Position numbers and translations under genes: made by a program
The notes under the pieces: generated by a model
The model's input: the letters and a program-made list of their open reading frames with translations, nothing else
The model's database searches: none
What the model was told of the DNA's origin: nothing
In this document: piece after piece, positions 1 to 64,000 of the stretch
How positions within the stretch are numbered: the stretch's first letter is position 1
Layout: each line of letters opens with the position of its first letter
Assembly (NCBI RefSeq): GCF_900105865.1
Contig: NZ_LT629804.1
Location: 992,001 to 1,056,000 of the forward strand
Direction: 5' to 3'
Length of the DNA stretch: 64,000 bases
From: Arcanobacterium phocae
GTDB lineage: Bacteria > Actinomycetota > Actinomycetes > Actinomycetales > Actinomycetaceae

Positions 1-354
1 CTGTTTGGTTTGACAGCTGAGTTGAACCAGGAAGTCGAAGGCCTCGAGTTGAAGGAAGCTCCTGTTGTTGAACAGCAGTCTTCTGATTTGCAACGACCAA
101 TTACCATTCTTAACCTACCGGCACGTTCGCAGAATTGCTTGCAGCGTGAAGGTATCCATACAATCGGTGAGCTGGTGCTTCGTTCTGAGGCTGACCTGCT
201 TGATATTCGTAACTTTGGTGCGAAGTCGATTGAAGACGTTAAGGATGAGCTGGCAAAGCTTGACTTGCGTCTAAAGGATTCACCGGCTGGTTTCATGTCC
301 GGCTTCGGTGATGAAACGTACGGAATGCACTTCAGTGACGAAACGCAGGCCTGA
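1..354 (+). CDS. rpoA: RNA polymerase alpha subunit, C-terminal part (5' end outside window)
   Basis: The reading frame is open from the first base, so the gene begins upstream; 117 codons and the stop are visible. The encoded part is the alpha C-terminal domain, which contacts UP elements and activators. The helix-hairpin-helix stretch is recognisable around [19 protein letters not shown] and [17 protein letters not shown]. It is followed by a short acidic tail. rplQ starts 35 bases downstream, the usual rpoA-rplQ order of the ribosomal protein cluster. The identification rests on this conserved C-terminal domain and the neighbour. Confidence 0.97.
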
Positions 355-389
355 AGGTCAGCGGAACAAGATAATTTTTAGGAGAAATC

Positions 390-857
390 ATGCCACGTCC
401 CGCTAAGGGTCCACGCTTGGGTGGTAGCCCAGCGCACGAGCGTCTCATCATTGCAAACCTCTGCAAGTCGCTCATTCACAATGAATCGGTCGTAACAACC
501 GAGGCTAAGGCCAAGCGTGTTCGTCCACATATCGAAAAGCTCATCACCAAGGCTAAGAAGGGCGATACTCACAATCGTCGTCTTGCACTGAAGGTTTTGG
601 GCTCGCGCGAAACTGCATACATTCTTTTTGAAGAGCTTGCACCAAAGTTCGCGAACCGTGAGGGTGGATACACTCGCATTGTTAAGCTTCCAAACCGCAA
701 GGGTGACAACGCCCCAATGGCCGAAATCTCGCTCGTTCTCGAGCCAGTTTCACCAAAGCAGGCTGTTGTTAAGGAAGCTGAGAAGGCTGCTGAAAAGGCT
801 GCTGACGAAGCCCCAGTTGCTGAAGCTGAAGAAGTCGAAGCTGCTGAAGAAAAGTGA
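390..857 (+). CDS. rplQ: 50S ribosomal protein L17
   Basis: Component of the large ribosomal subunit. The start [20 protein letters not shown] is typical of actinobacterial L17 and is preceded by AGGAG at 381-385. The L17 core occupies about residues 1-118. Residues from about 122 to 155 form an acidic, alanine/glutamate/lysine-rich tail of low complexity, a common actinobacterial extension. The gene is co-transcribed with rpoA and closes this operon, because a strong hairpin follows at 916-957. Confidence 0.98.
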
Positions 858-915
858 TGACGTTGTTCTGGCTTTTGGGCTCGTGCTCAAAGTCGGAATA
901 GCAGATTAACTGCTT

Positions 916-957
916 ATAGGTTGTGGCGGATTGAGTAATCAATCCGCCACAACCTAT
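916..957 (+). terminator. Hairpin terminator after rplQ
   Basis: An 18-bp perfect inverted repeat (arms 916-933 and 940-957) with a 6-base loop follows rplQ and is trailed by a T-rich stretch. It lies between the converging rplQ and ROK kinase genes and may serve both strands. Confidence 0.85.
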
Positions 958-1024
958 TATTTAGTTTTAGTGGCTGTGAAAGTTTAGGGAGTATAGCGAG
1001 GTAGTTACTAGCGTTGTTACGCTA

Positions 1025-1846
1025 TTAGTCGCAAGCGCCGCGCGTGATATGCGGGACGTATTGCCAGGTTGCGCTACCGCCTCGTGCGCCTGCTTCATAA
1101 TCTAAGAAAGTAGCCCCACGCTCGCTAAGAGATGCCCGCACCTGGTCAGTAAGTTTGAGCGCATTACCGCCACCGATGTAAAGCGTATCCCACCGGTACA
1201 TAGGCCACAGAGCGTCAATTACTTGGCTGATGTGGTGTGACCATTGCGCTGAGTCGGTGTCTGGAAGGTTGATAGCGCCGACGACGTCGTCGAACGTTCC
1301 TCCAATCGGGCTTGGGGCGTGAGACACTTCTATGTGTTCCGTAAGTCTGCCATTAACAGCAAAGGCAATGCCTAAACCAGTACCTAAGGTAAGAATAAGC
1401 TCGCTACCATGTCCCTGAATTGTTGCTGCGGCCGCAACTATGGCGTCGTTGACAACGAGCGTAGGTAGATGGCAGGCGTTCTCAACAAGTTTCTGGATAT
1501 CAGCGTTTTTCCACGCCTCTTGCAATTGTGGATCCACGTTCCCGCCCGGCCCAGCAGGACGAATGTAATGCGGGGTATGGATGACGATGCCGTCGCGCAC
1601 GATTCCGGGCATGCCGATAGTAACTCGCTGGCATGTGACGGCATGGCGCTGTGCATGCTCAATCACGGTTTCTATCATCAATTGCGGGGTGAACGGGTAG
1701 TCGACAACATCAACAAAATATGTGCCGAGATGGTTGCCCTGGCGATCTAATACGGCAGATTTAACTCGTGAGCCACCAAAATCTAGACTCAGCGTGTCAA
1801 ATCCCGAGTTGGGATCATGGGGCTGAATATGGGATCCTGCAGTCAT
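1025..1846 (-). CDS. ROK-family sugar kinase, polyphosphate-glucokinase-like
   Basis: A 273-residue protein of the ROK/actin-like ATPase fold. The N-terminal phosphate-binding strand LDFGGSRVKSAVLD (from about residue 19), the IGMPGIV segment and the adenosine-binding LTLGTGLGIAF are visible, an arrangement typical of the polyphosphate glucokinase branch. The usual ExGH zinc/sugar-binding motif reads EVSH and the catalytic region reads VVNDAIVAAAA, so sugar specificity is uncertain. A start 12 codons upstream is possible, but the ATG at 1846 sits 7 bases after a TAGCGT hexamer, suggesting a leaderless transcript. It interrupts the usual rplQ-truA order on the opposite strand. Its start codon overlaps that of truA by two bases. 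Confidence 0.75.
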   Translation of the reverse strand: MTAGSHIQPHDPNSGFDTLSLDFGGSRVKSAVLDRQGNHLGTYFVDVVDYPFTPQLMIETVIEHAQRHAVTCQRVTIGMPGIVRDGIVIHTPHYIRPAGPGGNVDPQLQEAWKNADIQKLVENACHLPTLVVNDAIVAAAATIQGHGSELILTLGTGLGIAFAVNGRLTEHIEVSHAPSPIGGTFDDVVGAINLPDTDSAQWSHHISQVIDALWPMYRWDTLYIGGGNALKLTDQVRASLSERGATFLDYEAGARGGSATWQYVPHITRGACD

Positions 1847-2726
1847 GACTTCGACGCTATCGCAAAATGCGCGCTTACGCATAGATCTAAGCTACGACGG
1901 TAACCACTTTCACGGTTGGGCGGCACAACCAGGCCTAAGAACAGTACAAAACGAGCTGGAACAGGTCTTGTCGGTGATTTTTAGGCATCCGGTGATGGTA
2001 ACAGTGGCCGGGCGTACAGACGCAGGGGTGCATGCCCGTCATCAGGTGGTTCACTGTGATGTTTCCCGAGCAGCTTGGGACACCCTTCCAGGGCGCTCCT
2101 CGCGGACCGCAGCAGAGTCATTAGTTATGCGTGCTAACTCGATGCTTTCACGTGCCGCTGCGTCCGTATTGCCATGGGCGCCACGCGGATATAGTGACGT
2201 CGTTATTCATAAGGCTGCCGAGGTGCCACCGGAATTTGATGCCCGGTTCTCGGCTCTGTGGCGTGAGTATTCGTACCGAATCGCAGATGGAGTTGCCGCG
2301 TGGGATCCACAACGCCGGGATGTTTTGTGGCTGACGGATCGGTTAGACATTGCGGCGATGAATCGGGCTGCAGTGGGGTTGCTTGGGGAACATGACTTTT
2401 TGTCATTCTGTAAGCCACGTGAAGGAGCTTCAACGGTGCGCACGTTGTTCGAGTTGGATTTCGAACGCCATGGCGATTTAGTTGTGGGGCGGGCGCGTGC
2501 TGATGCGTTTTGTCATTCGCAGGTGCGCACGTTGATGGGGACGCTGATTGAGGTTGGGCGGGGTGCTCGCGAAGAGCGTTGGCCACAAGTGCGGTTGGAG
2601 GAGCGGTCTCGGGATGGCAACGTGATCGTTGCACCGCCACACCCGTTAACGCTGGAATCTGTGGGATATCCAGTGCCTAGCGAGTATGGTCGCCAAGCTT
2701 CTTTGGCGCGCCGTTTTCGGGGATGA
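1845..2726 (+). CDS. truA: tRNA pseudouridine(38-40) synthase TruA
   Basis: Converts U38-U40 of the tRNA anticodon stem-loop to pseudouridine. The protein has 293 residues, within the family range. It shows the LSYDGNHFHGWAAQPGLRTVQ opening, the catalytic aspartate in the AGRTDAGVHARHQVVH motif (about residue 60), and the C-terminal FCHSQVRTLMGTLIEVGRG block. The ATG at 1845 overlaps the divergent ROK kinase start by two bases, so its promoter must lie within that gene. An insert at about residues 85-115 (SSRTAAESLVMRANSMLSRA) is longer than in minimal homologues and resembles those of other Actinomycetales. Confidence 0.95.
   Translation: MTSTLSQNARLRIDLSYDGNHFHGWAAQPGLRTVQNELEQVLSVIFRHPVMVTVAGRTDAGVHARHQVVHCDVSRAAWDTLPGRSSRTAAESLVMRANSMLSRAAASVLPWAPRGYSDVVIHKAAEVPPEFDARFSALWREYSYRIADGVAAWDPQRRDVLWLTDRLDIAAMNRAAVGLLGEHDFLSFCKPREGASTVRTLFELDFERHGDLVVGRARADAFCHSQVRTLMGTLIEVGRGAREERWPQVRLEERSRDGNVIVAPPHPLTLESVGYPVPSEYGRQASLARRFRG
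1854..1859 (-). promoter_or_regulatory. Possible -10 box for leaderless ROK kinase transcript
   Basis: On the minus strand TAGCGT is followed by 7 bases and then the ATG at 1846, the TAnnnT-N7-start spacing seen in front of several other genes here. It lies inside truA, because the two start codons overlap. No convincing -35 was found. Confidence 0.4.
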
Positions 2727-2793
2727 ATGTCGACGACGGTGTGTGGCTGGACAAACTGTTGAGATGAATCGCACCACAGCACGAGCGTTTCCT

Positions 2794-2822
2794 TTGACCG
2801 GAGTAGAAAATCACAGTAGAGT
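2794..2822 (+). promoter_or_regulatory. Putative promoter of rplM-rpsI
   Basis: TTGACC at 2794-2799, a 17-base spacer and TAGAGT at 2817-2822. This gives a leader of about 155 bases before rplM. Nothing coding is visible in 2727-2986. Confidence 0.5.
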
Positions 2823-2986
2823 TTCTTAATGCTGTGCATGTTGTATGAAGATGCAATCCCACTCGTCTCATAACAGTGCCAGCAACGTTAACTTGACCAT
2901 TGGATAGGTTAGCTACTTTTCGGCATAAGCCATTGCCCAAGTAGTTAATAGAGCTATCCGCGATTAAAGAAACGAAGGCTACGCAA

Positions 2987-3430
2987 GTGCGCACGTATTC
3001 ACCGAAGCCCGGAGACGTCGAGAAGAAGTGGTATGTCATTGACGCCACCGACGTCGTCCTTGGCCGTCTGGCATCTCAAGTTGCCATCCTGCTCCGTGGG
3101 AAGCACAAGCCCAACTTCGCTCCACATGCTGACACCGGCGATTTCGTCGTGATCATCAACGCTGAGAAGGTCGCTCTGACCGGTTCGAAGCGCGAGCAGA
3201 AGATTGCTTACCGTCACTCAGGTCAGCCGGGTGGCTTGACCGCTACGTCCTATACCGAACTCTTGGCTGAAAACCCAGAGAAGGCTGTCATGAAGGCTGT
3301 TGCCGGCATGTTGCCAAAGAACACATTGGGACGTCAGCAGCTTTCCAAGCTCAAGGTATACCGTGGGGCAGAGCACCCACATGCTGCTCAGCAGCCGGAA
3401 GCCTTTGAGCTTACGCAGGTTGCACAGTAA
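2987..3430 (+). CDS. rplM: 50S ribosomal protein L13
   Basis: An early-assembling protein of the large subunit. The 147-residue product opens with the canonical actinobacterial sequence [20 protein letters not shown] and contains [20 protein letters not shown] and [11 protein letters not shown]. The start is GTG at 2987, preceded by GAAGG at 2974-2978. It forms an operon with rpsI, which begins 30 bases after its stop, the conserved L13-S9 pairing. The long untranslated leader could host autoregulation, but I see no recognisable ribosomal-protein leader motif. Confidence 0.97.
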
Positions 3431-3460
3431 CCCCTGTCCGGAAAAAATTTAAGGAGAACC

Positions 3461-3946
3461 GTGGCTGAGACCACTGAAACCGTAGAACTTGAGGAAACCC
3501 CGAGTTCATACACCTCTGAGACCGAGGCTCCCAAGACCGGCCAGGGTGCATCCCTGACCGCACCAGGCGCAGGCCTGGGTCGTCGTAAGGAAGCAGTTGC
3601 TCGTGTCCGTCTCGTCCCAGGTACCGGCACGTGGAAGATCAACGGCCGTACTCTAGAGGACTACTTCCCAAACAAGTTGCATCAGCAGCTTGTCAATTCA
3701 CCATTCGTTCTACTTGATATCGAAGGTCGCTTCGATGTTATCGCCCGCATCAACGGTGGCGGAACCTCCGGGCAAGCCGGTGCGCTTCGTCTCGGTGTTG
3801 CCCGCGCATTGAACGAAATCGATCGTGATGCTAACCGTCCAGCTTTGAAGAAGGCTGGCTTCCTAGCCCGTGATGCTCGTGCAGTCGAGCGTAAGAAGGC
3901 TGGTTTGAAGAAGGCACGTAAGGCTTCGCAGTTCTCCAAGCGCTGA
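3461..3946 (+). CDS. rpsI: 30S ribosomal protein S9
   Basis: Small-subunit protein whose C-terminal tail reaches the P-site tRNA. The first ~40 residues form an acidic, low-complexity extension common in actinobacterial S9. The S9 core follows from [19 protein letters not shown], and the protein ends with the diagnostic basic tail KASQFSKR. The GTG start at 3461 has AAGGAG at 3451-3456. The gene is second in the rplM operon and is followed by a hairpin terminator. Confidence 0.97.
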
Positions 3947-3967
3947 TTCGTTCAGTATTGGAAAACC

Positions 3968-4003
3968 AGTATGGTCCTGCCACGTTTGTGGTGGGGCCAT
4001 ACT
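3968..4003 (+). terminator. Hairpin after rpsI
   Basis: A 16-bp stem with three G-U pairs and a GTTT loop (arms 3968-3983 and 3988-4003), 22 bases after the rpsI stop. No long T-tract follows, so strength is uncertain. Confidence 0.65.
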
Positions 4004-4141
4004 TGTATGTTGTCGCAATTTTCAGTAGTACAAGTTCTTTGTGTGATGTGACATGGCAGAAATACACTGGCTGATATCTCCCGTGTACTGAGGGCAATGT
4101 ACTAGGCTTAAATAGTTGTCAGTGCAATTAGAGGAGAGATG

Positions 4142-5473
4142 ATGGCACGTCTATTTGGAACCGACGGTGTTCGCGGGTTAGCTAATCGAGAGATCACCGC
4201 GCCGTTCGCGCTTCAACTTGGTGAGGCTGCGGCACGGGTGTTAGCACAAAATGTTTCGGGTCATCGGCCAAAAGCGATTGTGGGTCGCGATACGCGCCAG
4301 TCATCGGGAATGCTGAGCCACGCAGTGGCGGCTGGACTATCGTCCGCGGGCGTCGACGTCGAACACGTTCGTGAGATTCCGACTCCTGGTATCGCCTATT
4401 TGACTGCCGCTCGTGATTACGATTTGGGCGTCATGATTTCTGCTTCGCACAATGCGATGCCAGATAACGGTATTAAGTTTATTTCGGGCGATGGGTTCAA
4501 ACTTGATGATGCTATCGAGGATGAAATCGAAGCTGTGCTCGGCCAGGAATGGGATCGTCCGATTGGCGCTGGCGTTGGTTATATGCGCGAGAATGCGATT
4601 GTTTCGGATCAGGTTTATATTGATCATTTGGTTCGTTGCGGTGCGGACCTATCTGGTTTGCGGATAATCTTAGACTGTGCAAACGGTGCGGCGTCGAATG
4701 TTGCGCCAGCGGCGTTGCAAGAATTGGGTGCGGACGTTTCGGTTATTAACGCCTCTCCAGATGGTAAGAATATCAACCGTAACGCGGGATCGACTCACCC
4801 GGAGCAGCTCCAAGCAATGGTTGTGGCTTCGGAAGCTGATTTCGGTTTTGCCTTCGACGGCGATGCGGATCGCTGTCTAGCGGTTAATGCGCAAGGAAAG
4901 ATCGTCGACGGCGATCATATTATGGGTCTGCTTGCGGTTTCATTAAAGGCGCAGGGGCTACTGGCCGGTAACACGCTTGTTGCTACGGTTATGTCTAATC
5001 TGGGTTTGACCTTGGCGATGCGCGAAGCCGATATTAATTTGGTGGCAACCAAGGTGGGCGATCGCTACGTGCTTGAAGAGATGCTTGCCCACGGATACAT
5101 GCTTGGTGGCGAACAATCAGGTCACGTCATTAACTTGCATCATGCGACTACTGGTGACGGCACGCTAACGGCTATCTTGGTTGCTTCGGAGATGGCTCGC
5201 CGTGGTGGAACTCTGGCTGACGCAGTTTCGTTCATTACTCGGTTGCCGCAGACTCTTATCAATGTGCCGAATGTTGATAAGACGCGTACCTCCGAAGTGA
5301 TGGATGTGGTAGCAGTGGCAGAGAAGGAGCTCGGCGATACCGGACGGGTATTGTTGCGTGCTTCTGGAACAGAGCCGCTTGTGCGTGTGATGGTTGAAGC
5401 ACCAACTCAGGAACAAGCTGATTCGGTTGCACAGCGTCTTGCTGACGTTGTTGCGCAGCGTCTGGCATTGTAA
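4142..5473 (+). CDS. glmM: Phosphoglucosamine mutase
   Basis: Interconverts glucosamine-6-phosphate and glucosamine-1-phosphate on the way to UDP-GlcNAc and peptidoglycan. The 443-residue protein has the opening MARLFGTDGVRGLAN, the phosphoserine loop ISASHNAMPDNGIKF (catalytic Ser about residue 101), the metal loop FDGDADRC, the sugar loop GGEQSGHVI and the C-terminal phosphate loop RASGTEPLVRVM. Two ATGs are adjacent; the second (4142) is preferred because it leaves 5 bases after GAGGAG at 4131-4136 and matches the family start. glmS, which supplies its substrate, lies 1.1 kb downstream. Confidence 0.97.
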   Translation: MARLFGTDGVRGLANREITAPFALQLGEAAARVLAQNVSGHRPKAIVGRDTRQSSGMLSHAVAAGLSSAGVDVEHVREIPTPGIAYLTAARDYDLGVMISASHNAMPDNGIKFISGDGFKLDDAIEDEIEAVLGQEWDRPIGAGVGYMRENAIVSDQVYIDHLVRCGADLSGLRIILDCANGAASNVAPAALQELGADVSVINASPDGKNINRNAGSTHPEQLQAMVVASEADFGFAFDGDADRCLAVNAQGKIVDGDHIMGLLAVSLKAQGLLAGNTLVATVMSNLGLTLAMREADINLVATKVGDRYVLEEMLAHGYMLGGEQSGHVINLHHATTGDGTLTAILVASEMARRGGTLADAVSFITRLPQTLINVPNVDKTRTSEVMDVVAVAEKELGDTGRVLLRASGTEPLVRVMVEAPTQEQADSVAQRLADVVAQRLAL

Positions 5474-5488
5474 AAGCGTGAAAACGAT

Positions 5489-5517
5489 GTGGGCCAGTAC
5501 TCGCTGTACTGGCCCAC
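5489..5517. terminator. Bidirectional terminator between glmM and coaA
   Basis: A perfect 12-bp stem (arms 5489-5500 and 5506-5517) with a TCGCT loop lies between the converging glmM and coaA genes. Confidence 0.8.
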
Positions 5518-5554
5518 TTGCTTATTACGATTCACGATTTTATCGCGGTTCACG

Positions 5555-6496
5555 TTAGAGTTTTCGAATCTGTATCTGTTCTATCGCATGGTCTGGTCCT
5601 TTTGTCAGAATGACCGTGGCGCGGTTCTTGGTGGGGGCAATATTGTGCCGGAGGTTAGGTAAGTTGATAGCTCCCCAGATTTGCCGGGCAGTTTCGCGAG
5701 CCTGCGTATCGGTCATGCTGGCATAGTTACGGAAGTAGGAGGCTTCGTTGGTGAATGCGGTTGATCGCAGTGACAAGAATCGGTCGATGTACCAGCGTTC
5801 GAGAGCTTCTTCCGGGGCATCAACGTATATGGTGAAGTCGAAGAAGTCGGAGACGGCTGAGAACTCGTGTGCAGCTATGCCTGAGGCGGGTTGGAGAACA
5901 TTGAGGCCTTCAACGATAAGAATGTCTGGCTGATCGACGACGATACGCTCACCTGGGACGATATCGTAGGTAACATGGTCATACACGGGGGCGCTAACAT
6001 TGCGCCGGCCAGATTTAACAGCAGCTAAAAATTCTAGCAGGGCCCGCCGGTCGTACGACTCTGGAAAACCTTTTCGGGTCAGGATACGCCGTTCATCTAG
6101 CACCGCGTTCGGGAGCAAAAAACCGTCAGTGGTTACAAGGTTAACTTTTGGGGTCTCGGGCGAACGACTGAGCAACTCGCGAAGTAGCCGCGCGACGGTC
6201 GATTTTCCAGCAGAAACAGATCCAGCGATTCCCACGATCCACGGAACACGCAAATCTTCGAAGCCTAAGAAGTTTTTCGATTCATGAAAAAGTCGTCCAG
6301 TATTACGCGCGTACATGTGCATGAGTGCTGTTAACGGACGGTAGATAGCATCGACTTCGTCAACCGTAATCGGATCACCTAATGCCGCGAGTTGGGCTAG
6401 GTCGCGTTGTGTTAATGGTAACTCGACGCTCTGGGCAAGTTTCGCCCAATCATGGCGATTAAATGTGACGAACGCGGAAAAATCGGTGTTGTGCAT
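5555..6496 (-). CDS. coaA: Type I pantothenate kinase
   Basis: Phosphorylates pantothenate in the first step of coenzyme A synthesis. The 313-residue protein matches bacterial type I kinases. It has the Walker A motif GIAGSVSAGKSTVARLL, followed by VTTDGFLLPNAVLDERRI, RKGFPESYDRRALLEFL and IVEGLNVLQ. The ATG at 6496 gives a family-like start (MHNTDFSAFVTFNRHDW); TTG/GTG codons 11-12 positions upstream are alternatives, and no clear ribosome-binding site marks either. It is divergent from glmS, with about 100 bases between the two starts. Confidence 0.95.
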   Translation of the reverse strand: MHNTDFSAFVTFNRHDWAKLAQSVELPLTQRDLAQLAALGDPITVDEVDAIYRPLTALMHMYARNTGRLFHESKNFLGFEDLRVPWIVGIAGSVSAGKSTVARLLRELLSRSPETPKVNLVTTDGFLLPNAVLDERRILTRKGFPESYDRRALLEFLAAVKSGRRNVSAPVYDHVTYDIVPGERIVVDQPDILIVEGLNVLQPASGIAAHEFSAVSDFFDFTIYVDAPEEALERWYIDRFLSLRSTAFTNEASYFRNYASMTDTQARETARQIWGAINLPNLRHNIAPTKNRATVILTKGPDHAIEQIQIRKL

Positions 6497-6599
6497 GGTT
6501 AAATTGTGGCAATAATAGGCCGATAACACCAACTTGACGCCAAGTTGTCTGACAGGTTGAGTGACTTTAGGGGGACATCACCTTGTATTGTTAATCAAC

Positions 6600-8456
6600 A
6601 TGTGTGGAATTGTTGGATATATTGGTGCCCATGCGTCATTCGCGTCGCAAGAAGTTGTCCTTAATGGTCTAGAGCGGTTGGAATATCGCGGATATGATTC
6701 GGCTGGTATTGCGGTCCCGTCGTCGGATCGCATCGCCGTGCGCAAACGTGCCGGTCGTGTAGCCCAGCTCCGAGCCGAATTAGCAGAGCGTCCGTTAGAG
6801 CCGGGAACAGCGGCAATCGGGCACACCCGGTGGGCGACCCATGGCGTGCCCTCAGACCGTAACTCTCATCCGCACGTATCAGCTGATAGCCAGGTTGCGA
6901 TAGTTCACAACGGGATTATCGAAAATGCGCCGCAGCTGCGTGAAGAACTGCACGCTGCCGGTATCGAATTTCGTTCCGACACCGATTCGGAGACTATTGC
7001 GCACTTGCTAGGTCAAGCAGTAAGCCGGCACGGTGATTTAACCCGCGCGATGCGTGAGGTCGTCGCTCGACTAGAAGGATCGTTCGCCGTCGTAGCAACG
7101 TATGCTGGACAGCCGGACCGGTTGGTTGGTGCGCGCCGTAATTCGCCTCTCGTTGTTGGTTTAGGGCAGGACGAAAACTTTTTTGGATCCGACGTCGTTG
7201 CTTTCGTCGGTCATACGCGCCGTGCGTTAGCCGTGGGGCAGGACCAGATCGTGACGCTCACTGCGCACAGCGCTGAGATCACCGATTTTGCGGGCGCTCC
7301 AGTAGCGGCGGACAGTTTCGAGGTTGATTGGAACCTTGACATGGCACTACATGACGGATACCCCACGTTTATGGACAAGGAGATTCACGAACAGCCAGCT
7401 GCCGTTGCGGAAACACTTCGTGGACGTACGACTCCTAATGGAAATTTACAGCTCGATGAGTTGCGGATTGAAGAATATGAGCTTCGCGCAATCGATAAAA
7501 TTATTGTGGTTGCGTGCGGTACAGCGGCTTACGCCGGACATGTAGCAAAATATGCGATCGAGCATTGGTGCCGTATCCCGGTCGAAGTTGAGCTAGCCCA
7601 CGAGTTCCGCTATCGAGACCCGATCGTCACGTCAAAGACGTTGATTGTGGCTATCTCACAGTCAGGCGAAACGATGGATACCTTGATGGCTATCCGCCAT
7701 GCGTCGGAGCAGGGTGCTCGTGTCCTGTCGATCGTTAATACCTATGGCTCGACGATTGCCCGTGAATCTGACGCCGTGCTTTACACCCATGCCGGTCCGG
7801 AAATCGCCGTCGCCTCAACGAAGGCCTTCACCGCGCAGATTACGGCAGCATATTTGCTGGGACTGTATTTGGCTCAGCTACGTGGAAACAAATTTACCGA
7901 TGAGGTAGCTGGCTATCTAGCTGAGTTGGCGTTGATGCCACAGCGAATGGAATTTGTGTTGGCGCAAGAAGATAAGATCCGGCAATTGGCCCGTACCATG
8001 GCCGACGTCGAATCGGTTTTGTTCCTAGGACGGCACGTTGGCTTCCCGATTGCGCTTGAAGGCGCGTTGAAGCTCAAAGAGTTGGCGTATATTCACGCCG
8101 AAGGTTTTGCTGCTGGGGAGCTTAAGCACGGGCCGATCGCTCTGGTTGAGGAAGACTTGCCGGTTTTTGTTATTGCGCCGACGCCGCGTCGTCCATTGCT
8201 GCACTCGAAAGTTATTTCGAATCTGCATGAGGTTATCGCCCGGGGCGCCCGAACGATTGTGATCGCCGAAGAAAACGATACTGCAGTTGACGATCATGCC
8301 CTCGCGGTTATCAGAGTTCCGCATTCGACGCCAACGTTGATGATGCCACTAGTAACGATTATCCCGTTGCAAATCTTTGCTTGCGAGCTGGCCACCGTGA
8401 AGGGGCACGACGTCGACAAGCCACGCAACCTCGCTAAGTCAGTAACCGTTGAGTAA
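6600..8456 (+). CDS. glmS: Glutamine--fructose-6-phosphate aminotransferase (isomerising)
   Basis: Makes glucosamine-6-phosphate from fructose-6-phosphate and glutamine, feeding GlmM. The 618-residue product begins MCGIVGYIG, so Cys2 becomes the N-terminal nucleophile after Met removal; this fixes the ATG at 6600. The glutaminase domain (about 1-240) shows GHTRWATHGVPSDRNSHPH and HNGIIEN. Two SIS sugar-isomerase domains follow, with SQSGETMDTL and a C-terminal NLAKSVTVE signature. No glmS ribozyme or ribosome-binding site is visible; TATTGT 8 bases upstream hints at a leaderless transcript. nnrD follows after 10 bases. Confidence 0.97.
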   Translation: MCGIVGYIGAHASFASQEVVLNGLERLEYRGYDSAGIAVPSSDRIAVRKRAGRVAQLRAELAERPLEPGTAAIGHTRWATHGVPSDRNSHPHVSADSQVAIVHNGIIENAPQLREELHAAGIEFRSDTDSETIAHLLGQAVSRHGDLTRAMREVVARLEGSFAVVATYAGQPDRLVGARRNSPLVVGLGQDENFFGSDVVAFVGHTRRALAVGQDQIVTLTAHSAEITDFAGAPVAADSFEVDWNLDMALHDGYPTFMDKEIHEQPAAVAETLRGRTTPNGNLQLDELRIEEYELRAIDKIIVVACGTAAYAGHVAKYAIEHWCRIPVEVELAHEFRYRDPIVTSKTLIVAISQSGETMDTLMAIRHASEQGARVLSIVNTYGSTIARESDAVLYTHAGPEIAVASTKAFTAQITAAYLLGLYLAQLRGNKFTDEVAGYLAELALMPQRMEFVLAQEDKIRQLARTMADVESVLFLGRHVGFPIALEGALKLKELAYIHAEGFAAGELKHGPIALVEEDLPVFVIAPTPRRPLLHSKVISNLHEVIARGARTIVIAEENDTAVDDHALAVIRVPHSTPTLMMPLVTIIPLQIFACELATVKGHDVDKPRNLAKSVTVE

Positions 8457-8466
8457 CATGTGAGTT

Positions 8467-9300
8467 ATGGAAACACACTCGGTAACGGACCGCGATATTC
8501 ACGCTTGGTGGCCGATTCCTGCCCCGGCTGGACATAAATATACCCGTGGCGTTTTAGGCGTGGTTACTGGTTCACGTCAGTATCCTGGATCGGCTTTGCT
8601 GGGTGTAGGCGCGGCCTTGGCATGCGGGCCGGGAATGGTGCGCTATTTGGGCGATAGCCCGCTTGTTGTGCCGCGTTACCCAGAGGTAGTTACGGCGCCA
8701 GGGCAGGTTCAGGCTTGGCTAGCTGGCTCAGGTATGGTTCCGGACTCGAGTGATTTTTCACTGGTCCATCACGCATTGGCATCCGGTTTACCTGTTGTTC
8801 TCGACGCCGGAGCCCTCACGTTGGCTTATCAAGGCCAGGTATCGCCGGTGACAGTTTTGACACCGCATCCAGGGGAGCTGGCGCAGTTGTTGCGCGCTCG
8901 CGGGCCCGACGTGACGCGCACCGTCGTCGAACGTCATCTTGTTGATTATGCGCATCTTGCTGCTCAAGAAACTGGAGCGGTCGTGGCAGCTACGGCTGCT
9001 ATAGATGTGATAGCACAGCCGGATGGGTATGTGTATATTCAAGAAGGTGCGACCCCGTGGCGCGGGACTGCCGGTGCTGGTGATGTCTATGCCGGAATCG
9101 TTGGCGCGCTTTTGGCTTTGTGGGAAGCAACTGGACGTAGCAGTGTGAGTGCGGGTTGGATCGCGGCAGCAGCTGCGCATCTTCACGGGCGTGCCGCAAA
9201 TCTCGCTGCCCGAGCTCACGATGGAGTTGGCTACCCGATTAAGGCGAGTAACATTAGTGATGCGCTAGGTGAAATAATCTGGCAGGTATTGAATTCGTAA
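8467..9300 (+). CDS. nnrD: ADP/ATP-dependent NAD(P)H-hydrate dehydratase
   Basis: Repairs NAD(P)H damaged by hydration. The 277-residue protein is the ribokinase-like dehydratase domain alone, with GVVTGSRQYPGSALLG, LTPHPGELAQLL and the catalytic GTAGAGDVYAGIVGALLA near residue 200. Many actinobacteria fuse this domain to an epimerase (NnrE); no epimerase domain is attached or adjacent here. The gene sits in the glmS-nnrD-alr-tsaE-tsaB series common in actinobacteria. TAACAT lies 7 bases before its ATG and there is no Shine-Dalgarno, so an internal leaderless start is possible. Confidence 0.9.
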   Translation: METHSVTDRDIHAWWPIPAPAGHKYTRGVLGVVTGSRQYPGSALLGVGAALACGPGMVRYLGDSPLVVPRYPEVVTAPGQVQAWLAGSGMVPDSSDFSLVHHALASGLPVVLDAGALTLAYQGQVSPVTVLTPHPGELAQLLRARGPDVTRTVVERHLVDYAHLAAQETGAVVAATAAIDVIAQPDGYVYIQEGATPWRGTAGAGDVYAGIVGALLALWEATGRSSVSAGWIAAAAAHLHGRAANLAARAHDGVGYPIKASNISDALGEIIWQVLNS

Positions 9301-9309
9301 GGTGAAACT

Positions 9310-10434
9310 ATGACGAACAAGGCTCCGGCACGTGCCTTAATATCGCGTCGCGCATTTGAACAAAACGTTGCGGTAGTTCGGCATCATACGACGTCAAAGC
9401 TGATGGCTATCGTGAAAGCTAACGGCTACGGTCATGGTGTTGAACTGATTGCACAGTGGGCGTGGGAAGCCGGAATTGATTGGCTTGGGTTGGCACAGCT
9501 GAATGAAGCGTTAGCGTTGCGCCAGACTCATACCCATGGCCATATTTTGGCGTGGATTTTTGCTCCCGGTTCTGATTTTCAACGGGCTATTGAACAAAAT
9601 ATTGATCTCTCTGTGGGGGCGACGTGGGCCATTGATGAAATAGCCGCAGCAGCACGTGCCTGTGGTCGGCCAGCACGAATTCATATTAAGGTCGATACTG
9701 GTATGACCCGCGGTGGGTTTGACCTTGATCAGTTGCCTTCAGTATTTGCTCGGGTAAAGGCGTTAGCTGCTGAGGGCATTGTTGACATTATTGGTTTGTG
9801 GTCCCACTTGGCATGCGCCGATGATCCACGTTCGGATGCGGCTACCACCGAACAAGTTGAATGTTTCGAAGCAGCCCGTGAATATGCCCGTCAAGCGGGT
9901 GTGACGATCCCGTTGTGTCATTTAGCTGCTTCATCTGGGATTTTGTGGCATCCCCAAACCCACTACGATATGGTTCGGCCGGGAATTGTCCTTTACGGGT
10001 TGAGTCCTAATCCACAATGCGCTACGGCAAGCGATCTGGGCCTCGAACCGTTGATGACGTTGGAAGCTGACGTCATTTTGACGAGGGAAGTTCCAAGTGG
10101 GGTCGGAGTCTCGTATGGGCATACGCATATTACGGACCAGCCTACACGATTGGCAGTTGTTCCGGTGGGATACGCAGATGGTATTTCTCGGCATGCGTCG
10201 AACACACTTTCAGTTACGCTAAATGGTGATCAGGCTCCTATTCGCGGAGTGGTGTGTATGGACCAATTCGTCGTCGAAGCTCCAACTGCTCAAGCAGGAG
10301 ATACCGCAGTTCTTTTTGGTCCGCATAAGCATGGATATTTGACTGCAGACGACTGGGCTGAAAAGACCGATACAATTAACTACGAAATCTTTTGTAACCT
10401 GGGTCCGCGTATCCCACGGATCCCAGTGGACTAA
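9310..10434 (+). CDS. alr: Alanine racemase
   Basis: PLP enzyme giving D-alanine for peptidoglycan. The 374-residue protein carries the PLP-lysine motif LMAIVKANGYGHG (Lys about residue 36), HIKVDTGMTRGGF, LWSHLACADDP, and the C-terminal tyrosine motif GVGVSYGHTH with VPVGYADGISR. The ATG at 9310 has AAGGTGA upstream and lies 9 bases after nnrD. tsaE follows after 43 bases, probably in the same operon. Confidence 0.97.
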   Translation: MTNKAPARALISRRAFEQNVAVVRHHTTSKLMAIVKANGYGHGVELIAQWAWEAGIDWLGLAQLNEALALRQTHTHGHILAWIFAPGSDFQRAIEQNIDLSVGATWAIDEIAAAARACGRPARIHIKVDTGMTRGGFDLDQLPSVFARVKALAAEGIVDIIGLWSHLACADDPRSDAATTEQVECFEAAREYARQAGVTIPLCHLAASSGILWHPQTHYDMVRPGIVLYGLSPNPQCATASDLGLEPLMTLEADVILTREVPSGVGVSYGHTHITDQPTRLAVVPVGYADGISRHASNTLSVTLNGDQAPIRGVVCMDQFVVEAPTAQAGDTAVLFGPHKHGYLTADDWAEKTDTINYEIFCNLGPRIPRIPVD

Positions 10435-10477
10435 CGTATATCTGACTAACACCTGAATTGAATGAGAGAACACGGTT

Positions 10478-11011
10478 ATGATTCTGTCGATGAACGCCCC
10501 AACGGTTGCCGATATTCAGCGCATCGGTGCGGTGATTGCACAGCAGGCACAACCTGGAGATCTAGTTATGCTCACTGGTCCATTAGGGGCAGGTAAAACG
10601 ACGATGACGCAGGGCATCGCGCGCGGTCTTGGCATTACTGAAGCAGTTTCCTCGCCAACTTTCGCGATTGCTCAGGTCTATCATGGGCAACGGTTAGATC
10701 TGGTTCATGTTGATGCTTATCGATTGAACTCTATTGAAGAAGTAGACGCATTGGACCTTGATTCTTCGCTCGAAGAATCGTTGACTGTAGTTGAATGGGG
10801 AACAGGCAAAGCAGAGGTACTTTCTGACGAACGTATCGAAGTGTTTATCCAGCGGCCGCAAGGATCAGACGCCGGATTAGAACCAGAAGATCTGTTCGCG
10901 GACGCGCCACGTGTTCTCAAAATCCAAGCATATGGAGAGCGCGGTGTTTCACTGCAACAGCGTCTGGCTGATGAAATTCCAGAGGCTTCGTGGGAAAACA
11001 CGGCCGAGTAA
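10478..11011 (+). CDS. tsaE: tRNA t6A biosynthesis ATPase TsaE
   Basis: ATPase of the TsaB-TsaD-TsaE complex that makes threonylcarbamoyladenosine at tRNA position 37. The 177-residue protein has Walker A LTGPLGAGKTTMTQGIARGLG (about residues 32-52), followed by SSPTFAIAQVY, HVDAYRLNSIEEVDAL and VVEWG, all typical of TsaE. The start is ATG 10478, with a second Met at codon 5 as an alternative. Its stop overlaps the next ORF's ATG in TAATG, implying translational coupling. Confidence 0.95.
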   Translation: MILSMNAPTVADIQRIGAVIAQQAQPGDLVMLTGPLGAGKTTMTQGIARGLGITEAVSSPTFAIAQVYHGQRLDLVHVDAYRLNSIEEVDALDLDSSLEESLTVVEWGTGKAEVLSDERIEVFIQRPQGSDAGLEPEDLFADAPRVLKIQAYGERGVSLQQRLADEIPEASWENTAE

Positions 11012-11925
11012 TGAGAACCTATCGTACCCTTGGCTCATGGGTGGTTGCTTTTGTTTTCGTCGTCGGAATCATATGCGGACTGCCCAGCATGGCGTCTGCA
11101 ACGTCAGATCGTAGCTCGCCAATAGTACCCAGCGAGCCAACTGCGGAAGAACAAGAGTGGTTTACGACTATCGGTACCGACCTCATGCGAGCCAAAGCCA
11201 GCGAAACGTTCGGTGAAGATCTCGGTGCTGATCCGGAACTACTGAGCTTAGGCACTGCACATCATGTCTTTGAACTCAGGCAAGATAGAGAATCGATCCG
11301 TAAACCCGAGACTGCGTTTGAAGAATCAACCATGTGGTTGGCGCCGGTCTATAAAGACACTAATGCTGTGGGAGCGCTTATTACGGAAGGTAACGGGGTT
11401 GCGCGACGTGCAAACACGAAAGTCGTGGCGGATCCTCGGTTAGCTACTGAAGCTGCTGCATGGCCCAATGATACGGCGAGTATTCTAGTATATGACGCGC
11501 AGCTCAAGGCTTGGTTTGTTTTCCGCGACGGCATGATTGAGCCTGGCGATAGCGTCGGATCTGGTTATGTTCTTGGAAGTATCGCGTTCGATATGTTCAT
11601 GGAGCATCGCAAGGATTTTATTAATGCCGATGTCACAGCCACGGAAATTCCAGCAAAAAGCTTAAGTCCAAGCGTAGAAAATACACAGATGACTCTCGCC
11701 AAGATCATCATCGTTTCCGCAATACTTAGTGGCTTGGCGATATTTTCGGTTGCATGGTTGCGCTGGGATCAAAATCGAAAACAACAGGGGAGCAGGGAGC
11801 CGGAATCTGCGACCGAGCAGGTACATACGCCGAGTAAGAATAGGTGGGATCCATTCGCTAAAGCACGGCTTCTCATTCATCCCCAAAAACAATCTGCAGA
11901 CAATATTTACGAAGGACAAAAATGA
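11011..11925 (+). CDS. Secreted or membrane-anchored protein of unknown function
   Basis: I do not recognise this 304-residue protein. The chosen ATG overlaps the tsaE stop (TAATG); a start 7 codons upstream is possible. Residues about 8-32 form a signal-peptide-like hydrophobic segment ending PSMASATSD. A long polar extracytoplasmic part of about 190 residues follows, then a second hydrophobic helix (IIIVSAILSGLAIFSVAWL, about residues 229-247) and a basic cytoplasmic tail. Type I membrane topology is likely. It overlaps tsaB in ATGA, so it is coupled on both sides to t6A genes. A link to that pathway is unlikely given its predicted location. Confidence 0.8.
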   Translation: MRTYRTLGSWVVAFVFVVGIICGLPSMASATSDRSSPIVPSEPTAEEQEWFTTIGTDLMRAKASETFGEDLGADPELLSLGTAHHVFELRQDRESIRKPETAFEESTMWLAPVYKDTNAVGALITEGNGVARRANTKVVADPRLATEAAAWPNDTASILVYDAQLKAWFVFRDGMIEPGDSVGSGYVLGSIAFDMFMEHRKDFINADVTATEIPAKSLSPSVENTQMTLAKIIIVSAILSGLAIFSVAWLRWDQNRKQQGSREPESATEQVHTPSKNRWDPFAKARLLIHPQKQSADNIYEGQK

Positions 11926-12632
11926 CGACATATCTCACGATTGATACGAGTGCTACTGTCAATGTTGGTGTTGCTGATTGGCAGCTGGGAGTAGCAAGCC
12001 GGGTGGCATTTGAATCGTCTTCGGAAAAGCGCCATCATGCAGAATTGCTAGCGCCCATGGTGAAGTCGGTTTTGGCTACCGCACAGATTGACCGGCCGGA
12101 CGCCATCATTGTTGGTACCGGTCCGGGAGCGTTTACTGGTTTGCGTGCTGGTTTAGTCACTGCTCGAGTGCTTGCACGAACATGGGATGTGCCGATGTAC
12201 GGATTGTCTTCGTTAGATATTATGGCATTAGCAGCCGTGGATCAGGGAGCGCAAGAAATTTTGTCCATGATTGATGCGCGTCGTAAAGAAGTATTTGTTG
12301 CGACTTTTAGAGCGATGGGTGGCGACGACGTCGACGTACTTACTGCACCAGATATTCGCAAGCCGGATGAGCTAGTAGATGAACTAGGGAAGACTCCAGC
12401 TGTGGTGGCAGTCGCCGAGTCTGAGTTGTACGCCCATATCGGAGGTAAACGCGTCAATGTTAGTTTTGAGCCAACGGTGATGGTTCGCTTACTGCATTCG
12501 CGAATGGCACGAATTGAAGCTGGGGAATCCCTCTCATTGAATACTGAGCCGCAGTATTTGCGCCGGCCAGACGTGCATGGTGGGGCACACGCCCAGCCGG
12601 CGGCCAAGGGCAATCCCTATAGTGCAAACTGA
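11922..12632 (+). CDS. tsaB: tRNA t6A biosynthesis protein TsaB
   Basis: Partner of TsaD and TsaE in threonylcarbamoyladenosine formation. The 236-residue protein has the ASKHA-fold opening MTTYLTIDTSATVNVGVAD, followed by RHHAELLAPMV and VGTGPGAFTGLRAGLVTARVLA, the TsaB signature. It starts in a 4-base ATGA overlap with the preceding membrane-protein gene. The next gene, rimI, begins 17 bases after its stop. tsaD is displaced about 4 kb downstream, beyond the sdh operon. Confidence 0.95.
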   Translation: MTTYLTIDTSATVNVGVADWQLGVASRVAFESSSEKRHHAELLAPMVKSVLATAQIDRPDAIIVGTGPGAFTGLRAGLVTARVLARTWDVPMYGLSSLDIMALAAVDQGAQEILSMIDARRKEVFVATFRAMGGDDVDVLTAPDIRKPDELVDELGKTPAVVAVAESELYAHIGGKRVNVSFEPTVMVRLLHSRMARIEAGESLSLNTEPQYLRRPDVHGGAHAQPAAKGNPYSAN

Positions 12633-12649
12633 TTATGCGTGACTGATTA

Positions 12650-13150
12650 ATGAATTCTTGTTTTCAGCCCAATGACGCATTCCCATCAACAATTGCTGGG
12701 TTTGATTTGCGTCGTGCGCCAGTTTCTTGGGCGGGACGAATAGCAGATTTTGATCACCAGACTTTTGCACGTGATGCCTGGCCAAGTAAGGTTTGGGAAG
12801 ACGAATTATCCGCTAGCTATCGAACGTATCTGGTGCTATCTGAGCCTCCCGGTCCGCTACAGTCGCTGGGGTCGATTGTTGGCGTTGGGGGAGTGGCGTA
12901 TGTTGATGATGCAGAGATCCTCACTATTGCTGTTTCTCCTCGCTATCAGCGGCGAGGCATCGGAAGTCGGTTGCTAGAAATCTTGCTAGATATCGCAGCT
13001 TGCCACGGCGCCCGGCGGGTGTTTCTCGAAGTGCGAAGCAAAGACGAAGGCGTGCAGAAAATGTATGCGAAAGCCGGCTTCCAAGAGATGAGCAGGCGCA
13101 AGCACTACTACTCGGATGATGATGCAGTAGTTATGCTTCGCGAAACGTAA
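12650..13150 (+). CDS. rimI: GNAT acetyltransferase, RimI-like
   Basis: Probably an N-alpha-acetyltransferase (ribosomal protein S18 in the classical case). The acetyl-CoA motif VSPRYQRRGIGSRLLEILLD is at about residues 103-122, followed by VFLEVRSKDEGVQKMYAKAGFQ, the RimI-type block. The protein has 166 residues, and its position directly after tsaB is the conserved one for rimI in many bacteria. No clear ribosome-binding site precedes the ATG. Substrate is inferred from context. Confidence 0.85.
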   Translation: MNSCFQPNDAFPSTIAGFDLRRAPVSWAGRIADFDHQTFARDAWPSKVWEDELSASYRTYLVLSEPPGPLQSLGSIVGVGGVAYVDDAEILTIAVSPRYQRRGIGSRLLEILLDIAACHGARRVFLEVRSKDEGVQKMYAKAGFQEMSRRKHYYSDDDAVVMLRET

Positions 13151-13325
13151 TTTCGTGCTTAAAGAGTTGCATATATATTTACGTCACTTTTTGGTTGTGT
13201 GTCGATAGTCCTTTGTGTTGGTATCTCGCGGAAAATTCGATGCCAGTAGGAGATAGTATGCGTAGCTGGTATCCTCATCTGGGATTTTTGCTACTTAAGA
13301 CCCGACTTTTGACGGATTGTTTTGC

Positions 13326-13331
13326 TATCTT
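13326..13331 (+). promoter_or_regulatory. -10 box of sdhCAB, likely leaderless
   Basis: TATCTT preceded by TGC (extended -10) ends 6 bases before the GTG start of sdhC. There is no Shine-Dalgarno in front of the GTG. Confidence 0.5.
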
Positions 13332-13337
13332 CGAGAC

Positions 13338-14054
13338 GTGGCTAAATCAACATCTGTAGAAATTAGAGGTCGCAAGACCACAGTGGCACTTAAAGTGCTC
13401 ATGGCTGTGACCGGCTTGTTTATTGTTCTCTTCCTACTCTTCCATGCATTCGGAAACTTTAAGATGTTCCTGGGCGCAGAAGAGTACAACCATTACGCAG
13501 ACTGGCTCAAGCATGGTCTGCTCTACCCGATCCTGCCAAAGTTATGGGCATTGTGGATCTTCCGGTTAACTTTGCTGTTCTGCATTGTGGCTCATATGTA
13601 CGCGGCTATTAAGCTGTGGAAGCGTGGTACGCAAGCTCGTGGACGCGAAAAGTACAAGGTGAATTCCGGTTCTAAGGTTGGCGTAAAGTACTCCTACACT
13701 GCTGCTACCATGCGTTTTGGTGGAGTCATTATTGCCCTGTTCGTTATCTTCCATATCTTGCAGTACACCGTTCTTGCTCTCCAGCCTGGCGGTGAATACT
13801 CAGCGCACGATCCGTATCACAACATGATTTATGGATTCTCGGTCTGGTGGGTATGGCTAATTTACTTCATCGCTCTCGGTTCGATTGCCCTCCATGTCTC
13901 GCACGGCGTGTGGTCAGCTCTCGCAACATTGGGTCTGAATACTCGTCGTCGTGAGCATGCTTTCAAAATCATCGCCATCATTGTAGGTTTGGCTATTTTG
14001 GTTGGTTTCATGACGCCACCAACTGCCATTCTGCTTGGCTTCATCGCTGCTTAA
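13338..14054 (+). CDS. sdhC: Succinate dehydrogenase cytochrome b subunit
   Basis: Membrane anchor of succinate:quinone oxidoreductase. The 238-residue protein has five hydrophobic helices, with histidines in [21 protein letters not shown] and [11 protein letters not shown] suited to two hemes b. This is the single-anchor, diheme (type B) arrangement. The GTG at 13338 gives the start [15 protein letters not shown]; an upstream ATG at 13317 would add seven residues and is disfavoured by the -10 box position. sdhA begins 13 bases downstream. Confidence 0.93.
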
Positions 14055-14067
14055 GGGGTATGAGATC

Positions 14068-16038
14068 ATGACTGAAACTTTGATCGAAGGCCTGTACCGC
14101 GCAGGCGAACCAATCGCGGATACCAAAGCGCCAACTGGCCCAATTGGGGATAAGTGGGAACAACGCAAGTTTAATGCACGGCTTGTGAACCCAGCTAACC
14201 GTCGCAAGCTGAACGTCATTGTCGTCGGCACCGGTCTTGCCGGTGGTGCTGGCGCTGCTTCGCTCGGTGAAATGGGATATAACGTCAAGGCGTTCTTCTA
14301 CCAGGATTCAGCTCGTCGAGCACACTCGATTGCTGCTCAGGGCGGAATTAACGCGGCGAAGAACTATAAGAACGATAACGATTCGACCTATCGTTTGTTC
14401 TACGACACCATCAAGGGCGGCGACTACCGCTCCCGTGAGACCAACGTGTATCGACTGGCTGAAGTCTCGGCTAACATTATCGATCAGTGTGTGGCTCAAG
14501 GCGTTCCGTTTGCTCGTGAATACGGTGGTTTACTTGATAACCGCTCGTTCGGAGGCGTTCAGGTTTCACGTACGTTCTACGCGCGTGGCCAAACAGGTCA
14601 GCAGCTGTTGATTGGTGCGTACCAAGCGTTGATGCGCCAGGTCAAGGCAGGTACCGTTGAGGCCTTCCCGCGCCATGAAATGGTTGAATTGATCGTCATT
14701 GACGGTCGTGCTCGCGGTATTGTCGCTCGTGACATGGTCACTGGCGAAATCGAAACCCACTTGGCTGATGCTGTTGTGCTGGGTACTGGCGGTTATGGAA
14801 ACGTCTTCTTCTTGTCCACTAACGCGATGGGATGTAACGCAACTGCTATTTGGCGTGCACACCGCAAGGGTGCCTACTTCGGCAATCCGTGCTTCACCCA
14901 GATTCACCCAACCTGTATTCCGCAGCATGGTTCTTCGCAGTCTAAGCTCACCTTGATGTCTGAGTCGTTGCGTAACGATGGCCGTATTTGGGTACCGAAG
15001 AAGGCTGAGGATTGCAAGAAGGATCCACGCGATATTCCAGAAGAAGATCGCGATTACTACCTCGAGCGTATCTACCCAGCGTTCGGAAACCTTGTTCCTC
15101 GAGACATTGCTTCGCGTCAGGCAAAGAATATGTGTGACGAAGGCCGTGGCGTTGGTCCAGAAATCGACGGCGTGGCACGTGGTGTTTACCTCGACTTCTC
15201 GGATGCTATTAACCGTATGGGCAAGGATGTTGTTTCTGCTAAGTACGGCAACTTGTTTGATATGTACAAGCAGATTACTGGTGACGATCCATACGAAGTA
15301 CCAATGCGCATTTATCCTGCAGTCCACTACACTATGGGTGGTTTGTGGGTAGATTACGATCTGCAGTCATCGATCCCAGGTCTGTTTGTTACGGGCGAGG
15401 CTAACTTCTCTGACCACGGTGCAAACCGGTTGGGCGCGTCCGCGCTCATGCAGGGTCTTGCTGACGGTTACTTTGTACTCCCGAACACTATTAACGATTA
15501 CTTGGCTGATGGTCCGTTTGAGAAGATCAGCGAAGATCATCCAGAGGTAGTTAAGGTACGTCAAGAAGTCGAAAAGCAGATCGAATTCTTTGTTAACAAC
15601 AAGGGCACCCGATCAGTTGATTCCTTCCATAAAGAACTTGGCCATATCATGTGGGAATACTGTGGTATGGAGCGTAGCGAGGAAGGCCTAAAGAAAGCTA
15701 TCGGTATGATTCGAGAGCTACGTAAGGACTTCTGGCAGAACGTTCGCGTTCCAGGCGATCCAGATGAGTTGAACCAGTCTTTGGAGAAGGCCGGCCGTGT
15801 CGCTGACTTCTTCGAACTAGGTGAGCTTATGTGTATCGATGCTCTCCATCGTCGGGAATCCTGTGGTGGTCATTTCCGCGCTGAATCCCAGACCGAGGAA
15901 GGCGAAGCACTTCGTGATGACGTTAACTTCGCTTATGTCGCCGCCTGGGAGTGGGGTGGAGAAGACGGAGCACCAATTCTCCACAAAGAAGATCTGAAGT
16001 ACGAATTCGTCGAGATGAAGCAGCGGAGCTACAAGTGA
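14068..16038 (+). CDS. sdhA: Succinate dehydrogenase flavoprotein subunit
   Basis: Oxidises succinate to fumarate and passes electrons to SdhB. The 656-residue protein has an FAD-binding motif [19 protein letters not shown], the covalent-FAD histidine in [17 protein letters not shown] and the active-site segment GGFRAESQ-like [11 protein letters not shown] near the C-terminus. The ATG at 14068 is chosen over an upstream one because AAGGGG lies 9 bases before it and the upstream ATG falls inside sdhC. Its stop overlaps the sdhB GTG start (GTGA). Confidence 0.96.
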
Positions 16039-16778
16039 AAATCAATCTTGAATTTTGGCGGCAAGACGGCCGTGGCGATCAGGGTCATTTCGATACCCAT
16101 ACCCTCGCCGATGTCGATGAGACAGCATCTTTCTTGGAGATGCTTGATCAACTAAACGAAGAACTCTTTGCCAAGGGCGAAGAGCCAGTTGCATTCGATT
16201 CTGACTGCCGTGAAGGTATCTGTGGACAATGTGGCATCGTTATTAACGGCGACCCGCACGGCCCATTGGTGACAACCACCTGTCAGCTTCATATGCGTTC
16301 CTTCAAGGACGGTGACACCATCACTATTGAGCCTTGGCGTTCTACTGCGTTCCCGGTCCTCAAGGATTTGGTTGTAGATCGTTCTGCGTTGGATCGCATT
16401 GTGCAAGCTGGTGGATACATCTCCGTTAACACCGGTGCGGCCCCAGATGCACACGCAGTACCAGTTCCTAAAGACCATGCAGATCGTGCTTTCGAAGCCG
16501 CTGCTTGTATCGGATGTGGTGCGTGTGTAGCAGCCTGCCCGAACGGTTCCGCAATGCTATTTACCTCGGCAAAGGTTATGCACCTTGGTCTGCTTCCACA
16601 GGGACAGCCAGAGCGTCTCGATCGTGTTGTGAAGATGTTGGCTCAGCACGATTCTGAAGGCTTTGGTGGATGCACCAACGTTGGCGCATGTGCAGCTGCC
16701 TGCCCGAAAGAAGTGCCGCTTGAGCTTATTTCGATGCTCAACCGTGACTTGATGAAGTCAATGGCACACGGTCGCTGA
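16035..16778 (+). CDS. sdhB: Succinate dehydrogenase iron-sulfur subunit
   Basis: Carries electrons from SdhA to the quinone site. The 247-residue protein starts at a GTG overlapping the sdhA stop ([12 protein letters not shown]). It holds the plant-type [2Fe-2S] cysteines in [11 protein letters not shown] plus a later Cys, the [4Fe-4S] motif [15 protein letters not shown], and a final [15 protein letters not shown] cluster site. Together with sdhC and sdhA it completes a three-gene operon with no sdhD, ended by the hairpin at 16791-16826. Confidence 0.96.
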
Positions 16779-16790
16779 TAGTTAGCTATG

Positions 16791-16826
16791 ACGGGAGGGT
16801 CGCAACGCTAGTTGCGCCCCTCCCGT
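16791..16826 (+). terminator. Terminator of sdhCAB
   Basis: GC-rich 16-position stem with one mismatch (arms 16791-16806 and 16811-16826) and a GCTA loop, 12 bases after the sdhB stop. Confidence 0.8.
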
Positions 16827-16867
16827 CGTCGTCGGCACAACATGTCCCGAATGTAACAAAGCTCGCC

Positions 16868-16896
16868 TGAACAACCGTTACCGAATCAACTAAACT
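16868..16896 (+). promoter_or_regulatory. tsaD promoter, leaderless
   Basis: TGAACA (16868-16873), a 17-base spacer and TAAACT (16891-16896), then 7 bases to the GTG start. No ribosome-binding site exists between, so transcription probably begins at the start codon. Confidence 0.6.
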
Positions 16897-16903
16897 AGAC
16901 GTT

Positions 16904-17947
16904 GTGAATGAACTGATTTTAGGTATTGAAACATCGTGTGATGAGACCGGAATTGCGCTCGTGCGTGATGGGGAGCTCCTGGCAGACGTAACGGCAACCT
17001 CAATGGATGAATATGCGCGTTACGGCGGCATCATCCCCGAAATTGCTTCCCGGGCCCATCTGGAACAATTTGTGCCTACTTTGGATGCGGCACTTGAGAA
17101 AGCCGGAGTAGCTTTAGAGGACGTCGATGCTATCGCGGCGACTGCTGGTCCAGGCCTTGTCGGTTCTTTAACGGTCGGTGTTTCAGCTGCAAAATCGCTT
17201 GCTTTAGCTTTAGGCAAACCGTTCTACGGGGTGAACCATATTATCGGGCATATCGCTGTTGATCAGCTTGTTCATGGTCCGTTCCCAGAGCGCTTCATTG
17301 GTTTAGCTGTTTCTGGTGGACATTCGCATCTTCTTGATATTCGTAATATTGCCACCGACGTCGTCGAACTAGGTGGAACACTTGACGACGCTGCCGGTGA
17401 AGCATTTGACAAAGTGGGTCGTCTGTTGGGATTGCCGTACCCCGGTGGTCCGCACATCGATCGGTTGTCCAAGCAAGGTGATCGGAACGCCATCCGGTTC
17501 CCGCGTGGTCTGAGCCGGGTCAAGGATAAGGATGTGCACGCCTACGATTATTCGTTCTCTGGCTTAAAGACTGCGGTCGCTCGGCATATCGAGGGCTTGG
17601 AAGCGCGTGGTGAGGAAGTGCCGAAGGCAGATATCGCCGCTGGTTTTTCCGAAGCAGTCACTGATGTTCTTTCGCGCAAAGCGTTCGAAGCATGTAAACG
17701 CAACAACTGTGACACGCTCGTTATTGGTGGCGGTTTTTCGGCGAACTCGCGTCTGCGCGAACTAGCGCAGGAACGAGCCGAAGAATACGGCGTCACAGTG
17801 CGAATCCCACCGATCCGTTACTGTACTGACAACGGCGCAATGATCGCTGCCTTGGGATGGGAGATGGTCCGTAACGGTGTAGAACCGTCACCACTCAATA
17901 TCACGGTAGACAGCGGTCTAGCCCGCGAAACGACGATTATTCACTGA
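16904..17947 (+). CDS. tsaD: tRNA N6-adenosine threonylcarbamoyltransferase
   Basis: Catalytic subunit that transfers threonylcarbamoyl to A37 of tRNA. The 347-residue protein has the opening [16 protein letters not shown], the metal-binding histidines in [10 protein letters not shown], plus [28 protein letters not shown] and YSFSGLKTA. The GTG start follows a probable -10 by 7 bases. It overlaps the convergent methyltransferase gene by 7 bases at its 3' end. Confidence 0.97.
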
Positions 17948-19179
17948 TCGACGTCGAGCTGTTGCTCGTTACTTTCCAGACGCTGGTCGGTGCGTTCAGT
18001 GACGATAACTCGGTGCTGTCCGGCGACTGGGGTAGCGATAAGTGTTGCTTGCCCGCTGTGAAGCGGATTTAGTTTCAATTTCTTACGCCATGTGCTCGGA
18101 TCTAGCTCCGTCCCGCGTTTTTTGATTTCTACGATTCCGATCTCGTGAGCGGCAAGGTAGGCTCGGACTTTCTTGGTATCCAACGGTAACACGTCGCGGA
18201 TAGCAAATGTTGTGACCAGTGGTGACTCGATAAGGTCGGCGCCGGTAAGGTATGCGATGTTGTGCGAAACTGGTGCAATATTGCGGTCTTCACACAGCCG
18301 AGCAATGCCACCAGAGCGAATAACTGCGGGATCTGGCTCATAGATATAGTCGCCAAGAGTCACTGGCGGGACGGTTGGTGATTCCGACGACGTCGTCTCG
18401 CTACCAGAATCAAAAACTACGGTGTGACTGCCACGGATGATGCGAGCGCTACGCCCTGGCTGTAGTGCGGCTGAACCGAGCCAGATCACTGCTTCGAGCA
18501 GATCGCCGTCGACGCTCGTCCATTCCACGCAGGCGTTGTCGGGTAGCGCGGCATAATCAATGCCGGGAGCAACTTTAATGCCAGCTGCCGGGAACTGTTC
18601 GGCAAGACGAAGCGCGGTAGACAATGGGGGAGCCCACTGTTCTGGGTCTGCGATACGTTTACCATTGCTACGACGTGCCGGATCGAGCCACAGCGCATCG
18701 GCACTGAAACTTTGTAGGTCCAGTTCACGTCCATCTGCATGAATGACGCGGGCTTCGGGGAATGCGGAAAGATTGAATGTCGCTGCTTGTGCGGCGTCAG
18801 CATCGTTTTCCACGGACGTTACCTGTAATCCGAGCCCAGCGAATGCCATCGAATCAGCTCCAATGCCACATCCCAGATCGATGATGTGGTGGATGTGGGC
18901 GTTGCGGAAATGTTGGGCATGATGCGCTGCCACTGGAAGCCGAGTGGCTTGCTCCACGCCGTCGCTGGTGAAAATCATTGTTTGTGCAAACGAACCGAAT
19001 TTTGCGGTGGCTTTTGCGCGTAGCCGGTTTTGGGTGAGGGCGGCCGCAACAAGGTCTGCATGATAGCCGCTTTTGCGTAATTGAGAGGTGAGAGCGAAAA
19101 CGTCTTGGACTTCGTAAGGTGGAAGCTCGGCGAGAAGACGTTGTCCATCTGGGGTTAGAAGTAGTGGAATCATGCTCAT
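17941..19179 (-). CDS. SAM-dependent methyltransferase with THUMP-like C-terminal domain
   Basis: A 412-residue protein with a class I methyltransferase core ([21 protein letters not shown], about residues 94-114, the SAM-binding glycine loop; [13 protein letters not shown] as the later active-site block). A THUMP-like domain covers the C-terminal ~80 residues ([16 protein letters not shown] to VIVTERT). This family occurs across actinobacteria; an RNA substrate is plausible but not established. Its end overlaps tsaD by 7 bases. The ATG at 19179 or the one two codons later may be used; AGAGG precedes the second. Confidence 0.85.
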
Positions 19180-19224
19180 GCCTCTATCGTCTCATGGACA
19201 ACCGCATTCGCGCATAGCGATTTA

Positions 19225-19266
19225 CTGGCACTCCTTTTGACCGAGTGCTAGTGTGCGCTTTACTCT
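19225..19266 (+). promoter_or_regulatory. CIRCE operator and promoter of groES
   Basis: CTGGCACTC, 9 bases, GAGTGCTAG (19225-19251) is a CIRCE element, the HrcA repressor site. TTGACC (19237-19242) lies inside it and TACTCT follows at 19261-19266 after an 18-base spacer. HrcA bound here would cover the -35. Confidence 0.85.
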
Positions 19267-19368
19267 TGTTAATGGACGTGGAAATCCACGTAGTGCTCGG
19301 TTTCGTACACCGCGACGGCGAAACCAGGCAGAAAGCTAGTATTTTCGAGCAAAAGAAGGGGGAGTCGG

Positions 19369-19665
19369 ATGTCCGTCTCCATCAAACCGCTGGACGATCG
19401 TATCGTCATCAAGCAGGTTGAAGCAGAAGAAACAACCGCTTCTGGTCTGGTCTTGGTAGATTCTGCCAAGGAAAAGCCACAAGAGGGCGAAGTTATTGCA
19501 GTAGGTCCAGGTCGCGTTGACGACAATGGCAACCGGGTTGCCATGGAAGTCAAGGTTGGCGATCTTGTCATTTACTCCAAGTACGGTGGTACCGAAGTCA
19601 AGTATGGTGCTGAAGAGTTCTTGATTCTTTCGCAGCGTGACGTCTTAGCAGTTGTCACCCACTGA
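19369..19665 (+). CDS. groES: Co-chaperonin GroES
   Basis: Ten-kilodalton lid of the GroEL folding chamber. The 98-residue protein shows [24 protein letters not shown], the mobile loop, and the C-terminal [26 protein letters not shown] precedes the ATG. The gene is heat-regulated through CIRCE and is closed by its own terminator. No groEL follows, so it is monocistronic here and the chaperonin partner must be elsewhere. Confidence 0.97.
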
Positions 19666-19676
19666 TTAAGATACTG

Positions 19677-19714
19677 AAAATGTCCCGCGGGCGTGATGCT
19701 CGCGGGACATTTTT
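19677..19714 (+). terminator. Terminator of groES
   Basis: Stem with arms AAAATGTCCCGCG (19677-19689) and its complement at 19701-19713, followed by T residues; a typical Rho-independent structure. Confidence 0.9.
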
Positions 19715-19768
19715 AATGCCCGTTGTATCAGAACTAGGCTACGTTTCTAGGTAGTTCGGCCGTAGTTT

Positions 19769-20074
19769 TTAGGCGGTACGGCCGTGGCGCTTGGCGGAAA
19801 TAATTCGGTTGCGTTCTTCTTCCGAAAGCCCGCCCCATACGCCGTATGGTTCGTGATTTACTAATGCGTATTCACGGCATTCGTCAATGACTGGGCAGGT
19901 TTGGCAGATTCGCTTGGCGCGTTCGATACGACGACGGCGTGGACCGCCACGTTCTCCTTCGGGGTGGAAGAAGAATTCGGGGTCCATGTTGTTACAGCTA
20001 CCGAGTGCTTGCCAGTCCCAGAAGTCTACGAGAGCTCCAGATACATCCTTGATTCGGGCGACCACTAATGTCAC
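19769..20074 (-). CDS. WhiB-family iron-sulfur transcriptional regulator (WhiB3-like)
   Basis: A 101-residue Wbl protein. Four cysteines that ligate a [4Fe-4S] cluster are visible: SCNNMD, ICQTCP and DEC. They are followed by the GVWGG turn and a basic C-terminus. The FWDWQ start and FFHPEGERGGPRRRRIERA segment resemble WhiB3 more than WhiB1 or WhiB2. The first codon is GTG at 20074; a second GTG three codons later is nearly as likely. It is divergent from guaB. Redox-responsive regulation is known for the family; targets here are unknown. Confidence 0.9.
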   Translation of the reverse strand: MTLVVARIKDVSGALVDFWDWQALGSCNNMDPEFFFHPEGERGGPRRRRIERAKRICQTCPVIDECREYALVNHEPYGVWGGLSEEERNRIISAKRHGRTA

Positions 20075-20278
20075 GTCCTGTTCATTCTTGCAATTTTCAA
20101 CTTTATCTACGTTACCAATGAGGCTGGATGTAAAACAAGGGGTTTTATGCGATTTAGTGCCGGGTATAGTGTGGCGTTGATTGCATTGACATGAGAATAG
20201 AGTGCTGTCATTGAGTGAATCAGTAAATAGTGATGTGTCGCAATGCGGTCGGGGTTTTCGTGCAGTAGGCAGAACGCG

Positions 20279-20284
20279 TAAACT
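20279..20284 (+). promoter_or_regulatory. -10 box of guaB, leaderless
   Basis: TAAACT ends 6 bases before the guaB ATG, leaving no room for a ribosome-binding site. Confidence 0.5.
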
Positions 20285-20287
20285 TAG

Positions 20288-21457
<1,170 letters not shown>

Positions 21458-21468
21458 CTATCGTGAGA

Positions 21469-21508
21469 GTGGGGCGGTTGTCAGTGAATGGCAGCCGCCC
21501 CACTTTTT
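21469..21508 (+). terminator. Terminator of guaB
   Basis: GC-rich stem (arms 21469-21482 and 21490-21503, two G-U pairs) with a 7-base loop, then five T residues. Confidence 0.9.
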
Positions 21509-21646
21509 AGTTGACTAATAAATGATTTTGTCAATACTGTTTGGTGTGATTAAGCCGGGAGTGTATTCTCTAGTTTTGCCTTGAATCAGGGACTATAGTC
21601 TTAAGTGCTGTTTTGTATAACTTAACCTTTAAGAAAGAGGGAAACG

Positions 21647-22210
21647 ATGTCTTTGATTAATACTCAGGCTGCCGAATGGGCTGGTTCCGCATACCACAAT
21701 GGTAGCTTCGTTGAGCTGTCAAGCGAGGACCACAAGGGTCAGTGGGCAATCCTATTCTTCTACCCAGCTGACTTCACTTTTGTGTGCCCAACTGAGCTTG
21801 AAGATATGGCTGAGCACTATGCTCAGTTCCAAGAAATGGGCGTGAAGGTTTACTCCTTCTCGACCGATAAGCACTTCTCGCACAAGGCGTGGCATGAGTC
21901 TTCAGAGCGTATCGGCAAGATTGAGTTCCCAATGGTCGGTGACCCAACCTGCGAAATCGCTGAGGCATTCGATACGCTTCGTCCGGGCCAGGGCGCAGCT
22001 GACCGTTCCACCATCGTTATCGATCCAGATGGTGTCATCCAGTATGTCGAAACTACCTCTGAGGGCGTTGGCCGTAATGCAGAAGAGCTTCTTCGCAAGG
22101 TCAAGGCTGCTCAGTATGTCTACAACCACCCAGGTGAGGTTTGCCCAGCAAAGTGGGAAGAAGGCGAAGAAACGCTAGCTCCATCGTTTGATCTTGCAGG
22201 AAAGCTCTGA
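21647..22210 (+). CDS. ahpC: Alkyl hydroperoxide reductase peroxiredoxin
   Basis: Two-cysteine peroxiredoxin reducing hydrogen peroxide and organic peroxides. The 187-residue protein has the peroxidatic Cys in ADFTFVCPTELED (about residue 47) and the resolving Cys in GEVCPAKWEEG (about residue 166). GAGGG precedes the ATG. The stop overlaps the ahpF ATG (TGATG), coupling it to its reductase. It resembles the AhpF-dependent rather than the AhpD-dependent branch. I saw no clear OxyR site upstream. Confidence 0.97.
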   Translation: MSLINTQAAEWAGSAYHNGSFVELSSEDHKGQWAILFFYPADFTFVCPTELEDMAEHYAQFQEMGVKVYSFSTDKHFSHKAWHESSERIGKIEFPMVGDPTCEIAEAFDTLRPGQGAADRSTIVIDPDGVIQYVETTSEGVGRNAEELLRKVKAAQYVYNHPGEVCPAKWEEGEETLAPSFDLAGKL

Positions 22211-23754
22211 TGTTTCTCGATTCTAATACGATCGCTCAGCTTAACGGGCTGGTAACAAACATCAAGGTCCCGATCCGGTTTGAAGCGTCACTTGATGATT
22301 CAAAGCGCTCGGGGCAGATGCGGGAAATGCTCAATCAGGTTGCCGAGTTATCGCCCTTGATTGAGTTTGTTGAGGTGGCGAACGAGCGCACGCCGTCGTT
22401 CGCTATCGCACGAGTTGATTCGGATGTGTCAGTTCGTATCGCGGGTCTGCCTATGGGCGAGGAGTTCTCAAGCTTTGTGCTTGCTCTAGTCCAGGTTGGC
22501 GGACACCCTGTTCGCGAAGATGAAGACCTGATTCAGTCGATTAAAGAGTTGACTGAACCACACGAGTTCGTAACCTACATGTCGTTAACGTGCCAGAACT
22601 GTCCAGCAGTTGTCCAAGCGCTCAACGCTATGGCGGTTATTAATCCACTGATTAAGCACACGGCTGTTGAAGGCGGTGCTTTCCAGGATGAAATCAACGA
22701 GCGTGGCATCAAGGCCGTTCCGGCAGTGTACATGGATGGCGAGCCTTTTGGTCAAGGCCGGATGAGCTTGGCAGAAATTGTTGCCAAACTTGATTCTAAT
22801 TCTGGTACCAAGCGGGCTGAGAAGCTCAACGCGGTTGATCCGTTCGACATGTTGATCGTCGGTGGCGGACCTGCAGGTGCTTCGGCAGCTGTCTATGCGG
22901 CGCGTAAGGGATTGCGCGTTGGCGTAGCTACGGCAAATGTTGGCGGTCAAGTTTTGGATACCGCGTCAATTGAGAACTTGACTGTTCTCAACAAGATTGG
23001 CGGTACCGAGCTTGGCAGTGAACTCAACCAGTCGATGGCTCATTACGGGGTAGAGATCATGTCTGGTCTCAACGCGGTAGCGTTGCATGACAAAGACGAG
23101 AATTCTTTGTTTGCCGTTGATTTCGACGGCGATGTGACTCTCCGTGCTAAGTCTATTGTGCTAGCAACTGGTGCGCGGTACCGCACTACCGGTGTCCCGG
23201 GCGAAGCTGAATACCGCAATAACGGTGTGAGCTTCTGTCCGCATTGCGACGGTCCGTTATTCAAGGACAAGCCAGTAGCGGTTATTGGCGGTGGAAACTC
23301 TGCTATTGAAGCTGCTATTGATCTTGCCGGGATTTGTACCCATGTAACGGTGATCGAAATGATGCCAGAGCTTAAGGCAGATGAAGTTCTGTTGGATAAG
23401 CTAGCTTCATTGTCTAATACCACGGTTGTTACTTCAGCAGCACTGCAGTCTGTTGAGGGCGACGGGACGGATATGACTGGTGTGACTTACCGTGATTCGG
23501 CTGGGGAAACCCATGCAGTTGAAGCAAACGGTATGTTTGTTCAGATCGGACTGATCCCGAACGCAGAATGGTTGGATGGAACGCTCGATCTTAACCGTGG
23601 CGCAGTAGTCATTGACGGCAAGAATGCCACGTCGATGCCTGGTGTGTATGCTGCGGGAGACGTTACCGATATTCCATACAAGCAAGTCTTGATTGCATTA
23701 GGTGCAGGAGCGAATGCGTCGTTGGGTGCGTTTGATTATCTGATTCGCCATTGA
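22210..23754 (+). CDS. ahpF: Alkyl hydroperoxide reductase flavoprotein subunit
   Basis: NADH-dependent reductase of AhpC. The 514-residue protein has an N-terminal double thioredoxin fold with the redox pair in LTCQNCPAVVQ (about residues 127-133). A thioredoxin-reductase-like body follows: FAD motif IVGGGPAGASAAVYAARKG (about 215-233), catalytic CPHCDG (about 343), NAD motif VIGGGNSAIEAAIDLAG and the C-terminal GVYAAGDVTDIPYKQVLIA. It overlaps ahpC by one base and ends before a strong hairpin. Confidence 0.97.
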   Translation: MFLDSNTIAQLNGLVTNIKVPIRFEASLDDSKRSGQMREMLNQVAELSPLIEFVEVANERTPSFAIARVDSDVSVRIAGLPMGEEFSSFVLALVQVGGHPVREDEDLIQSIKELTEPHEFVTYMSLTCQNCPAVVQALNAMAVINPLIKHTAVEGGAFQDEINERGIKAVPAVYMDGEPFGQGRMSLAEIVAKLDSNSGTKRAEKLNAVDPFDMLIVGGGPAGASAAVYAARKGLRVGVATANVGGQVLDTASIENLTVLNKIGGTELGSELNQSMAHYGVEIMSGLNAVALHDKDENSLFAVDFDGDVTLRAKSIVLATGARYRTTGVPGEAEYRNNGVSFCPHCDGPLFKDKPVAVIGGGNSAIEAAIDLAGICTHVTVIEMMPELKADEVLLDKLASLSNTTVVTSAALQSVEGDGTDMTGVTYRDSAGETHAVEANGMFVQIGLIPNAEWLDGTLDLNRGAVVIDGKNATSMPGVYAAGDVTDIPYKQVLIALGAGANASLGAFDYLIRH

Positions 23755-23786
23755 TATTCAGACTAGATTGCTTCCTATGGCAGGCT

Positions 23787-23823
23787 AGTGAGGCTCGGCT
23801 ACAATGTGTAGCCGAGCCTCACT
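23787..23823. terminator. Bidirectional terminator between ahpF and exonuclease gene
   Basis: A perfect 16-bp stem (arms 23787-23802 and 23808-23823) with an AATGT loop lies between two converging genes. Confidence 0.85.
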
Positions 23824-23848
23824 GCATTCCGTATGAAGCCGTCTCACG

Positions 23849-24535
23849 TTATTTGGTAACTGGCCAGGGAAGTGGGCCAGCGATGTGTTGCCCATGACGG
23901 CTGGCCATGTATTGCTGGAATTCGGTATATGTTTGCTGTTGTAGAGTCATCAGGTGCGCGAGGGAATCCTCGGCTAGTTCCGGGTAGCGGCGTAACATTG
24001 CGCCGAGAACACGTAACGTTGCTAAGACATCAGCTTCAGCGTTGTGGAAGGAATCATCCGCAGCAACACCGTAATGGTTAGCTAAGTTCTCGAGCCGGCG
24101 TTTTCCGCGACGGTAGCGATCGACTGTGCGATCTAGAATGTACGGATCTATTACTGGGCCAACTTCGTGTCCCAATCGCTCTGCCATAGTTGTTAGACCA
24201 TGACGCTCAAGTTCGCATTCCATCAGCGTCAGATCATAAGCAGCATTAAACGCCACAATAGGATGCCCAGCAGTCATATGGTTGCACAGAAGATCCGCTA
24301 CATCATTAAGAACTTTTGCCACCGGTTCACCTTCCCGGCGTGCTTGTTCAGTAGAGATACCATGAACATTTTGAGCCTGCAAAGGAATCTCTACTCCCGG
24401 ATCAGCTAGCCAATAATGCCGAGTGACCCCTGCTGAGTCAACAATGACCACTGAGGCAGTGACTAACCGTTCGGCAGTAGGATCCACACCAGTTGTTTCG
24501 GTATCAAACCCAACCATTGGTTGCGATGTCCACAT
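23849..24535 (-). CDS. DnaQ-like 3'-5' exonuclease
   Basis: DEDD-family exonuclease of the DNA polymerase III epsilon type. Exo I reads VGFDTETTGVDP (about residues 8-19), Exo II VAFNAAYDLTLME, and Exo III has HNAEADVLATLRVL, giving the histidine of the DEDDh subfamily. The protein has 228 residues. ATG 24535 has GGAG six bases upstream; a TTG four codons earlier is less likely. It is divergent from the GuaB-related gene. The size and stand-alone form do not settle a role in replication proofreading versus RNA or repair functions. Confidence 0.88.
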   Translation of the reverse strand: MWTSQPMVGFDTETTGVDPTAERLVTASVVIVDSAGVTRHYWLADPGVEIPLQAQNVHGISTEQARREGEPVAKVLNDVADLLCNHMTAGHPIVAFNAAYDLTLMECELERHGLTTMAERLGHEVGPVIDPYILDRTVDRYRRGKRRLENLANHYGVAADDSFHNAEADVLATLRVLGAMLRRYPELAEDSLAHLMTLQQQTYTEFQQYMASRHGQHIAGPLPWPVTK

Positions 24536-24641
24536 TGTATTCTCCAAATCATATGTTTCAGTTGTTACTGCCCATCATACTGAGTAGGTCCGACATACTT
24601 TTAAGTCAGCTAGTAATCATCTCCATCAGCACGGATGCTGG

Positions 24642-24647
24642 TAGTCT
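24642..24647 (+). promoter_or_regulatory. -10 box of the guaB-related gene, leaderless
   Basis: TAGTCT ends 7 bases before the GTG start at 24655; the same hexamer and spacing precede guaA. Confidence 0.55.
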
Positions 24648-24654
24648 TAGATAC

Positions 24655-25764
24655 GTGGCAGAAATTGAGATTGGCCGCGGAAAACGCGCCCGAGTAGGTT
24701 ATTCATTCGACGATATTTCCATTGTTCCTTCGCGGCGAACTCGCGATGCGAATGATGTATCGGTTTCTTGGCAACTAGATGCCAATCTTTTAGACATCCC
24801 CGTTATGAGTGCTCCAATGGATTCGGTAACGTCTCCTCAAACTGCAATTGCACTTGGAAAACTAGGCGGGGTAGGGGTTCTTGACCTTGAAGGTTTATGG
24901 ACTCGCTATGAAGATCCGCAACCGCATTTCGATGCGATCGCAAATGCTGAACCGAATTACGTTACTAAACTGATGCAACGTATTTATCGCGAGCCAGTTA
25001 AGCCAGAGCTGATCCGCGCACGCCTTGATGAGATCCGCAGTGCCGGCGTCGTCGTCGCGGGAGCACTCTCCCCACAACGTACCCAAGAGCACTGGCGTAC
25101 CGTCGTCGACGCTGGGGTAGATCTGTTCATTATTCGCGGAACCGTGGTTTCCGCAGAACACGTTTCCTCGAATCGGGAACCATTGAACCTGAAACGTTTC
25201 ATCTACGAACTCGACGTTCCAGTGATCGTCGGTGGAGTCGCGTCTTATACCGCAGCTTTGCACCTGATGCGCACCGGAGCAGCCGGAGTTTTGGCCGGGT
25301 TTGGCGGCGGCGCAACCAGCGCGAACGTTCGAACCGCAGGAACGACAGTCCCGATGGCATCAACAGTTGCCGACGTCGCAGCCGCTCGTCGCGAATATAT
25401 GGACGAAACTGGTGGACGCTATGTTCACGTCATCGCCGATGGTCAGGTTTCGCATTCTGGCGACTTGGTGAAAGCCATTGCGTGTGGTGCCGACGGCGTT
25501 ATGCTCGGTACCGCACTTGCTCGCGCGGACGAAGCCCCTGGACAAGGATTCCACTGGGGCGGGGAAGCCTACCATGCTCGGTTACCGCGTGGTGAACGAG
25601 TCCACGTCGGTACCGCCGGCCCACTCGAGAAACTGTTATTCGGTCCGGCTACGGATGCCAAAGGTACCACTAATCTTATTGGTGCACTGCGTCACTCAAT
25701 GGCTATGACTGGATACTCGGATGTTAAAGAATTCCAACGAGTAGAAATCACTGCTCGCGCGTAA
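24655..25764 (+). CDS. guaB3: GuaB3-type IMP dehydrogenase-related protein
   Basis: A 369-residue TIM-barrel protein of the IMPDH/GMPR superfamily. The GTG at 24655 gives the start VAEIEIGRGKRARVGYSFDDISIVPSRRTRD, characteristic of the actinobacterial GuaB3 family. MSAPMDSVTSP, GGVGVLDLEG and the second-half phosphate site DGQVSHSGDLVKAIACGADGVMLG are visible. It differs clearly from the true guaB at 20291, lacking the standard GPGSICTTR catalytic loop; the equivalent region reads GFGGGATSANVRTAG. The physiological role of GuaB3 proteins is unsettled. The long in-frame extension upstream to 24493 has no start signal. Confidence 0.88.
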   Translation: MAEIEIGRGKRARVGYSFDDISIVPSRRTRDANDVSVSWQLDANLLDIPVMSAPMDSVTSPQTAIALGKLGGVGVLDLEGLWTRYEDPQPHFDAIANAEPNYVTKLMQRIYREPVKPELIRARLDEIRSAGVVVAGALSPQRTQEHWRTVVDAGVDLFIIRGTVVSAEHVSSNREPLNLKRFIYELDVPVIVGGVASYTAALHLMRTGAAGVLAGFGGGATSANVRTAGTTVPMASTVADVAAARREYMDETGGRYVHVIADGQVSHSGDLVKAIACGADGVMLGTALARADEAPGQGFHWGGEAYHARLPRGERVHVGTAGPLEKLLFGPATDAKGTTNLIGALRHSMAMTGYSDVKEFQRVEITARA

Positions 25765-25862
25765 GAAAACCAACGGTGGACGAATGCCCTACATAGGGCA
25801 ATAGTTCCCGCGTTAAAATGTCAAATGTCGCGCCAACAAGGGCGCTAAACAAGGAGGTTGAC

Positions 25863-27251
25863 ATGACCGAATACCGCATCGAACACGACACAATGGGTGA
25901 AGTGCGAGTGCCGGTTGATGCTTTGTACCGTGCGCAGACACAGCGTGCAGTTGAGAACTTCCCAATTTCGGGTAAGACTCTCACACCAGCACACGTACAT
26001 GCATTAGCAGAAATTAAGCGTGCCGCAGCTCTAGCTAACCTGGAGCTTGGCACACTCGACGAACAGCGTTCTGCCGCTATCGTTGCTGCAGCTGACGAAG
26101 TCATTGCAGGAAAGCATGATGATCAGTACCCAATTGACGTGTTCCAGACCGGTTCGGGTACGTCGTCGAACATGAACACCAATGAAGTGTTGTCTACTAT
26201 CGCAACGAAGGCTTCGGGTATCGAAGTTCATCCAAACGATCACGTCAACTGCTCGCAGTCTTCTAACGACGTATTCCCATCGTCAATCCACATTGCTGCA
26301 GTTCAGGCAATCAATACCCACCTGTTGCCAAAGCTCGATGTACTTGCTACCTCGCTGGAAGGCAAGGCAGTAGAGTTCAAGAAGATCGTGAAGTCGGGAC
26401 GCACCCACTTGATGGATGCCACCCCAATCACCTTGGGCCAAGAATTCTCCGGCTACGCTGCACAAGTTCGTCTTGGCATCGAACGCGTCAAGGACGCCTT
26501 GCCGCGTCTAGCCGAGCTTCCACTTGGTGGTACCGCTGTTGGTACTGGTATCAATACGCCTGCTGGTTTCTCGGCCCGCGTGATTGAGCTTATTGCCGAG
26601 CACACCGGTCAGCCATTCGTTGAGGCAGCTAACCACTTCGAAGCACAGGCTGCACAGGATTCTCTCGTAGAGACGTCCGGTGCATTGCGTACCATCGCAG
26701 TTTCCTTCGTTAAGATTGCCAACGATCTGCGCTGGATGAGCTCTGGTCCGCGTACTGGTCTGGGCGAAATCCACCTCCCAGATCTCCAACCAGGCTCGTC
26801 AATCATGCCAGGTAAGGTTAACCCAGTTGTTCCAGAAGCAACAGTCCAGGTAGCTGCCCAGGTTATTGGTAACGATGCAACCATTGCATTTGCTGGTGCA
26901 CAAGGCAACTTCGATCTGCTCGTGATGCTTCCAGTTATGGCTCAGAACTTGCTCGAGTCCATCGAAATTTTGGGCAACGTCGCAGAAACTTTGGCTAAGC
27001 GTACGGTTGACGGCATCATTGCCAACGAAGACCGTTGCTTGCAACTAGCTGAGTCTTCGCCGTCGATTGTGACCCCGTTGAACCGTCACATTGGGTACGA
27101 GCACGCTGCAAAGATTGCAAAGCATTCGGTAAAGAACAACATGACAATCAAGGAAGCTGTTCTTGACCTCGGCTTCGTTGAGCGTGGTGAAATTGATGAA
27201 GAGACACTTAATAAGGCTCTCGACGTCACCACAATGGTGGGCGAATTCTAA
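25863..27251 (+). CDS. fumC: Class II fumarate hydratase
   Basis: Hydrates fumarate to malate, following succinate dehydrogenase in the TCA cycle. The 462-residue protein shows [48 protein letters not shown] and the fumarase/aspartase signature [18 protein letters not shown] at 25851-25857 fixes the ATG at 25863 over one 15 codons upstream. It is closed by a strong terminator and appears monocistronic. Confidence 0.97.
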
Positions 27252-27273
27252 GACTAGAATTTCGCAAGCTAAA

Positions 27274-27311
27274 ACTGGGGTGCTCCAAGTATGGAGTGCC
27301 CCAGTTTTTTG
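27274..27311 (+). terminator. Terminator of fumC
   Basis: A 14-bp stem with two G-U pairs (arms 27274-27287 and 27292-27305), loop AGTA, followed by a T-tract. Confidence 0.9.
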
Positions 27312-27524
27312 CATATATTGCAGAATTAGTCAGAAAAATAAGTAAATATTACACGATTTTGCAGGTTTGAGTTCATTGCCGTGAAAATCGAACTACAAGA
27401 TTTGTTTAATGAAATAATGACAGCTGTAGGAACGCATAATTGTTGTTTTACAAGAGATATGCGTTGATACTTGCACATCAATGGCGATGTGTGAAGCACT
27501 ATTAAACGCAAGGGAGCGTGACAT

Positions 27525-30491
27525 ATGAAACACCGTTCGTCGTGGAGTTCTGCCTGTGCACTACTTACAGCAGCGTTTGTTTCTGCCGGTACTCTGACTC
27601 CGGCATTCGGTGAAGAACGAGTGGCGTATGACTATACGCCACTAAACCAAACTCAAATGAAAGCGGTAACAACCGATTCAGTGGCTACTAATGAAGGTAG
27701 TAACGGGCCGATAAATCTCGTCCTGGATAATAATAAAGACACTTATTGGCATACAGCATACGGTAACGGAAGAGTAGACCCATTGCCGCATTCTTTTGTC
27801 ATAGATCTCGGACAAGATGTTCTGAATCTTGGCCAGGTGACGCTGACTCCACGCCAGTCCTCAAATGGCTCAGGGCGGGTAGGTAAATATAGTATTGAAA
27901 CATCTGTTGATCCTAGGTGTAGTGCTGAGGCGACTGTTGCGAGCGCTGAGTTCCAGGAGGCTACGAGTGGTCAGCAGGAAGCTGGTCAGGCATATGATCC
28001 GGCAAACCTTGTTAATCTGGTTGTCAATTTTGATCCGCGTCCGGCCCGGTGTGTTCGAGTAATTTACAATTCGTCATGGGGCGGGAATAGTCAACCGGAA
28101 AACGTTGCTACGTTGGCTGAATTCAATGCTGCGACGGCTGTAAAGAGTTCCGAACAGCCGGCACCTGAACCACCTACTCCTACGCCGGAAGATAAACCTG
28201 AAAAGCCTGGAATTGTCACAGTCGATTCATATGATACGCAGACGTGGCGTAACCCTTCAGACACCCCAGCGTGGCCATTCCTAGATAAAGACGGGCAATT
28301 CCGCTATTTACATGCGGCTGCATTGTATGGAGAAAAGCAGGCGCGCCACTGGCAGTTTTTTACTGGGCCGAATATGGATCGTATGAACGCTGATAGTGAA
28401 CTTAACTCTGCTGGAACCAATGCAGATACTACGCTTTTGTGTAACACCAGCCCAACTGGTCGAGAATCGTCATTTGCGCCTTCGCGCAATCATTATTCTC
28501 AACGAAACTTTTGCGATTTGATTAATGTATGGGTTGATCCGGATACTGGTGATTGGTACGGCTTAATCCATAACGAGTTCACTCCGCAGCCTTTTGCCGA
28601 TGGCCTCCATTTTGATTCGATTGACTATGCGGTCTCTCATGATCAGGGAAAGCATTGGGCAATACCGGGTCATGCTATAACCTCTCCATATAGTACTGTT
28701 CGTGGAGATGACCAAGCTTTCCCGGAGCAAACGTACTATTACGGTGACGGCGATCCGCGTTTGTATGTAGATTACAGCTCTGGCTACTTCTATGTTTTTT
28801 ATGGTTCGCGTGTTGTCAATAAGCGAGGGTCTTGGGTGACATTCCATGAGCATGTTGCGCGCGCCCCGATTTCTGGGAAGATGAAGACTGGTACATGGCA
28901 AAAATGGTACAACGGCACGTGGAAGGAGCCTGGAGTAGGTGGTAAAGAATCGAACATGGTTCCCGTTTCTGATGGAAACCCGAACGGTTACACTCCAGTA
29001 GAAAAAGAATATAATCCAAATAACCGGGGCACTGCGCAACAGCAAGTCGCCACGGGACTTATGCCGGATACTTCTCCGTTGTTTGTTATGGACGTTACCT
29101 ACAACGCCTATTTAGGTCTATACATTGCCCAACCTCAGCATAAAGACCAATCTGGAAGAGCTTCGCAAGAGTACTATGCGACAGACAATCTTGCTACCCA
29201 GAAATGGGTGAAGATAGGTGACACTGGTAAAGCTTATTACAGTGCTTCTTGGTATCGCTGGTTCCTTGATTCGGCAAATAAAACGAATAGTTCTATAGTC
29301 GGAAAGAACTTCCGTGCATACTGTTCATTCGGATGTAAAGATAATCGGGTTGCGGACCTGATCAACCTGTCTGTCGAAGTGGAAAAACCATATAAGCCGA
29401 TCGACACCTCTAAGGTTTACACTATTGCCAATGGCAGTGGCCAAATGCTCAAGGTATCGTCAGATAACGCGTCTTTAACTACCGGATCTAAAGCAGAAGA
29501 GAACAATGGTACTTGGGTGTTTAAGGATCTCGACGACGGATCGTACATGATTCTTTCCGCATCTGGGAAGGCAATTGGAGTGGACTCGTCCAGCAATGAT
29601 GGGCGGGCGTGGGATGCGCCAATAAAACTGAGTACCGCTGACCCTAAAGATGTTGGACAGCAGTGGTTTGCTATCCCGTTAGTTGATCAAATTAGTGGTG
29701 AAAAAACTGCGACATTACGGCTTGTTAATCGTTACAGCGGTTTGACGCTGGCGATGGGAGATAGCTCGGTAGCAACGGCTCCGCAACGCTCATGGGACCA
29801 AGATACAGGTGGCGTTACCCGTTACATGAAAGTTAACGATCAAGCCTTGACTTTAAGCGAATTTATTAAGGAAGAGCCGGAGCCTGCGCCTCAGCCGGAG
29901 CCGGAGCCTGCGCCTCAGCCGGAGCCTGAGCCTGCGCCTCAGCCGGAGCCTGCTCCTCAGCCGGAGCCGGAGCCTGCTCCTCAGCCGGAGCCTGAGCCTG
30001 CGCCTCAGCCGGAGCCGGAGCCTGCTCCTCAGCCGGAGCCGGAGCCTGCTCCTCAGTTAACGCTGGATAATGTGAATGTAAAGCAAGGAGAGAAGCTGAC
30101 ACTAAGAATAGAGGGCCTAAAGGCTGATGAAATTGTTAATATCGCAGTTCATTCTGATCTGATGCAATTAGGTACTCTCAAGGCTGAGAAAGATGGTACT
30201 GCTACATTTACATGGAGTGTTCCGAAAAACTTTAAGCCGGGTACACATCATTTCGAAGTTAAGCGTGCAGAAGACGTAGAATCTCTCTCGATAGCGTTTA
30301 TAGTCCGAGACCGTGGTACTTTGATCCCTACCGTGCCTCAGCCAATTGCTCAGCGCCAAGAGGAAAAGACAGCTGATGGCCGGAACGGCTTAGCACATAC
30401 TGGCATTTCGATTGCTGGACTGCTAGCTGTCAGTGTCGGCCTAACAGGCGCAGGGATAGCGATAGGACGCAAGAAAGAATCATACGCCTGA
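27525..30491 (+). CDS. LAxTG-anchored multidomain surface protein, sialidase-like propeller
   Basis: A 988-residue secreted protein, probably a glycan-active surface enzyme or adhesin. Order: signal peptide (about 1-30); F5/8-type C (CBM32/discoidin-like) domain (about 50-195); central region (about 228-620) with an Asp-box SHDQGKHW at residue ~369 and DPRLYVDYSSGYFYVFYGS, suggesting a beta-propeller hydrolase; ricin-type lectin-like domain (about 632-770); PEPAPQ repeat tract (783-845); Ig-like domain; and a sorting signal LAHTG (about 956) with hydrophobic helix and basic tail. AGGGAG precedes the ATG. I cannot assign a substrate or confirm catalytic residues; sialidase is one option, another glycosidase or a non-catalytic lectin are others. 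Confidence 0.75.
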   Translation: MKHRSSWSSACALLTAAFVSAGTLTPAFGEERVAYDYTPLNQTQMKAVTTDSVATNEGSNGPINLVLDNNKDTYWHTAYGNGRVDPLPHSFVIDLGQDVLNLGQVTLTPRQSSNGSGRVGKYSIETSVDPRCSAEATVASAEFQEATSGQQEAGQAYDPANLVNLVVNFDPRPARCVRVIYNSSWGGNSQPENVATLAEFNAATAVKSSEQPAPEPPTPTPEDKPEKPGIVTVDSYDTQTWRNPSDTPAWPFLDKDGQFRYLHAAALYGEKQARHWQFFTGPNMDRMNADSELNSAGTNADTTLLCNTSPTGRESSFAPSRNHYSQRNFCDLINVWVDPDTGDWYGLIHNEFTPQPFADGLHFDSIDYAVSHDQGKHWAIPGHAITSPYSTVRGDDQAFPEQTYYYGDGDPRLYVDYSSGYFYVFYGSRVVNKRGSWVTFHEHVARAPISGKMKTGTWQKWYNGTWKEPGVGGKESNMVPVSDGNPNGYTPVEKEYNPNNRGTAQQQVATGLMPDTSPLFVMDVTYNAYLGLYIAQPQHKDQSGRASQEYYATDNLATQKWVKIGDTGKAYYSASWYRWFLDSANKTNSSIVGKNFRAYCSFGCKDNRVADLINLSVEVEKPYKPIDTSKVYTIANGSGQMLKVSSDNASLTTGSKAEENNGTWVFKDLDDGSYMILSASGKAIGVDSSSNDGRAWDAPIKLSTADPKDVGQQWFAIPLVDQISGEKTATLRLVNRYSGLTLAMGDSSVATAPQRSWDQDTGGVTRYMKVNDQALTLSEFIKEEPEPAPQPEPEPAPQPEPEPAPQPEPAPQPEPEPAPQPEPEPAPQPEPEPAPQPEPEPAPQLTLDNVNVKQGEKLTLRIEGLKADEIVNIAVHSDLMQLGTLKAEKDGTATFTWSVPKNFKPGTHHFEVKRAEDVESLSIAFIVRDRGTLIPTVPQPIAQRQEEKTADGRNGLAHTGISIAGLLAVSVGLTGAGIAIGRKKESYA
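29872..30056 (+). repeat. Pro/Glu/Ala/Gln coding repeat tract
   Basis: Imperfect tandem 24-base and shorter units, built from GAGCCGGAGCCTGCGCCTCA-type segments, encode repeated PEPAPQPE. It is a flexible wall-spanning spacer, and its length is prone to slipped-strand variation. Confidence 0.9.
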
Positions 30492-30517
30492 TTAGAATGG
30501 AGCTCGTTAAATAAGCT

Positions 30518-30549
30518 GTGGGGGTCACGTTTGTGAACGTGACCCCCAC
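30518..30549. terminator. Bidirectional terminator between converging surface-protein genes
   Basis: A perfect 14-bp stem (arms 30518-30531 and 30536-30549), loop TGTG, with a T-tract on the plus strand. The same hairpin recurs at 32997-33028. Confidence 0.85.
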
Positions 30550-30570
30550 GGATCTTTTTGTGTTTTGTGG

Positions 30571-32862
30571 CTAGTTAGCGTGACGACGGCGTGCGATCGT
30601 TGCGCCTGTGAGTGTTGAGATGAGTGCTAATCCTGCTAGGCCAGTAAGGCTGATACCGGTTTTTGCTAGGCCGGTTGATGGTGTTTCTACTGGCTTTGGT
30701 GTTTGTGGCTTAGCGTTTGGTTGTGCTGGTGTGAGCTCGAGGGCTGGAATAGTGTGTTTTCCAGGCTTGAGCGGTGTTAACGGGTAGGTTGTTTCTGGAT
30801 CAGCTTCGATTACCTTGATCTTCACTGCAACTTTTTCGGTCTTACCATCGAGGTGAGTAACTACTACATGGAAAACATAGTCTTTAAGTTCAACATACTC
30901 AGATGGTTTGACTGTGATGGTACCGGTCTTTTCGTCAACCATAACCCAGCTTGGCATGTCTGCACCCTTAGCGAAGGTGACTGCGCGTGGTAGGGCGCGT
31001 TCCTTGCCGAACAAGGTAGCAGTAAGGTCAACGCTGGCTGACTTTAGTTGCTGGACTGTTGTATCAGCATACGACAGCTTCCACAACTGAGACTTTAGTT
31101 CTGGGGCGTTGTCTGCCTTGGTGATAGTGATCTTGACTGGGACGGTTGTGACTTCGCCGTCGAGGTGGGTGACAGCAACTGTGAATTCGTAGTCTTGTGC
31201 TGCAACGTATTCGTCTGGGTTGGCGGTTACTTCACCGGTCTTTGGATCTACTGTGATCCAGCTTGGCATGTCTGCACCCTTAGCGAAGGTGACTGCGCGT
31301 GGTAGGGCGCGTTCCTTGCCGAACAAGGTAGCAGTAAGGTCAACGCTGGCTGACTTTAGTTGCTGGACTGTTGTATCAGCATACGACAGCTTCCACAACT
31401 GAGACTTTAGTTCTGGGGCGTTGTCTGCCTTGGTGATAGTGATCTTGACTGGGACGGTTGTGACTTCGCCGTCGAGGTGGGTGACAGCAACTGTGAATTC
31501 GTAGTCTTGTGCTGCAACGTATTCGTCTGGGTTGGCGGTTACTTCACCGGTCTTTGGATCTACTGTGATCCAGCTTGGCATGTCTGCACCCTTAGCGAAG
31601 GTGACTGCGCGTGGTAGGGCGCGTTCCTTACCGAACAAGGTAGCAGTAAGGTCAACGCTGGCTGACTTTAGTTGCTGGACTGTTGTATCAGCATACGACA
31701 GCTTCCACAACTGAGACTTTAGTTCTGGGGCGTTGTCTGCCTTGGTGATAGTGATGTTAACTGGGTATAGTCCGGTTGAACCATCAAGGTGGGTAATGAG
31801 GATTTGGAATGTGTAGTTTCGTGGTTCGGTATACTCGTCAGGGGTGATTGTGAGTGTTCCGGTGTTTTTGTTGATCTTTACCCAGCTAGGTACGTCTTCG
31901 CTTGGTGCGAAGGTTACTGCACGTGGTAGGGCGCGTTCCTTGCCGAATAGTGTCGCTTTTACTGAGAGATCGATGTGTTCGCGTTGTTCTAATGTGAGGT
32001 CTGGATACGAAATATCCCACAACTGAGACTCAAGCTCTGGAGTAAGCTTTTCCGTAACTATGAAAGAAGCTGTTGCAGACTCTTTACTTCCGTCAGCATA
32101 AGTGATTTCAACATTGATATTGTGCTTTCCGAGTTGAGCATCAATGTCAATTGGTCCGAGACGGAGATATCCAGGATTTATCACCTCAGCACCGAATGGG
32201 GTTGTTTTTAAGCTTAATGAGAAATCTCCACTGGGCACTTTGATTAGCGGAACACCGTTTTTAGGCTTAAACATTACACGCGGAAGAACGAGCTCAGAAG
32301 CTCCTTGCTCTATTGAAGAGAATGAATCAGGAGTGTTTGGTTCTTCTAGAAATAGTGGCTCGTACAAGGACGCATCAGTTGGTATTTCAGGTAATGAATC
32401 CTTACTATCCATCAAATTGGCGAAGGATAGTTCAAGAGAACGCCCTACATGTACATTAGATAGCTCCGCAGTTTTAGCTTTTTTACCAGAGAAACTATAT
32501 AGGTCCCGGTCGGAAATTTCAGGGCCGTAACCTTGATCTTTTCCGACATAGACATAGAAATTAATAGTTTTATCATCGCCAAGTGGCGTAAGGGAAATAG
32601 TTTTTGTGTCTTTGGAAATTGCCTGGTCTTTTTTAGTCTTCTTATCAACTGACCATTGATAAACGCGCACCATGTCTTTAAATGTTGGTCGGTTTGATGG
32701 TAGTGAATCGAAATCGAAGGTAACTTCGAGAGAAGCTTTTTGTTTAGCTGTCTCCTCTGCGTGGGCTGATATGGGCTGGCTGAAGACGAAACTCAATCCA
32801 ACGAATGCTAGGGAGAAAGCTAGTAAAGCTGCTCCTCCGCGCTTCAAGGTAGTTCTTGTCAT
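30571..32862 (-). CDS. LAxTG-anchored surface protein with four Rib-like repeats
   Basis: A 763-residue protein with a signal peptide ending SAHAEE (about 1-35). An N-terminal domain follows (about 45-160; FDFDSLPSNRPTFKDMVRVY) that is also present in the paralogue at 33050-35599. A linker Ig-like domain comes next, then four tandem ~104-residue repeats (first divergent, two nearly identical, last partly divergent). A proline-rich segment precedes LAKTG, a hydrophobic helix and RRRHAN. The repeats (LFGKERALP, W-V-D-TG-T, DYxFxVxVTHLDG) resemble Rib/alpha-like wall repeats. LAxTG is the signal favoured by class E sortases. AGGAG lies 5 bases before the ATG. Adhesion or wall-spacing is a reasonable inference; the ligand is unknown. 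Confidence 0.8.
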   Translation of the reverse strand: MTRTTLKRGGAALLAFSLAFVGLSFVFSQPISAHAEETAKQKASLEVTFDFDSLPSNRPTFKDMVRVYQWSVDKKTKKDQAISKDTKTISLTPLGDDKTINFYVYVGKDQGYGPEISDRDLYSFSGKKAKTAELSNVHVGRSLELSFANLMDSKDSLPEIPTDASLYEPLFLEEPNTPDSFSSIEQGASELVLPRVMFKPKNGVPLIKVPSGDFSLSLKTTPFGAEVINPGYLRLGPIDIDAQLGKHNINVEITYADGSKESATASFIVTEKLTPELESQLWDISYPDLTLEQREHIDLSVKATLFGKERALPRAVTFAPSEDVPSWVKINKNTGTLTITPDEYTEPRNYTFQILITHLDGSTGLYPVNITITKADNAPELKSQLWKLSYADTTVQQLKSASVDLTATLFGKERALPRAVTFAKGADMPSWITVDPKTGEVTANPDEYVAAQDYEFTVAVTHLDGEVTTVPVKITITKADNAPELKSQLWKLSYADTTVQQLKSASVDLTATLFGKERALPRAVTFAKGADMPSWITVDPKTGEVTANPDEYVAAQDYEFTVAVTHLDGEVTTVPVKITITKADNAPELKSQLWKLSYADTTVQQLKSASVDLTATLFGKERALPRAVTFAKGADMPSWVMVDEKTGTITVKPSEYVELKDYVFHVVVTHLDGKTEKVAVKIKVIEADPETTYPLTPLKPGKHTIPALELTPAQPNAKPQTPKPVETPSTGLAKTGISLTGLAGLALISTLTGATIARRRHAN
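30801..32048 (-). repeat. Four tandem 312-bp coding repeats
   Basis: Units of 312 bases (104 codons). The two central units (about 31113-31424 and 31425-31736) are almost identical at DNA level; the outer units are more diverged. They invite copy-number change by recombination and may be mis-assembled from short reads. Confidence 0.9.
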
Positions 32863-32996
32863 TAATGCTCCTAAATGGAATGCGATAAATTAAACGAATG
32901 CGGAAAGATGTTTGGATAGAACGATCTTTCTTATTTAAGAATATCGAAGAACGTAGTGCAGATTGAAATATGTGACTTATATCTTTGCCATAGGTT

Positions 32997-33028
32997 GTGG
33001 GGGTCACGTTCTTAAACGTGACCCCCAC
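32997..33028. terminator. Duplicated terminator downstream of second repeat protein
   Basis: Same 14-bp stem as at 30518-30549 with loop CTTA (arms 32997-33010 and 33015-33028). It belongs to the duplicated 3' end of the two paralogues. Confidence 0.8.
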
Positions 33029-33049
33029 GGATCTTTTTGTGTTTTGTGG

Positions 33050-35599
33050 CTAGTTAGCGTGACGACGGCGTGCGATCGTTGCGCCTGTGAGTGTTGAGAT
33101 GAGTGCTAATCCTGCTAGGCCAGTAAGGCTGATACCGGTTTTTGCTAGGCCAGTTGATGGTGTTTCTACTGGCTTTGGTGCTTGTGGCTTAGCGTTTGGT
33201 TGTGCTGGTGTGAGCTCGAGGGCTGGAATAGTGTGTTTTCCAGGCTTGAGCGGTGTTAACGGGTAGGTTGTTTCTGGATCCGCTTCGATTACCTTGATCT
33301 TCACTGCAACTTTTTCGGTCTTACCATCGAGGTGAGTAACTACTACATGGAAAACATAGTCTTTAAGCTCAACATACTCAGATGGTTTGACTGTGATGGT
33401 ACCGGTCTTTTCGTCAACCATAACCCAGCTTGGCATGTCTGCACCCTTAGCGAAGGTGACTGCGCGTGGTAGGGCGCGTTCCTTGCCGAACAAGGTAGCA
33501 GTAAGGTCAACGCTGGCTGACTTTAGTTGCTGGACTGTTGTATCAGCATACGACAGCTTCCACAACTGAGACTTTAGTTCTGGGGCGTTGTCTGCCTTGG
33601 TGATAGTGATCTTAACTGGGACGGTCGTAACTTCGCCGTCGAGGTGGGTAACAACAACTGTGAATTCGTAGTCTTGTGCTGCAACGTATTCGTCTGGGTT
33701 GGCGGTTACTTCACCGGTCTTTGGATCTACTGTGATCCAGCTTGGCATGTCTGCACCCTTAGCGAAGGTGACTGCGCGTGGTAGGGCGCGTTCCTTGCCG
33801 AACAAGGTAGCAGTAAGGTCAACGCTGGCTGACTTTAGTTGCTGGACTGTTGTGTCAGCATACGACAGCTTCCACAACTGAGACTTTAGTTCTGGGGCGT
33901 TGTCTGCCTTGGTGATAGTGATCTTAACTGGGACGGTCGTGACTTCGCCGTTGAGGTGGGTGACAGCAACTGTGAAAGTGTGGTCTTGTGCTGCAACGTA
34001 TTCGTCTGGGGTGGCGGTTACTTTACCGGTCTTTGGATCTACTGTGATCCAGCTTGGCATGTCGGTACCGGGGGTGAAAGTAATGCCAGCTGGCAGTGAG
34101 CTTTTCTTGCCGAACAAGCTAGCAGTTACATTAACGCTCTGGCTTTCGTTCTGAGCAACAGTGAGTTTATTGTATGAGAACTTCCAGGCAGTTGTATCGA
34201 GATCGCCAGCTGGTGCCTTAGTGACAGTGATCGTCACTGGGGCTAAAGTAACTGTATCGTCGAGGTGAGTAACAACCATTTTGAAAGTGTAGTCTTGTGC
34301 GGCTACAAATTCGTCTGGCTTGGCTGTTACAGTACCGGTCTTAGAATCTACTGTGACCCATTTGTGTGTGTTCTCGCCTGTGGAGAAGGTGATGTCGTGG
34401 GGTAGTGAGGTTTTCTTACCGAATAGGCTAGCAGTTACATCAACGCTCTGGGTTTCGTTTTGAGTAACAGTGAGCTTGTCGTAAGAGAACCTCCAGGCAG
34501 CTGAGGGAGAAGCAGAGCTTTCTTCTTGAGGGGTAATAATGACAATGGCATCGCCTTGGGCGATGAGATTGCCTTTGTAGGTTGCCTTGACATGAAGCTT
34601 GTATGTTCCGGTCTGAGCATCAATAGCTGGCGCAACAGTTATCTCTCCGGTGGTCGGATTAATTTTAATGGCTGAATGAGGTGCTGACGTGAGAGAGAAC
34701 ATACTTCCTTGTGGCATATTGACAAGAAGATTCTCGAGCTTAGCGTTAGCAGTAACGGTTACTGTTTTTCCTTGCTCCACTGAGATGGGGTGAGGACCAT
34801 AGATGAGCTCCATAATCTTAGCGGCTACGATGGGAAAATTAATGCCAACAGTGTCAAAAGTTCCGTCTTTATAAGTCACTTTGATAGAAACGGTATGAGT
34901 TCCTTGCGTAATCGTGTAGTCAGGATGAATGGTAACTATGCCATTGGTGTCAATAGTAGCATTTAAACCATTTGTATTGGAAATAATCTCAAATTTTGCT
35001 ACTCCGTTTGCTGGAGAAGTAAGCTCAACGCCGTTCAAGGAAACGAATTTTGGAGCGGGAAGAGAGAATGTTTGTCCTTGTTCAACTTCGCTAGGGACGT
35101 CAAAAGTAGGCGTATAAATAGCATTATCGGCCAATGGTCGTGGAAGATGTTGTGCATCTTTGTGTAGATTATCGTATGTAACGTTGTAAGAACTGCCGGG
35201 GGTGGCGTTTATGTCGTCGGTTTGCGCTAGCTCTCCATTGCTGAAACGGTTCCAGACGTCGATGTTAGAGCCTTTAAAATTACCAATATATACTATGAAG
35301 TTTACAGTGGTTTCTGCCCCGAGAGGCTTGATAGTCACGTATTTTTTATCTTTTGAGATACGCTGAGCTGAGGTTGTAAAATTTCCCGAATTTTCCCACT
35401 GGTAAACCCAGACGTGATCGGCAAAGTTGCCTTTGCCTGCTAGTGAATCAAAATCAAAATTGACGGTCACGCTTTGAGCTTGGGCATTTTCTTCTGCGTG
35501 AGCGAAGCGCGTGGTGAGCAAACCACCACTTAATGCTACAAGCATAAGAACAAGAGCTAAAACAAAAGCCCATACTTGCTGAAGTTTCTTAGTGATCAT
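33050..35599 (-). CDS. LAxTG-anchored surface protein with four Rib-like repeats (paralogue)
   Basis: An 849-residue paralogue of the neighbouring protein. It has a signal peptide ending FAHAEE, the same N-terminal domain type (VNFDFDSLAGKGNFADHV), two Ig-like segments not matched in the paralogue (about 150-360), then four ~104-residue Rib-like repeats. The first two are diverged (AWRFSYDKLTV, AWKFSYNKLTV); the last two and the whole C-terminus through LAKTG to RRRHAN are nearly identical to the paralogue. The ATG two codons into the longest frame is preferred, being 7 bases after AGGA. The 3' ends including terminators are duplicated, pointing to tandem duplication plus gene conversion. Confidence 0.8.
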   Translation of the reverse strand: MITKKLQQVWAFVLALVLMLVALSGGLLTTRFAHAEENAQAQSVTVNFDFDSLAGKGNFADHVWVYQWENSGNFTTSAQRISKDKKYVTIKPLGAETTVNFIVYIGNFKGSNIDVWNRFSNGELAQTDDINATPGSSYNVTYDNLHKDAQHLPRPLADNAIYTPTFDVPSEVEQGQTFSLPAPKFVSLNGVELTSPANGVAKFEIISNTNGLNATIDTNGIVTIHPDYTITQGTHTVSIKVTYKDGTFDTVGINFPIVAAKIMELIYGPHPISVEQGKTVTVTANAKLENLLVNMPQGSMFSLTSAPHSAIKINPTTGEITVAPAIDAQTGTYKLHVKATYKGNLIAQGDAIVIITPQEESSASPSAAWRFSYDKLTVTQNETQSVDVTASLFGKKTSLPHDITFSTGENTHKWVTVDSKTGTVTAKPDEFVAAQDYTFKMVVTHLDDTVTLAPVTITVTKAPAGDLDTTAWKFSYNKLTVAQNESQSVNVTASLFGKKSSLPAGITFTPGTDMPSWITVDPKTGKVTATPDEYVAAQDHTFTVAVTHLNGEVTTVPVKITITKADNAPELKSQLWKLSYADTTVQQLKSASVDLTATLFGKERALPRAVTFAKGADMPSWITVDPKTGEVTANPDEYVAAQDYEFTVVVTHLDGEVTTVPVKITITKADNAPELKSQLWKLSYADTTVQQLKSASVDLTATLFGKERALPRAVTFAKGADMPSWVMVDEKTGTITVKPSEYVELKDYVFHVVVTHLDGKTEKVAVKIKVIEADPETTYPLTPLKPGKHTIPALELTPAQPNAKPQAPKPVETPSTGLAKTGISLTGLAGLALISTLTGATIARRRHAN
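33280..34510 (-). repeat. Four tandem coding repeats of the paralogue
   Basis: About 312-base units. The two units nearest the 3' end (about 33280-33902) match those of the neighbouring gene almost base for base; the other two are diverged. Confidence 0.85.
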
Positions 35600-35795
35600 A
35601 CGCATTTCCTATGTGTACTTACCAGAACCTATGCAAAATATTTCAGGCTCTGGATAGCTGATATATCAGAATTAGTATAAACGGAAGTGGAAAGTAGTTC
35701 CAGAAAAATGAAAAGACTTTCAGTGGGTTAGAGCACATAAGTGGGTTAATTGTCGAAAAAACATAGTCTAGTGGTAATTAAAAGAAGTCTAATAA

Positions 35796-35836
35796 AAAGT
35801 GAGCGGTTCTCTATCAGAGGAAGAACCGCTCACTTT
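35796..35836 (-). terminator. Terminator of pta-ackA-GNAT operon
   Basis: A 15-bp stem (arms 35796-35810 and 35822-35836) with an 11-base loop. On the minus strand it is followed by a run of T, as expected for Rho-independent termination. Confidence 0.88.
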
Positions 35837-35852
35837 GTCATTAATTGCACGC

Positions 35853-36308
35853 TTATCGGGTATTTGTCACCCGATACACGTTGGTTTCGCGTAGCTCAAA
35901 ACCGGCTCGTTGATACAACCGGTTAGCTGCCTCGCGCGATGGGCGAGAGGTCAGATCAACCGTCTTTGCACCTCGTTTCTTCGCCAACTCAATAGCGGTA
36001 GTAACTAGTGACGCGCCAACGCCCTTGCCGCGGGCTGCCTCATCAACAACCACGTCTTCCACCCAGGCGCGCCACCCGGTTGGAATCTCGAATGTGACAA
36101 GCGTCAGCATACCGAGAATCGGTGCTTCGCCAGCTTCGCCAGCGCCGTCGTCGCCCCGGAAAACCAGCAAATCAACGCAGTCCTGTGCCAAAAAGCCCTC
36201 GATTTGTTCGCCGTTCATTGGCTTAGCCGAACGCGAAAGCTGACCAATCAACCGGCCGAATGCGGCTTCTAGCTCTGGGGTGACGTCAGTGACGAGATCT
36301 ACTGCCAT
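35853..36308 (-). CDS. GNAT family N-acetyltransferase
   Basis: A 151-residue acetyltransferase with the acetyl-CoA motif VVDEAARGKGVGASLVTTAIE (about residues 90-110) and ANRLYQRAGFELRETNVYR near the C-terminus. It starts 2 bases after the ackA stop and is co-transcribed with pta-ackA, using the acetyl-CoA/acetyl-phosphate branch point. A protein-lysine acetyltransferase role would fit that context but is speculative. A hairpin follows its stop. Confidence 0.85.
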   Translation of the reverse strand: MAVDLVTDVTPELEAAFGRLIGQLSRSAKPMNGEQIEGFLAQDCVDLLVFRGDDGAGEAGEAPILGMLTLVTFEIPTGWRAWVEDVVVDEAARGKGVGASLVTTAIELAKKRGAKTVDLTSRPSREAANRLYQRAGFELRETNVYRVTNTR

Positions 36309-36310
36309 TT

Positions 36311-37483
36311 TCAGATCACTTCCATAGCTTGCTGAGCAATCGAGAGCTCTTCGTTGGTTGGAACAACAAGCACGGTAACTGCCGAATCTGGAGTCGAAAT
36401 TACGCGCGGTTCCTTCGAGCGAACCATGTTCTTATCGGCGTCGTACTTGACGCCGAATGGTGCCAACCGATCGAGCAGCATCTTGCGGGTCTCCCACGAA
36501 TTTTCGCCCACGCCAGCGGTGAAGGTGAGCACATCCAAGCCACCCATCACTGCGGTGTAAGAGCCAACGTACTTCAGTAACCGGTGAATGTAGACTTCGA
36601 GTGCTTCGATTGCGTTCTCGTTGCCCTCATGAGCCATCTCCCAAACCGAGCGCATATCGTTCGAACCGGTCAGGCCCTTCAAGCCTGACTGCTTGTTGAA
36701 CAGGGTGTCGAGTTCGTCGATGGACATACCAGCCTGACGAGCAAGATGGAATACCGCTGCTGGATCAATGTCACCAGTACGAGTACCCATGACTAGACCT
36801 TCGAGTGGGGTCAAGCCCATCGAGGTGTCTACAGCTTCACCGTTTACTACGGCCGAAACTGAGGCACCGTTACCCAAGTGCAAAACGATCTGCTTGAGAT
36901 CGTCGCGGCCCAGCATCTCCGTCACTTTACGAGAGATAAACTGGTGGGAGGTGCCGTGTGCGCCATAACGGCGAATTTGATACTTTTCGGCAACTTCACG
37001 GTCAATAGCGTAGGTGGCGGCTTCGGCTGGCAAGTGCTGGAAGAACGCAGTATCGAAAACGGCGACGTTTGGCACGTCGAATAGTTCACGCGCAACCTTG
37101 ATACCCTTCAAGTGGGCTGGGTTGTGGAGTGGTCCAAGCGGAATGAGCTCTTCGATCAAACCTTCCACGCGATCATCAATGACGGCAGCCTTATCGAAGT
37201 GCTTTCCGCCTTGAACGACGCGGTGGCCAACTGCCTTGATTCCGGCTTCGTCAAGGTTCGGGCCAACTTCGTTGAACAACCGGATAACTTCACGCAAGCC
37301 AACACCGTGGTCTGGCACTGGCTCGTTGATGTCAGTTGTGGTGCCGTTGTAGTTGTGCTCGATGTGACCTTCTGGTTCGCCAATACGCTCAACAAGGCCA
37401 GAAGCGATGGATTCGCCGGTTTCTGGATTCACGAGCTGATATTTAATTGACGAGGAACCAGAGTTGATAACAAGAACTGTCAT
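36311..37483 (-). CDS. ackA: Acetate kinase
   Basis: Converts acetyl phosphate and ADP to acetate and ATP. The 390-residue protein opens MTVLVINSGSSSIKYQLV and contains AVGHRVVQGG, FDTAFFQHLP, YGAHGTSHQFIS, LHLGNGASVSAV (phosphate loop) and TFTAGVGENS. The gene lies 57 bases after pta on the same strand and precedes the GNAT gene, forming a pta-ackA fermentation operon. Confidence 0.97.
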   Translation of the reverse strand: MTVLVINSGSSSIKYQLVNPETGESIASGLVERIGEPEGHIEHNYNGTTTDINEPVPDHGVGLREVIRLFNEVGPNLDEAGIKAVGHRVVQGGKHFDKAAVIDDRVEGLIEELIPLGPLHNPAHLKGIKVARELFDVPNVAVFDTAFFQHLPAEAATYAIDREVAEKYQIRRYGAHGTSHQFISRKVTEMLGRDDLKQIVLHLGNGASVSAVVNGEAVDTSMGLTPLEGLVMGTRTGDIDPAAVFHLARQAGMSIDELDTLFNKQSGLKGLTGSNDMRSVWEMAHEGNENAIEALEVYIHRLLKYVGSYTAVMGGLDVLTFTAGVGENSWETRKMLLDRLAPFGVKYDADKNMVRSKEPRVISTPDSAVTVLVVPTNEELSIAQQAMEVI

Positions 37484-37540
37484 TGTTCGTTTCTTACTTT
37501 CTATGACGGAGTTTGATGAATGCCGACGGCGGTGTGCGCG

Positions 37541-39160
37541 TCAGTTCTGAGCTTGGATTGCGGTGATAGCAACAGTGTTGACGATGTCTTCAACAAGTGC
37601 ACCGCGGGACAAATCGTTGACCGGCTTATTCAGACCCTGCAAAACTGGGCCCACGGCAACTGCGCCGGCCGAACGCTGGACAGCCTTGTAACCGATGTTG
37701 CCGGCGTTGAGCGTTGGGAAGACGAACACGTTCGCCTTACCGGCAACCGGGGAGTCAGGCAGCTTGGTTTGTGCAACGTGAGCGTCAACCGCAGCGTCAT
37801 ACTGGATGGGGCCCTCGAGTGCCAGCTCTGGAGCCATTTCACGTGCGATAGCAGTTGCTTCGACGACGGCGTCCACGTCTGGACCCTTGCCAGAAGTGCC
37901 GGTGGAGTAGGAGAGCATAGCAACGCGCGGATCGACGCCGAATGCCTTCGCGGTTTCCGCAGAGGAGACCGCAATACCGGCGAGCTCTTGTGGGCTCGGG
38001 TTAGTGTTGACTGCACAATCGCCGTAAACATAGACGCGGTCTTCCATGAGCATCAGGAAGCAGGACGAAACGAGCGCCGCACCTGGCTTAGTCTTAATGA
38101 TTTGGAAGGACGGAACGATGGTGTGAGCGGTGGTGTGGATCGCGCCGGAAACCATGCCATCGGCGTCGTTCATGTGAACCATCATGGTGCCGAAGTAGGA
38201 CAGATCCTTAACCTTCTCGCGAGCCTGCTCGATCGTCACGCCCTTCTTGGCGCGCAGGCGAGCAAATTCTTGGGCGTACTTTTCGTTCAGTTCTGGATCG
38301 TCAACTGAAACAATGCGTGCCTTGGATACGTCAACGCCGAGTTCGGCAGCGTGTGCGTGGATCTGATCGGCGTCGCCAATCAAAATAATGTCAGCAACTT
38401 CGCGAGCTAGGAGTTCATCAGCGGCACGCAAAATGCGTGGGTCGGTAGCTTCGGGGAGCACGATTCGCTTGCGGTCGGCGCGGGCGCGGGAAATCAGCCA
38501 TGACTGGAAGGATAGTGGGGTGACGACGTCGGAACCCTGCTCCATCGCAGCGATCAAAGCGTTACGGCCAGCTTCGGATAGTTCGATTGCTTCGCCGTCG
38601 GCAAAAACGATCGCGTTGTCGATACCAGCTTCAGCTACGATGTCCGAATCAGCGTTGGTGACAACGATGCCCGAAATTGGGGCGTGCTCGTGGGTGAATT
38701 CGTTGGCAGACAGCGAGACGATTGTGGCAAGCTGATCAGCCGAACGCAGCGCGCCCGAAACTGCGAACATAATGGTGGTGGACAAGTTTGCTGCTGCGCG
38801 ACCAATGCGGGCAAGCACACCCGGGTTGAGCGGATCGCCGTCGAGCAAACCAAGAATAAGAACAGCATCGAATTGTTGTGCGTAATCGGTGTAGCGCTTG
38901 ACGACGTCGGTCATTGCGGCTTCTTCGTCATCCACGTATGCTTGGCGGGTAGCACCCCAGGCAAGCTGAAGGTCATCCTCGCGGCCAAGAAGGCTCAAGG
39001 CTTCTTGGAACTGAATGTCTTGTTCGACCGGGCCGTTAGTAAAAGCACGGAATACTCCTACTGACGAGTATGTTTTTTGTAGCTCAGCAACGAGCGTACG
39101 AACGAGTGCTTGAGTTCCAACATTTCCTTCGGCTGCGGTGAAGTACAGACTGTGAGTCAC
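37541..39160 (-). CDS. pta: Phosphate acetyltransferase
   Basis: Converts acetyl-CoA and phosphate to acetyl phosphate. The 539-residue long form has an N-terminal P-loop/CobQ-like and DRTGG-type region (about 1-205) and a C-terminal PTA_PTB catalytic domain. That domain starts at RKRIVLPEATDPRIL and includes VSGAIHTTAHTIVPSFQIIK and FVFPTLNAGNIGYKAVQR. GTG 39160 is chosen because AAAGGA lies 6 bases upstream; a TTG five codons earlier is less likely. It is divergent from the rluA-type gene with 79 bases between. Confidence 0.95.
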   Translation of the reverse strand: MTHSLYFTAAEGNVGTQALVRTLVAELQKTYSSVGVFRAFTNGPVEQDIQFQEALSLLGREDDLQLAWGATRQAYVDDEEAAMTDVVKRYTDYAQQFDAVLILGLLDGDPLNPGVLARIGRAAANLSTTIMFAVSGALRSADQLATIVSLSANEFTHEHAPISGIVVTNADSDIVAEAGIDNAIVFADGEAIELSEAGRNALIAAMEQGSDVVTPLSFQSWLISRARADRKRIVLPEATDPRILRAADELLAREVADIILIGDADQIHAHAAELGVDVSKARIVSVDDPELNEKYAQEFARLRAKKGVTIEQAREKVKDLSYFGTMMVHMNDADGMVSGAIHTTAHTIVPSFQIIKTKPGAALVSSCFLMLMEDRVYVYGDCAVNTNPSPQELAGIAVSSAETAKAFGVDPRVAMLSYSTGTSGKGPDVDAVVEATAIAREMAPELALEGPIQYDAAVDAHVAQTKLPDSPVAGKANVFVFPTLNAGNIGYKAVQRSAGAVAVGPVLQGLNKPVNDLSRGALVEDIVNTVAITAIQAQN

Positions 39161-39239
39161 GTCGGGTCCTTTCAACGTCTTTGGTGTAACGTCTTTATTT
39201 TGTCACGGTTTTAGGACTTTCGGGTAAAGGAGAACATAG

Positions 39240-40169
39240 TTGCGTACCCCTCGTTCTGTTCGACGCGCGCGCCATCGGGTAGCAGTGCGCCCAGCTTTGC
39301 GGGGCGGAATCAACGCTACGCCGGTCACCTTAGAGCCCGGTTCGTGGCGAACTATCGGCGAATGGATAGTGACGCGCTTCGGTGACCTTGGGCTGGTGTT
39401 GCTTGATGCGGGGGACGTTTTGGCCGACGGGGGACGTGAGATATCTCGCGCCGAACCTTATGTTTCGGGGATGCGGGTATGGATTTTTCGTCCCGTTCCA
39501 GACGAGCCAGATTCACCGATTGAGTTGAGTGTGGTTGCTGACGAAGAGCGGTTCATTGTGGTGGATAAACCTCACGGTATGGCGACGATTCCGCGCGGTT
39601 CCCATGTGGCGCACACGGTTACGGTGGCAGCCCGCCGGCAGTTTAACGACGACGATCTGGTATGTGCTCACCGGTTGGATGCCGAAACTGCCGGGTTGGT
39701 GTTGCTCACTCGCGAACCCCGGTGGCGCAAACCGTACCAGACCTTGTTTGAACGCCGGGTTGTAGGGAAGACGTATTGTGCGATCACCCGCGATATTCCC
39801 GGGTTCGATACCTGGGAAACCGTGGAACTGCGGTTAGAGCGCGGATATCGGCCGCTGGCCACCGACGTCGTTCCTGGTGAACCGAACTCGGTGACGCAGA
39901 TGCGAATCGTGGCGCGCGCCGACGGGCTAGCTCAATGGGAGCTTATTCCGCACACCGGGAAAACTCATCAGTTGCGGGTCACATTAGAACATGTGGGTGC
40001 GCCGATTTTAGGCGATCCGCTTTATCCGCGGCTGTTCACGAAAGAAGAGGAAGCCGCGCGGGCATATCCACTGCAACTTCACGCCCGGGAACTGAGTTTC
40101 GTGGACCCAGTGGACGGAGTGGAACGAGTGTTTACTAGTTCGGCACGGTTGGCGCAGGCGATTGTTTGA
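39240..40169 (+). CDS. RluA-family RNA pseudouridine synthase
   Basis: A 309-residue pseudouridine synthase. The catalytic motif CAHRLDAETAGLVLLTREP has the nucleophilic Asp at about residue 144. IVVDKPHGMATIPRGS and GKTHQLRVTLEHVGAPILGDPLYP flank it as in RluA/RluD proteins. An S4-like N-terminal region is degenerate or absent. The start is TTG at 39240, supported by AAAGGAG 7 bases upstream. The target uridine (23S rRNA or tRNA) cannot be assigned from sequence alone. Confidence 0.9.
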   Translation: MRTPRSVRRARHRVAVRPALRGGINATPVTLEPGSWRTIGEWIVTRFGDLGLVLLDAGDVLADGGREISRAEPYVSGMRVWIFRPVPDEPDSPIELSVVADEERFIVVDKPHGMATIPRGSHVAHTVTVAARRQFNDDDLVCAHRLDAETAGLVLLTREPRWRKPYQTLFERRVVGKTYCAITRDIPGFDTWETVELRLERGYRPLATDVVPGEPNSVTQMRIVARADGLAQWELIPHTGKTHQLRVTLEHVGAPILGDPLYPRLFTKEEEAARAYPLQLHARELSFVDPVDGVERVFTSSARLAQAIV

Positions 40170-40178
40170 TGGGTTTTA

Positions 40179-40203
40179 AGTTGTTCGGGAATGTCGAACA
40201 ACT
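40179..40203. terminator. Hairpin between rluA-type gene and small membrane protein gene
   Basis: A 9-bp perfect stem (arms 40179-40187 and 40195-40203), 7-base loop, between converging genes. Confidence 0.6.
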
Positions 40204-40236
40204 GCCATCGACGGCAAACAATGTTCTGTATGTTCA

Positions 40237-40500
40237 CTAATCTGTTTTGTGGATCGAGTATTTGACTCCGAGACCAATCGTCAAGAGCAAGATTCCGATA
40301 ATGGGATTGGTGAATGCTTGAAATTGGGTGCCGAGGAATTGCATTATCGCACCGATAAACATTCCGGATTGATCTGCCTCTAAGCCCCACAAAAAGAGAT
40401 AAGGACCCAGTATCGAAAAGAGAAGGTAAGCAATCAGGAAAGCGAGGCCTGCTCGCACAAGGTATTGGCCAAACCGTTGAGCATTAAAAGTGTTATTCAT
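40237..40500 (-). CDS. Small membrane protein of unknown function
   Basis: An 87-residue protein with two hydrophobic helices (about 17-40, LAFLIAYLLFSILGPYLFLW, and 62-80, NPIIGILLLTIGLGV). The loop between is weakly amphipathic and the C-terminus (KYSIHKTD) is short and basic. GGGAGG immediately upstream of the ATG is a good ribosome-binding site, which supports a real gene. I do not recognise the family. It is convergent with the rluA-type gene and divergent from guaA. Confidence 0.7.
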   Translation of the reverse strand: MNNTFNAQRFGQYLVRAGLAFLIAYLLFSILGPYLFLWGLEADQSGMFIGAIMQFLGTQFQAFTNPIIGILLLTIGLGVKYSIHKTD

Positions 40501-40679
40501 GGTTCCTCCCTTTTCTTATATCTTAATCATGTTTGACGGGGGGCAAGCAGTTTATCCCAACGTTCGACCAACACCGCTCCGCCGCTGATCTATGGCTGCC
40601 AACCGCCAGCCGTATCACCAAGAGAGATATCACAGGCTCGATATGTGGGAGAACATAGCGTGGGTGGGTGCTCATTCGC

Positions 40680-40685
40680 TAGTCT
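40680..40685 (+). promoter_or_regulatory. -10 box of guaA, leaderless
   Basis: TAGTCT ends 7 bases before the guaA ATG at 40693, identical in sequence and spacing to the guaB3 case. Confidence 0.55.
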
Positions 40686-40692
40686 AGAGGGT

Positions 40693-42258
40693 ATGAATAC
40701 AACTGATCTTCGCCCAGTGATCGTCGTTGATAACGGCGCCCAATACGCTCAACTTATCGCTCGCCGTGTGCGCGAAGCCGGATACTTCTCCCAGCTCGTC
40801 CCACACTCCATGTCTACCGCCGACCTGCTAGCTAAGCAGCCTACAGCTATCGTGCTTTCTGGTGGACCATCGAGCGTCTACGAGCCAGGCTCGCCAAACC
40901 TCGATCCAGCAATCTTGGAAGCTGGCGTACCAGTGTTCGGTATCTGCTACGGCTTCCAGCAGATGGCTCAAGCATTGGGCGGAAAAGTTGATAAAACTGG
41001 CTTGCGTGAATACGGCGCAACGCAGGCGACCGTCGTCGATAGTGGCGTTATTCTTGGCGAAAACGCAACCGAAAACGTGTGGATGAGCCACGGGGATGCA
41101 GTTACGCAAGCCCCGGCAGGTTTCGTTGTGACCGCGACGACGCCGGGTGCACCAGTTGCCGCGTTTGAAAACCCCGAGGCGAAGATGTTCGGCGTGCAGT
41201 GGCATCCAGAAGTCAAGCATTCTGAGCACGGCCAAGACATGCTCGTGCGCTTCTTGCGTGACGGCGCTGGTCTCGAGCCAAACTGGGATTCGGGATCGAT
41301 TATTGAAGATCAGATCGAGAAGATTCGTGCCCAGGTTGGCGATAAGCATGCGATTTGTGCGCTCTCTGGCGGCGTGGATTCTTCGGTTGCGGCAGCTCTC
41401 GTGCACCGCGCAATCGGCGACCAGCTCACCTGCGTGTTCGTCGATCACGGTTTGCTACGTAAGGGCGAAGCCGAGCAGGTTATTGAAGATTACGCTGAAG
41501 CTCGCGGTATGAAGATCGTGGCTGTGGATGAATCTGAGCGATTCTTGAACGCGCTCGCGGGTGTGCGCGATCCAGAAGAAAAGCGCAAGATTATTGGCCG
41601 GGAGTTTATTCGGTCTTTTGAGGCTGCGCAGCAGAAGCTGTTAGCTGAGGCGCCTGAAGGCGTGGAGTTCGCGTTCTTAGTTCAGGGAACCTTGTATCCA
41701 GACGTTGTTGAGTCTGGTGGGGGAGACGGTACTGCGAATATTAAGTCCCACCACAATGTCGGCGGTCTGCCAGAAGACATCGAGTTCGAGCTGATTGAGC
41801 CGTTGCGTGACTTGTTTAAGGACGAGGTGCGCGCGATTGGTTTGGAGCTGGGCTTGTCTGAGAAGCTGGTGTGGCGTCAGCCGTTCCCAGGGCCAGGCCT
41901 TGGTATCCGTATCGTTGGCGATGTGACTTTCGAGCGTTTAGAGACCTTGCGTGCAGCGGATGCGATTGTGCGTGAAGAGCTCAGCGCGGCCGGTATGGAT
42001 CGTGAGATCTGGCAGTGCCCAGTGGTATTGCTAGCTGACGTTCGTTCCGTTGGTGTGCAGGGCGACGGCCGTACCTACGGTCACCCGATCGTGCTGCGCC
42101 CAGTTTCGTCTGAAGATGCGATGACGGCGGACTGGACCCGCGTGCCATACGACGTGCTGGCTAAGATCTCCAACCGCATCACCAACGAGGTTGCTGATGT
42201 TAACCGCGTGATGCTCGACTGCACCTCGAAGCCGCCGGCCACGATTGAGTGGGAGTAG
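40693..42258 (+). CDS. guaA: GMP synthase (glutamine-hydrolysing)
   Basis: Aminates XMP to GMP, following GuaB. The 521-residue protein has a class I glutamine amidotransferase domain (GICYGFQQM with the catalytic Cys at about residue 82; WHPEVKHSE), an ATP pyrophosphatase domain ([15 protein letters not shown], about 223-237), and a C-terminal dimerisation domain ending [11 protein letters not shown]. The start [21 protein letters not shown] at 40693 agrees with the family and the -10 spacing. A further in-frame ATG 16 codons upstream is not supported. Confidence 0.97.
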
Positions 42259-42277
42259 GCAACTTCTAGTTTTAGCA

Positions 42278-42306
42278 AGGCCCCGCAGAATTTTTCTGCG
42301 GGGCCT
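42278..42306 (+). terminator. Terminator of guaA
   Basis: A 13-bp GC-rich stem (arms 42278-42290 and 42294-42306) with a TTT loop, 19 bases after the stop. Confidence 0.85.
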
Positions 42307-42399
42307 CACTAATTCATGGGTTAAAGGCTAAAAGGATGAAATAAAGTTTGGTCAGCTCCAAAGGTAGCTGGACCTAAATTCTCAGTATCTCGGACAGAA

Positions 42400-43926
42400 C
42401 TAATTAGTTTTAAATTTAAAACCGATCTGTTCGCCTTTAACTTTGAGATTCGCTATTATCACCTGTTCAATTAGTTGAGGGTTAAAACCGTCAAAATGCC
42501 CACTTCCAGTGATGGATACCCCAAATAGCTCAAAACGGCGGAAATGCGGATTTTTTTCATCTATACCTGCAATATATCTAATGTAAAAGTGGCTTTTAAA
42601 ATCACAGTGATTAATTTTCAAGCTATCACCGATCTGAAGCGAATCAAGGTGAGCTTCTTTCTTGTCTAACACTGTGCACTTATGGAGTTCAAGGGCTCTC
42701 CCATACGATGAGGCATTAAATGAGATATCGCCATGGAAGTTGCAACCACTAAAGATCGCACTATCGCAAAAAGTAGCATTATCAAACAACACTTTCCCAC
42801 TAAACTCCGTTTCATTAAACAGTGGAGTCCAAAACCACTTACTGCGTCGAAAATCTACTGAACCTTTGAAACGTGTTGTCCCCGGATAGTTATCCACTTC
42901 GTCGCTTGCAACGAACCCCCAATTTATCGATTTAGAGGTACTTTCCCCGACCTCGTTCCCAAAGTGCGCACCTCTGAAGTTAGCTTTTTTGGCAAAATTA
43001 ACGTTGCCTTCAAAACTAGGATTACTGAAATGAGCATGCTCAAAAATTGCTCGATCTTCAAAGCTGGCGCCGTTAAGGTTAATGATATTAAACTGCGCAT
43101 GACTTGCGTATACTGAATGACGAAATTTAGCTCGAAACAATGTAAGTTCATTTTTAAATTCACATTTTTCTATATTGACGCTGCAATGAAAGATAGTGTC
43201 TTGCATCGAGAATCGGAGGTTTCTCCAATCAGCCAGTTTTTCATTTCCTTGAGTTCGTTCCGCAATCAGTGTGATGACGCGTTCCTGAGCGATACCAAGA
43301 GCTCTTTCTGGAAAATCAGTAGAATGTCCATCATTAATCCCGTCGTCAGAAGGGAGATGTAAGCCTGCTCCTAGCAGTCCTGCTAGTCTTAGGAAGGTCG
43401 TTAACATGTCGACTATGCGCTGGTTTAATACCTCAACCTCACTCTCAGTCAAGGTTCCATTTTCCCTTTCTCGCTTAAATTCATCTACGAATTCATCAGA
43501 AAGTGCAGCGAGTGCATTTAATCCTGCAATTTTATGATCAATTGAATCCTCACCAAGTAAATCAAGACTTTTATTGATACGCTCTTCTCTGCGCCGTTGC
43601 CGCACGTAGCGATCCTGTTGCAAAGCGAGAATCTCTGATCGATTTTCTTCTCGGAGTTTTCTTTCCGTTTCTGCTTTATTAGTCACAATTCCGACAGTGG
43701 CAGATAGTATAGTTCCGACACCTAACGATAATACAACTCCGGAATTAAGGGACTCGGCTCCTTTTCGAATCTTCCAATCAAGCGGACTGGAAAAATCAAT
43801 ATAGTTAAAGAGCCAGCCAAGCAATAAGAAAGTGGCCATTATCATTATGGTGACAAATCCAAGCCATCTAAAAATTTTCGTTCCTATAGTCAGTTTATTC
43901 TTCCATTCCGTATTCACCTTACGCAC
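42400..43926 (-). CDS. Membrane-anchored pentapeptide-repeat protein
   Basis: About 508 residues from GTG 43926 (AGGA 5 bases upstream); a GTG at 43974 would add 16. Two hydrophobic helices occur near the N-terminus (FVTIMIMATFLLLGWLF and VVLSLGVGTILSATVGIV). A charged coiled-coil-like stretch and a helical domain containing SIDHKIAGLNALAALSDE follow. From about residue 260 there is a run of pentapeptide-like units with F/L at every fifth position (AQFNI, ASFED, AHFSN, ANFRG, AHFGN, ATFCD), predicting a right-handed quadrilateral helix on the cytoplasmic side. It is AT-richer than guaA and marks the left edge of the variable island. Related proteins occur sporadically; the function is unknown. 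Confidence 0.75.
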   Translation of the reverse strand: MRKVNTEWKNKLTIGTKIFRWLGFVTIMIMATFLLLGWLFNYIDFSSPLDWKIRKGAESLNSGVVLSLGVGTILSATVGIVTNKAETERKLREENRSEILALQQDRYVRQRRREERINKSLDLLGEDSIDHKIAGLNALAALSDEFVDEFKRERENGTLTESEVEVLNQRIVDMLTTFLRLAGLLGAGLHLPSDDGINDGHSTDFPERALGIAQERVITLIAERTQGNEKLADWRNLRFSMQDTIFHCSVNIEKCEFKNELTLFRAKFRHSVYASHAQFNIINLNGASFEDRAIFEHAHFSNPSFEGNVNFAKKANFRGAHFGNEVGESTSKSINWGFVASDEVDNYPGTTRFKGSVDFRRSKWFWTPLFNETEFSGKVLFDNATFCDSAIFSGCNFHGDISFNASSYGRALELHKCTVLDKKEAHLDSLQIGDSLKINHCDFKSHFYIRYIAGIDEKNPHFRRFELFGVSITGSGHFDGFNPQLIEQVIIANLKVKGEQIGFKFKTN

Positions 43927-44265
43927 CTGCTTCCTGTAGACGTGAATGCGCAAATATGCTGACCTAACTATCACATACCGCTAAAGTAGATATATTTTAA
44001 CATTACCGGAACTGTTGGCGAGTGGGGTAAAAGCTCAATAGCTCACTGCGTGTCAAAGCACGTCGGCGAGGCTAATGAAGAGTATTTTCCTGTTGATTGT
44101 TAGGTTTGGTATGTTAGAGTGACAACAGAAATTGTTGTGAATATGAGCTGATTTGGGTATACAGATCGTACGCGAATTAATATCTCAATTCGCTCTAAAT
44201 AAAGCATCCTGCATCTTGTTCCGATTCTCTATAGTAAAAGGGTAAGTTTATCTCTTTTGTCAAGC
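43927..44265. other. Intergenic stretch at island left side
   Basis: No gene recognised. It is AT-rich, with no inverted repeat strong enough to report. It separates the pentapeptide-repeat gene from the end of the decayed IS110-type transposase. Confidence 0.5.
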
Positions 44266-45491
44266 CTAGGTGGCTAGTTTGACGGGTCGGGTTTTGTGGA
44301 AAGTCTCGTCTCGGATCATGGTGAAGATGACTGCTATAGGTTTGTGTGCGAGTGCGATGATGGCTTGGTTGTGGCGTTGTCCAGCCAGGCATTTCTTGTC
44401 GTAGTAGCGTCGTGAGGTCGGATTTGATCGCAGGGAGGCAAAAGCGGAGAGGAACAGGGCTCGTTTGAGGCGTTTGTTGTCCGTGTGGGACATGGTTTCA
44501 GATTTCATTGATGTTCCTGATTGACGAGTTGCGGGTGTTAGTCATGGCATATGAGGCAAGGTGTGTGGCAGAAGCAAATTCTTTACCTGCTAGTTCGTCC
44601 GGTGATGACAGTACTGGTCCTGATCCCAACTCCTGGCATGGAGGTGAGGACCGAGTAAAGAGGGTGGTCACTCACCAGTGCCTCGATCTGGGTTTTTGAT
44701 GGTGGCTCGTTGGCGGTAGAGTTTATTGAGCGTTGTTGCAAGGTGTGGGATAACAATAGTGGTTGCGTTCGTACCGGTCACGGTCACTGTTTGTGTGGCT
44801 AGAGCGTCACGGGTTTCGTCTGCCCAAGCTTGCCGATACCGAGCTGGGTATTTCTTTAGTATTGCTACTAATACGAGCATGGCCAGCTTTCTTGAATTGG
44901 TCTGGCACTGGCCAGGTTTGTAGCATGGCTAGCAGTTGCTTGATGGTCTAGGCGTGGTCCGATTACGCGTTGCATACCGGGGGTGAATCTGAGTAAACAA
45001 GCCCCGGATACGGTTCCTGGTCTGGGGGATGTGTTGGGCGAGATCACCTTATCCGGTGAGCATCCCTAGCTCGGCTTCATCTTCATCAACCGTACGAAGA
45101 GCGCGCAGTGTGTGGGGCATCGCGTGAGTTGCTTGAGCGATGATGAACGCATCGCTCTGGTTGGTTTTAGCGTTTCCTGGGTATAGATCCGCGATCGGTC
45201 GCATCGTCAAACCAGGTAAGTACGCGACCTGTATCCCCAATTGCTTGGGCCACTGCCACAGCCAGCGCGCCGAATTGTTGCTGGCTGATCGACAACAATA
45301 AGTATTGGGCCAAAGCTGGCAAGCTCATCATAAATCTGTCGTAGTTATTTCTTCATCATTGGGGAAGCGAATGTGAATAGACCAGATTGCCACTGCCGTT
45401 AACGGCGGTTGTCCAGTGATCAGTCTTGCCCTGCGTCGATGCCAAGCCAGATATCGAAATTCTCCGGTGTCGCTGCCTGTCTGGCTTTCAA
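44266..45491 (-). pseudogene. Decayed IS110/IS1111-type transposase
   Basis: Pieces of one transposase lie in order on the minus strand but in different frames. The N-terminal DEDD part begins near 45491 (KARQAATPENFDIWLGIDAG), then breaks by a TGA and frame change before HWTTAVNGSGNLVY. Next comes GIQVAYLPGLTMRPIADLYPGNAKT (45049-45240), then ILKKYPARYRQAWAD (44668-44880). The helix-hairpin-helix LTSMPGVGIRT lies near 44640, and the C-terminal ETMSHTDNKRLKRALFLSAF is at 44266-44508. Several frameshifts and stops make it non-functional. The order and motifs match the IS110 family. The 45492-45736 stretch upstream shows no gene. Confidence 0.85.
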
Positions 45492-45736
45492 GAATAAAAC
45501 CAGTTAACTAGTTTTTAGCTTTCGCGGGTAAACACATCCGTCTTACACCCACGCCTGCGACAGGCATCATATTCCAGTGCCACGCCCCTGATGAGCAATC
45601 ACCAGTGCGTCTGTCCGATCCCGGTGACACCCTGGATCGTTGAAATTGACAGGGGCAGACAATCATGCTGGGATCGTCCAGCCAACAACCCCATCATCGC
45701 GCAACTGCCAGCTTCAGGGCTTATCAAAACAGTAAC

Positions 45737-46901
45737 GGGGAATGGGTCGATGGTGAAAAAGTTTAGTAGCCACACTCGAGAACGCATTGTTCGTAAGCTT
45801 GATAAGGCTTGAGAACTTAAAGAAGACGGGGCGAGTACGGCTCGGGTTCTGACCTTACTTGGAATTAGTGAAGGCTCACTACACTGGTGGTAAGCTACTT
45901 ACGGTTCGATGAGTAAGAGTGAGGCTAAAGAGTTAAAGTGTTTGAGTGAAGAGACCTCACGTTTCAAGTGTCTTTTAGGTCAGGCAGAGCTGGAAAAAGC
46001 GGCGGGGGAGGAATTGTCGTAAGGTAACTTTCCCCCAGCTCGCTACCCCGATGTGGTATGGTATCTGGTCGAGCTGGGCTAGTGCTAATGATTGGTTTGC
46101 CTGATTGTTGGGCTCTCACGCAGCGCTTACCAGCGTGCCAGAGCAGGTGATGACAAGCCTGATAGGTACGTGTTTTTTAGCGAGTGGATGTATGAGTTTG
46201 CTAAGGATCACCGCCGGTGGGGACATCGGCGCACTTGGGTTACAGCGCTAGCACAAGGGTATGGGGCGTGGCGGGAAACATTTCGTCGCTTATAGCGCGA
46301 GGAAGGCCTACGTGTGTTACCAAGGAAGAAACGTCAGAGTTTAACAGGTAAAGATCATCGCGAGGTGCTACCTGGTCAATACCCCAAAGCTGTGTGGGCT
46401 CTGGACTTCCAGTTCGATTCAGGCCCGGCATGGGAAGATGATCAAGATTTGCAACATCATCGATGAATATACCCGTGAACATGTTGCCTTTAGCGTCGAT
46501 CACAAGTTTGATACTGTCTCAGCTATTGAGCTACTTGGCCTAGCATCACTCGAACATGGTGGCAGACCTCGGGCGATCCTGATGGATAACGGACCTGAAT
46601 TCATCTCTCAAGCCTTACATGAATGGGCTGGTGAGGATGAAACGATTCAAGCGTTTATTCCAGCCGGTCAGCCTTGGCATAACGAGTTTGTTGAATCGTT
46701 TCATAACCGGATGCGAGATGAATTACTTGAAGGTAACAGCATCGAGAACCTAGAACACGCTCACACGTTGGTGGTTCACTGGTTACGACACCACAATAAC
46801 TTCTATCCACATTCCACGCTGGGCTACCTCAGCCCACGACAATACGCGGAACAATGGAAACAAGAAAACACGGTCAACACTTAAACCAACTGGACCAAAA
46901 A
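45737..46901 (+). mobile_element. Decayed IS3-family element, copy A (left, truncated)
   Basis: Shares 1165 bases with copy B (48317-49481) in inverted orientation; I found one base difference in the parts compared (Arg versus His codon near 46135). It lacks the outer end that copy B retains (49482-49533). The orfA region (from about 45751, MVKKFSSHTRERIVRKLDKA) is broken by TGA and TAA. orfB is split between frames. The inner end carries CTGGACCAAAAA, complementary to the other terminal repeat type TTTTTAGGTCCAG. Confidence 0.85.
46438..46884 (+). pseudogene. IS3-type transposase (orfB) C-terminal fragment, copy A
   Basis: A 148-codon open stretch with the integrase (rve) core: the second catalytic Asp in ILMDNGPEF and Glu in NEFVESFHNRMRDELL, ending YLSPRQYAEQWKQENTVNT. 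The first catalytic Asp lies just upstream in another frame (WALDFQFDS, about 46400), so a frameshift separates the triad and the enzyme is probably inactive. The same defect is present in copy B. Confidence 0.85.
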
Positions 46902-46932
46902 ACTAGGCCACGCCATTCTCCATAAATCTTTT

Positions 46933-48216
46933 CTAGTTTTCGAAGAGTTCTTTCCTGTCTTCAAATGGCATATCATTTAAATCTGGAACATTGGAGCCAA
47001 TAACTTTTATTGGTCCTGAGCTAGACATCACATATCCAGGATCTCCCTTTAACTCGATAAGTTTAAATTTACTCTCACAAGATTTACAATAGAGGTCAGA
47101 TAAATTATGTGGAGGATTCCAGTGATTAATTCTACCGCACATACAAGGTAATTCTATGGTTTGTTTAGATTTTATCAACCCTTCCTTTATGACGAAAGCG
47201 TACTTGTTATTTCTCGTCTTCACATGTTCAATAAGTTCTTTAACGTAGTTTTCTATTGTAGCAGTCATTCTTTTGCTACTCTTAACGCAGAAAATTTGTT
47301 CTAACATTTTTGAAATAGCACTCATATATATTTTGGCGAAAAATATTACCAGCGTTTCAATAATCTCATATTTCAACTCATTAAAATTTTCTGTGCTTAA
47401 TAAGTATGGCCCTAAAACACTTCCAAAAACGATGTCTAGTTGCTCTGAGCTTGAAAATAATGTTGAAATATAGCCAATATGTGTAAATTCTGAAGAAAAC
47501 TTAAATAAATTCTTCAAGTCTTTTATAAAATCTTGTTCTGATGATAATCCAAGTTCATCAAAGATAAAATCTAACTTTTGACCAAATGTATTTTTGGAGC
47601 ATTTTGTAATATCTGATTCATGTCCTTTCACTCTCTGCTTATAATTCAATTTATCAAATTCGGCTAAAGCTTGGGTAATTTCCTCATTAAATAGTGACTG
47701 GCGGATTGATTTAGTTGCGTACAATTCAAAACTTTTTAATGATGTTAACACATGGAAATTTAATTCTTTTACATCTAATAGGATCATTTGATAGGCATCA
47801 GATACCAAGCTATCAAGAGTTTGTCTGGTAACTGTAACTAATTCGTTGTAATCAATAAATTGTTTTTTCAACAAATGAACATTATTGTTTTCGATTTCAG
47901 CCATATCGTCAACTTTTGAAATTTCAGAGAATTTCTTTAATATCTCAATATCATTTAGCAAAATTCTGGGTATTATGTCTAGAAAATAAAATTTTGAATT
48001 GTGCTGGTTTTTAAATTCATCGCTTACATTATCCGCACTCTCTATCTCTTTTTCTATTTCTTTTTCCAAAATGACTATCTTATTTACAAAGATATCTAGA
48101 AGTTTGCTAACATATTTAATGTTATTGTATAATACCTCGTAATTATTTAAAGCAGCTGAATTTCTTTTTTCAGATAAATTAGTTGAAATACTCTTTATTA
48201 TATCTTTCTCGCTCAT
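46933..48216 (-). CDS. AT-rich gene of unknown function: helical protein with C-terminal zinc ribbon
   Basis: I do not recognise this 427-residue protein. Residues 1-330 are predicted mostly helical and charged, with a coiled-coil-like start (NKIVILEKEIEKEIESAD) and a helix pair around LFKFSSEFTHIGYISTL (about 240-256). The C-terminal ~75 residues form a zinc ribbon, CMCG and CKSC separated by about 18 residues, then a tail with GSNVPDLNDMP. Codon use and base composition are far more AT-rich than the rest of the window, indicating transfer from a low-GC donor. It is enclosed by inverted IS3 copies. AAAGGA lies 12 bases before the ATG. A similar ribbon-plus-tail module occurs at the N-terminus of the next island gene. 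Confidence 0.7.
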   Translation of the reverse strand: MSEKDIIKSISTNLSEKRNSAALNNYEVLYNNIKYVSKLLDIFVNKIVILEKEIEKEIESADNVSDEFKNQHNSKFYFLDIIPRILLNDIEILKKFSEISKVDDMAEIENNNVHLLKKQFIDYNELVTVTRQTLDSLVSDAYQMILLDVKELNFHVLTSLKSFELYATKSIRQSLFNEEITQALAEFDKLNYKQRVKGHESDITKCSKNTFGQKLDFIFDELGLSSEQDFIKDLKNLFKFSSEFTHIGYISTLFSSSEQLDIVFGSVLGPYLLSTENFNELKYEIIETLVIFFAKIYMSAISKMLEQIFCVKSSKRMTATIENYVKELIEHVKTRNNKYAFVIKEGLIKSKQTIELPCMCGRINHWNPPHNLSDLYCKSCESKFKLIELKGDPGYVMSSSGPIKVIGSNVPDLNDMPFEDRKELFEN

Positions 48217-48316
48217 GAAATTATTTTATCCTTTCCAAATAGACTATAATTTGATTATATTTTATAGTAATAAAATTTGAATTATAAGATTACAATCATT
48301 CGTTGCTAGGTGTTGC

Positions 48317-49533
48317 TTTTTGGTCCAGTTGGTTTAAGTGTTGACCGTGTTTTCTTGTTTCCATTGTTCCGCGTATTGTCGTGGGCTGAGGTAGCCCAGC
48401 GTGGAATGTGGATAGAAGTTATTGTGGTGTCGTAACCAGTGAACCACCAACGTGTGAGCGTGTTCTAGGTTCTCGATGCTGTTACCTTCAAGTAATTCAT
48501 CTCGCATCCGGTTATGAAACGATTCAACAAACTCGTTATGCCAAGGCTGACCGGCTGGAATAAACGCTTGAATCGTTTCATCCTCACCAGCCCATTCATG
48601 TAAGGCTTGAGAGATGAATTCAGGTCCGTTATCCATCAGGATCGCCCGAGGTCTGCCACCATGTTCGAGTGATGCTAGGCCAAGTAGCTCAATAGCTGAG
48701 ACAGTATCAAACTTGTGATCGACGCTAAAGGCAACATGTTCACGGGTATATTCATCGATGATGTTGCAAATCTTGATCATCTTCCCATGCCGGGCCTGAA
48801 TCGAACTGGAAGTCCAGAGCCCACACAGCTTTGGGGTATTGACCAGGTAGCACCTCGCGATGATCTTTACCTGTTAAACTCTGACGTTTCTTCCTTGGTA
48901 ACACACGTAGGCCTTCCTCGCGCTATAAGCGACGAAATGTTTCCCGCCACGCCCCATACCCTTGTGCTAGCGCTGTAACCCAAGTGCGCCGATGTCCCCA
49001 CCGGCGGTGATCCTTAGCAAACTCATACATCCACTCGCTAAAAAACACGTACCTATCAGGCTTGTCATCACCTGCTCTGGCATGCTGGTAAGCGCTGCGT
49101 GAGAGCCCAACAATCAGGCAAACCAATCATTAGCACTAGCCCAGCTCGACCAGATACCATACCACATCGGGGTAGCGAGCTGGGGGAAAGTTACCTTACG
49201 ACAATTCCTCCCCCGCCGCTTTTTCCAGCTCTGCCTGACCTAAAAGACACTTGAAACGTGAGGTCTCTTCACTCAAACACTTTAACTCTTTAGCCTCACT
49301 CTTACTCATCGAACCGTAAGTAGCTTACCACCAGTGTAGTGAGCCTTCACTAATTCCAAGTAAGGTCAGAACCCGAGCCGTACTCGCCCCGTCTTCTTTA
49401 AGTTCTCAAGCCTTATCAAGCTTACGAACAATGCGTTCTCGAGTGTGGCTACTAAACTTTTTCACCATCGACCCATTCCCCCTATCTACAGGAAAGGTAT
49501 CAACAAACAACACTCGAGTCATCTGGACCTAAA
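48317..49533 (-). mobile_element. Decayed IS3-family element, copy B (right, both ends present)
   Basis: Inverted near-identical copy of element A, carrying both ends: TTTTTGGTCCAG at 48317 and CTGGACCTAAAAA ending at 49533. Both orfA stop codons and the orfB frameshift are shared with copy A. The element therefore was already defective when duplicated, or was mobilised in trans. I could not define target-site duplications. Confidence 0.85.
48334..48780 (-). pseudogene. IS3-type transposase (orfB) C-terminal fragment, copy B
   Basis: Encodes the same 148 residues as the copy A fragment at 46438-46884, including MDNGPEF and NEFVESFHNRM. It is cut off from the first catalytic Asp by the same frameshift, so it is judged inactive. 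Confidence 0.85.
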
Positions 49534-49619
49534 AACTTAGGGCACTCCATGCTCAACTAAGCGTGTGTAAATCTCCCACTACAACATAAGCAGACCTTTT
49601 GCATACTATATAAAGCTGT

Positions 49620-49735
49620 TGGAAGTTTCCCGATGTGCCGTGCATCTCTCGCAGGGCTAGCTAAACTCCGTGACAATACGCGAAAAAATGAGAAGAGAAA
49701 ACGCGGTTAACACTTACGCAACGGGTTCAAAATCC
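49620..49735 (+). other. Remnant resembling the 3' end of an IS3 element
   Basis: About 49690-49725 resembles the orfB end of copies A and B with scattered changes (AGAAAACGCGGTTAACACTT against AGAAAACACGGTCAACACTT). It looks like a diverged third remnant just downstream of the 423-residue gene. The rest of 49534-49750 shows nothing. Confidence 0.45.
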
Positions 49736-49750
49736 TAAGCAACTCCAACA

Positions 49751-51022
49751 TTATACCGATGGTCTAAAGCCCTTAGCAAACACGAGCTCAACTTTTCGCA
49801 CATCATATATTAATTCCATAATATAAATAATCCAAGCGAAATTTTCTACACAGAGCTTCGCGAAATCCATCAGAGAAATCTTCTCCACACGCGTTTTACC
49901 TTTATGTTTATCATAAAAAGAAATTATTTGATCAACATAATCTATTTCATCACTACAATGCTGAATCGCATTCCTAACTCTATTATTTATATTATTTAAC
50001 GGTTTGCTAAAAGGTTCATCATCGGATATGAAAATATCTATCTTTCGATATTTACTATTAATCGTCTGTAAATCGCTATCGAAGTCTTTACTCTTTAAAC
50101 ATTTCGAGTAATCTTTTCTCTTAACAATATTATTTAGTGCAATAACCAGATCTAGAGCGTCTAATAACCACTCATAACTGCTAACGTACAGTTGTTTTAA
50201 ATCACGATAAAAGGCTGTAGATATGCCATATTTATCTTGATCTATCTCTCTATATTTATTAGTTTTCATTAATAGAACTACAGGGGATAGTTGAGAAAGA
50301 GCTTCAATGAAATCTCTTACTAGTGAATATGATCGATTTTCAAGTTCATTTAATGTTGATTCATATTTGGAATAATAGTTTAAAAGCTGTTTTTTATCCA
50401 AAGAACTATTGATTCTTTCAGATATCTTAATATATTCTCTTAAGGCGTTATTTTCTAGTAGAATCGTAATTCCTGAAGAAATAAAATTTTGATGAAGAAC
50501 CATAACTCCATCCAGTAAATTATCAACCTTTCGAATTGGAGTATAGTTTGAAATATTTTGAAGTAGTTTTTGAGTTTCGTTCAAGAAATACTTCTTATTG
50601 CCGTTTCGTAGAAGTTTATTAATCCGTATAAAATCGTCAAAAAGACCGTTTTGTGCACTCTCCTTTAATCTCGTAATCTGGTTGGATACGGTCAGAAATT
50701 CATCTTTCCCAAGTTTCATTACAGTGTTTATGAAGGGGTCAAATCCATGGGGAGGGATGATTGAATCTCTTAGGTACATTTTCCTGACAGGTAGGCCTGC
50801 TGATAACTCAACACACCACAAAGGGAGGTCTGGAGCATCTCCAAGATTTGAGGCGTTCTTCACTATAAGATCTTTATTTTTAGACGGATTGAATTCCAGA
50901 TATATTTCAGTTGAACACTCAGGACAGTTAACTATAAAAGAGATTGCATTTTCCTCTACTTGTATTCGTATATTTATTTTTTCATTACATGTTCGACAAC
51001 TGATATATGCATTATGGAGCAT
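49751..51022 (-). CDS. AT-rich gene of unknown function: N-terminal zinc ribbon and HEPN-like C-terminus
   Basis: Not recognised as a named family. The 423-residue protein begins with a zinc ribbon (CRTC at about 9-12; CPEC at about 34-37). A linker containing SNLGDAPDLPLW follows, then a long helical body. The C-terminal region has RVRNAIQHCSDEIDYVDQII (about 345-364). RNAIQH matches the R-x4-H motif of HEPN RNases, followed by a hydrophobic helix (FAWIIYIMELIYDVRKVEL). AGGGAGG precedes the ATG. It is AT-rich like the 46933-48216 gene and on the same strand; only IS copy B separates them. The two may once have been adjacent. An RNase toxin or defence role is a hypothesis. Confidence 0.7.
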   Translation of the reverse strand: MLHNAYISCRTCNEKINIRIQVEENAISFIVNCPECSTEIYLEFNPSKNKDLIVKNASNLGDAPDLPLWCVELSAGLPVRKMYLRDSIIPPHGFDPFINTVMKLGKDEFLTVSNQITRLKESAQNGLFDDFIRINKLLRNGNKKYFLNETQKLLQNISNYTPIRKVDNLLDGVMVLHQNFISSGITILLENNALREYIKISERINSSLDKKQLLNYYSKYESTLNELENRSYSLVRDFIEALSQLSPVVLLMKTNKYREIDQDKYGISTAFYRDLKQLYVSSYEWLLDALDLVIALNNIVKRKDYSKCLKSKDFDSDLQTINSKYRKIDIFISDDEPFSKPLNNINNRVRNAIQHCSDEIDYVDQIISFYDKHKGKTRVEKISLMDFAKLCVENFAWIIYIMELIYDVRKVELVFAKGFRPSV

Positions 51023-51139
51023 AAAACCCTCCCTAAAGTGAAATCTTTTATGTTATTGTATTTTATGTAGGTCGCTTATTGTAGCGGTCTGGGGTAAATA
51101 TGTAAGATGAAATGGTCTGGGGTTGCTTCCTAGGCGTTT

Positions 51140-51673
<534 letters not shown>

Positions 51674-51724
51674 TTAGCGGGGTGAAACGTTGTTACTCGG
51701 TGGGTTTACAGGCCTAGTATCAAG

Positions 51725-53010
51725 TGAAGTGTCCCGGGTTTTGTTCCTAGGCATGTGCCTTGATTTCTATTATTTCACGGTCCGTGTTGCCGGTCCAAAA
51801 TTCCTCCTCAGTCTCGACCGGCGTACGGTAGCTCAGGCTCTGGTCAAGCCGTGACTCGTTTGACCACGAGACCCATTCAAACGCCGTTATTTCAACACCC
51901 AGCCACGCTCCGCCCACGACCACCTATGAATCAGCTCATTCTCATAAGAACCGTTAACGTTCTCAGCCAAAGCATTGTCATAGGAATCGCCAACCGTCCC
52001 TGTAGACGCAGTAATTCCATGCTCAGCAAGACGCTCATTGTAAACAATGGCCACATCTTGTGAGCCATGGTCTGAATGATGAATCAGCCCCGTTGTTTTC
52101 TTCGCGCGTACAATCGCCTGATTGCGTGCCTGCAACGGTAACGCTTTACGTTCGCATCGAATCAGATAACGCCCATCCAACAATCCGTTGGGAGAACACA
52201 TCGGTCACAAAAGCGGTGTAGACAAACCCCTTACGAGTACGGACAAAGGTAATGTCACCCCACCCACAACCGATTCGGCCCTGGAGCTCGAAATTCACGT
52301 CGCACTAAGTCCAGGCGAGTATCTCACCCCTGAGACTTGCAAGTTGTCACAGGGGATCGCCCCTTACCTTTGCCACTGACTCCAGCAAGACGCATTAAAC
52401 GAGCGGTTTGCTCACGACCAATATCAATCCCCTCACGACGCAACGCATGCCACATCTTACGAATTCCGTAGACACTGTAGTTACCTTCATGAACCTCAAC
52501 GATGTGCTCTATCAAAGCAGCGTCGCGAAGGCTACGGACACTTATGCCACGGGATTGTGATTGACGGTATCCACGAGAAGTGATGAAACCACCAACACGG
52601 TCGGCGTTTAACGTCTTGCAAATGAAACACGACAGGCAAACGATTCCCATACCCATCAATGAACCGAATCAGTTCCGATGTTTCGGGTCGAGTTCTGCCG
52701 CGATAAAAAGACGACGCAGATTATCTGGACTCGTTAGTGTAGCGAAGCTCTAGGTTTTCATGGCGTAGCCGTGCATTTTCGACTTCCAAGTCTTCTGGCA
52801 TGCGTTCAAGAACGCACCCATTCACGGCGAGCTATCTGCGTCCATTGCCGAGCAGTGTGCCACGAAACACCTAGTTTCGGTGCCACAATCTTACATGCTT
52901 CTTGCATCGAAACATTCTCCGCCAAAATACGGTCTTTTACCAAGCAAACGACGCGATCCCTCGCATCCTGATCAAATTTCTTTGGTATAGTACAGACTAT
53001 GCCCATCTGC
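51725..53010 (-). mobile_element. Decayed IS3-family element with orfA and fragmented orfB
   Basis: On the minus strand, orfA (52806-53006) encodes a 66-residue helix-turn-helix protein (KFDQDARDRVVCLVKDRI) that runs out of frame. An orfB N-terminal piece at 52324-52659 has the HTH_21-type YSVYGIRKMWHALRREGI. A further piece at 51887-52201 has HHSDHGSQ and SYDNALAENVNGSYENELIH. The C-terminal end (SYRTPVETEEEFW) lies near 51800. Stops and frameshifts around 52200-52330 inactivate it. The outer end near 51725 contains GGGACACTTCACTTGATA, plausible as a terminal repeat. Confidence 0.8.
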
Positions 53011-53055
53011 TCAAACAGAACAAAACCCAGTATGCTTCAGTTATCGAATGTCTCG

Positions 53056-54276
53056 TTAGATATCTAAATACTTTGCCGGGTTATTTAAAAGGTCATGGAA
53101 AGCTAGGTAGGCTCCACCTGTGACAGCTGCTAGGCGTCCTTCTTTAGATTTTTCTATGACGGGTAATGACCAACGCGCTGAGAGTAATCGATTCTTGATC
53201 TCATCCAATGCGTAGTGCCGTAAATCATCGATTAACTCCGCCAGTGTTCCTCCCACGATGACGTGATCCACATCAGTGATGTTTATGATGGTTGTCAGGG
53301 CTTTGCCAAGGGCACGCCCGGCAGTTTCGATTGCGGCACGGGCTGTAGGATCAGTAGCACTAGCTTCACGTATAGTCTGCATCGTGACTGTTTGAGAAAA
53401 ACCTGCGAGTCGAGAAAGTGCACCCCGTCCTAAGTATTGTTCGAGGCATCCAGTTGATCCGCATGGGCATTTTGGCCCAGCGGGGTCCACACACACGTGA
53501 CCGAATTCTCCGGCCCAGCCATGTAATCCAGATATCTGCTTGTGGTCGAGCATTAAAGCGCCACCTACGCCAAATTCGCCGGAGATGTAGAGAAAGTTCT
53601 TGTTTTCAGAAGGTTTTCCAGGGCGAGAATAGGTACTGGCTACTGCGGCGGTGTTGGCTTCATTGAGTATCTGGAAATTATCCATTCCTTGGCAGAATTC
53701 CATCTGGTTACAAAGTGATATTTCCGCCCAATTAAGGTTAGGTGCGCGCAGAATCAGCTTACGGTTCGTATCGACCAAACCAGGAACTGCAATCGTGGCT
53801 CCTACCAGTTGAGTGTGTGCGTTGCAGTAGCTATCGGTAAGTTGAATAAGTCGCTGGTCTAGTTTCTTTAGAACCGTTTGCGGATCGATACCTGCTAGAT
53901 TCTTTTCTTCGATGATTTCCGTTAACGTTTCACCATTGAGATCTACCATGCGAATGGCTATGTACCTCACGTTGATTTCGATTCCGATCCCTACGAACCG
54001 GCGCGCTACCAAACGCAGTGGCACAGCAGGGCGACCTGGAGTTGAGGCTGTCGAGGCCGGCATTTCTTCGATAACACGGCCAGAAATTAATTGATCCACG
54101 AGTTTTGAGGCAGTCGAACGTGTACAGCCCACGGACGTGGCGACTTCAGCTCGGGATAGTGGCTTTGGAGATTGCAAAATAGCGAGTAATGCTGAGTGTA
54201 GATTGGATTCTCGAGCACTGCGGGGACCAGCTGCTAGCGGTGGCTGTGAAGAATTGATGTATGGGGACAACTCCAA
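53056..54276 (-). CDS. xylR: ROK-family repressor, XylR-like
   Basis: A 406-residue regulator divergent from xylB. The N-terminal winged helix-turn-helix (about 28-75: LSRAEVATSVGCTRSTASKLVDQLI) is followed by a ROK sugar-sensing domain with NEANTAAVAS, GEFGVGGALM and the zinc motif CPCGSTGCLEQ. AGGAGG lies 9 bases before the TTG start at 54276. Operators matching the XylR type occur at both xylB and xylA promoters, so repression relieved by xylose is the likely mode. It sits at the right border of the IS-rich island. Confidence 0.85.
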   Translation of the reverse strand: MELSPYINSSQPPLAAGPRSARESNLHSALLAILQSPKPLSRAEVATSVGCTRSTASKLVDQLISGRVIEEMPASTASTPGRPAVPLRLVARRFVGIGIEINVRYIAIRMVDLNGETLTEIIEEKNLAGIDPQTVLKKLDQRLIQLTDSYCNAHTQLVGATIAVPGLVDTNRKLILRAPNLNWAEISLCNQMEFCQGMDNFQILNEANTAAVASTYSRPGKPSENKNFLYISGEFGVGGALMLDHKQISGLHGWAGEFGHVCVDPAGPKCPCGSTGCLEQYLGRGALSRLAGFSQTVTMQTIREASATDPTARAAIETAGRALGKALTTIINITDVDHVIVGGTLAELIDDLRHYALDEIKNRLLSARWSLPVIEKSKEGRLAAVTGGAYLAFHDLLNNPAKYLDI

Positions 54277-54336
54277 TCTGGTGAACCTCCTGACTCAATT
54301 TTGCCATATTAAATGATTTACTATAGCAGACATTTG

Positions 54337-54371
54337 TTGACAACATAGCACATTAGTGGTTGACAACATAG
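54337..54371 (+). repeat. Direct repeat upstream of xylB
   Basis: TTGACAACATAG occurs at 54337-54348 and 54360-54371. The second copy supplies the xylB -35; the first could be a second -35 or an activator site. Confidence 0.6.
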
Positions 54372-54402
54372 TGTTGCTGATTTAGTTTATCTTCTAAACT
54401 AA
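54360..54402 (+). promoter_or_regulatory. xylB promoter with XylR operator
   Basis: TTGACA (54360-54365), 17 bases, TAGTTT (54383-54388). The perfect inverted repeat TTAGTTTA-N5-TAAACTAA (54382-54402) overlaps the -10, as expected for a repressor site. TTAGTTT/AAACTAA half-sites are those of Bacillus XylR operators. Confidence 0.8.
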
Positions 54403-54426
54403 CAGTTTATTAAGGAGTAAGTCGCC

Positions 54427-55749
54427 ATGAATTTTCCATATGTTGCTGGAGTTGATTCCTCCACGCAGTCGTGCAAGGTAATAGTGTGGGATCCACAAAC
54501 GCAATCCGTTATTCGGCAGGGTTCAGCGCCACATCCCCAAGGGACTGAAGTTGACCCGGAAGCCTGGTGGCAGGCGTTTTTGCAAGCGTCAAAAGAGGCC
54601 GGTGGCTTGTCAGATGTTGCCGCATTGTCAGTTGGTGCTCAGCAGCACGGTATGATCACTTTAGATGCTTCGGGTGGGGTAATTCGCCCTGCGTTGTTGT
54701 GGAACGATACTCGCAGTGCATCTGCAGCTAAACAGTTGATCGATGAGCTTGGCAAAAAGCGCTGGATCGAATCGACTGGGTCAATGCCGGTAGCGTCGTT
54801 AACTGTAACGAAATTGCGTTGGTTAGCTGATGAAGAGCCGGAAGCGGTGAAAAAACTGGCTGCAGTTTGCTTACCCCATGATTATCTGAGTTGGCGTATT
54901 ATGGGCAGTCGCGATATTGCAGATATTTATACAGACCGCTCAGATGCTTCGGGCACTGGATATTTCGATCTTCATGATGGCGGTTATTGCCGTGACCTGT
55001 TAGCTCACGCGCTTAGGGTAGAAAATGAGCGCGTGCAAGGCTTAGTTTTGCCCAAAGTGATTGCGCCGTTCGAAGCTGCTGCGACGGTAAAGCGAGATAT
55101 TCCTGAGATCGGTTTCCGCGCGGGGACTCTTCTTGGTCCAGGTTGTGGTGATAATGCTGGTGCAGCTTTAGGGATTGGTTTAGGGCCTCGAGAAGCAGCG
55201 TTGTCCATCGGGACTTCAGGAGTCGTTTCTGTCGTAAGTGATCATCCGGTAGTTGACCTGGAAGGTGGCGTAAACGGTTTTATGGATGCGAGTGGAAATT
55301 GGTTATCTCTTGTCTCTACATTAAATGGAGCTCGGATTTTATCATCAACTGCTGAACTACTGGGAGTAGATTTTGCTGATTTTGATGCACTCGCATTATC
55401 GGTGACTGATTCACTAGGGTTAGCAATGACTCCCTATTTTGAAGGCGAACGCACTCCAAATTTACCAGAGGCTAAAGCGTGTTTGACCTCCATGACTTTG
55501 GACAACTGGAAGCCGCAATACTTAGCTCGGGCGGCGGTTGAAAGTTTGTGCCTACTAATGGCTAACGCCTTAGCGACGATAACGCGTTGTGGGATCGGAG
55601 TTGACCGTATTTATCTCATCGGTGGCGGAGCTAAGTCGAAAGCGGTTCGAGAAATTATAGGCGAGTACATGGATGTGAAAGTGGCGGTTCCCAAGCCGGC
55701 TGAATACGTTGCCCTGGGTGCTGCGCGTCAAGCAAGTGCAATCTTGTAA
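54427..55749 (+). CDS. xylB: Xylulokinase
   Basis: Phosphorylates D-xylulose to xylulose-5-phosphate for the pentose phosphate pathway. The 440-residue FGGY kinase opens VAGVDSSTQSCKVIVWDPQTQ and has ALSVGAQQHGMITLD, DRSDASGTGYFD and LIGGGAKSKAVREIIG (second FGGY signature region). AAGGAG lies 8 bases before the ATG. It has its own promoter and operator and precedes xylA by 85 bases, which hold a second promoter of the same design. Confidence 0.93.
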   Translation: MNFPYVAGVDSSTQSCKVIVWDPQTQSVIRQGSAPHPQGTEVDPEAWWQAFLQASKEAGGLSDVAALSVGAQQHGMITLDASGGVIRPALLWNDTRSASAAKQLIDELGKKRWIESTGSMPVASLTVTKLRWLADEEPEAVKKLAAVCLPHDYLSWRIMGSRDIADIYTDRSDASGTGYFDLHDGGYCRDLLAHALRVENERVQGLVLPKVIAPFEAAATVKRDIPEIGFRAGTLLGPGCGDNAGAALGIGLGPREAALSIGTSGVVSVVSDHPVVDLEGGVNGFMDASGNWLSLVSTLNGARILSSTAELLGVDFADFDALALSVTDSLGLAMTPYFEGERTPNLPEAKACLTSMTLDNWKPQYLARAAVESLCLLMANALATITRCGIGVDRIYLIGGGAKSKAVREIIGEYMDVKVAVPKPAEYVALGAARQASAIL

Positions 55750-55763
55750 CTTTTAAAATTCGC

Positions 55764-55806
55764 TTGACAGAGATTTATAAACATATTAGTTTAGAGTCTA
55801 AACAAA
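55764..55806 (+). promoter_or_regulatory. xylA promoter with XylR operator
   Basis: TTGACA (55764-55769), 17 bases, TAGTTT (55787-55792), with TTAGTTTA-N5-TAAACAAA (55786-55806, one mismatch from perfect symmetry) over the -10. It is the same layout as at xylB and probably drives xylA through the permeases. Confidence 0.8.
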
Positions 55807-55834
55807 AGTTTCTCAAAGGGGAGGAATGATTTTT

Positions 55835-57001
55835 ATGCGACAGCCAACTAAAGAAGATAAGTTTTCATTTGGATTATGGACAGTGGGTTGGACAGCAGTC
55901 GATCCGTTTGGTTCAGCTACACGACCTGCCCTAGATCCTTGGGAGTATGCGAGTAAACTTGCTGAACTCGGGGCGTGGGGGATTACTTTCCATGACAACG
56001 ACGTATTTGACTTTGAAGCTAGCCAAGTAGAGCGTGCCAAACGAGTCCAAAATCTTAAAGCAGCCGCAGATGAGTCTGATCTGGTCATTGAAATGGTCAC
56101 CACGAACACTTTCACTCATCCCGTTTTTAAAGACGGGGCACTGACGAACAATGATCGTGATATTCGCCGGTTCGGACTGCGCAAGATCCTGCGCAACGTG
56201 GATTTAGCAGCTCAAATGGGTGCAAGTACTTTCGTTATGTGGGGAGGGCGTGAAGGCGCAGAATATGACTCATCTAAGGATTTATATTCAGCACTCGAAC
56301 GGTACAAAGAGGGTATAGACACTATTGCTGAATACATAAAGCAACAAGGATATGACCTGAAAATCGGTTTGGAACCGAAGCCAAATGAGCCGCGAGGCGA
56401 CATTTTCCTACCTACAATAGGTCACGCTTTAGCGCTGATTGCTCAGTTAGACAACGGCGAAATAGTGGGTCTGAACCCTGAAACCGGACATGAGCAGATG
56501 GCCAACCTGAATTACACGCATGGTTTAGCGCAAGCTTTACATGCCAACAAACTTTTCCATATTGACCTCAATGGGCAGTCGGGAATCAAATATGACCAAG
56601 ATAAAGCCTTTGGGCACGGAGATTTAGCTTCGGCATTCTTCACAGTAGACCTCCTGGTAAACGGTTTCCCCAATGGTGGTCCGCGTTATGAGGGTGCACG
56701 ACATTTCGATTATAAACCCTCGCGAACTGAAGGGATGGAAGGAGTATGGGAAAGCGCTCGTGCCAATATGGAAATGTTTTTGATGTTAGAAGAAAAAGCC
56801 AAAGCATTTCGTGCCGATCCTAAAGTTCAGGAATTACTCAAAGCTGCCTCGATCGACCAGCTTGGCGAGCCAACTAGAGCGCCAGGAGAGACCATAGCTG
56901 ATCTATTGGCGGAACCAGATCGGGATCTCAATGAACTAGCTGGCCGTGAATACCATTTTGTTGAACTATATCAGCAGGCTATGCGGCACTTAGTTGGATA
57001 A
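55835..57001 (+). CDS. xylA: Xylose isomerase
   Basis: Isomerises D-xylose to D-xylulose. The 388-residue size and sequence indicate the class I (actinobacterial) type: [24 protein letters not shown] with the catalytic His/Asp, the metal ligand Glu in [25 protein letters not shown] and [15 protein letters not shown]. The third-line ATG at 55835 lies 10 bases after GGGGAGG; an ATG nine bases earlier is too close to it. It is first gene of the operon with the alpha-xylosidase and ABC importer. Confidence 0.97.
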
Positions 57002-57024
57002 CCAGATTTGAGAGAAGGCAAGCC

Positions 57025-59376
57025 ATGAAATTCACTGATGGATATTGGCGTAAACTACCTGGCCTAGAGGTTCACCACCCACGCGAAATTCAAAGCATAG
57101 TCGCAATTCCTGATGGATTTAGAGCCTATGCTCCAACGCGTCACCTAAACTTTACCGGGGCAGAACTAGATCTAGTAATGCTTACCGTAAGTGTGCGCGG
57201 AGTTAGTGAAGGAATTATCAAAGTCACTCTCGAATACCATCAAGGTGACAAAGAGCAAAATCCAAACTTCAACTATATACCTAACAAAGCAAAGACGGAC
57301 GTAACCATTGGAGAATGTAATGCTGAGCTGAAAATAGGTTCTCTGAGCGCCCGAATCCAGGGTAAAGATACTTATAAATTATCGTTTTTACACGATGGAG
57401 AAGAAATAACATCAGCTATTGTAAAATCCACGGGTATCGTATTTGCTCCAGATGAGAAAAGGTACATCCATGAACAGCTAACGCTGCAACCTGGGGAAAC
57501 AATCTATGGATTAGGTGAACGATTCGGGGCATTTGTTAAAAATGGCCAAAAAGTAGAAATGTGGAATGAAGATGGAGGTACGGCTAGCGAACTTGCATAC
57601 AAGAATATCCCGTTCTATCTTTCCTCTGCCGGATATGGAGTAATCGTTAATCATCCGGAAAAAGTATCGTATGAGATCGCATCCGAAGTCAATTCACGAG
57701 TGCAATTCTCGGTTCCCGGAAATAAATTAGAGTATTTCATTATTGCTGGGCCTACGCCCAAGGAAGCCTTGAGCCGTTATACGCACTTTGTTGGGTTGCC
57801 ACCGCGAGTTCCGCAGTGGTCATACGGGTTGTGGATGTCGACGTCGTTCAAAACCGATTATTCTGAGACGTCGGTGAATCAACTTCTGGACGAATTCGAA
57901 GAAAATGATATTCCAGTTTCAGTTTTACACTTCGATTGCTATTGGATGCGTCCTTCGCATTGGTGTGACTTCATTTGGGATCCGGAAAAATTCCCGGATC
58001 CTGCACGAATGCTTGAGAGACTACATCAGCGCGGCATAAAAGTTTGTGTTTGGATAAATCCCTATATCGCGCAACAATCCTATCTATTTGCTGAAGGGAA
58101 AGAAAAAGGTTATTTACTAAAGGACCTTCATGGAAATGTGCGGCAATGGGACCATTGGCAATCTGGTATGGCGTGGGTAGATTTCACCAATCCACAAGCG
58201 TGCGATTGGTGGAAATCTAAACTTCGAGACTTATTAAAGCAGGGCGTAGATGCTTTCAAAACTGACTTTGGAGAGCGCGTCCCCACCGACGTCGTCTGGC
58301 ATGATGGATCCGATCCGGAAAAGATGCATAACTACTATGCAAAACTTTATAACCAAAATGTCTATGAGGTAATTGCCGAAGAAAAAAGTGAAGAAGAAGC
58401 TCTAGTGTTTGCGCGCTCTGCTACTTTGGGATCGCAGAGCTATCCCGTGCATTGGGGAGGCGATAGCGAGCCAACATTTGTGTCTATGGCTGAAACTCTG
58501 CGGGGTGGACTTTCACTTGCTATGAGTGGTTTCGGGTATTGGAGTCACGATATGGGAGGTTTCGAGGGCCGGCCAGATAGCGATGTTTTCACCCGTTGGT
58601 ATCCCTTTGGAATGTTTTCGAGCCACTCCCGCCTCCACGGCTCTGACTCATATCGCACTCCGTGGCTCTATGGAGAAACCGCTACTAAAGTCGCTCGACG
58701 GTTTACGCATCTAAAGAACCGGCTTTTACCCTACATACTCAATACGCAACAACAAGTTGTGGAAAACGGTATACCTTTTATGCGACCTATGCTTTTAGAG
58801 TACCCCGAAGATATGGGCTCACGATACGTTGATACCCAATACTTCTTTGGCGACAAGATTTTGGTAGCTCCGGTATTTTCACGAAAAGGTGAAGTTCATG
58901 TTTATTTACCTGTTGGAGGGTGGACGAACATACTCGATGGTCAACGGATTCCACAAGCTGGCTGGGTGAAGCAGATTCACTCCGAGGAGAGCTTACCTCT
59001 GTTGGTAAAAGATGGCAGCGTAATCCCTCTTGGAAAAACCTCACGGACTATTAACTACGATCCCACTGACAATCCTATTTTACTGGTCGTAGGAGCATCA
59101 CAGAGCGAGGATCAGCAGTATTCGGTTTCTATAGCTGGTGAAGAAAAAGTTTCATTTGATATTGAACTTGATTCCGGATCAGTGTCCATAAAAAATCGCG
59201 GGGAGAAGGTTCCATTTCGGGTTTTAATTATGGATAAGCAGCCAATTCTACGTATTTCACAAGGAAGTGTCATCGACGAGACCTGGGTCCCTGAGTTAGG
59301 AGCCGCTGTTGCAGTATTGCCAGATAAAGACGCACAAAAGATAGAGATTTATTTTGATCGGCTGTCTTCACTTTGA
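57025..59376 (+). CDS. GH31 alpha-xylosidase
   Basis: Releases alpha-linked xylose from the non-reducing end of oligosaccharides such as xyloglucan fragments or isoprimeverose. The 783-residue protein is close in length and layout to E. coli YicI. It has an N-terminal beta-sandwich, then the catalytic barrel with nucleophile in DAFKTDFGERVPTD (Asp about 414). The likely acid/base is in PVHWGGDSEP (Asp about 480), followed by GGLSLAMSGFGYWSHDMGGF. No signal peptide, so it is cytoplasmic and acts on imported substrate. It starts 23 bases after xylA in the same operon. Confidence 0.93.
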   Translation: MKFTDGYWRKLPGLEVHHPREIQSIVAIPDGFRAYAPTRHLNFTGAELDLVMLTVSVRGVSEGIIKVTLEYHQGDKEQNPNFNYIPNKAKTDVTIGECNAELKIGSLSARIQGKDTYKLSFLHDGEEITSAIVKSTGIVFAPDEKRYIHEQLTLQPGETIYGLGERFGAFVKNGQKVEMWNEDGGTASELAYKNIPFYLSSAGYGVIVNHPEKVSYEIASEVNSRVQFSVPGNKLEYFIIAGPTPKEALSRYTHFVGLPPRVPQWSYGLWMSTSFKTDYSETSVNQLLDEFEENDIPVSVLHFDCYWMRPSHWCDFIWDPEKFPDPARMLERLHQRGIKVCVWINPYIAQQSYLFAEGKEKGYLLKDLHGNVRQWDHWQSGMAWVDFTNPQACDWWKSKLRDLLKQGVDAFKTDFGERVPTDVVWHDGSDPEKMHNYYAKLYNQNVYEVIAEEKSEEEALVFARSATLGSQSYPVHWGGDSEPTFVSMAETLRGGLSLAMSGFGYWSHDMGGFEGRPDSDVFTRWYPFGMFSSHSRLHGSDSYRTPWLYGETATKVARRFTHLKNRLLPYILNTQQQVVENGIPFMRPMLLEYPEDMGSRYVDTQYFFGDKILVAPVFSRKGEVHVYLPVGGWTNILDGQRIPQAGWVKQIHSEESLPLLVKDGSVIPLGKTSRTINYDPTDNPILLVVGASQSEDQQYSVSIAGEEKVSFDIELDSGSVSIKNRGEKVPFRVLIMDKQPILRISQGSVIDETWVPELGAAVAVLPDKDAQKIEIYFDRLSSL

Positions 59377-59410
59377 TAACAGAACTAACAACATCTTTAG
59401 GAGAAAAATT

Positions 59411-60661
59411 ATGAGAGCGAAAAAGTTTCTCAACAGAAGTATAGCTATTGCTACGCTGGGTGCATTACCACTACTAGGATTAAGCTCTTGCTCAGCTGAT
59501 ACCGCTAGCGAAAATAGCAGTGATACGGCAGGTGAGCAGACAATTTTACTGTGGGACTATCTAGGGCAAGATACTCCCAATGACGCTATGACGGCAGCTA
59601 TCGAAAAATTCGAACAAACTCATGCCGGGGTTAAAGTCGAACGTAAGTCTTTCGCCTATGGAGATCTGTCGAAGTCTATTGTGCAGGCTGGTATTAGTGG
59701 GGAAGTCCCTGATATTGCAATTTTTGACAATGTTGATACCCAAAACTTCGCGTCCTTAGGTTTGCTGGAAGATATTACTGAAGAAACAAAGGATATGAAA
59801 GCGGACTTTTTTGAAGGGCCGTGGTCTTCTGGGCAGCAAGAGGGAAAGACGTATTCCCTGCCACTGAACTCCAATAATCTAGCGCTCTTCTACAATAAAG
59901 ATCTGCTCGATAAAGCTGGAGTATCAGTTCCAACTACTTGGGAAGAACTCGCGGATAGTGCCCGCGCAACTGCAACCGATGGCAACTTCGGCCTCGCTAT
60001 TTCCGCAGTGAAAAATGAACAGGGCACATTCCAAGTCCTACCGTTTGTGTGGCAAACTGGCGGTGACTTGGATAATTATGCCCAATCTGGAGCCGAAGCG
60101 TTAGGCTATCTCGCTGATCTAATTGATACCGGGGCAATGTCAGCAGCAGTAGCTAATTACTCACAAGAAGATGCACGTACCCAGTTCATTACAGGCAAGA
60201 CTGCCATGATGTTTAACGGCCCGTGGGAGATTCCCAACGTGAGTAAAGATGCTGATTTTAACTGGGGAATCGCTCCACTACCGGCAGGAAAAGTTGCTGC
60301 TACTGGTTTAGGTGGCGAAAATATTGGTGTATTTGCAGGAGCTAAAAATAAGTCTGGCGCAACAGAACTATTGAAGTTCCTCTCCGGTTCGGAAGGCTCA
60401 AAGATATATTGCGATATATCCGGGCAGCTCTCTTCTCGGAAAGATTTGGCTGGCAAACTTCAATTGTCTTCTGATGAGAAAATGCAAGTGTTCGAAAAGC
60501 AATTAGAAGTGGCGAAAGCTCGAGCTTATGGCGGTAAATATAACGAAATTTCTACTGCTGTTCAGCTCTCTATTCAAGAAGCTCTCACAGGTGCTAAGAC
60601 ACCGGAACAAGCCGCTAAAACAGCTGCCGATACTCTAGCCCCACTCTTGCCAAAGAAGTGA
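59411..60661 (+). CDS. Sugar ABC transporter substrate-binding lipoprotein
   Basis: A 416-residue solute-binding protein of the carbohydrate (family 1) type. A lipoprotein signal ends LLGLSSC, with lipidated Cys at about residue 27. Typical core elements include ILLWDYLGQDTPNDAMTAAIEKFEQ, YSLPLNSNNLALFYNKDLLDKAG, FITGKTAMMFNGPWEIPN and a C-terminal SIQEALTG. AGGAG precedes the ATG at 59411; an in-frame ATG inside the xylosidase gene is rejected. Substrate is inferred from the operon: an alpha-xylosyl oligosaccharide or xylose. Confidence 0.92.
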   Translation: MRAKKFLNRSIAIATLGALPLLGLSSCSADTASENSSDTAGEQTILLWDYLGQDTPNDAMTAAIEKFEQTHAGVKVERKSFAYGDLSKSIVQAGISGEVPDIAIFDNVDTQNFASLGLLEDITEETKDMKADFFEGPWSSGQQEGKTYSLPLNSNNLALFYNKDLLDKAGVSVPTTWEELADSARATATDGNFGLAISAVKNEQGTFQVLPFVWQTGGDLDNYAQSGAEALGYLADLIDTGAMSAAVANYSQEDARTQFITGKTAMMFNGPWEIPNVSKDADFNWGIAPLPAGKVAATGLGGENIGVFAGAKNKSGATELLKFLSGSEGSKIYCDISGQLSSRKDLAGKLQLSSDEKMQVFEKQLEVAKARAYGGKYNEISTAVQLSIQEALTGAKTPEQAAKTAADTLAPLLPKK

Positions 60662-60667
60662 TAACCC

Positions 60668-61606
60668 ATGGCAGATACCACGAGTATAGCTGCTAGAAAA
60701 CTAAGCTCCCAGCGCCGAGTGTATTCGCGAGAGCGGGCGACTCGGCGCTTGGGGCTAGCAATGGCGGCACCGGCGATAACATACATTCTCGTTTTCTTGG
60801 CTTTTCCGCTACTTTATAATGTGTTTTTGAGTCTGGTGGATGCCAATGGAGCGAAGCTAGTATCGGGTGATCTGAGTTTTAATTCCTTTGCAAACTACTC
60901 ATACACGTTGTCTGATCCAGGTTTTTGGAACAGTCTAATTTTGTCACTGATTTTCACGAGTGTTTGCCTTGTCCTGCAATACATTGCAGGATTTGCGCTC
61001 GCGTTATATTTTCAACGACCTTTTCCTGGAAACGGAATTATCCGCGCGATTTTGTTAGTGGGATGGATTCTTCCCCCAGTTGTTACTGGAACAATTTTTA
61101 AGTGGTTATTCGATTCTGATTATGGTCTACTCAACTATATTTTGGAGTCCCTACATCTCATTTCAGAACCAGTGCAGTGGCTAACTACCGGGCCGACAGC
61201 CATGGCTGCAGTTATTATTGCTAACCTCTGGGTCGGGATTCCCTTCAACATGCTTTTGCTTCTCTCGGGACTACATACAATTGACCAAACCCTCTATGAA
61301 GCAGCTCAAGTTGATGGTGCTAATTCCTGGCAACAATTTTGGAAAATAACTTTTCCAATAATGAAACCAGTGACTATATCTGTCCTGCTCCTTGGAGTTA
61401 TCAACACCTATAAAGTTTTCGATTTGATCTACACCATGACTAAAGGTGGGCCGGTGGACTCCACTACGACCTTGCCGGTCTACACGTATTTGAAAACATT
61501 CCAAGTATTCCAATTTGGTTATGGTGCGGCGGCTTCGGTTTTGACTTTGCTCTTGCCATTGGGATTGTCATGGTTCTACGTGCGAAGTCTTCGGAAGGAA
61601 CAATAA
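60668..61606 (+). CDS. Sugar ABC transporter permease (MalF/UgpA type)
   Basis: A 312-residue inner-membrane permease with six hydrophobic helices and the ATPase-coupling EAA loop at about residues 202-221 (LYEAAQVDGANSWQQFWKIT). The long, basic N-terminus (SSQRRVYSRERATRRLG) precedes the first helix. It starts 6 bases after the binding-protein gene and 2 bases before the second permease. It partners with the following permease to form the channel. Confidence 0.93.
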   Translation: MADTTSIAARKLSSQRRVYSRERATRRLGLAMAAPAITYILVFLAFPLLYNVFLSLVDANGAKLVSGDLSFNSFANYSYTLSDPGFWNSLILSLIFTSVCLVLQYIAGFALALYFQRPFPGNGIIRAILLVGWILPPVVTGTIFKWLFDSDYGLLNYILESLHLISEPVQWLTTGPTAMAAVIIANLWVGIPFNMLLLLSGLHTIDQTLYEAAQVDGANSWQQFWKITFPIMKPVTISVLLLGVINTYKVFDLIYTMTKGGPVDSTTTLPVYTYLKTFQVFQFGYGAAASVLTLLLPLGLSWFYVRSLRKEQ

Positions 61607-61608
61607 AG

Positions 61609-62481
61609 ATGCCTGGTATGACGAAAAGTAAGAATACAAATAGCCTCACTCAACGCCGTCAGCGGCGGCTCTATGTGAAATCGGTGGTTGCTTGGATAAT
61701 TGCTATTGTCTATCTATTTCCCGTCTACTGGATGATCAATACTTCCTTAAAGACGTCGAAAGACATGTTTAGTGATCCTCCGCAGCTTATCCCGAGTAAT
61801 CTGTATACAGGATCCTATACGGCAATGTTTACTGATAGCTTTGGTATTTTCCAAGCGTTGCTCAATTCGTTATTCATCGCATTGTCGGTGCTAGTGCTGA
61901 CGTTGTTTATTGCGATTCCTGCTTCGTACGCGGTTGCACGTATGCGCGATAAAGTCACTACCACGATGATGGTTATGCTCACCGTGGTTCAATTACTCCC
62001 AGCGATCGCAATATCGGTACCCATGTTCGTGATGTTCCGCCAAGTGTCCTTAACAAATACTTTCATTTCCATCATTTTGGCAGATATCGCAGTCACTTTA
62101 CCTTTTGCAGTTATTTTATTGCGTCCGTACTTCGCGCAATTTCCTTATGATGTCGAAGAAGCTGCGAAACTTGACGGATTATCAACCCTGCAAACTATTG
62201 TGCGGATTGTGATTCCAACAATACGCCCGGGTGTCATTATGATTGGTTCGTTTGCTTTCCTCATGGCATGGGGAGAATTCACGTTTGCCCTGACGTTACT
62301 GACAGACCAAAACATCCAACCTCTTACGGTGGCATTGAATAGGTTGATTGGACAGTATGGAACGAATTGGAATGACCTTATGGCGGTGGCGACTTTGATT
62401 GCATTGCCAGTTTTACTGGTATTCATAGCCCTGCAGCGCTACATAGTGGGAGGTCTGGCTGGAGGAGCCACCAAAGGCTGA
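61609..62481 (+). CDS. Sugar ABC transporter permease (MalG/UgpE type)
   Basis: A 290-residue permease with six hydrophobic helices and the EAA loop VEEAAKLDGLSTLQTIVRIVIP. AAGGA precedes the ATG at 61609, two bases after the previous stop; an upstream in-frame ATG lies inside that gene. No ATP-binding subunit follows. Shared ATPases (MsiK/MalK type) encoded elsewhere commonly serve such actinobacterial sugar importers. No clear terminator was seen in 62482-62683. Confidence 0.93.
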   Translation: MPGMTKSKNTNSLTQRRQRRLYVKSVVAWIIAIVYLFPVYWMINTSLKTSKDMFSDPPQLIPSNLYTGSYTAMFTDSFGIFQALLNSLFIALSVLVLTLFIAIPASYAVARMRDKVTTTMMVMLTVVQLLPAIAISVPMFVMFRQVSLTNTFISIILADIAVTLPFAVILLRPYFAQFPYDVEEAAKLDGLSTLQTIVRIVIPTIRPGVIMIGSFAFLMAWGEFTFALTLLTDQNIQPLTVALNRLIGQYGTNWNDLMAVATLIALPVLLVFIALQRYIVGGLAGGATKG

Positions 62482-62683
62482 GCGTTAAGAATTAATATCT
62501 GGCTGACTTCTGTTCTGTTTCTGGAGCTATTTGTTCGTAGCGTTTAGGGCCGGCTTGTCACGCTTTACTTCCCAACTGAGAGTAGCGACATCTACTGCGT
62601 GTTAATGGTTGTAGTTTTGCCTGGCAGTAAAGACGGCGGTTTCCATGAAATATTGGTGGAAAATGCTTATGTTGGTCAATTGT

Positions 62684-63745
62684 TTATAGAGTTTCTTCAG
62701 TTGCATTGACATCGGTAGAGCTATCCTCGTGGGATTGCAGCAATTGATTGATTCGCATTTCTTTCTCGACTATAAACCTTTTATTGTAAAAGACGTCTGC
62801 GAACTCTAAAACAGTATTCATTTGAGCGGTGTCGTACAAAGAACCAAACACGCTGCCAATGACAGGGATAGATTTTCCGATTGTTTTTTGCGTAAGGCTC
62901 CTGCCGATTTGTTCGAATACGCCTTTGAATAAGCTATTTTCTAAACCCTTTTTACCAGCATTTTCTAAGGCTTTTTTAGCTGCCGTATTGGCCAATGCGC
63001 GCATTTGCGTGGCTAGTAGACTAGCTCCACCTCGTGCTGCCATTTCTGTCCAGGTCTTTTTCGCTGTTTGTTTCACGGCTGATAATTCTGCGAAAACCAT
63101 GAACTTGCTAATTGTGCTCGTCAGCCCATCTGTCCCTTGTTGGTTAGGGTTGAGTGCATTCATAAATACTTCACTGGCGATGACGAGTTCTGTTGCGTCA
63201 TTTTTAACGTCATAGCCATAATGCATGGCAATCGATTGGACGCCGCGATAATAAATGAAGGTGCTTAGTACAAGGTTGAATGGTAATCCAGCGAAGCCGA
63301 AATAGCCTGTTACACCACCTTCGATGAGAGCTAATGCTAAACCGCTAGTTTTATATGAAGAAACTACTTCTGCTATATCGTAAGAGCGTGCTAGGCAGAT
63401 TGCCTTCAGATCTGTTATTTCATTATCTGCTATTTTTTCGTTGACGTTATTGATAATACTGGTTTCACTTATGGAGTATTTTGCAACTGTTTTTGTGACA
63501 ACATCGAAGCCGTTCGTTATTACTTCGAGAGCAGAAGCGAAAAGATCTTGCTCGGAGATGGTCGCTTTTACGGAGGATCCGAAATCCAATAGTTGCTGCG
63601 GTGTGTATTCGTAAATTAGGTCGCCGAGCTGATTTAACGTGGAGGGCGCAACTAGCTTTTCGTAGCGCTCAGATAGTAGTTCTAGTGAACGTGTTTCCTT
63701 CGCATCAATTATTAGAGTAGGAACTTTATACGCCATATTGCCCAA
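62684..63745 (-). CDS. EcsC-family protein
   Basis: About 353 residues. The EcsC-like region runs from roughly residue 90 to 310, with SGLALALIEGGVTGYFGFAGLPFNL and VQSIAMHYGYDVKND. It has weak amphipathic or membrane-associating helices and alanine/glycine-rich segments (AARGGASLLATQMRALANT, SIPVIGSVFGSLYD). TTG at 63745 is preferred because AAGGAG lies 6 bases before it; GTG at 63763 would add six codons. The biochemical role of EcsC proteins is unknown. It is convergent with the xyloside operon and unrelated to it in sequence. Confidence 0.75.
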   Translation of the reverse strand: MGNMAYKVPTLIIDAKETRSLELLSERYEKLVAPSTLNQLGDLIYEYTPQQLLDFGSSVKATISEQDLFASALEVITNGFDVVTKTVAKYSISETSIINNVNEKIADNEITDLKAICLARSYDIAEVVSSYKTSGLALALIEGGVTGYFGFAGLPFNLVLSTFIYYRGVQSIAMHYGYDVKNDATELVIASEVFMNALNPNQQGTDGLTSTISKFMVFAELSAVKQTAKKTWTEMAARGGASLLATQMRALANTAAKKALENAGKKGLENSLFKGVFEQIGRSLTQKTIGKSIPVIGSVFGSLYDTAQMNTVLEFADVFYNKRFIVEKEMRINQLLQSHEDSSTDVNATEETL

Positions 63746-63831
63746 AGCTTTCTCCTTATTCACCTACGTTGTTGGAATCTGTGGAAATGATACCAACCAT
63801 ATTCTCTAGTGTGGGTTGTTGTTAGTGTTTC

Positions 63832-63859
63832 CCTGATGTTTCCATATGTAAACATCAGG
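63832..63859. promoter_or_regulatory. Long palindrome (operator or terminator-like)
   Basis: CCTGATGTTT and AAACATCAGG (63832-63841 and 63850-63859) flank an 8-base centre containing CATATG. It lies between the EcsC gene start and the promoter at the right edge, and no T-tract follows. An operator for either gene is possible. Confidence 0.5.
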
Positions 63860-63948
63860 ACGGGCGGTAGTTGCGTGGGGTGGATAGTGCAGCTCTGATC
63901 GTGAGTTAAAAGCGAAGATTTAGCAGCGAGAGTGCGCAGGGATATTAT

Positions 63949-63984
63949 TTGCTATACTGGCTTCGTTTACAACACGTAAACGAA
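63949..63984 (+). promoter_or_regulatory. Promoter with inverted-repeat operator for a gene beyond the window
   Basis: TGCTATACT (extended -10; hexamer 63953-63958) is followed directly by TTCGTTTAC-N5-GTAAACGAA (63962-63970, 63976-63984), a perfect 9-bp inverted repeat placed over the expected transcription start. This is typical of a TetR-type or similar repressor site. The regulated gene lies to the right. Confidence 0.6.
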
Positions 63985-64000
63985 ACCAGTATTAGGTGGT

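Follow-up and report, generated by a model that had tools for sequence, protein, structure and literature searches.

HEPN domains are four-helix bundles in which the R-x4-6-H motif stands at the end of helix 3. Among HEPN-domain proteins a polar residue following the arginine of the motif and a conserved acidic residue upstream of it are characteristic features. The acidic residue is typically found within E-x3-[KR], a form that is common to many families and is not a requirement (available part of PMC3710099). Two described systems come closest to one of the proteins presented here. The pEK499_p136 family (PF18736; "pEK499_p136_Ecoli like (B)" in the available part of PMC3710099) has R-x4-H with a polar residue after the arginine, and a table in the same source places some of its members in operons with restriction-modification (R-M) genes. 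Tha is a defence protein of 301 aa from a Staphylococcus aureus prophage that, in the available text of PMC11087260, stands alone and has an uncharacterised N-terminal part and a C-terminal HEPN region with R265NSIMH270. As to genomic position, a table entry in PMC5704250 gives the guaA 3' end as the site of ATE-1 (Trueperella pyogenes) and of further elements.

Here, we describe a stretch of 64,000 nucleotides from Arcanobacterium phocae (the window) with two genes, A and B, both located between guaA and pcrA. Gene B has R-x4-H and the polar residue in common with the pEK499_p136 family, in which also an I-x-F-x-D stretch after the motif resembles that of the gene B family (L029, compared by eye). 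It differs from this family in its length of about 420–480 aa, its N-terminal zinc ribbon and, often, a SEC-C tail. With Tha it shares the stand-alone occurrence and a putative C-terminal HEPN region with RN-x3-H; in contrast, neither zinc ribbon nor SEC-C is mentioned for Tha in the available text of PMC11087260, and homology to a single Tha sequence was not detectable. The island shares its insertion site with ATE-1 and the other elements at guaA, which likewise lie in an actinobacterium (table entry in PMC5704250).

Position and composition of genes A and B

Gene A (46933–48216, 427 aa) and gene B (49751–51022, 423 aa) are real genes, both on the minus strand, and their reading frames agree exactly with the preliminary description. 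The former encodes a member of a zinc-ribbon family without prior description, the latter a protein with a zinc ribbon, a variable middle part and a C-terminal HEPN-like region. Their G+C contents of 29.7% (A) and 32.2% (B) contrast with 49.2% for the window, and the ten stretches of lowest G+C in the window (1272 bases each, taken every 100 bases) all overlap one of the two genes. The claims that both genes are far richer in AT than the window and were acquired by horizontal transfer are supported. They appear to be foreign DNA from an AT-rich donor, which for gene B was probably a Bacillota-type element.

The variable slot is bordered on the left by the 3' end of guaA (GMP synthase; 40645–42258, plus strand), an ORF present in the own genome and in eight congeners. 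The left part of the island occupies 42259–64000 of the window, and pcrA (UvrD-like, named by eye) follows at window-equivalent position 75308 (C1:1067308), about 33 kb from guaA. The first island gene (42400–43974, minus strand) codes for a 524-aa pentapeptide-repeat protein (Pfam Pentapeptide_3, 8.1e-14) with hydrophobic N-terminal segments by eye. In five of the seven congeners read guaA and pcrA are 0.2–15 kb apart, and in one congener they are nearly adjacent; pcrA was seen in L081, L085, L086, L087 and L088, not in L082 or L083/L084. Downstream of guaA three other congeners carry AbiE and a methyl-directed restriction endonuclease (L081), type I R-M (L082), or HmaABC and a Dsr1-like gene (L083). 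The own island also holds AbiEi/AbiEii (window-equivalent 63996–65862), which has the island in common with genes A and B but is a two-gene system with models of its own and corresponds to neither of them. The window contains no second copy of the guaA 3' end, so that no repeat marks an element inside it, and no integrase beside gene A or B was identified there by eye.

The HEPN-like region of gene B

The preliminary description had pointed to RNAIQH in gene B as a motif of the HEPN ribonuclease type, and its conservation bears this out. The candidate active site (residues 350–355; 49958–49975, minus strand) has R350, N351 and H355 invariant in 70 of 70 aligned rows reaching down to 15% identity. 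The same holds for E284 (50171–50173, minus strand), the candidate acidic residue upstream, which would lie in helix 2 of a HEPN fold. Gene B therefore shows the conserved R-x4-6-H, the polar residue after the arginine (N351) and the upstream acidic residue. The acidic site reads E284-x3-D288 (E-x3-D or E-x3-H in relatives, by eye), so that the typical E-x3-[KR] form is absent. The zinc ribbon, C9-xx-C12...C33-xx-C36 (50915–50998, minus strand), has the four cysteines reported earlier, with C12, C33 and C36 in all 70 rows and C9 in 69. RN-x3-H occurs in 118 of 120 fetched homologues; the two without it are short, with lengths of 297 and 307 aa. Since R-x4-H arose by chance in 22% of shuffles of gene B (RN-x3-H in 2.0%), the motif on its own is little proof, and it is the conservation within the family that constitutes the evidence.

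Window gene B itself matched none of the HEPN models of Pfam, NCBIfam or PADLOC, and apart from the SEC-C tail no covering model was found in Pfam, NCBIfam or PADLOC 2.0. Six of 49 relatives gave sub-threshold matches to PF18736 (best E 0.0014, counted up to E 1), as did four of 70 in a second set (E up to 0.1); in the two best the match covers residues 348–388. Comparison of the gene B profile with single sequences, which is a weak test, gave an hhalign probability of 0.2% for one Tha sequence and nothing for one pEK499_p136 sequence. In a search of the PDB by sequence the hits of gene B below an E-value of 0.001 were SEC-C peptides alone (SecA/YchJ C-terminal peptides), and in the literature searched no paper joining "SEC-C" and "HEPN" was found. 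From the invariant residues of motif, acidic site and ribbon together with the sub-threshold matches of relatives, gene B can with good confidence be assigned to the HEPN proteins and is a probable HEPN ribonuclease.

SEC-C was matched in 29 of 49 members of the A1 set of relatives. By pattern it is present in 46 of 120 homologues and was not found in the other 74, part of which are fragments; none of the 46 distant homologues P0195–P0240 shows it. The near full-length relatives P0003 and P0005 carry the tail and window gene B is without it. PADLOC returned PDC-S12 and E2 matches in 29 of the 49 relatives, which are put down to the SEC-C tail from the equal number of SEC-C matches. Two relatives touched the PADLOC model of Cas13a at E 0.02.

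Distribution and neighbours of gene B

Gene B was found in 28 plasmids, including those of Enterococcus and Lactococcus, and in ICE-like elements of Clostridia. No relative was detected in phages, and for the distant branch (A5) and L029 none in viral contigs. Beside it lie GajA/GajB of Gabija (L016), SduA of Shedu (L015), DUF262 Orf5/HEC-06 (L014, L010), type II and IIG R-M (L005, L017) and the Lamassu-type LmuB (L019), and AbiGi/ii is located nearby in plasmid L068. Several other loci appear ordinary in their surroundings by eye (L003 and L008 with purine genes; also L004, L006 and L007), and as the neighbours for scanning were picked by eye the count of defence neighbours is not unbiased. 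The loci with defence neighbours, those of gene A and the contents of the guaA–pcrA slot support the defence context proposed in the preliminary description.

In L008 the space between purK and purB is filled by gene B except for gaps of 15 and 90 bases, and an adjacent partner is therefore not needed there. A small ORF lies directly upstream in four ICE-like loci, with a weakly similar one in L005 and one before SduA in L015, and another ORF of 57 aa takes this position in four Enterococcus plasmids. A partner is therefore possible in the ICE-like loci, L005 and the Enterococcus plasmids. No ORF family occurs in more than six of 26 loci (ORFs of at least 35 aa within 2.5 kb), the commonest ones being a recombinase-like family by eye and the small upstream ORF. 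Among these ORFs no antitoxin gene family recurs beside gene B; an RNA or a very divergent antitoxin is possible.

Gene A and its family

The four-cysteine zinc ribbon of gene A, C358-x-C360...C377-xx-C380 (47077–47145, minus strand), also agrees with the preliminary description. It is invariant in an alignment of 42 rows and in one of 21 rows, and CxC..CxxC is present in 120 of 120 proteins among the matches listed, window gene A included. The 21 rows, which extend down to 23% identity, further show the motif SSEFTHIGY (residues 241–249 including His246; 47470–47496, minus strand) with invariant S242, H246, G248 and Y249, and R131-x3-D135 (RQTLD; 47812–47826, minus strand) with both named residues invariant. 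Such conservation likely reflects a catalytic or binding role. Gene A contains no R-x4-6-H, and as a relative of gene B it was discarded at a profile–profile probability of 6%. No curated model was found in Pfam, NCBIfam or PADLOC (families listed for relatives), no relative in the PDB by sequence, none in phages or plasmids (tblastn) and none in E. coli (blastn with the DNA of one relative as query). Beyond the window two loci were readable: in a contig of a viral collection (L026) gene A lies near a retron RT, PtuA and PtuB (type I-A retron), and in L096 beside SIR2. Gene A would be a defence-island gene in its own right, from a zinc-ribbon family not described before.

Insertion sequences

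IS copy A (45737–46901, plus strand; IS3-type by eye) and IS copy B (48317–49481, minus strand) form an inverted repeat of 1165 bases with a single difference and flank gene A, copy B lying between the two genes. Homology of the copy A end reaches about 46915–46920, less than 20 bases from the stop codon of gene A. Gene B is abutted at its 3' end by two end fragments of a related degenerate IS (49508–49747, comprising 49508–49554 and 49650–49747, plus strand; 74–79% identity to the copy A end). On its 5' side there are two degenerate transposase-like stretches (51290–52278, comprising 51290–51643 and 51925–52278; 68% alike, IS3-like by eye). The 3' ends of both genes thus fall at IS ends, and both genes are clipped by ISs. 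This accounts for the lost SEC-C tail of gene B and possibly weakened the window copies, which may be inactive. The seven closest relatives of gene A, P0076–P0082, are 10–18 residues longer than the window protein.

Alternative explanations

Both genes had been proposed to form one defence or conflict system split by IS copy B, which could consist of an RNase effector with a sensor or antitoxin. They do share strand, similar base composition and a zinc ribbon each. Moreover, for P0001 (gene B, 73%) and P0084 (gene A, 62%) the only record is in each case a contig of 3929 bases from the same source, probably one and the same contig; however, P0001 stops inside the SEC-C tail as if at a contig end, which would place gene A 5' of gene B there, unlike in the window. 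Gene A was absent from all 19 B-bearing genomes, in an all-negative search without an internal positive control, while among A-bearing genomes gene B was sought genome-wide in the own genome only. Gene A occurs in no plasmid compared with 28 for gene B, it is missing from 27 fetched B stretches as is gene B from two fetched A stretches, and the profiles are unrelated. For this lack of co-occurrence the two-gene system was given up as the main reading, and we consider it improbable. Little credence is due to the idea that gene A founds a class of defence proteins of its own, thinly scattered among bacteria and archaea at about 50% identity, in which the R131/D135/H246 site and the C-terminal ribbon make up an undescribed effector that worked with the putative HEPN RNase B in the AT-rich donor. 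Gene A could instead belong, as a divergent HEPN-like protein, to the DUF5677 type (R-x3-[DE] ... S-x3-H) and so be an RNase-like effector too, DUF5677 presumably being HEPN-like. All 21 rows retain R131-x3-D135 and S242-x3-H246. In ten DUF5677 proteins R69 and H136 are conserved without exception and E73 almost so, and the top profile match, which spans 12 columns, lies in the region of the His motif of gene A. But with a probability of 0.3% and an E-value of 0.19 (without shuffled controls) this match lacks significance, for which reason the assignment was rejected; DUF5677 furthermore has no Pfam match in window gene A and is absent from the 25 families listed for its relatives. We hold this relationship to be rather unlikely.

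For gene B a metal-binding or secretion-linked protein without RNase activity comes to mind, as its relatives are named SEC-C metal-binding or YecA family in source records and the tail resembles SecA/YchJ peptides. Yet SEC-C is merely a tail, lacking in window gene B and not found by pattern in the 46 distant homologues, whereas the R-N-x3-H site is invariant; such a function is very improbable. Weightier is the view that the window copies are decaying remnants among ISs, idle in this host whatever intact relatives do. It is consistent with the clipped 3' ends, the degenerate IS stretches on either side of gene B and with P0002, which is identical to gene B over 291 residues, then continues with other residues and ends at 297. 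However, both reading frames are open with the invariant residues kept, and many other homologues are also without the SEC-C pattern, so that we regard decay as quite conceivable but on balance doubtful.

Proposed role

The explanation that we prefer, with somewhat more confidence than doubt, is that gene B encodes a solitary abortive-infection HEPN RNase and gene A something separate, both acquired into a defence slot and clipped by ISs afterwards. The AT-rich donor would have passed both genes to an actinobacterium whose guaA–pcrA slot gathers defence genes, with the ISs moving in later. In gene B the N-terminal zinc ribbon and the variable middle part may sense an infection cue or keep the enzyme inactive. 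Once triggered, the C-terminal region (E284...R350-N351-x3-H355) would act as a dimer and cut RNA, which would halt growth of the infected cell.

Gene B probably represents an RNA-cutting defence protein of a new, stand-alone kind and thereby a candidate for single-gene RNA-cutting immunity on enterococcal and lactococcal plasmids and in ICE-like elements of Clostridia. Gene A represents a second family for which no curated model was found. The guaA–pcrA slot is a place where more systems could be sought in this genus.

Identification and domain architecture of gene B

Genes A (46933–48216, 427 aa) and B (49751–51022, 423 aa) are both encoded on the minus strand and in our computation no other part of the window has so low a G+C content (29.7% and 32.2%, respectively, vs 49.2% for the window). 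Four ribbon cysteines are found in each product. The original observation of two AT-rich zinc-ribbon genes, the second with an RNAIQH motif (residues 350–355), is confirmed. Neither A nor B reaches a curated Pfam cut-off or has a match in PADLOC, and the sole NCBIfam match to either of them is a sub-threshold one of B.

The RNAIQH motif is genuine and, as evidence on its own, weak: R-x4-H arises in 22% and RN-x3-H in 2.0% of shuffled B sequences. A first search yielded 74 homologues of B, and a second one, for which 13 distant members were aligned as the query, found 127, of which 120 are listed. Among 120 homologues fetched from both searches combined, 118 contain RN-x3-H, the remaining two (P0002 with 297 aa and P0010 with 307 aa) being short proteins. 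P0002 is a record of the window's own B protein; it matches window B exactly over 291 residues and ends at 297, and its last residues look as if read in a different frame. In alignment A4 of the B family (70 rows with identity to window B as low as 15%) C12, C33, C36, Y279, E284, N298, R350, N351, H355 and Q365 are kept in every row and C9 in 69 rows. The sections of PMC3710099 on HEPN features name a conserved R, a polar residue next to it, the H of R-x4-H and an upstream conserved acidic residue, for which E-x3-[KR] is given as the typical form; in B the acidic residue does not take this form. The Pfam HEPN family pEK499_p136 matches 6 of the 49 members of alignment A1 below the cut-off (E up to 1, best 0.0014) and 4 of the 70 members of A4 (E up to 0.1), and in homologues P0070 and P0071 the match spans residues 348–388, i.e., it runs over the motif. 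With its invariant motif residues and these sub-threshold matches the HEPN reading is well supported by sequence, and B is very probably a HEPN protein.

The zinc ribbon of B (residues 9–36) is followed by a poorly conserved middle (residues ~60–250), a HEPN-like region (residues ~255–412, extent estimated) and, in many relatives, a C-terminal SEC-C tail. The SEC-C pattern was found in 46 of the 120 homologues, every one among P0001–P0074, and in none of P0195–P0240 by pattern search. In window B this tail was apparently lost to an IS, because the protein stops at ...FRPSV where P0003 and others continue into SEC-C and the DNA immediately beyond shows 74% identity to the neighbouring IS end. 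The window copies of A and B are clipped and may be weak or dead.

Occurrence and genomic neighbourhood of gene B

The genome scan for B revealed 19 loci, of which 17 belong to records named as Bacillota and two to Pseudomonas; further 28 records are plasmids (26 from Enterococcus, two from Lactococcus). The chromosomal loci L009, L011, L012 and L018 share one kind of ICE-like element (recognized by eye; shared genes computed). In the cargo slot of L018 a 399-aa protein without PADLOC match follows B (L018:11386–12582), and the same slot in L009 and L012 holds a different gene. In Streptococcus loci L003 and L008 B is located among purine genes directly after purK, in L008 with purB directly behind it (names by eye).

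Selected neighbours of B, most of them chosen for their defence-gene look, were scanned with PADLOC, so that the following counts are not a rate: a strong match was found beside B in 7 of the 11 chromosomal loci where one or more neighbours were scanned (the scan did not extend to L003, L004, L008, L011, L012, L013, L020 and L021). These neighbours are MTase_II (3.9e-88) and REase_II (1e-15) in L005, Orf5 in L010 (5.9e-26, next to a second neighbour without match) and L014 (1.5e-175), SduA in L015 (2.4e-164), GajA (1.4e-137) and GajB (8.7e-136) in L016, where the GajA and B ORFs overlap by 20 bases, a type IIG R-M protein in L017 (4.6e-168) and LmuB in L019 (2.8e-62). L009 gave a weak DrmC match (4.4e-8) and nothing else, and the scanned neighbours in L006, L007 and L018 gave none. 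Plasmid L068 encodes AbiGi (7.9e-92) and AbiGii (3.4e-90), the nearer one ~1.6 kb from B, and plasmid L024 a ThiF protein (E1-E2 7.1e-21) ~1.4 kb from B, the next gene being without match. From their neighbouring genes the defence role suggested in the preliminary description is likely, for B more so than for A.

Whether B acts with a partner was addressed with ORFs of at least 35 aa within 2.5 kb of B in 26 loci (25 and the window). No ORF family occurs in more than six of them and two families reach six. By eye one of them resembles a recombinase. The second consists of a small ORF that immediately precedes B in L009, L011, L012 and L018 (109–143 aa as called), is short and weakly similar in L005, and lies upstream of SduA instead of B in L015. 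Its copy at L009:9543–9890 directly precedes B in the ICE-like element. In the ICE-like loci it possibly acts as a partner of B or marks the element. In four Enterococcus plasmids read, the ORF ahead of B is a different one of 57 aa. A local partner is possible within these subsets, and none is common to all loci; in L008 B is flanked by gaps of 15 and 90 bases, leaving no room for one. In the simplest reading B would be a solo gene, self-silenced until triggered. Tha, described in the relevant part of PMC11087260 as a solo HEPN RNase activated by phage tail proteins, serves as working model, although a relationship of B to Tha is not demonstrated.

Gene A and its relation to gene B

For gene A 7995 candidates were scored and 296 proteins pass E 0.001, with 120 listed including the window's own. 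Apart from the latter the matches listed show 46–75% identity, and their named sources include Clostridium, Campylobacter, Tenacibaculum, Erwinia, Vreelandella and a Euryarchaeota MAG. All 120 contain CxC..CxxC and 109 the exact SSEFTHxGYxST. Across the 21 rows of alignment A6 of this family, among them a relative with 23% identity, R131, D135, S242, H246, G248, Y249 and all four ribbon cysteines never vary. R131-x3-D135 and S242-x3-H246 recall motifs of DUF5677 proteins; the profile match to DUF5677 is not significant. Gene A is rare among the genomes searched: its own genome is the only hit both in its phylum (1 of 296) and in its family (1 of 121), and the phylum of a Pseudomonas genome gave 1 of 398 and that of a Streptococcus genome 0 of 398, the last search being without internal positive control.

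Besides the window two A loci are readable. In L026 A lies 1.4 kb past an integrase (by eye) and adjoins a PtuB-like HNH gene (2.6e-26), and ~6–9 kb further a retron RT (RT_I-A 3.2e-131), PtuA (1.2e-184) and PtuB (3.5e-68) are found. Between A and the retron a 910-aa protein without PADLOC match is encoded (L026:12088–14820), which by eye may be a nuclease-type defence gene. In L096 a distant A of 564 aa adjoins a SIR2 gene (4.2e-12) within a patch of 54–61% G+C (surroundings 67–72%) that contains two other small genes without PADLOC match.

The proposal that A and B form a two-gene system is not supported, and they are mostly no pair. A was detected in 0 of 19 B-bearing genomes (an all-negative search without internal control, yet the same query recovers its own genome), in no plasmid and nowhere across 27 fetched B stretches; likewise B is missing from L026 and L096, and the profiles of A and B are unrelated. 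A point in favour of a link is that P0001 (a homologue of B) and P0084 (a homologue of A) derive from the same source, each from a contig of 3929 bases, and so presumably share one contig. The position of A beside B may stem from IS movement, because A is bracketed by inverted IS copies with one mismatch over 1165 bases.

The guaA–pcrA island

Both genes reside between guaA and pcrA. In a table of PMC5704250 the guaA 3′ end appears as a known integration site for elements, one of them in Trueperella. In the own genome (1,998,242 bases, one contig) pcrA follows guaA after ~33 kb, at the window-equivalent position 75308 (L095). We located guaA also in eight congeners and read the stretch downstream in seven: pcrA lies within 20 kb in five (L081, L085, L086, L087, L088), with ~0.2 kb and hence an empty slot in L088, and was not reached in L082 (20 kb read) or in L083 and L084 (40 kb read). 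Congener G338 (L083/L084, L080) carries a guaA 3′ piece (139 aa, 96% identical) ~20 kb from guaA, and weaker guaA-like pieces occur in G338 and G368; such pieces would be expected if elements inserted repeatedly at the 3′ end of guaA.

Ten proteins of the congener blocks in L081, L082, L083 and L086 (L084, L085, L087 and L088 were left out) were scanned with PADLOC. L081 contains AbiEi (7.7e-74), AbiEii (3.1e-81) and a methyl-directed REase (3e-62), L082 a type I MTase (4.4e-191) and REase (E 0), and L083 HmaA and HmaB (E 0), HmaC (2.9e-268) and a Dsr1-like gene (3.4e-50); the one protein scanned in L086 had no match. The own island includes AbiEi (2.2e-74) and AbiEii (4.2e-81), starting five bases before the window end. 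The slot also harbours ROK-type regulator, xylulokinase-like and xylose-isomerase-like genes and a sugar ABC transporter (53056–64000, by eye), and a 524-aa pentapeptide-repeat protein (42400–43974, 41% G+C, no known family beyond the repeat) adjoins guaA.

A and B look like recent arrivals, since searches with each gene revealed no relatives in the 120 further genomes searched within the family. The genus keeps defence genes in the stretch that follows guaA, bounded by pcrA wherever that gene was reached (three congeners and the own genome). Gene B represents a new architecture within a known superfamily, and gene A an undescribed family that is worth a structure.
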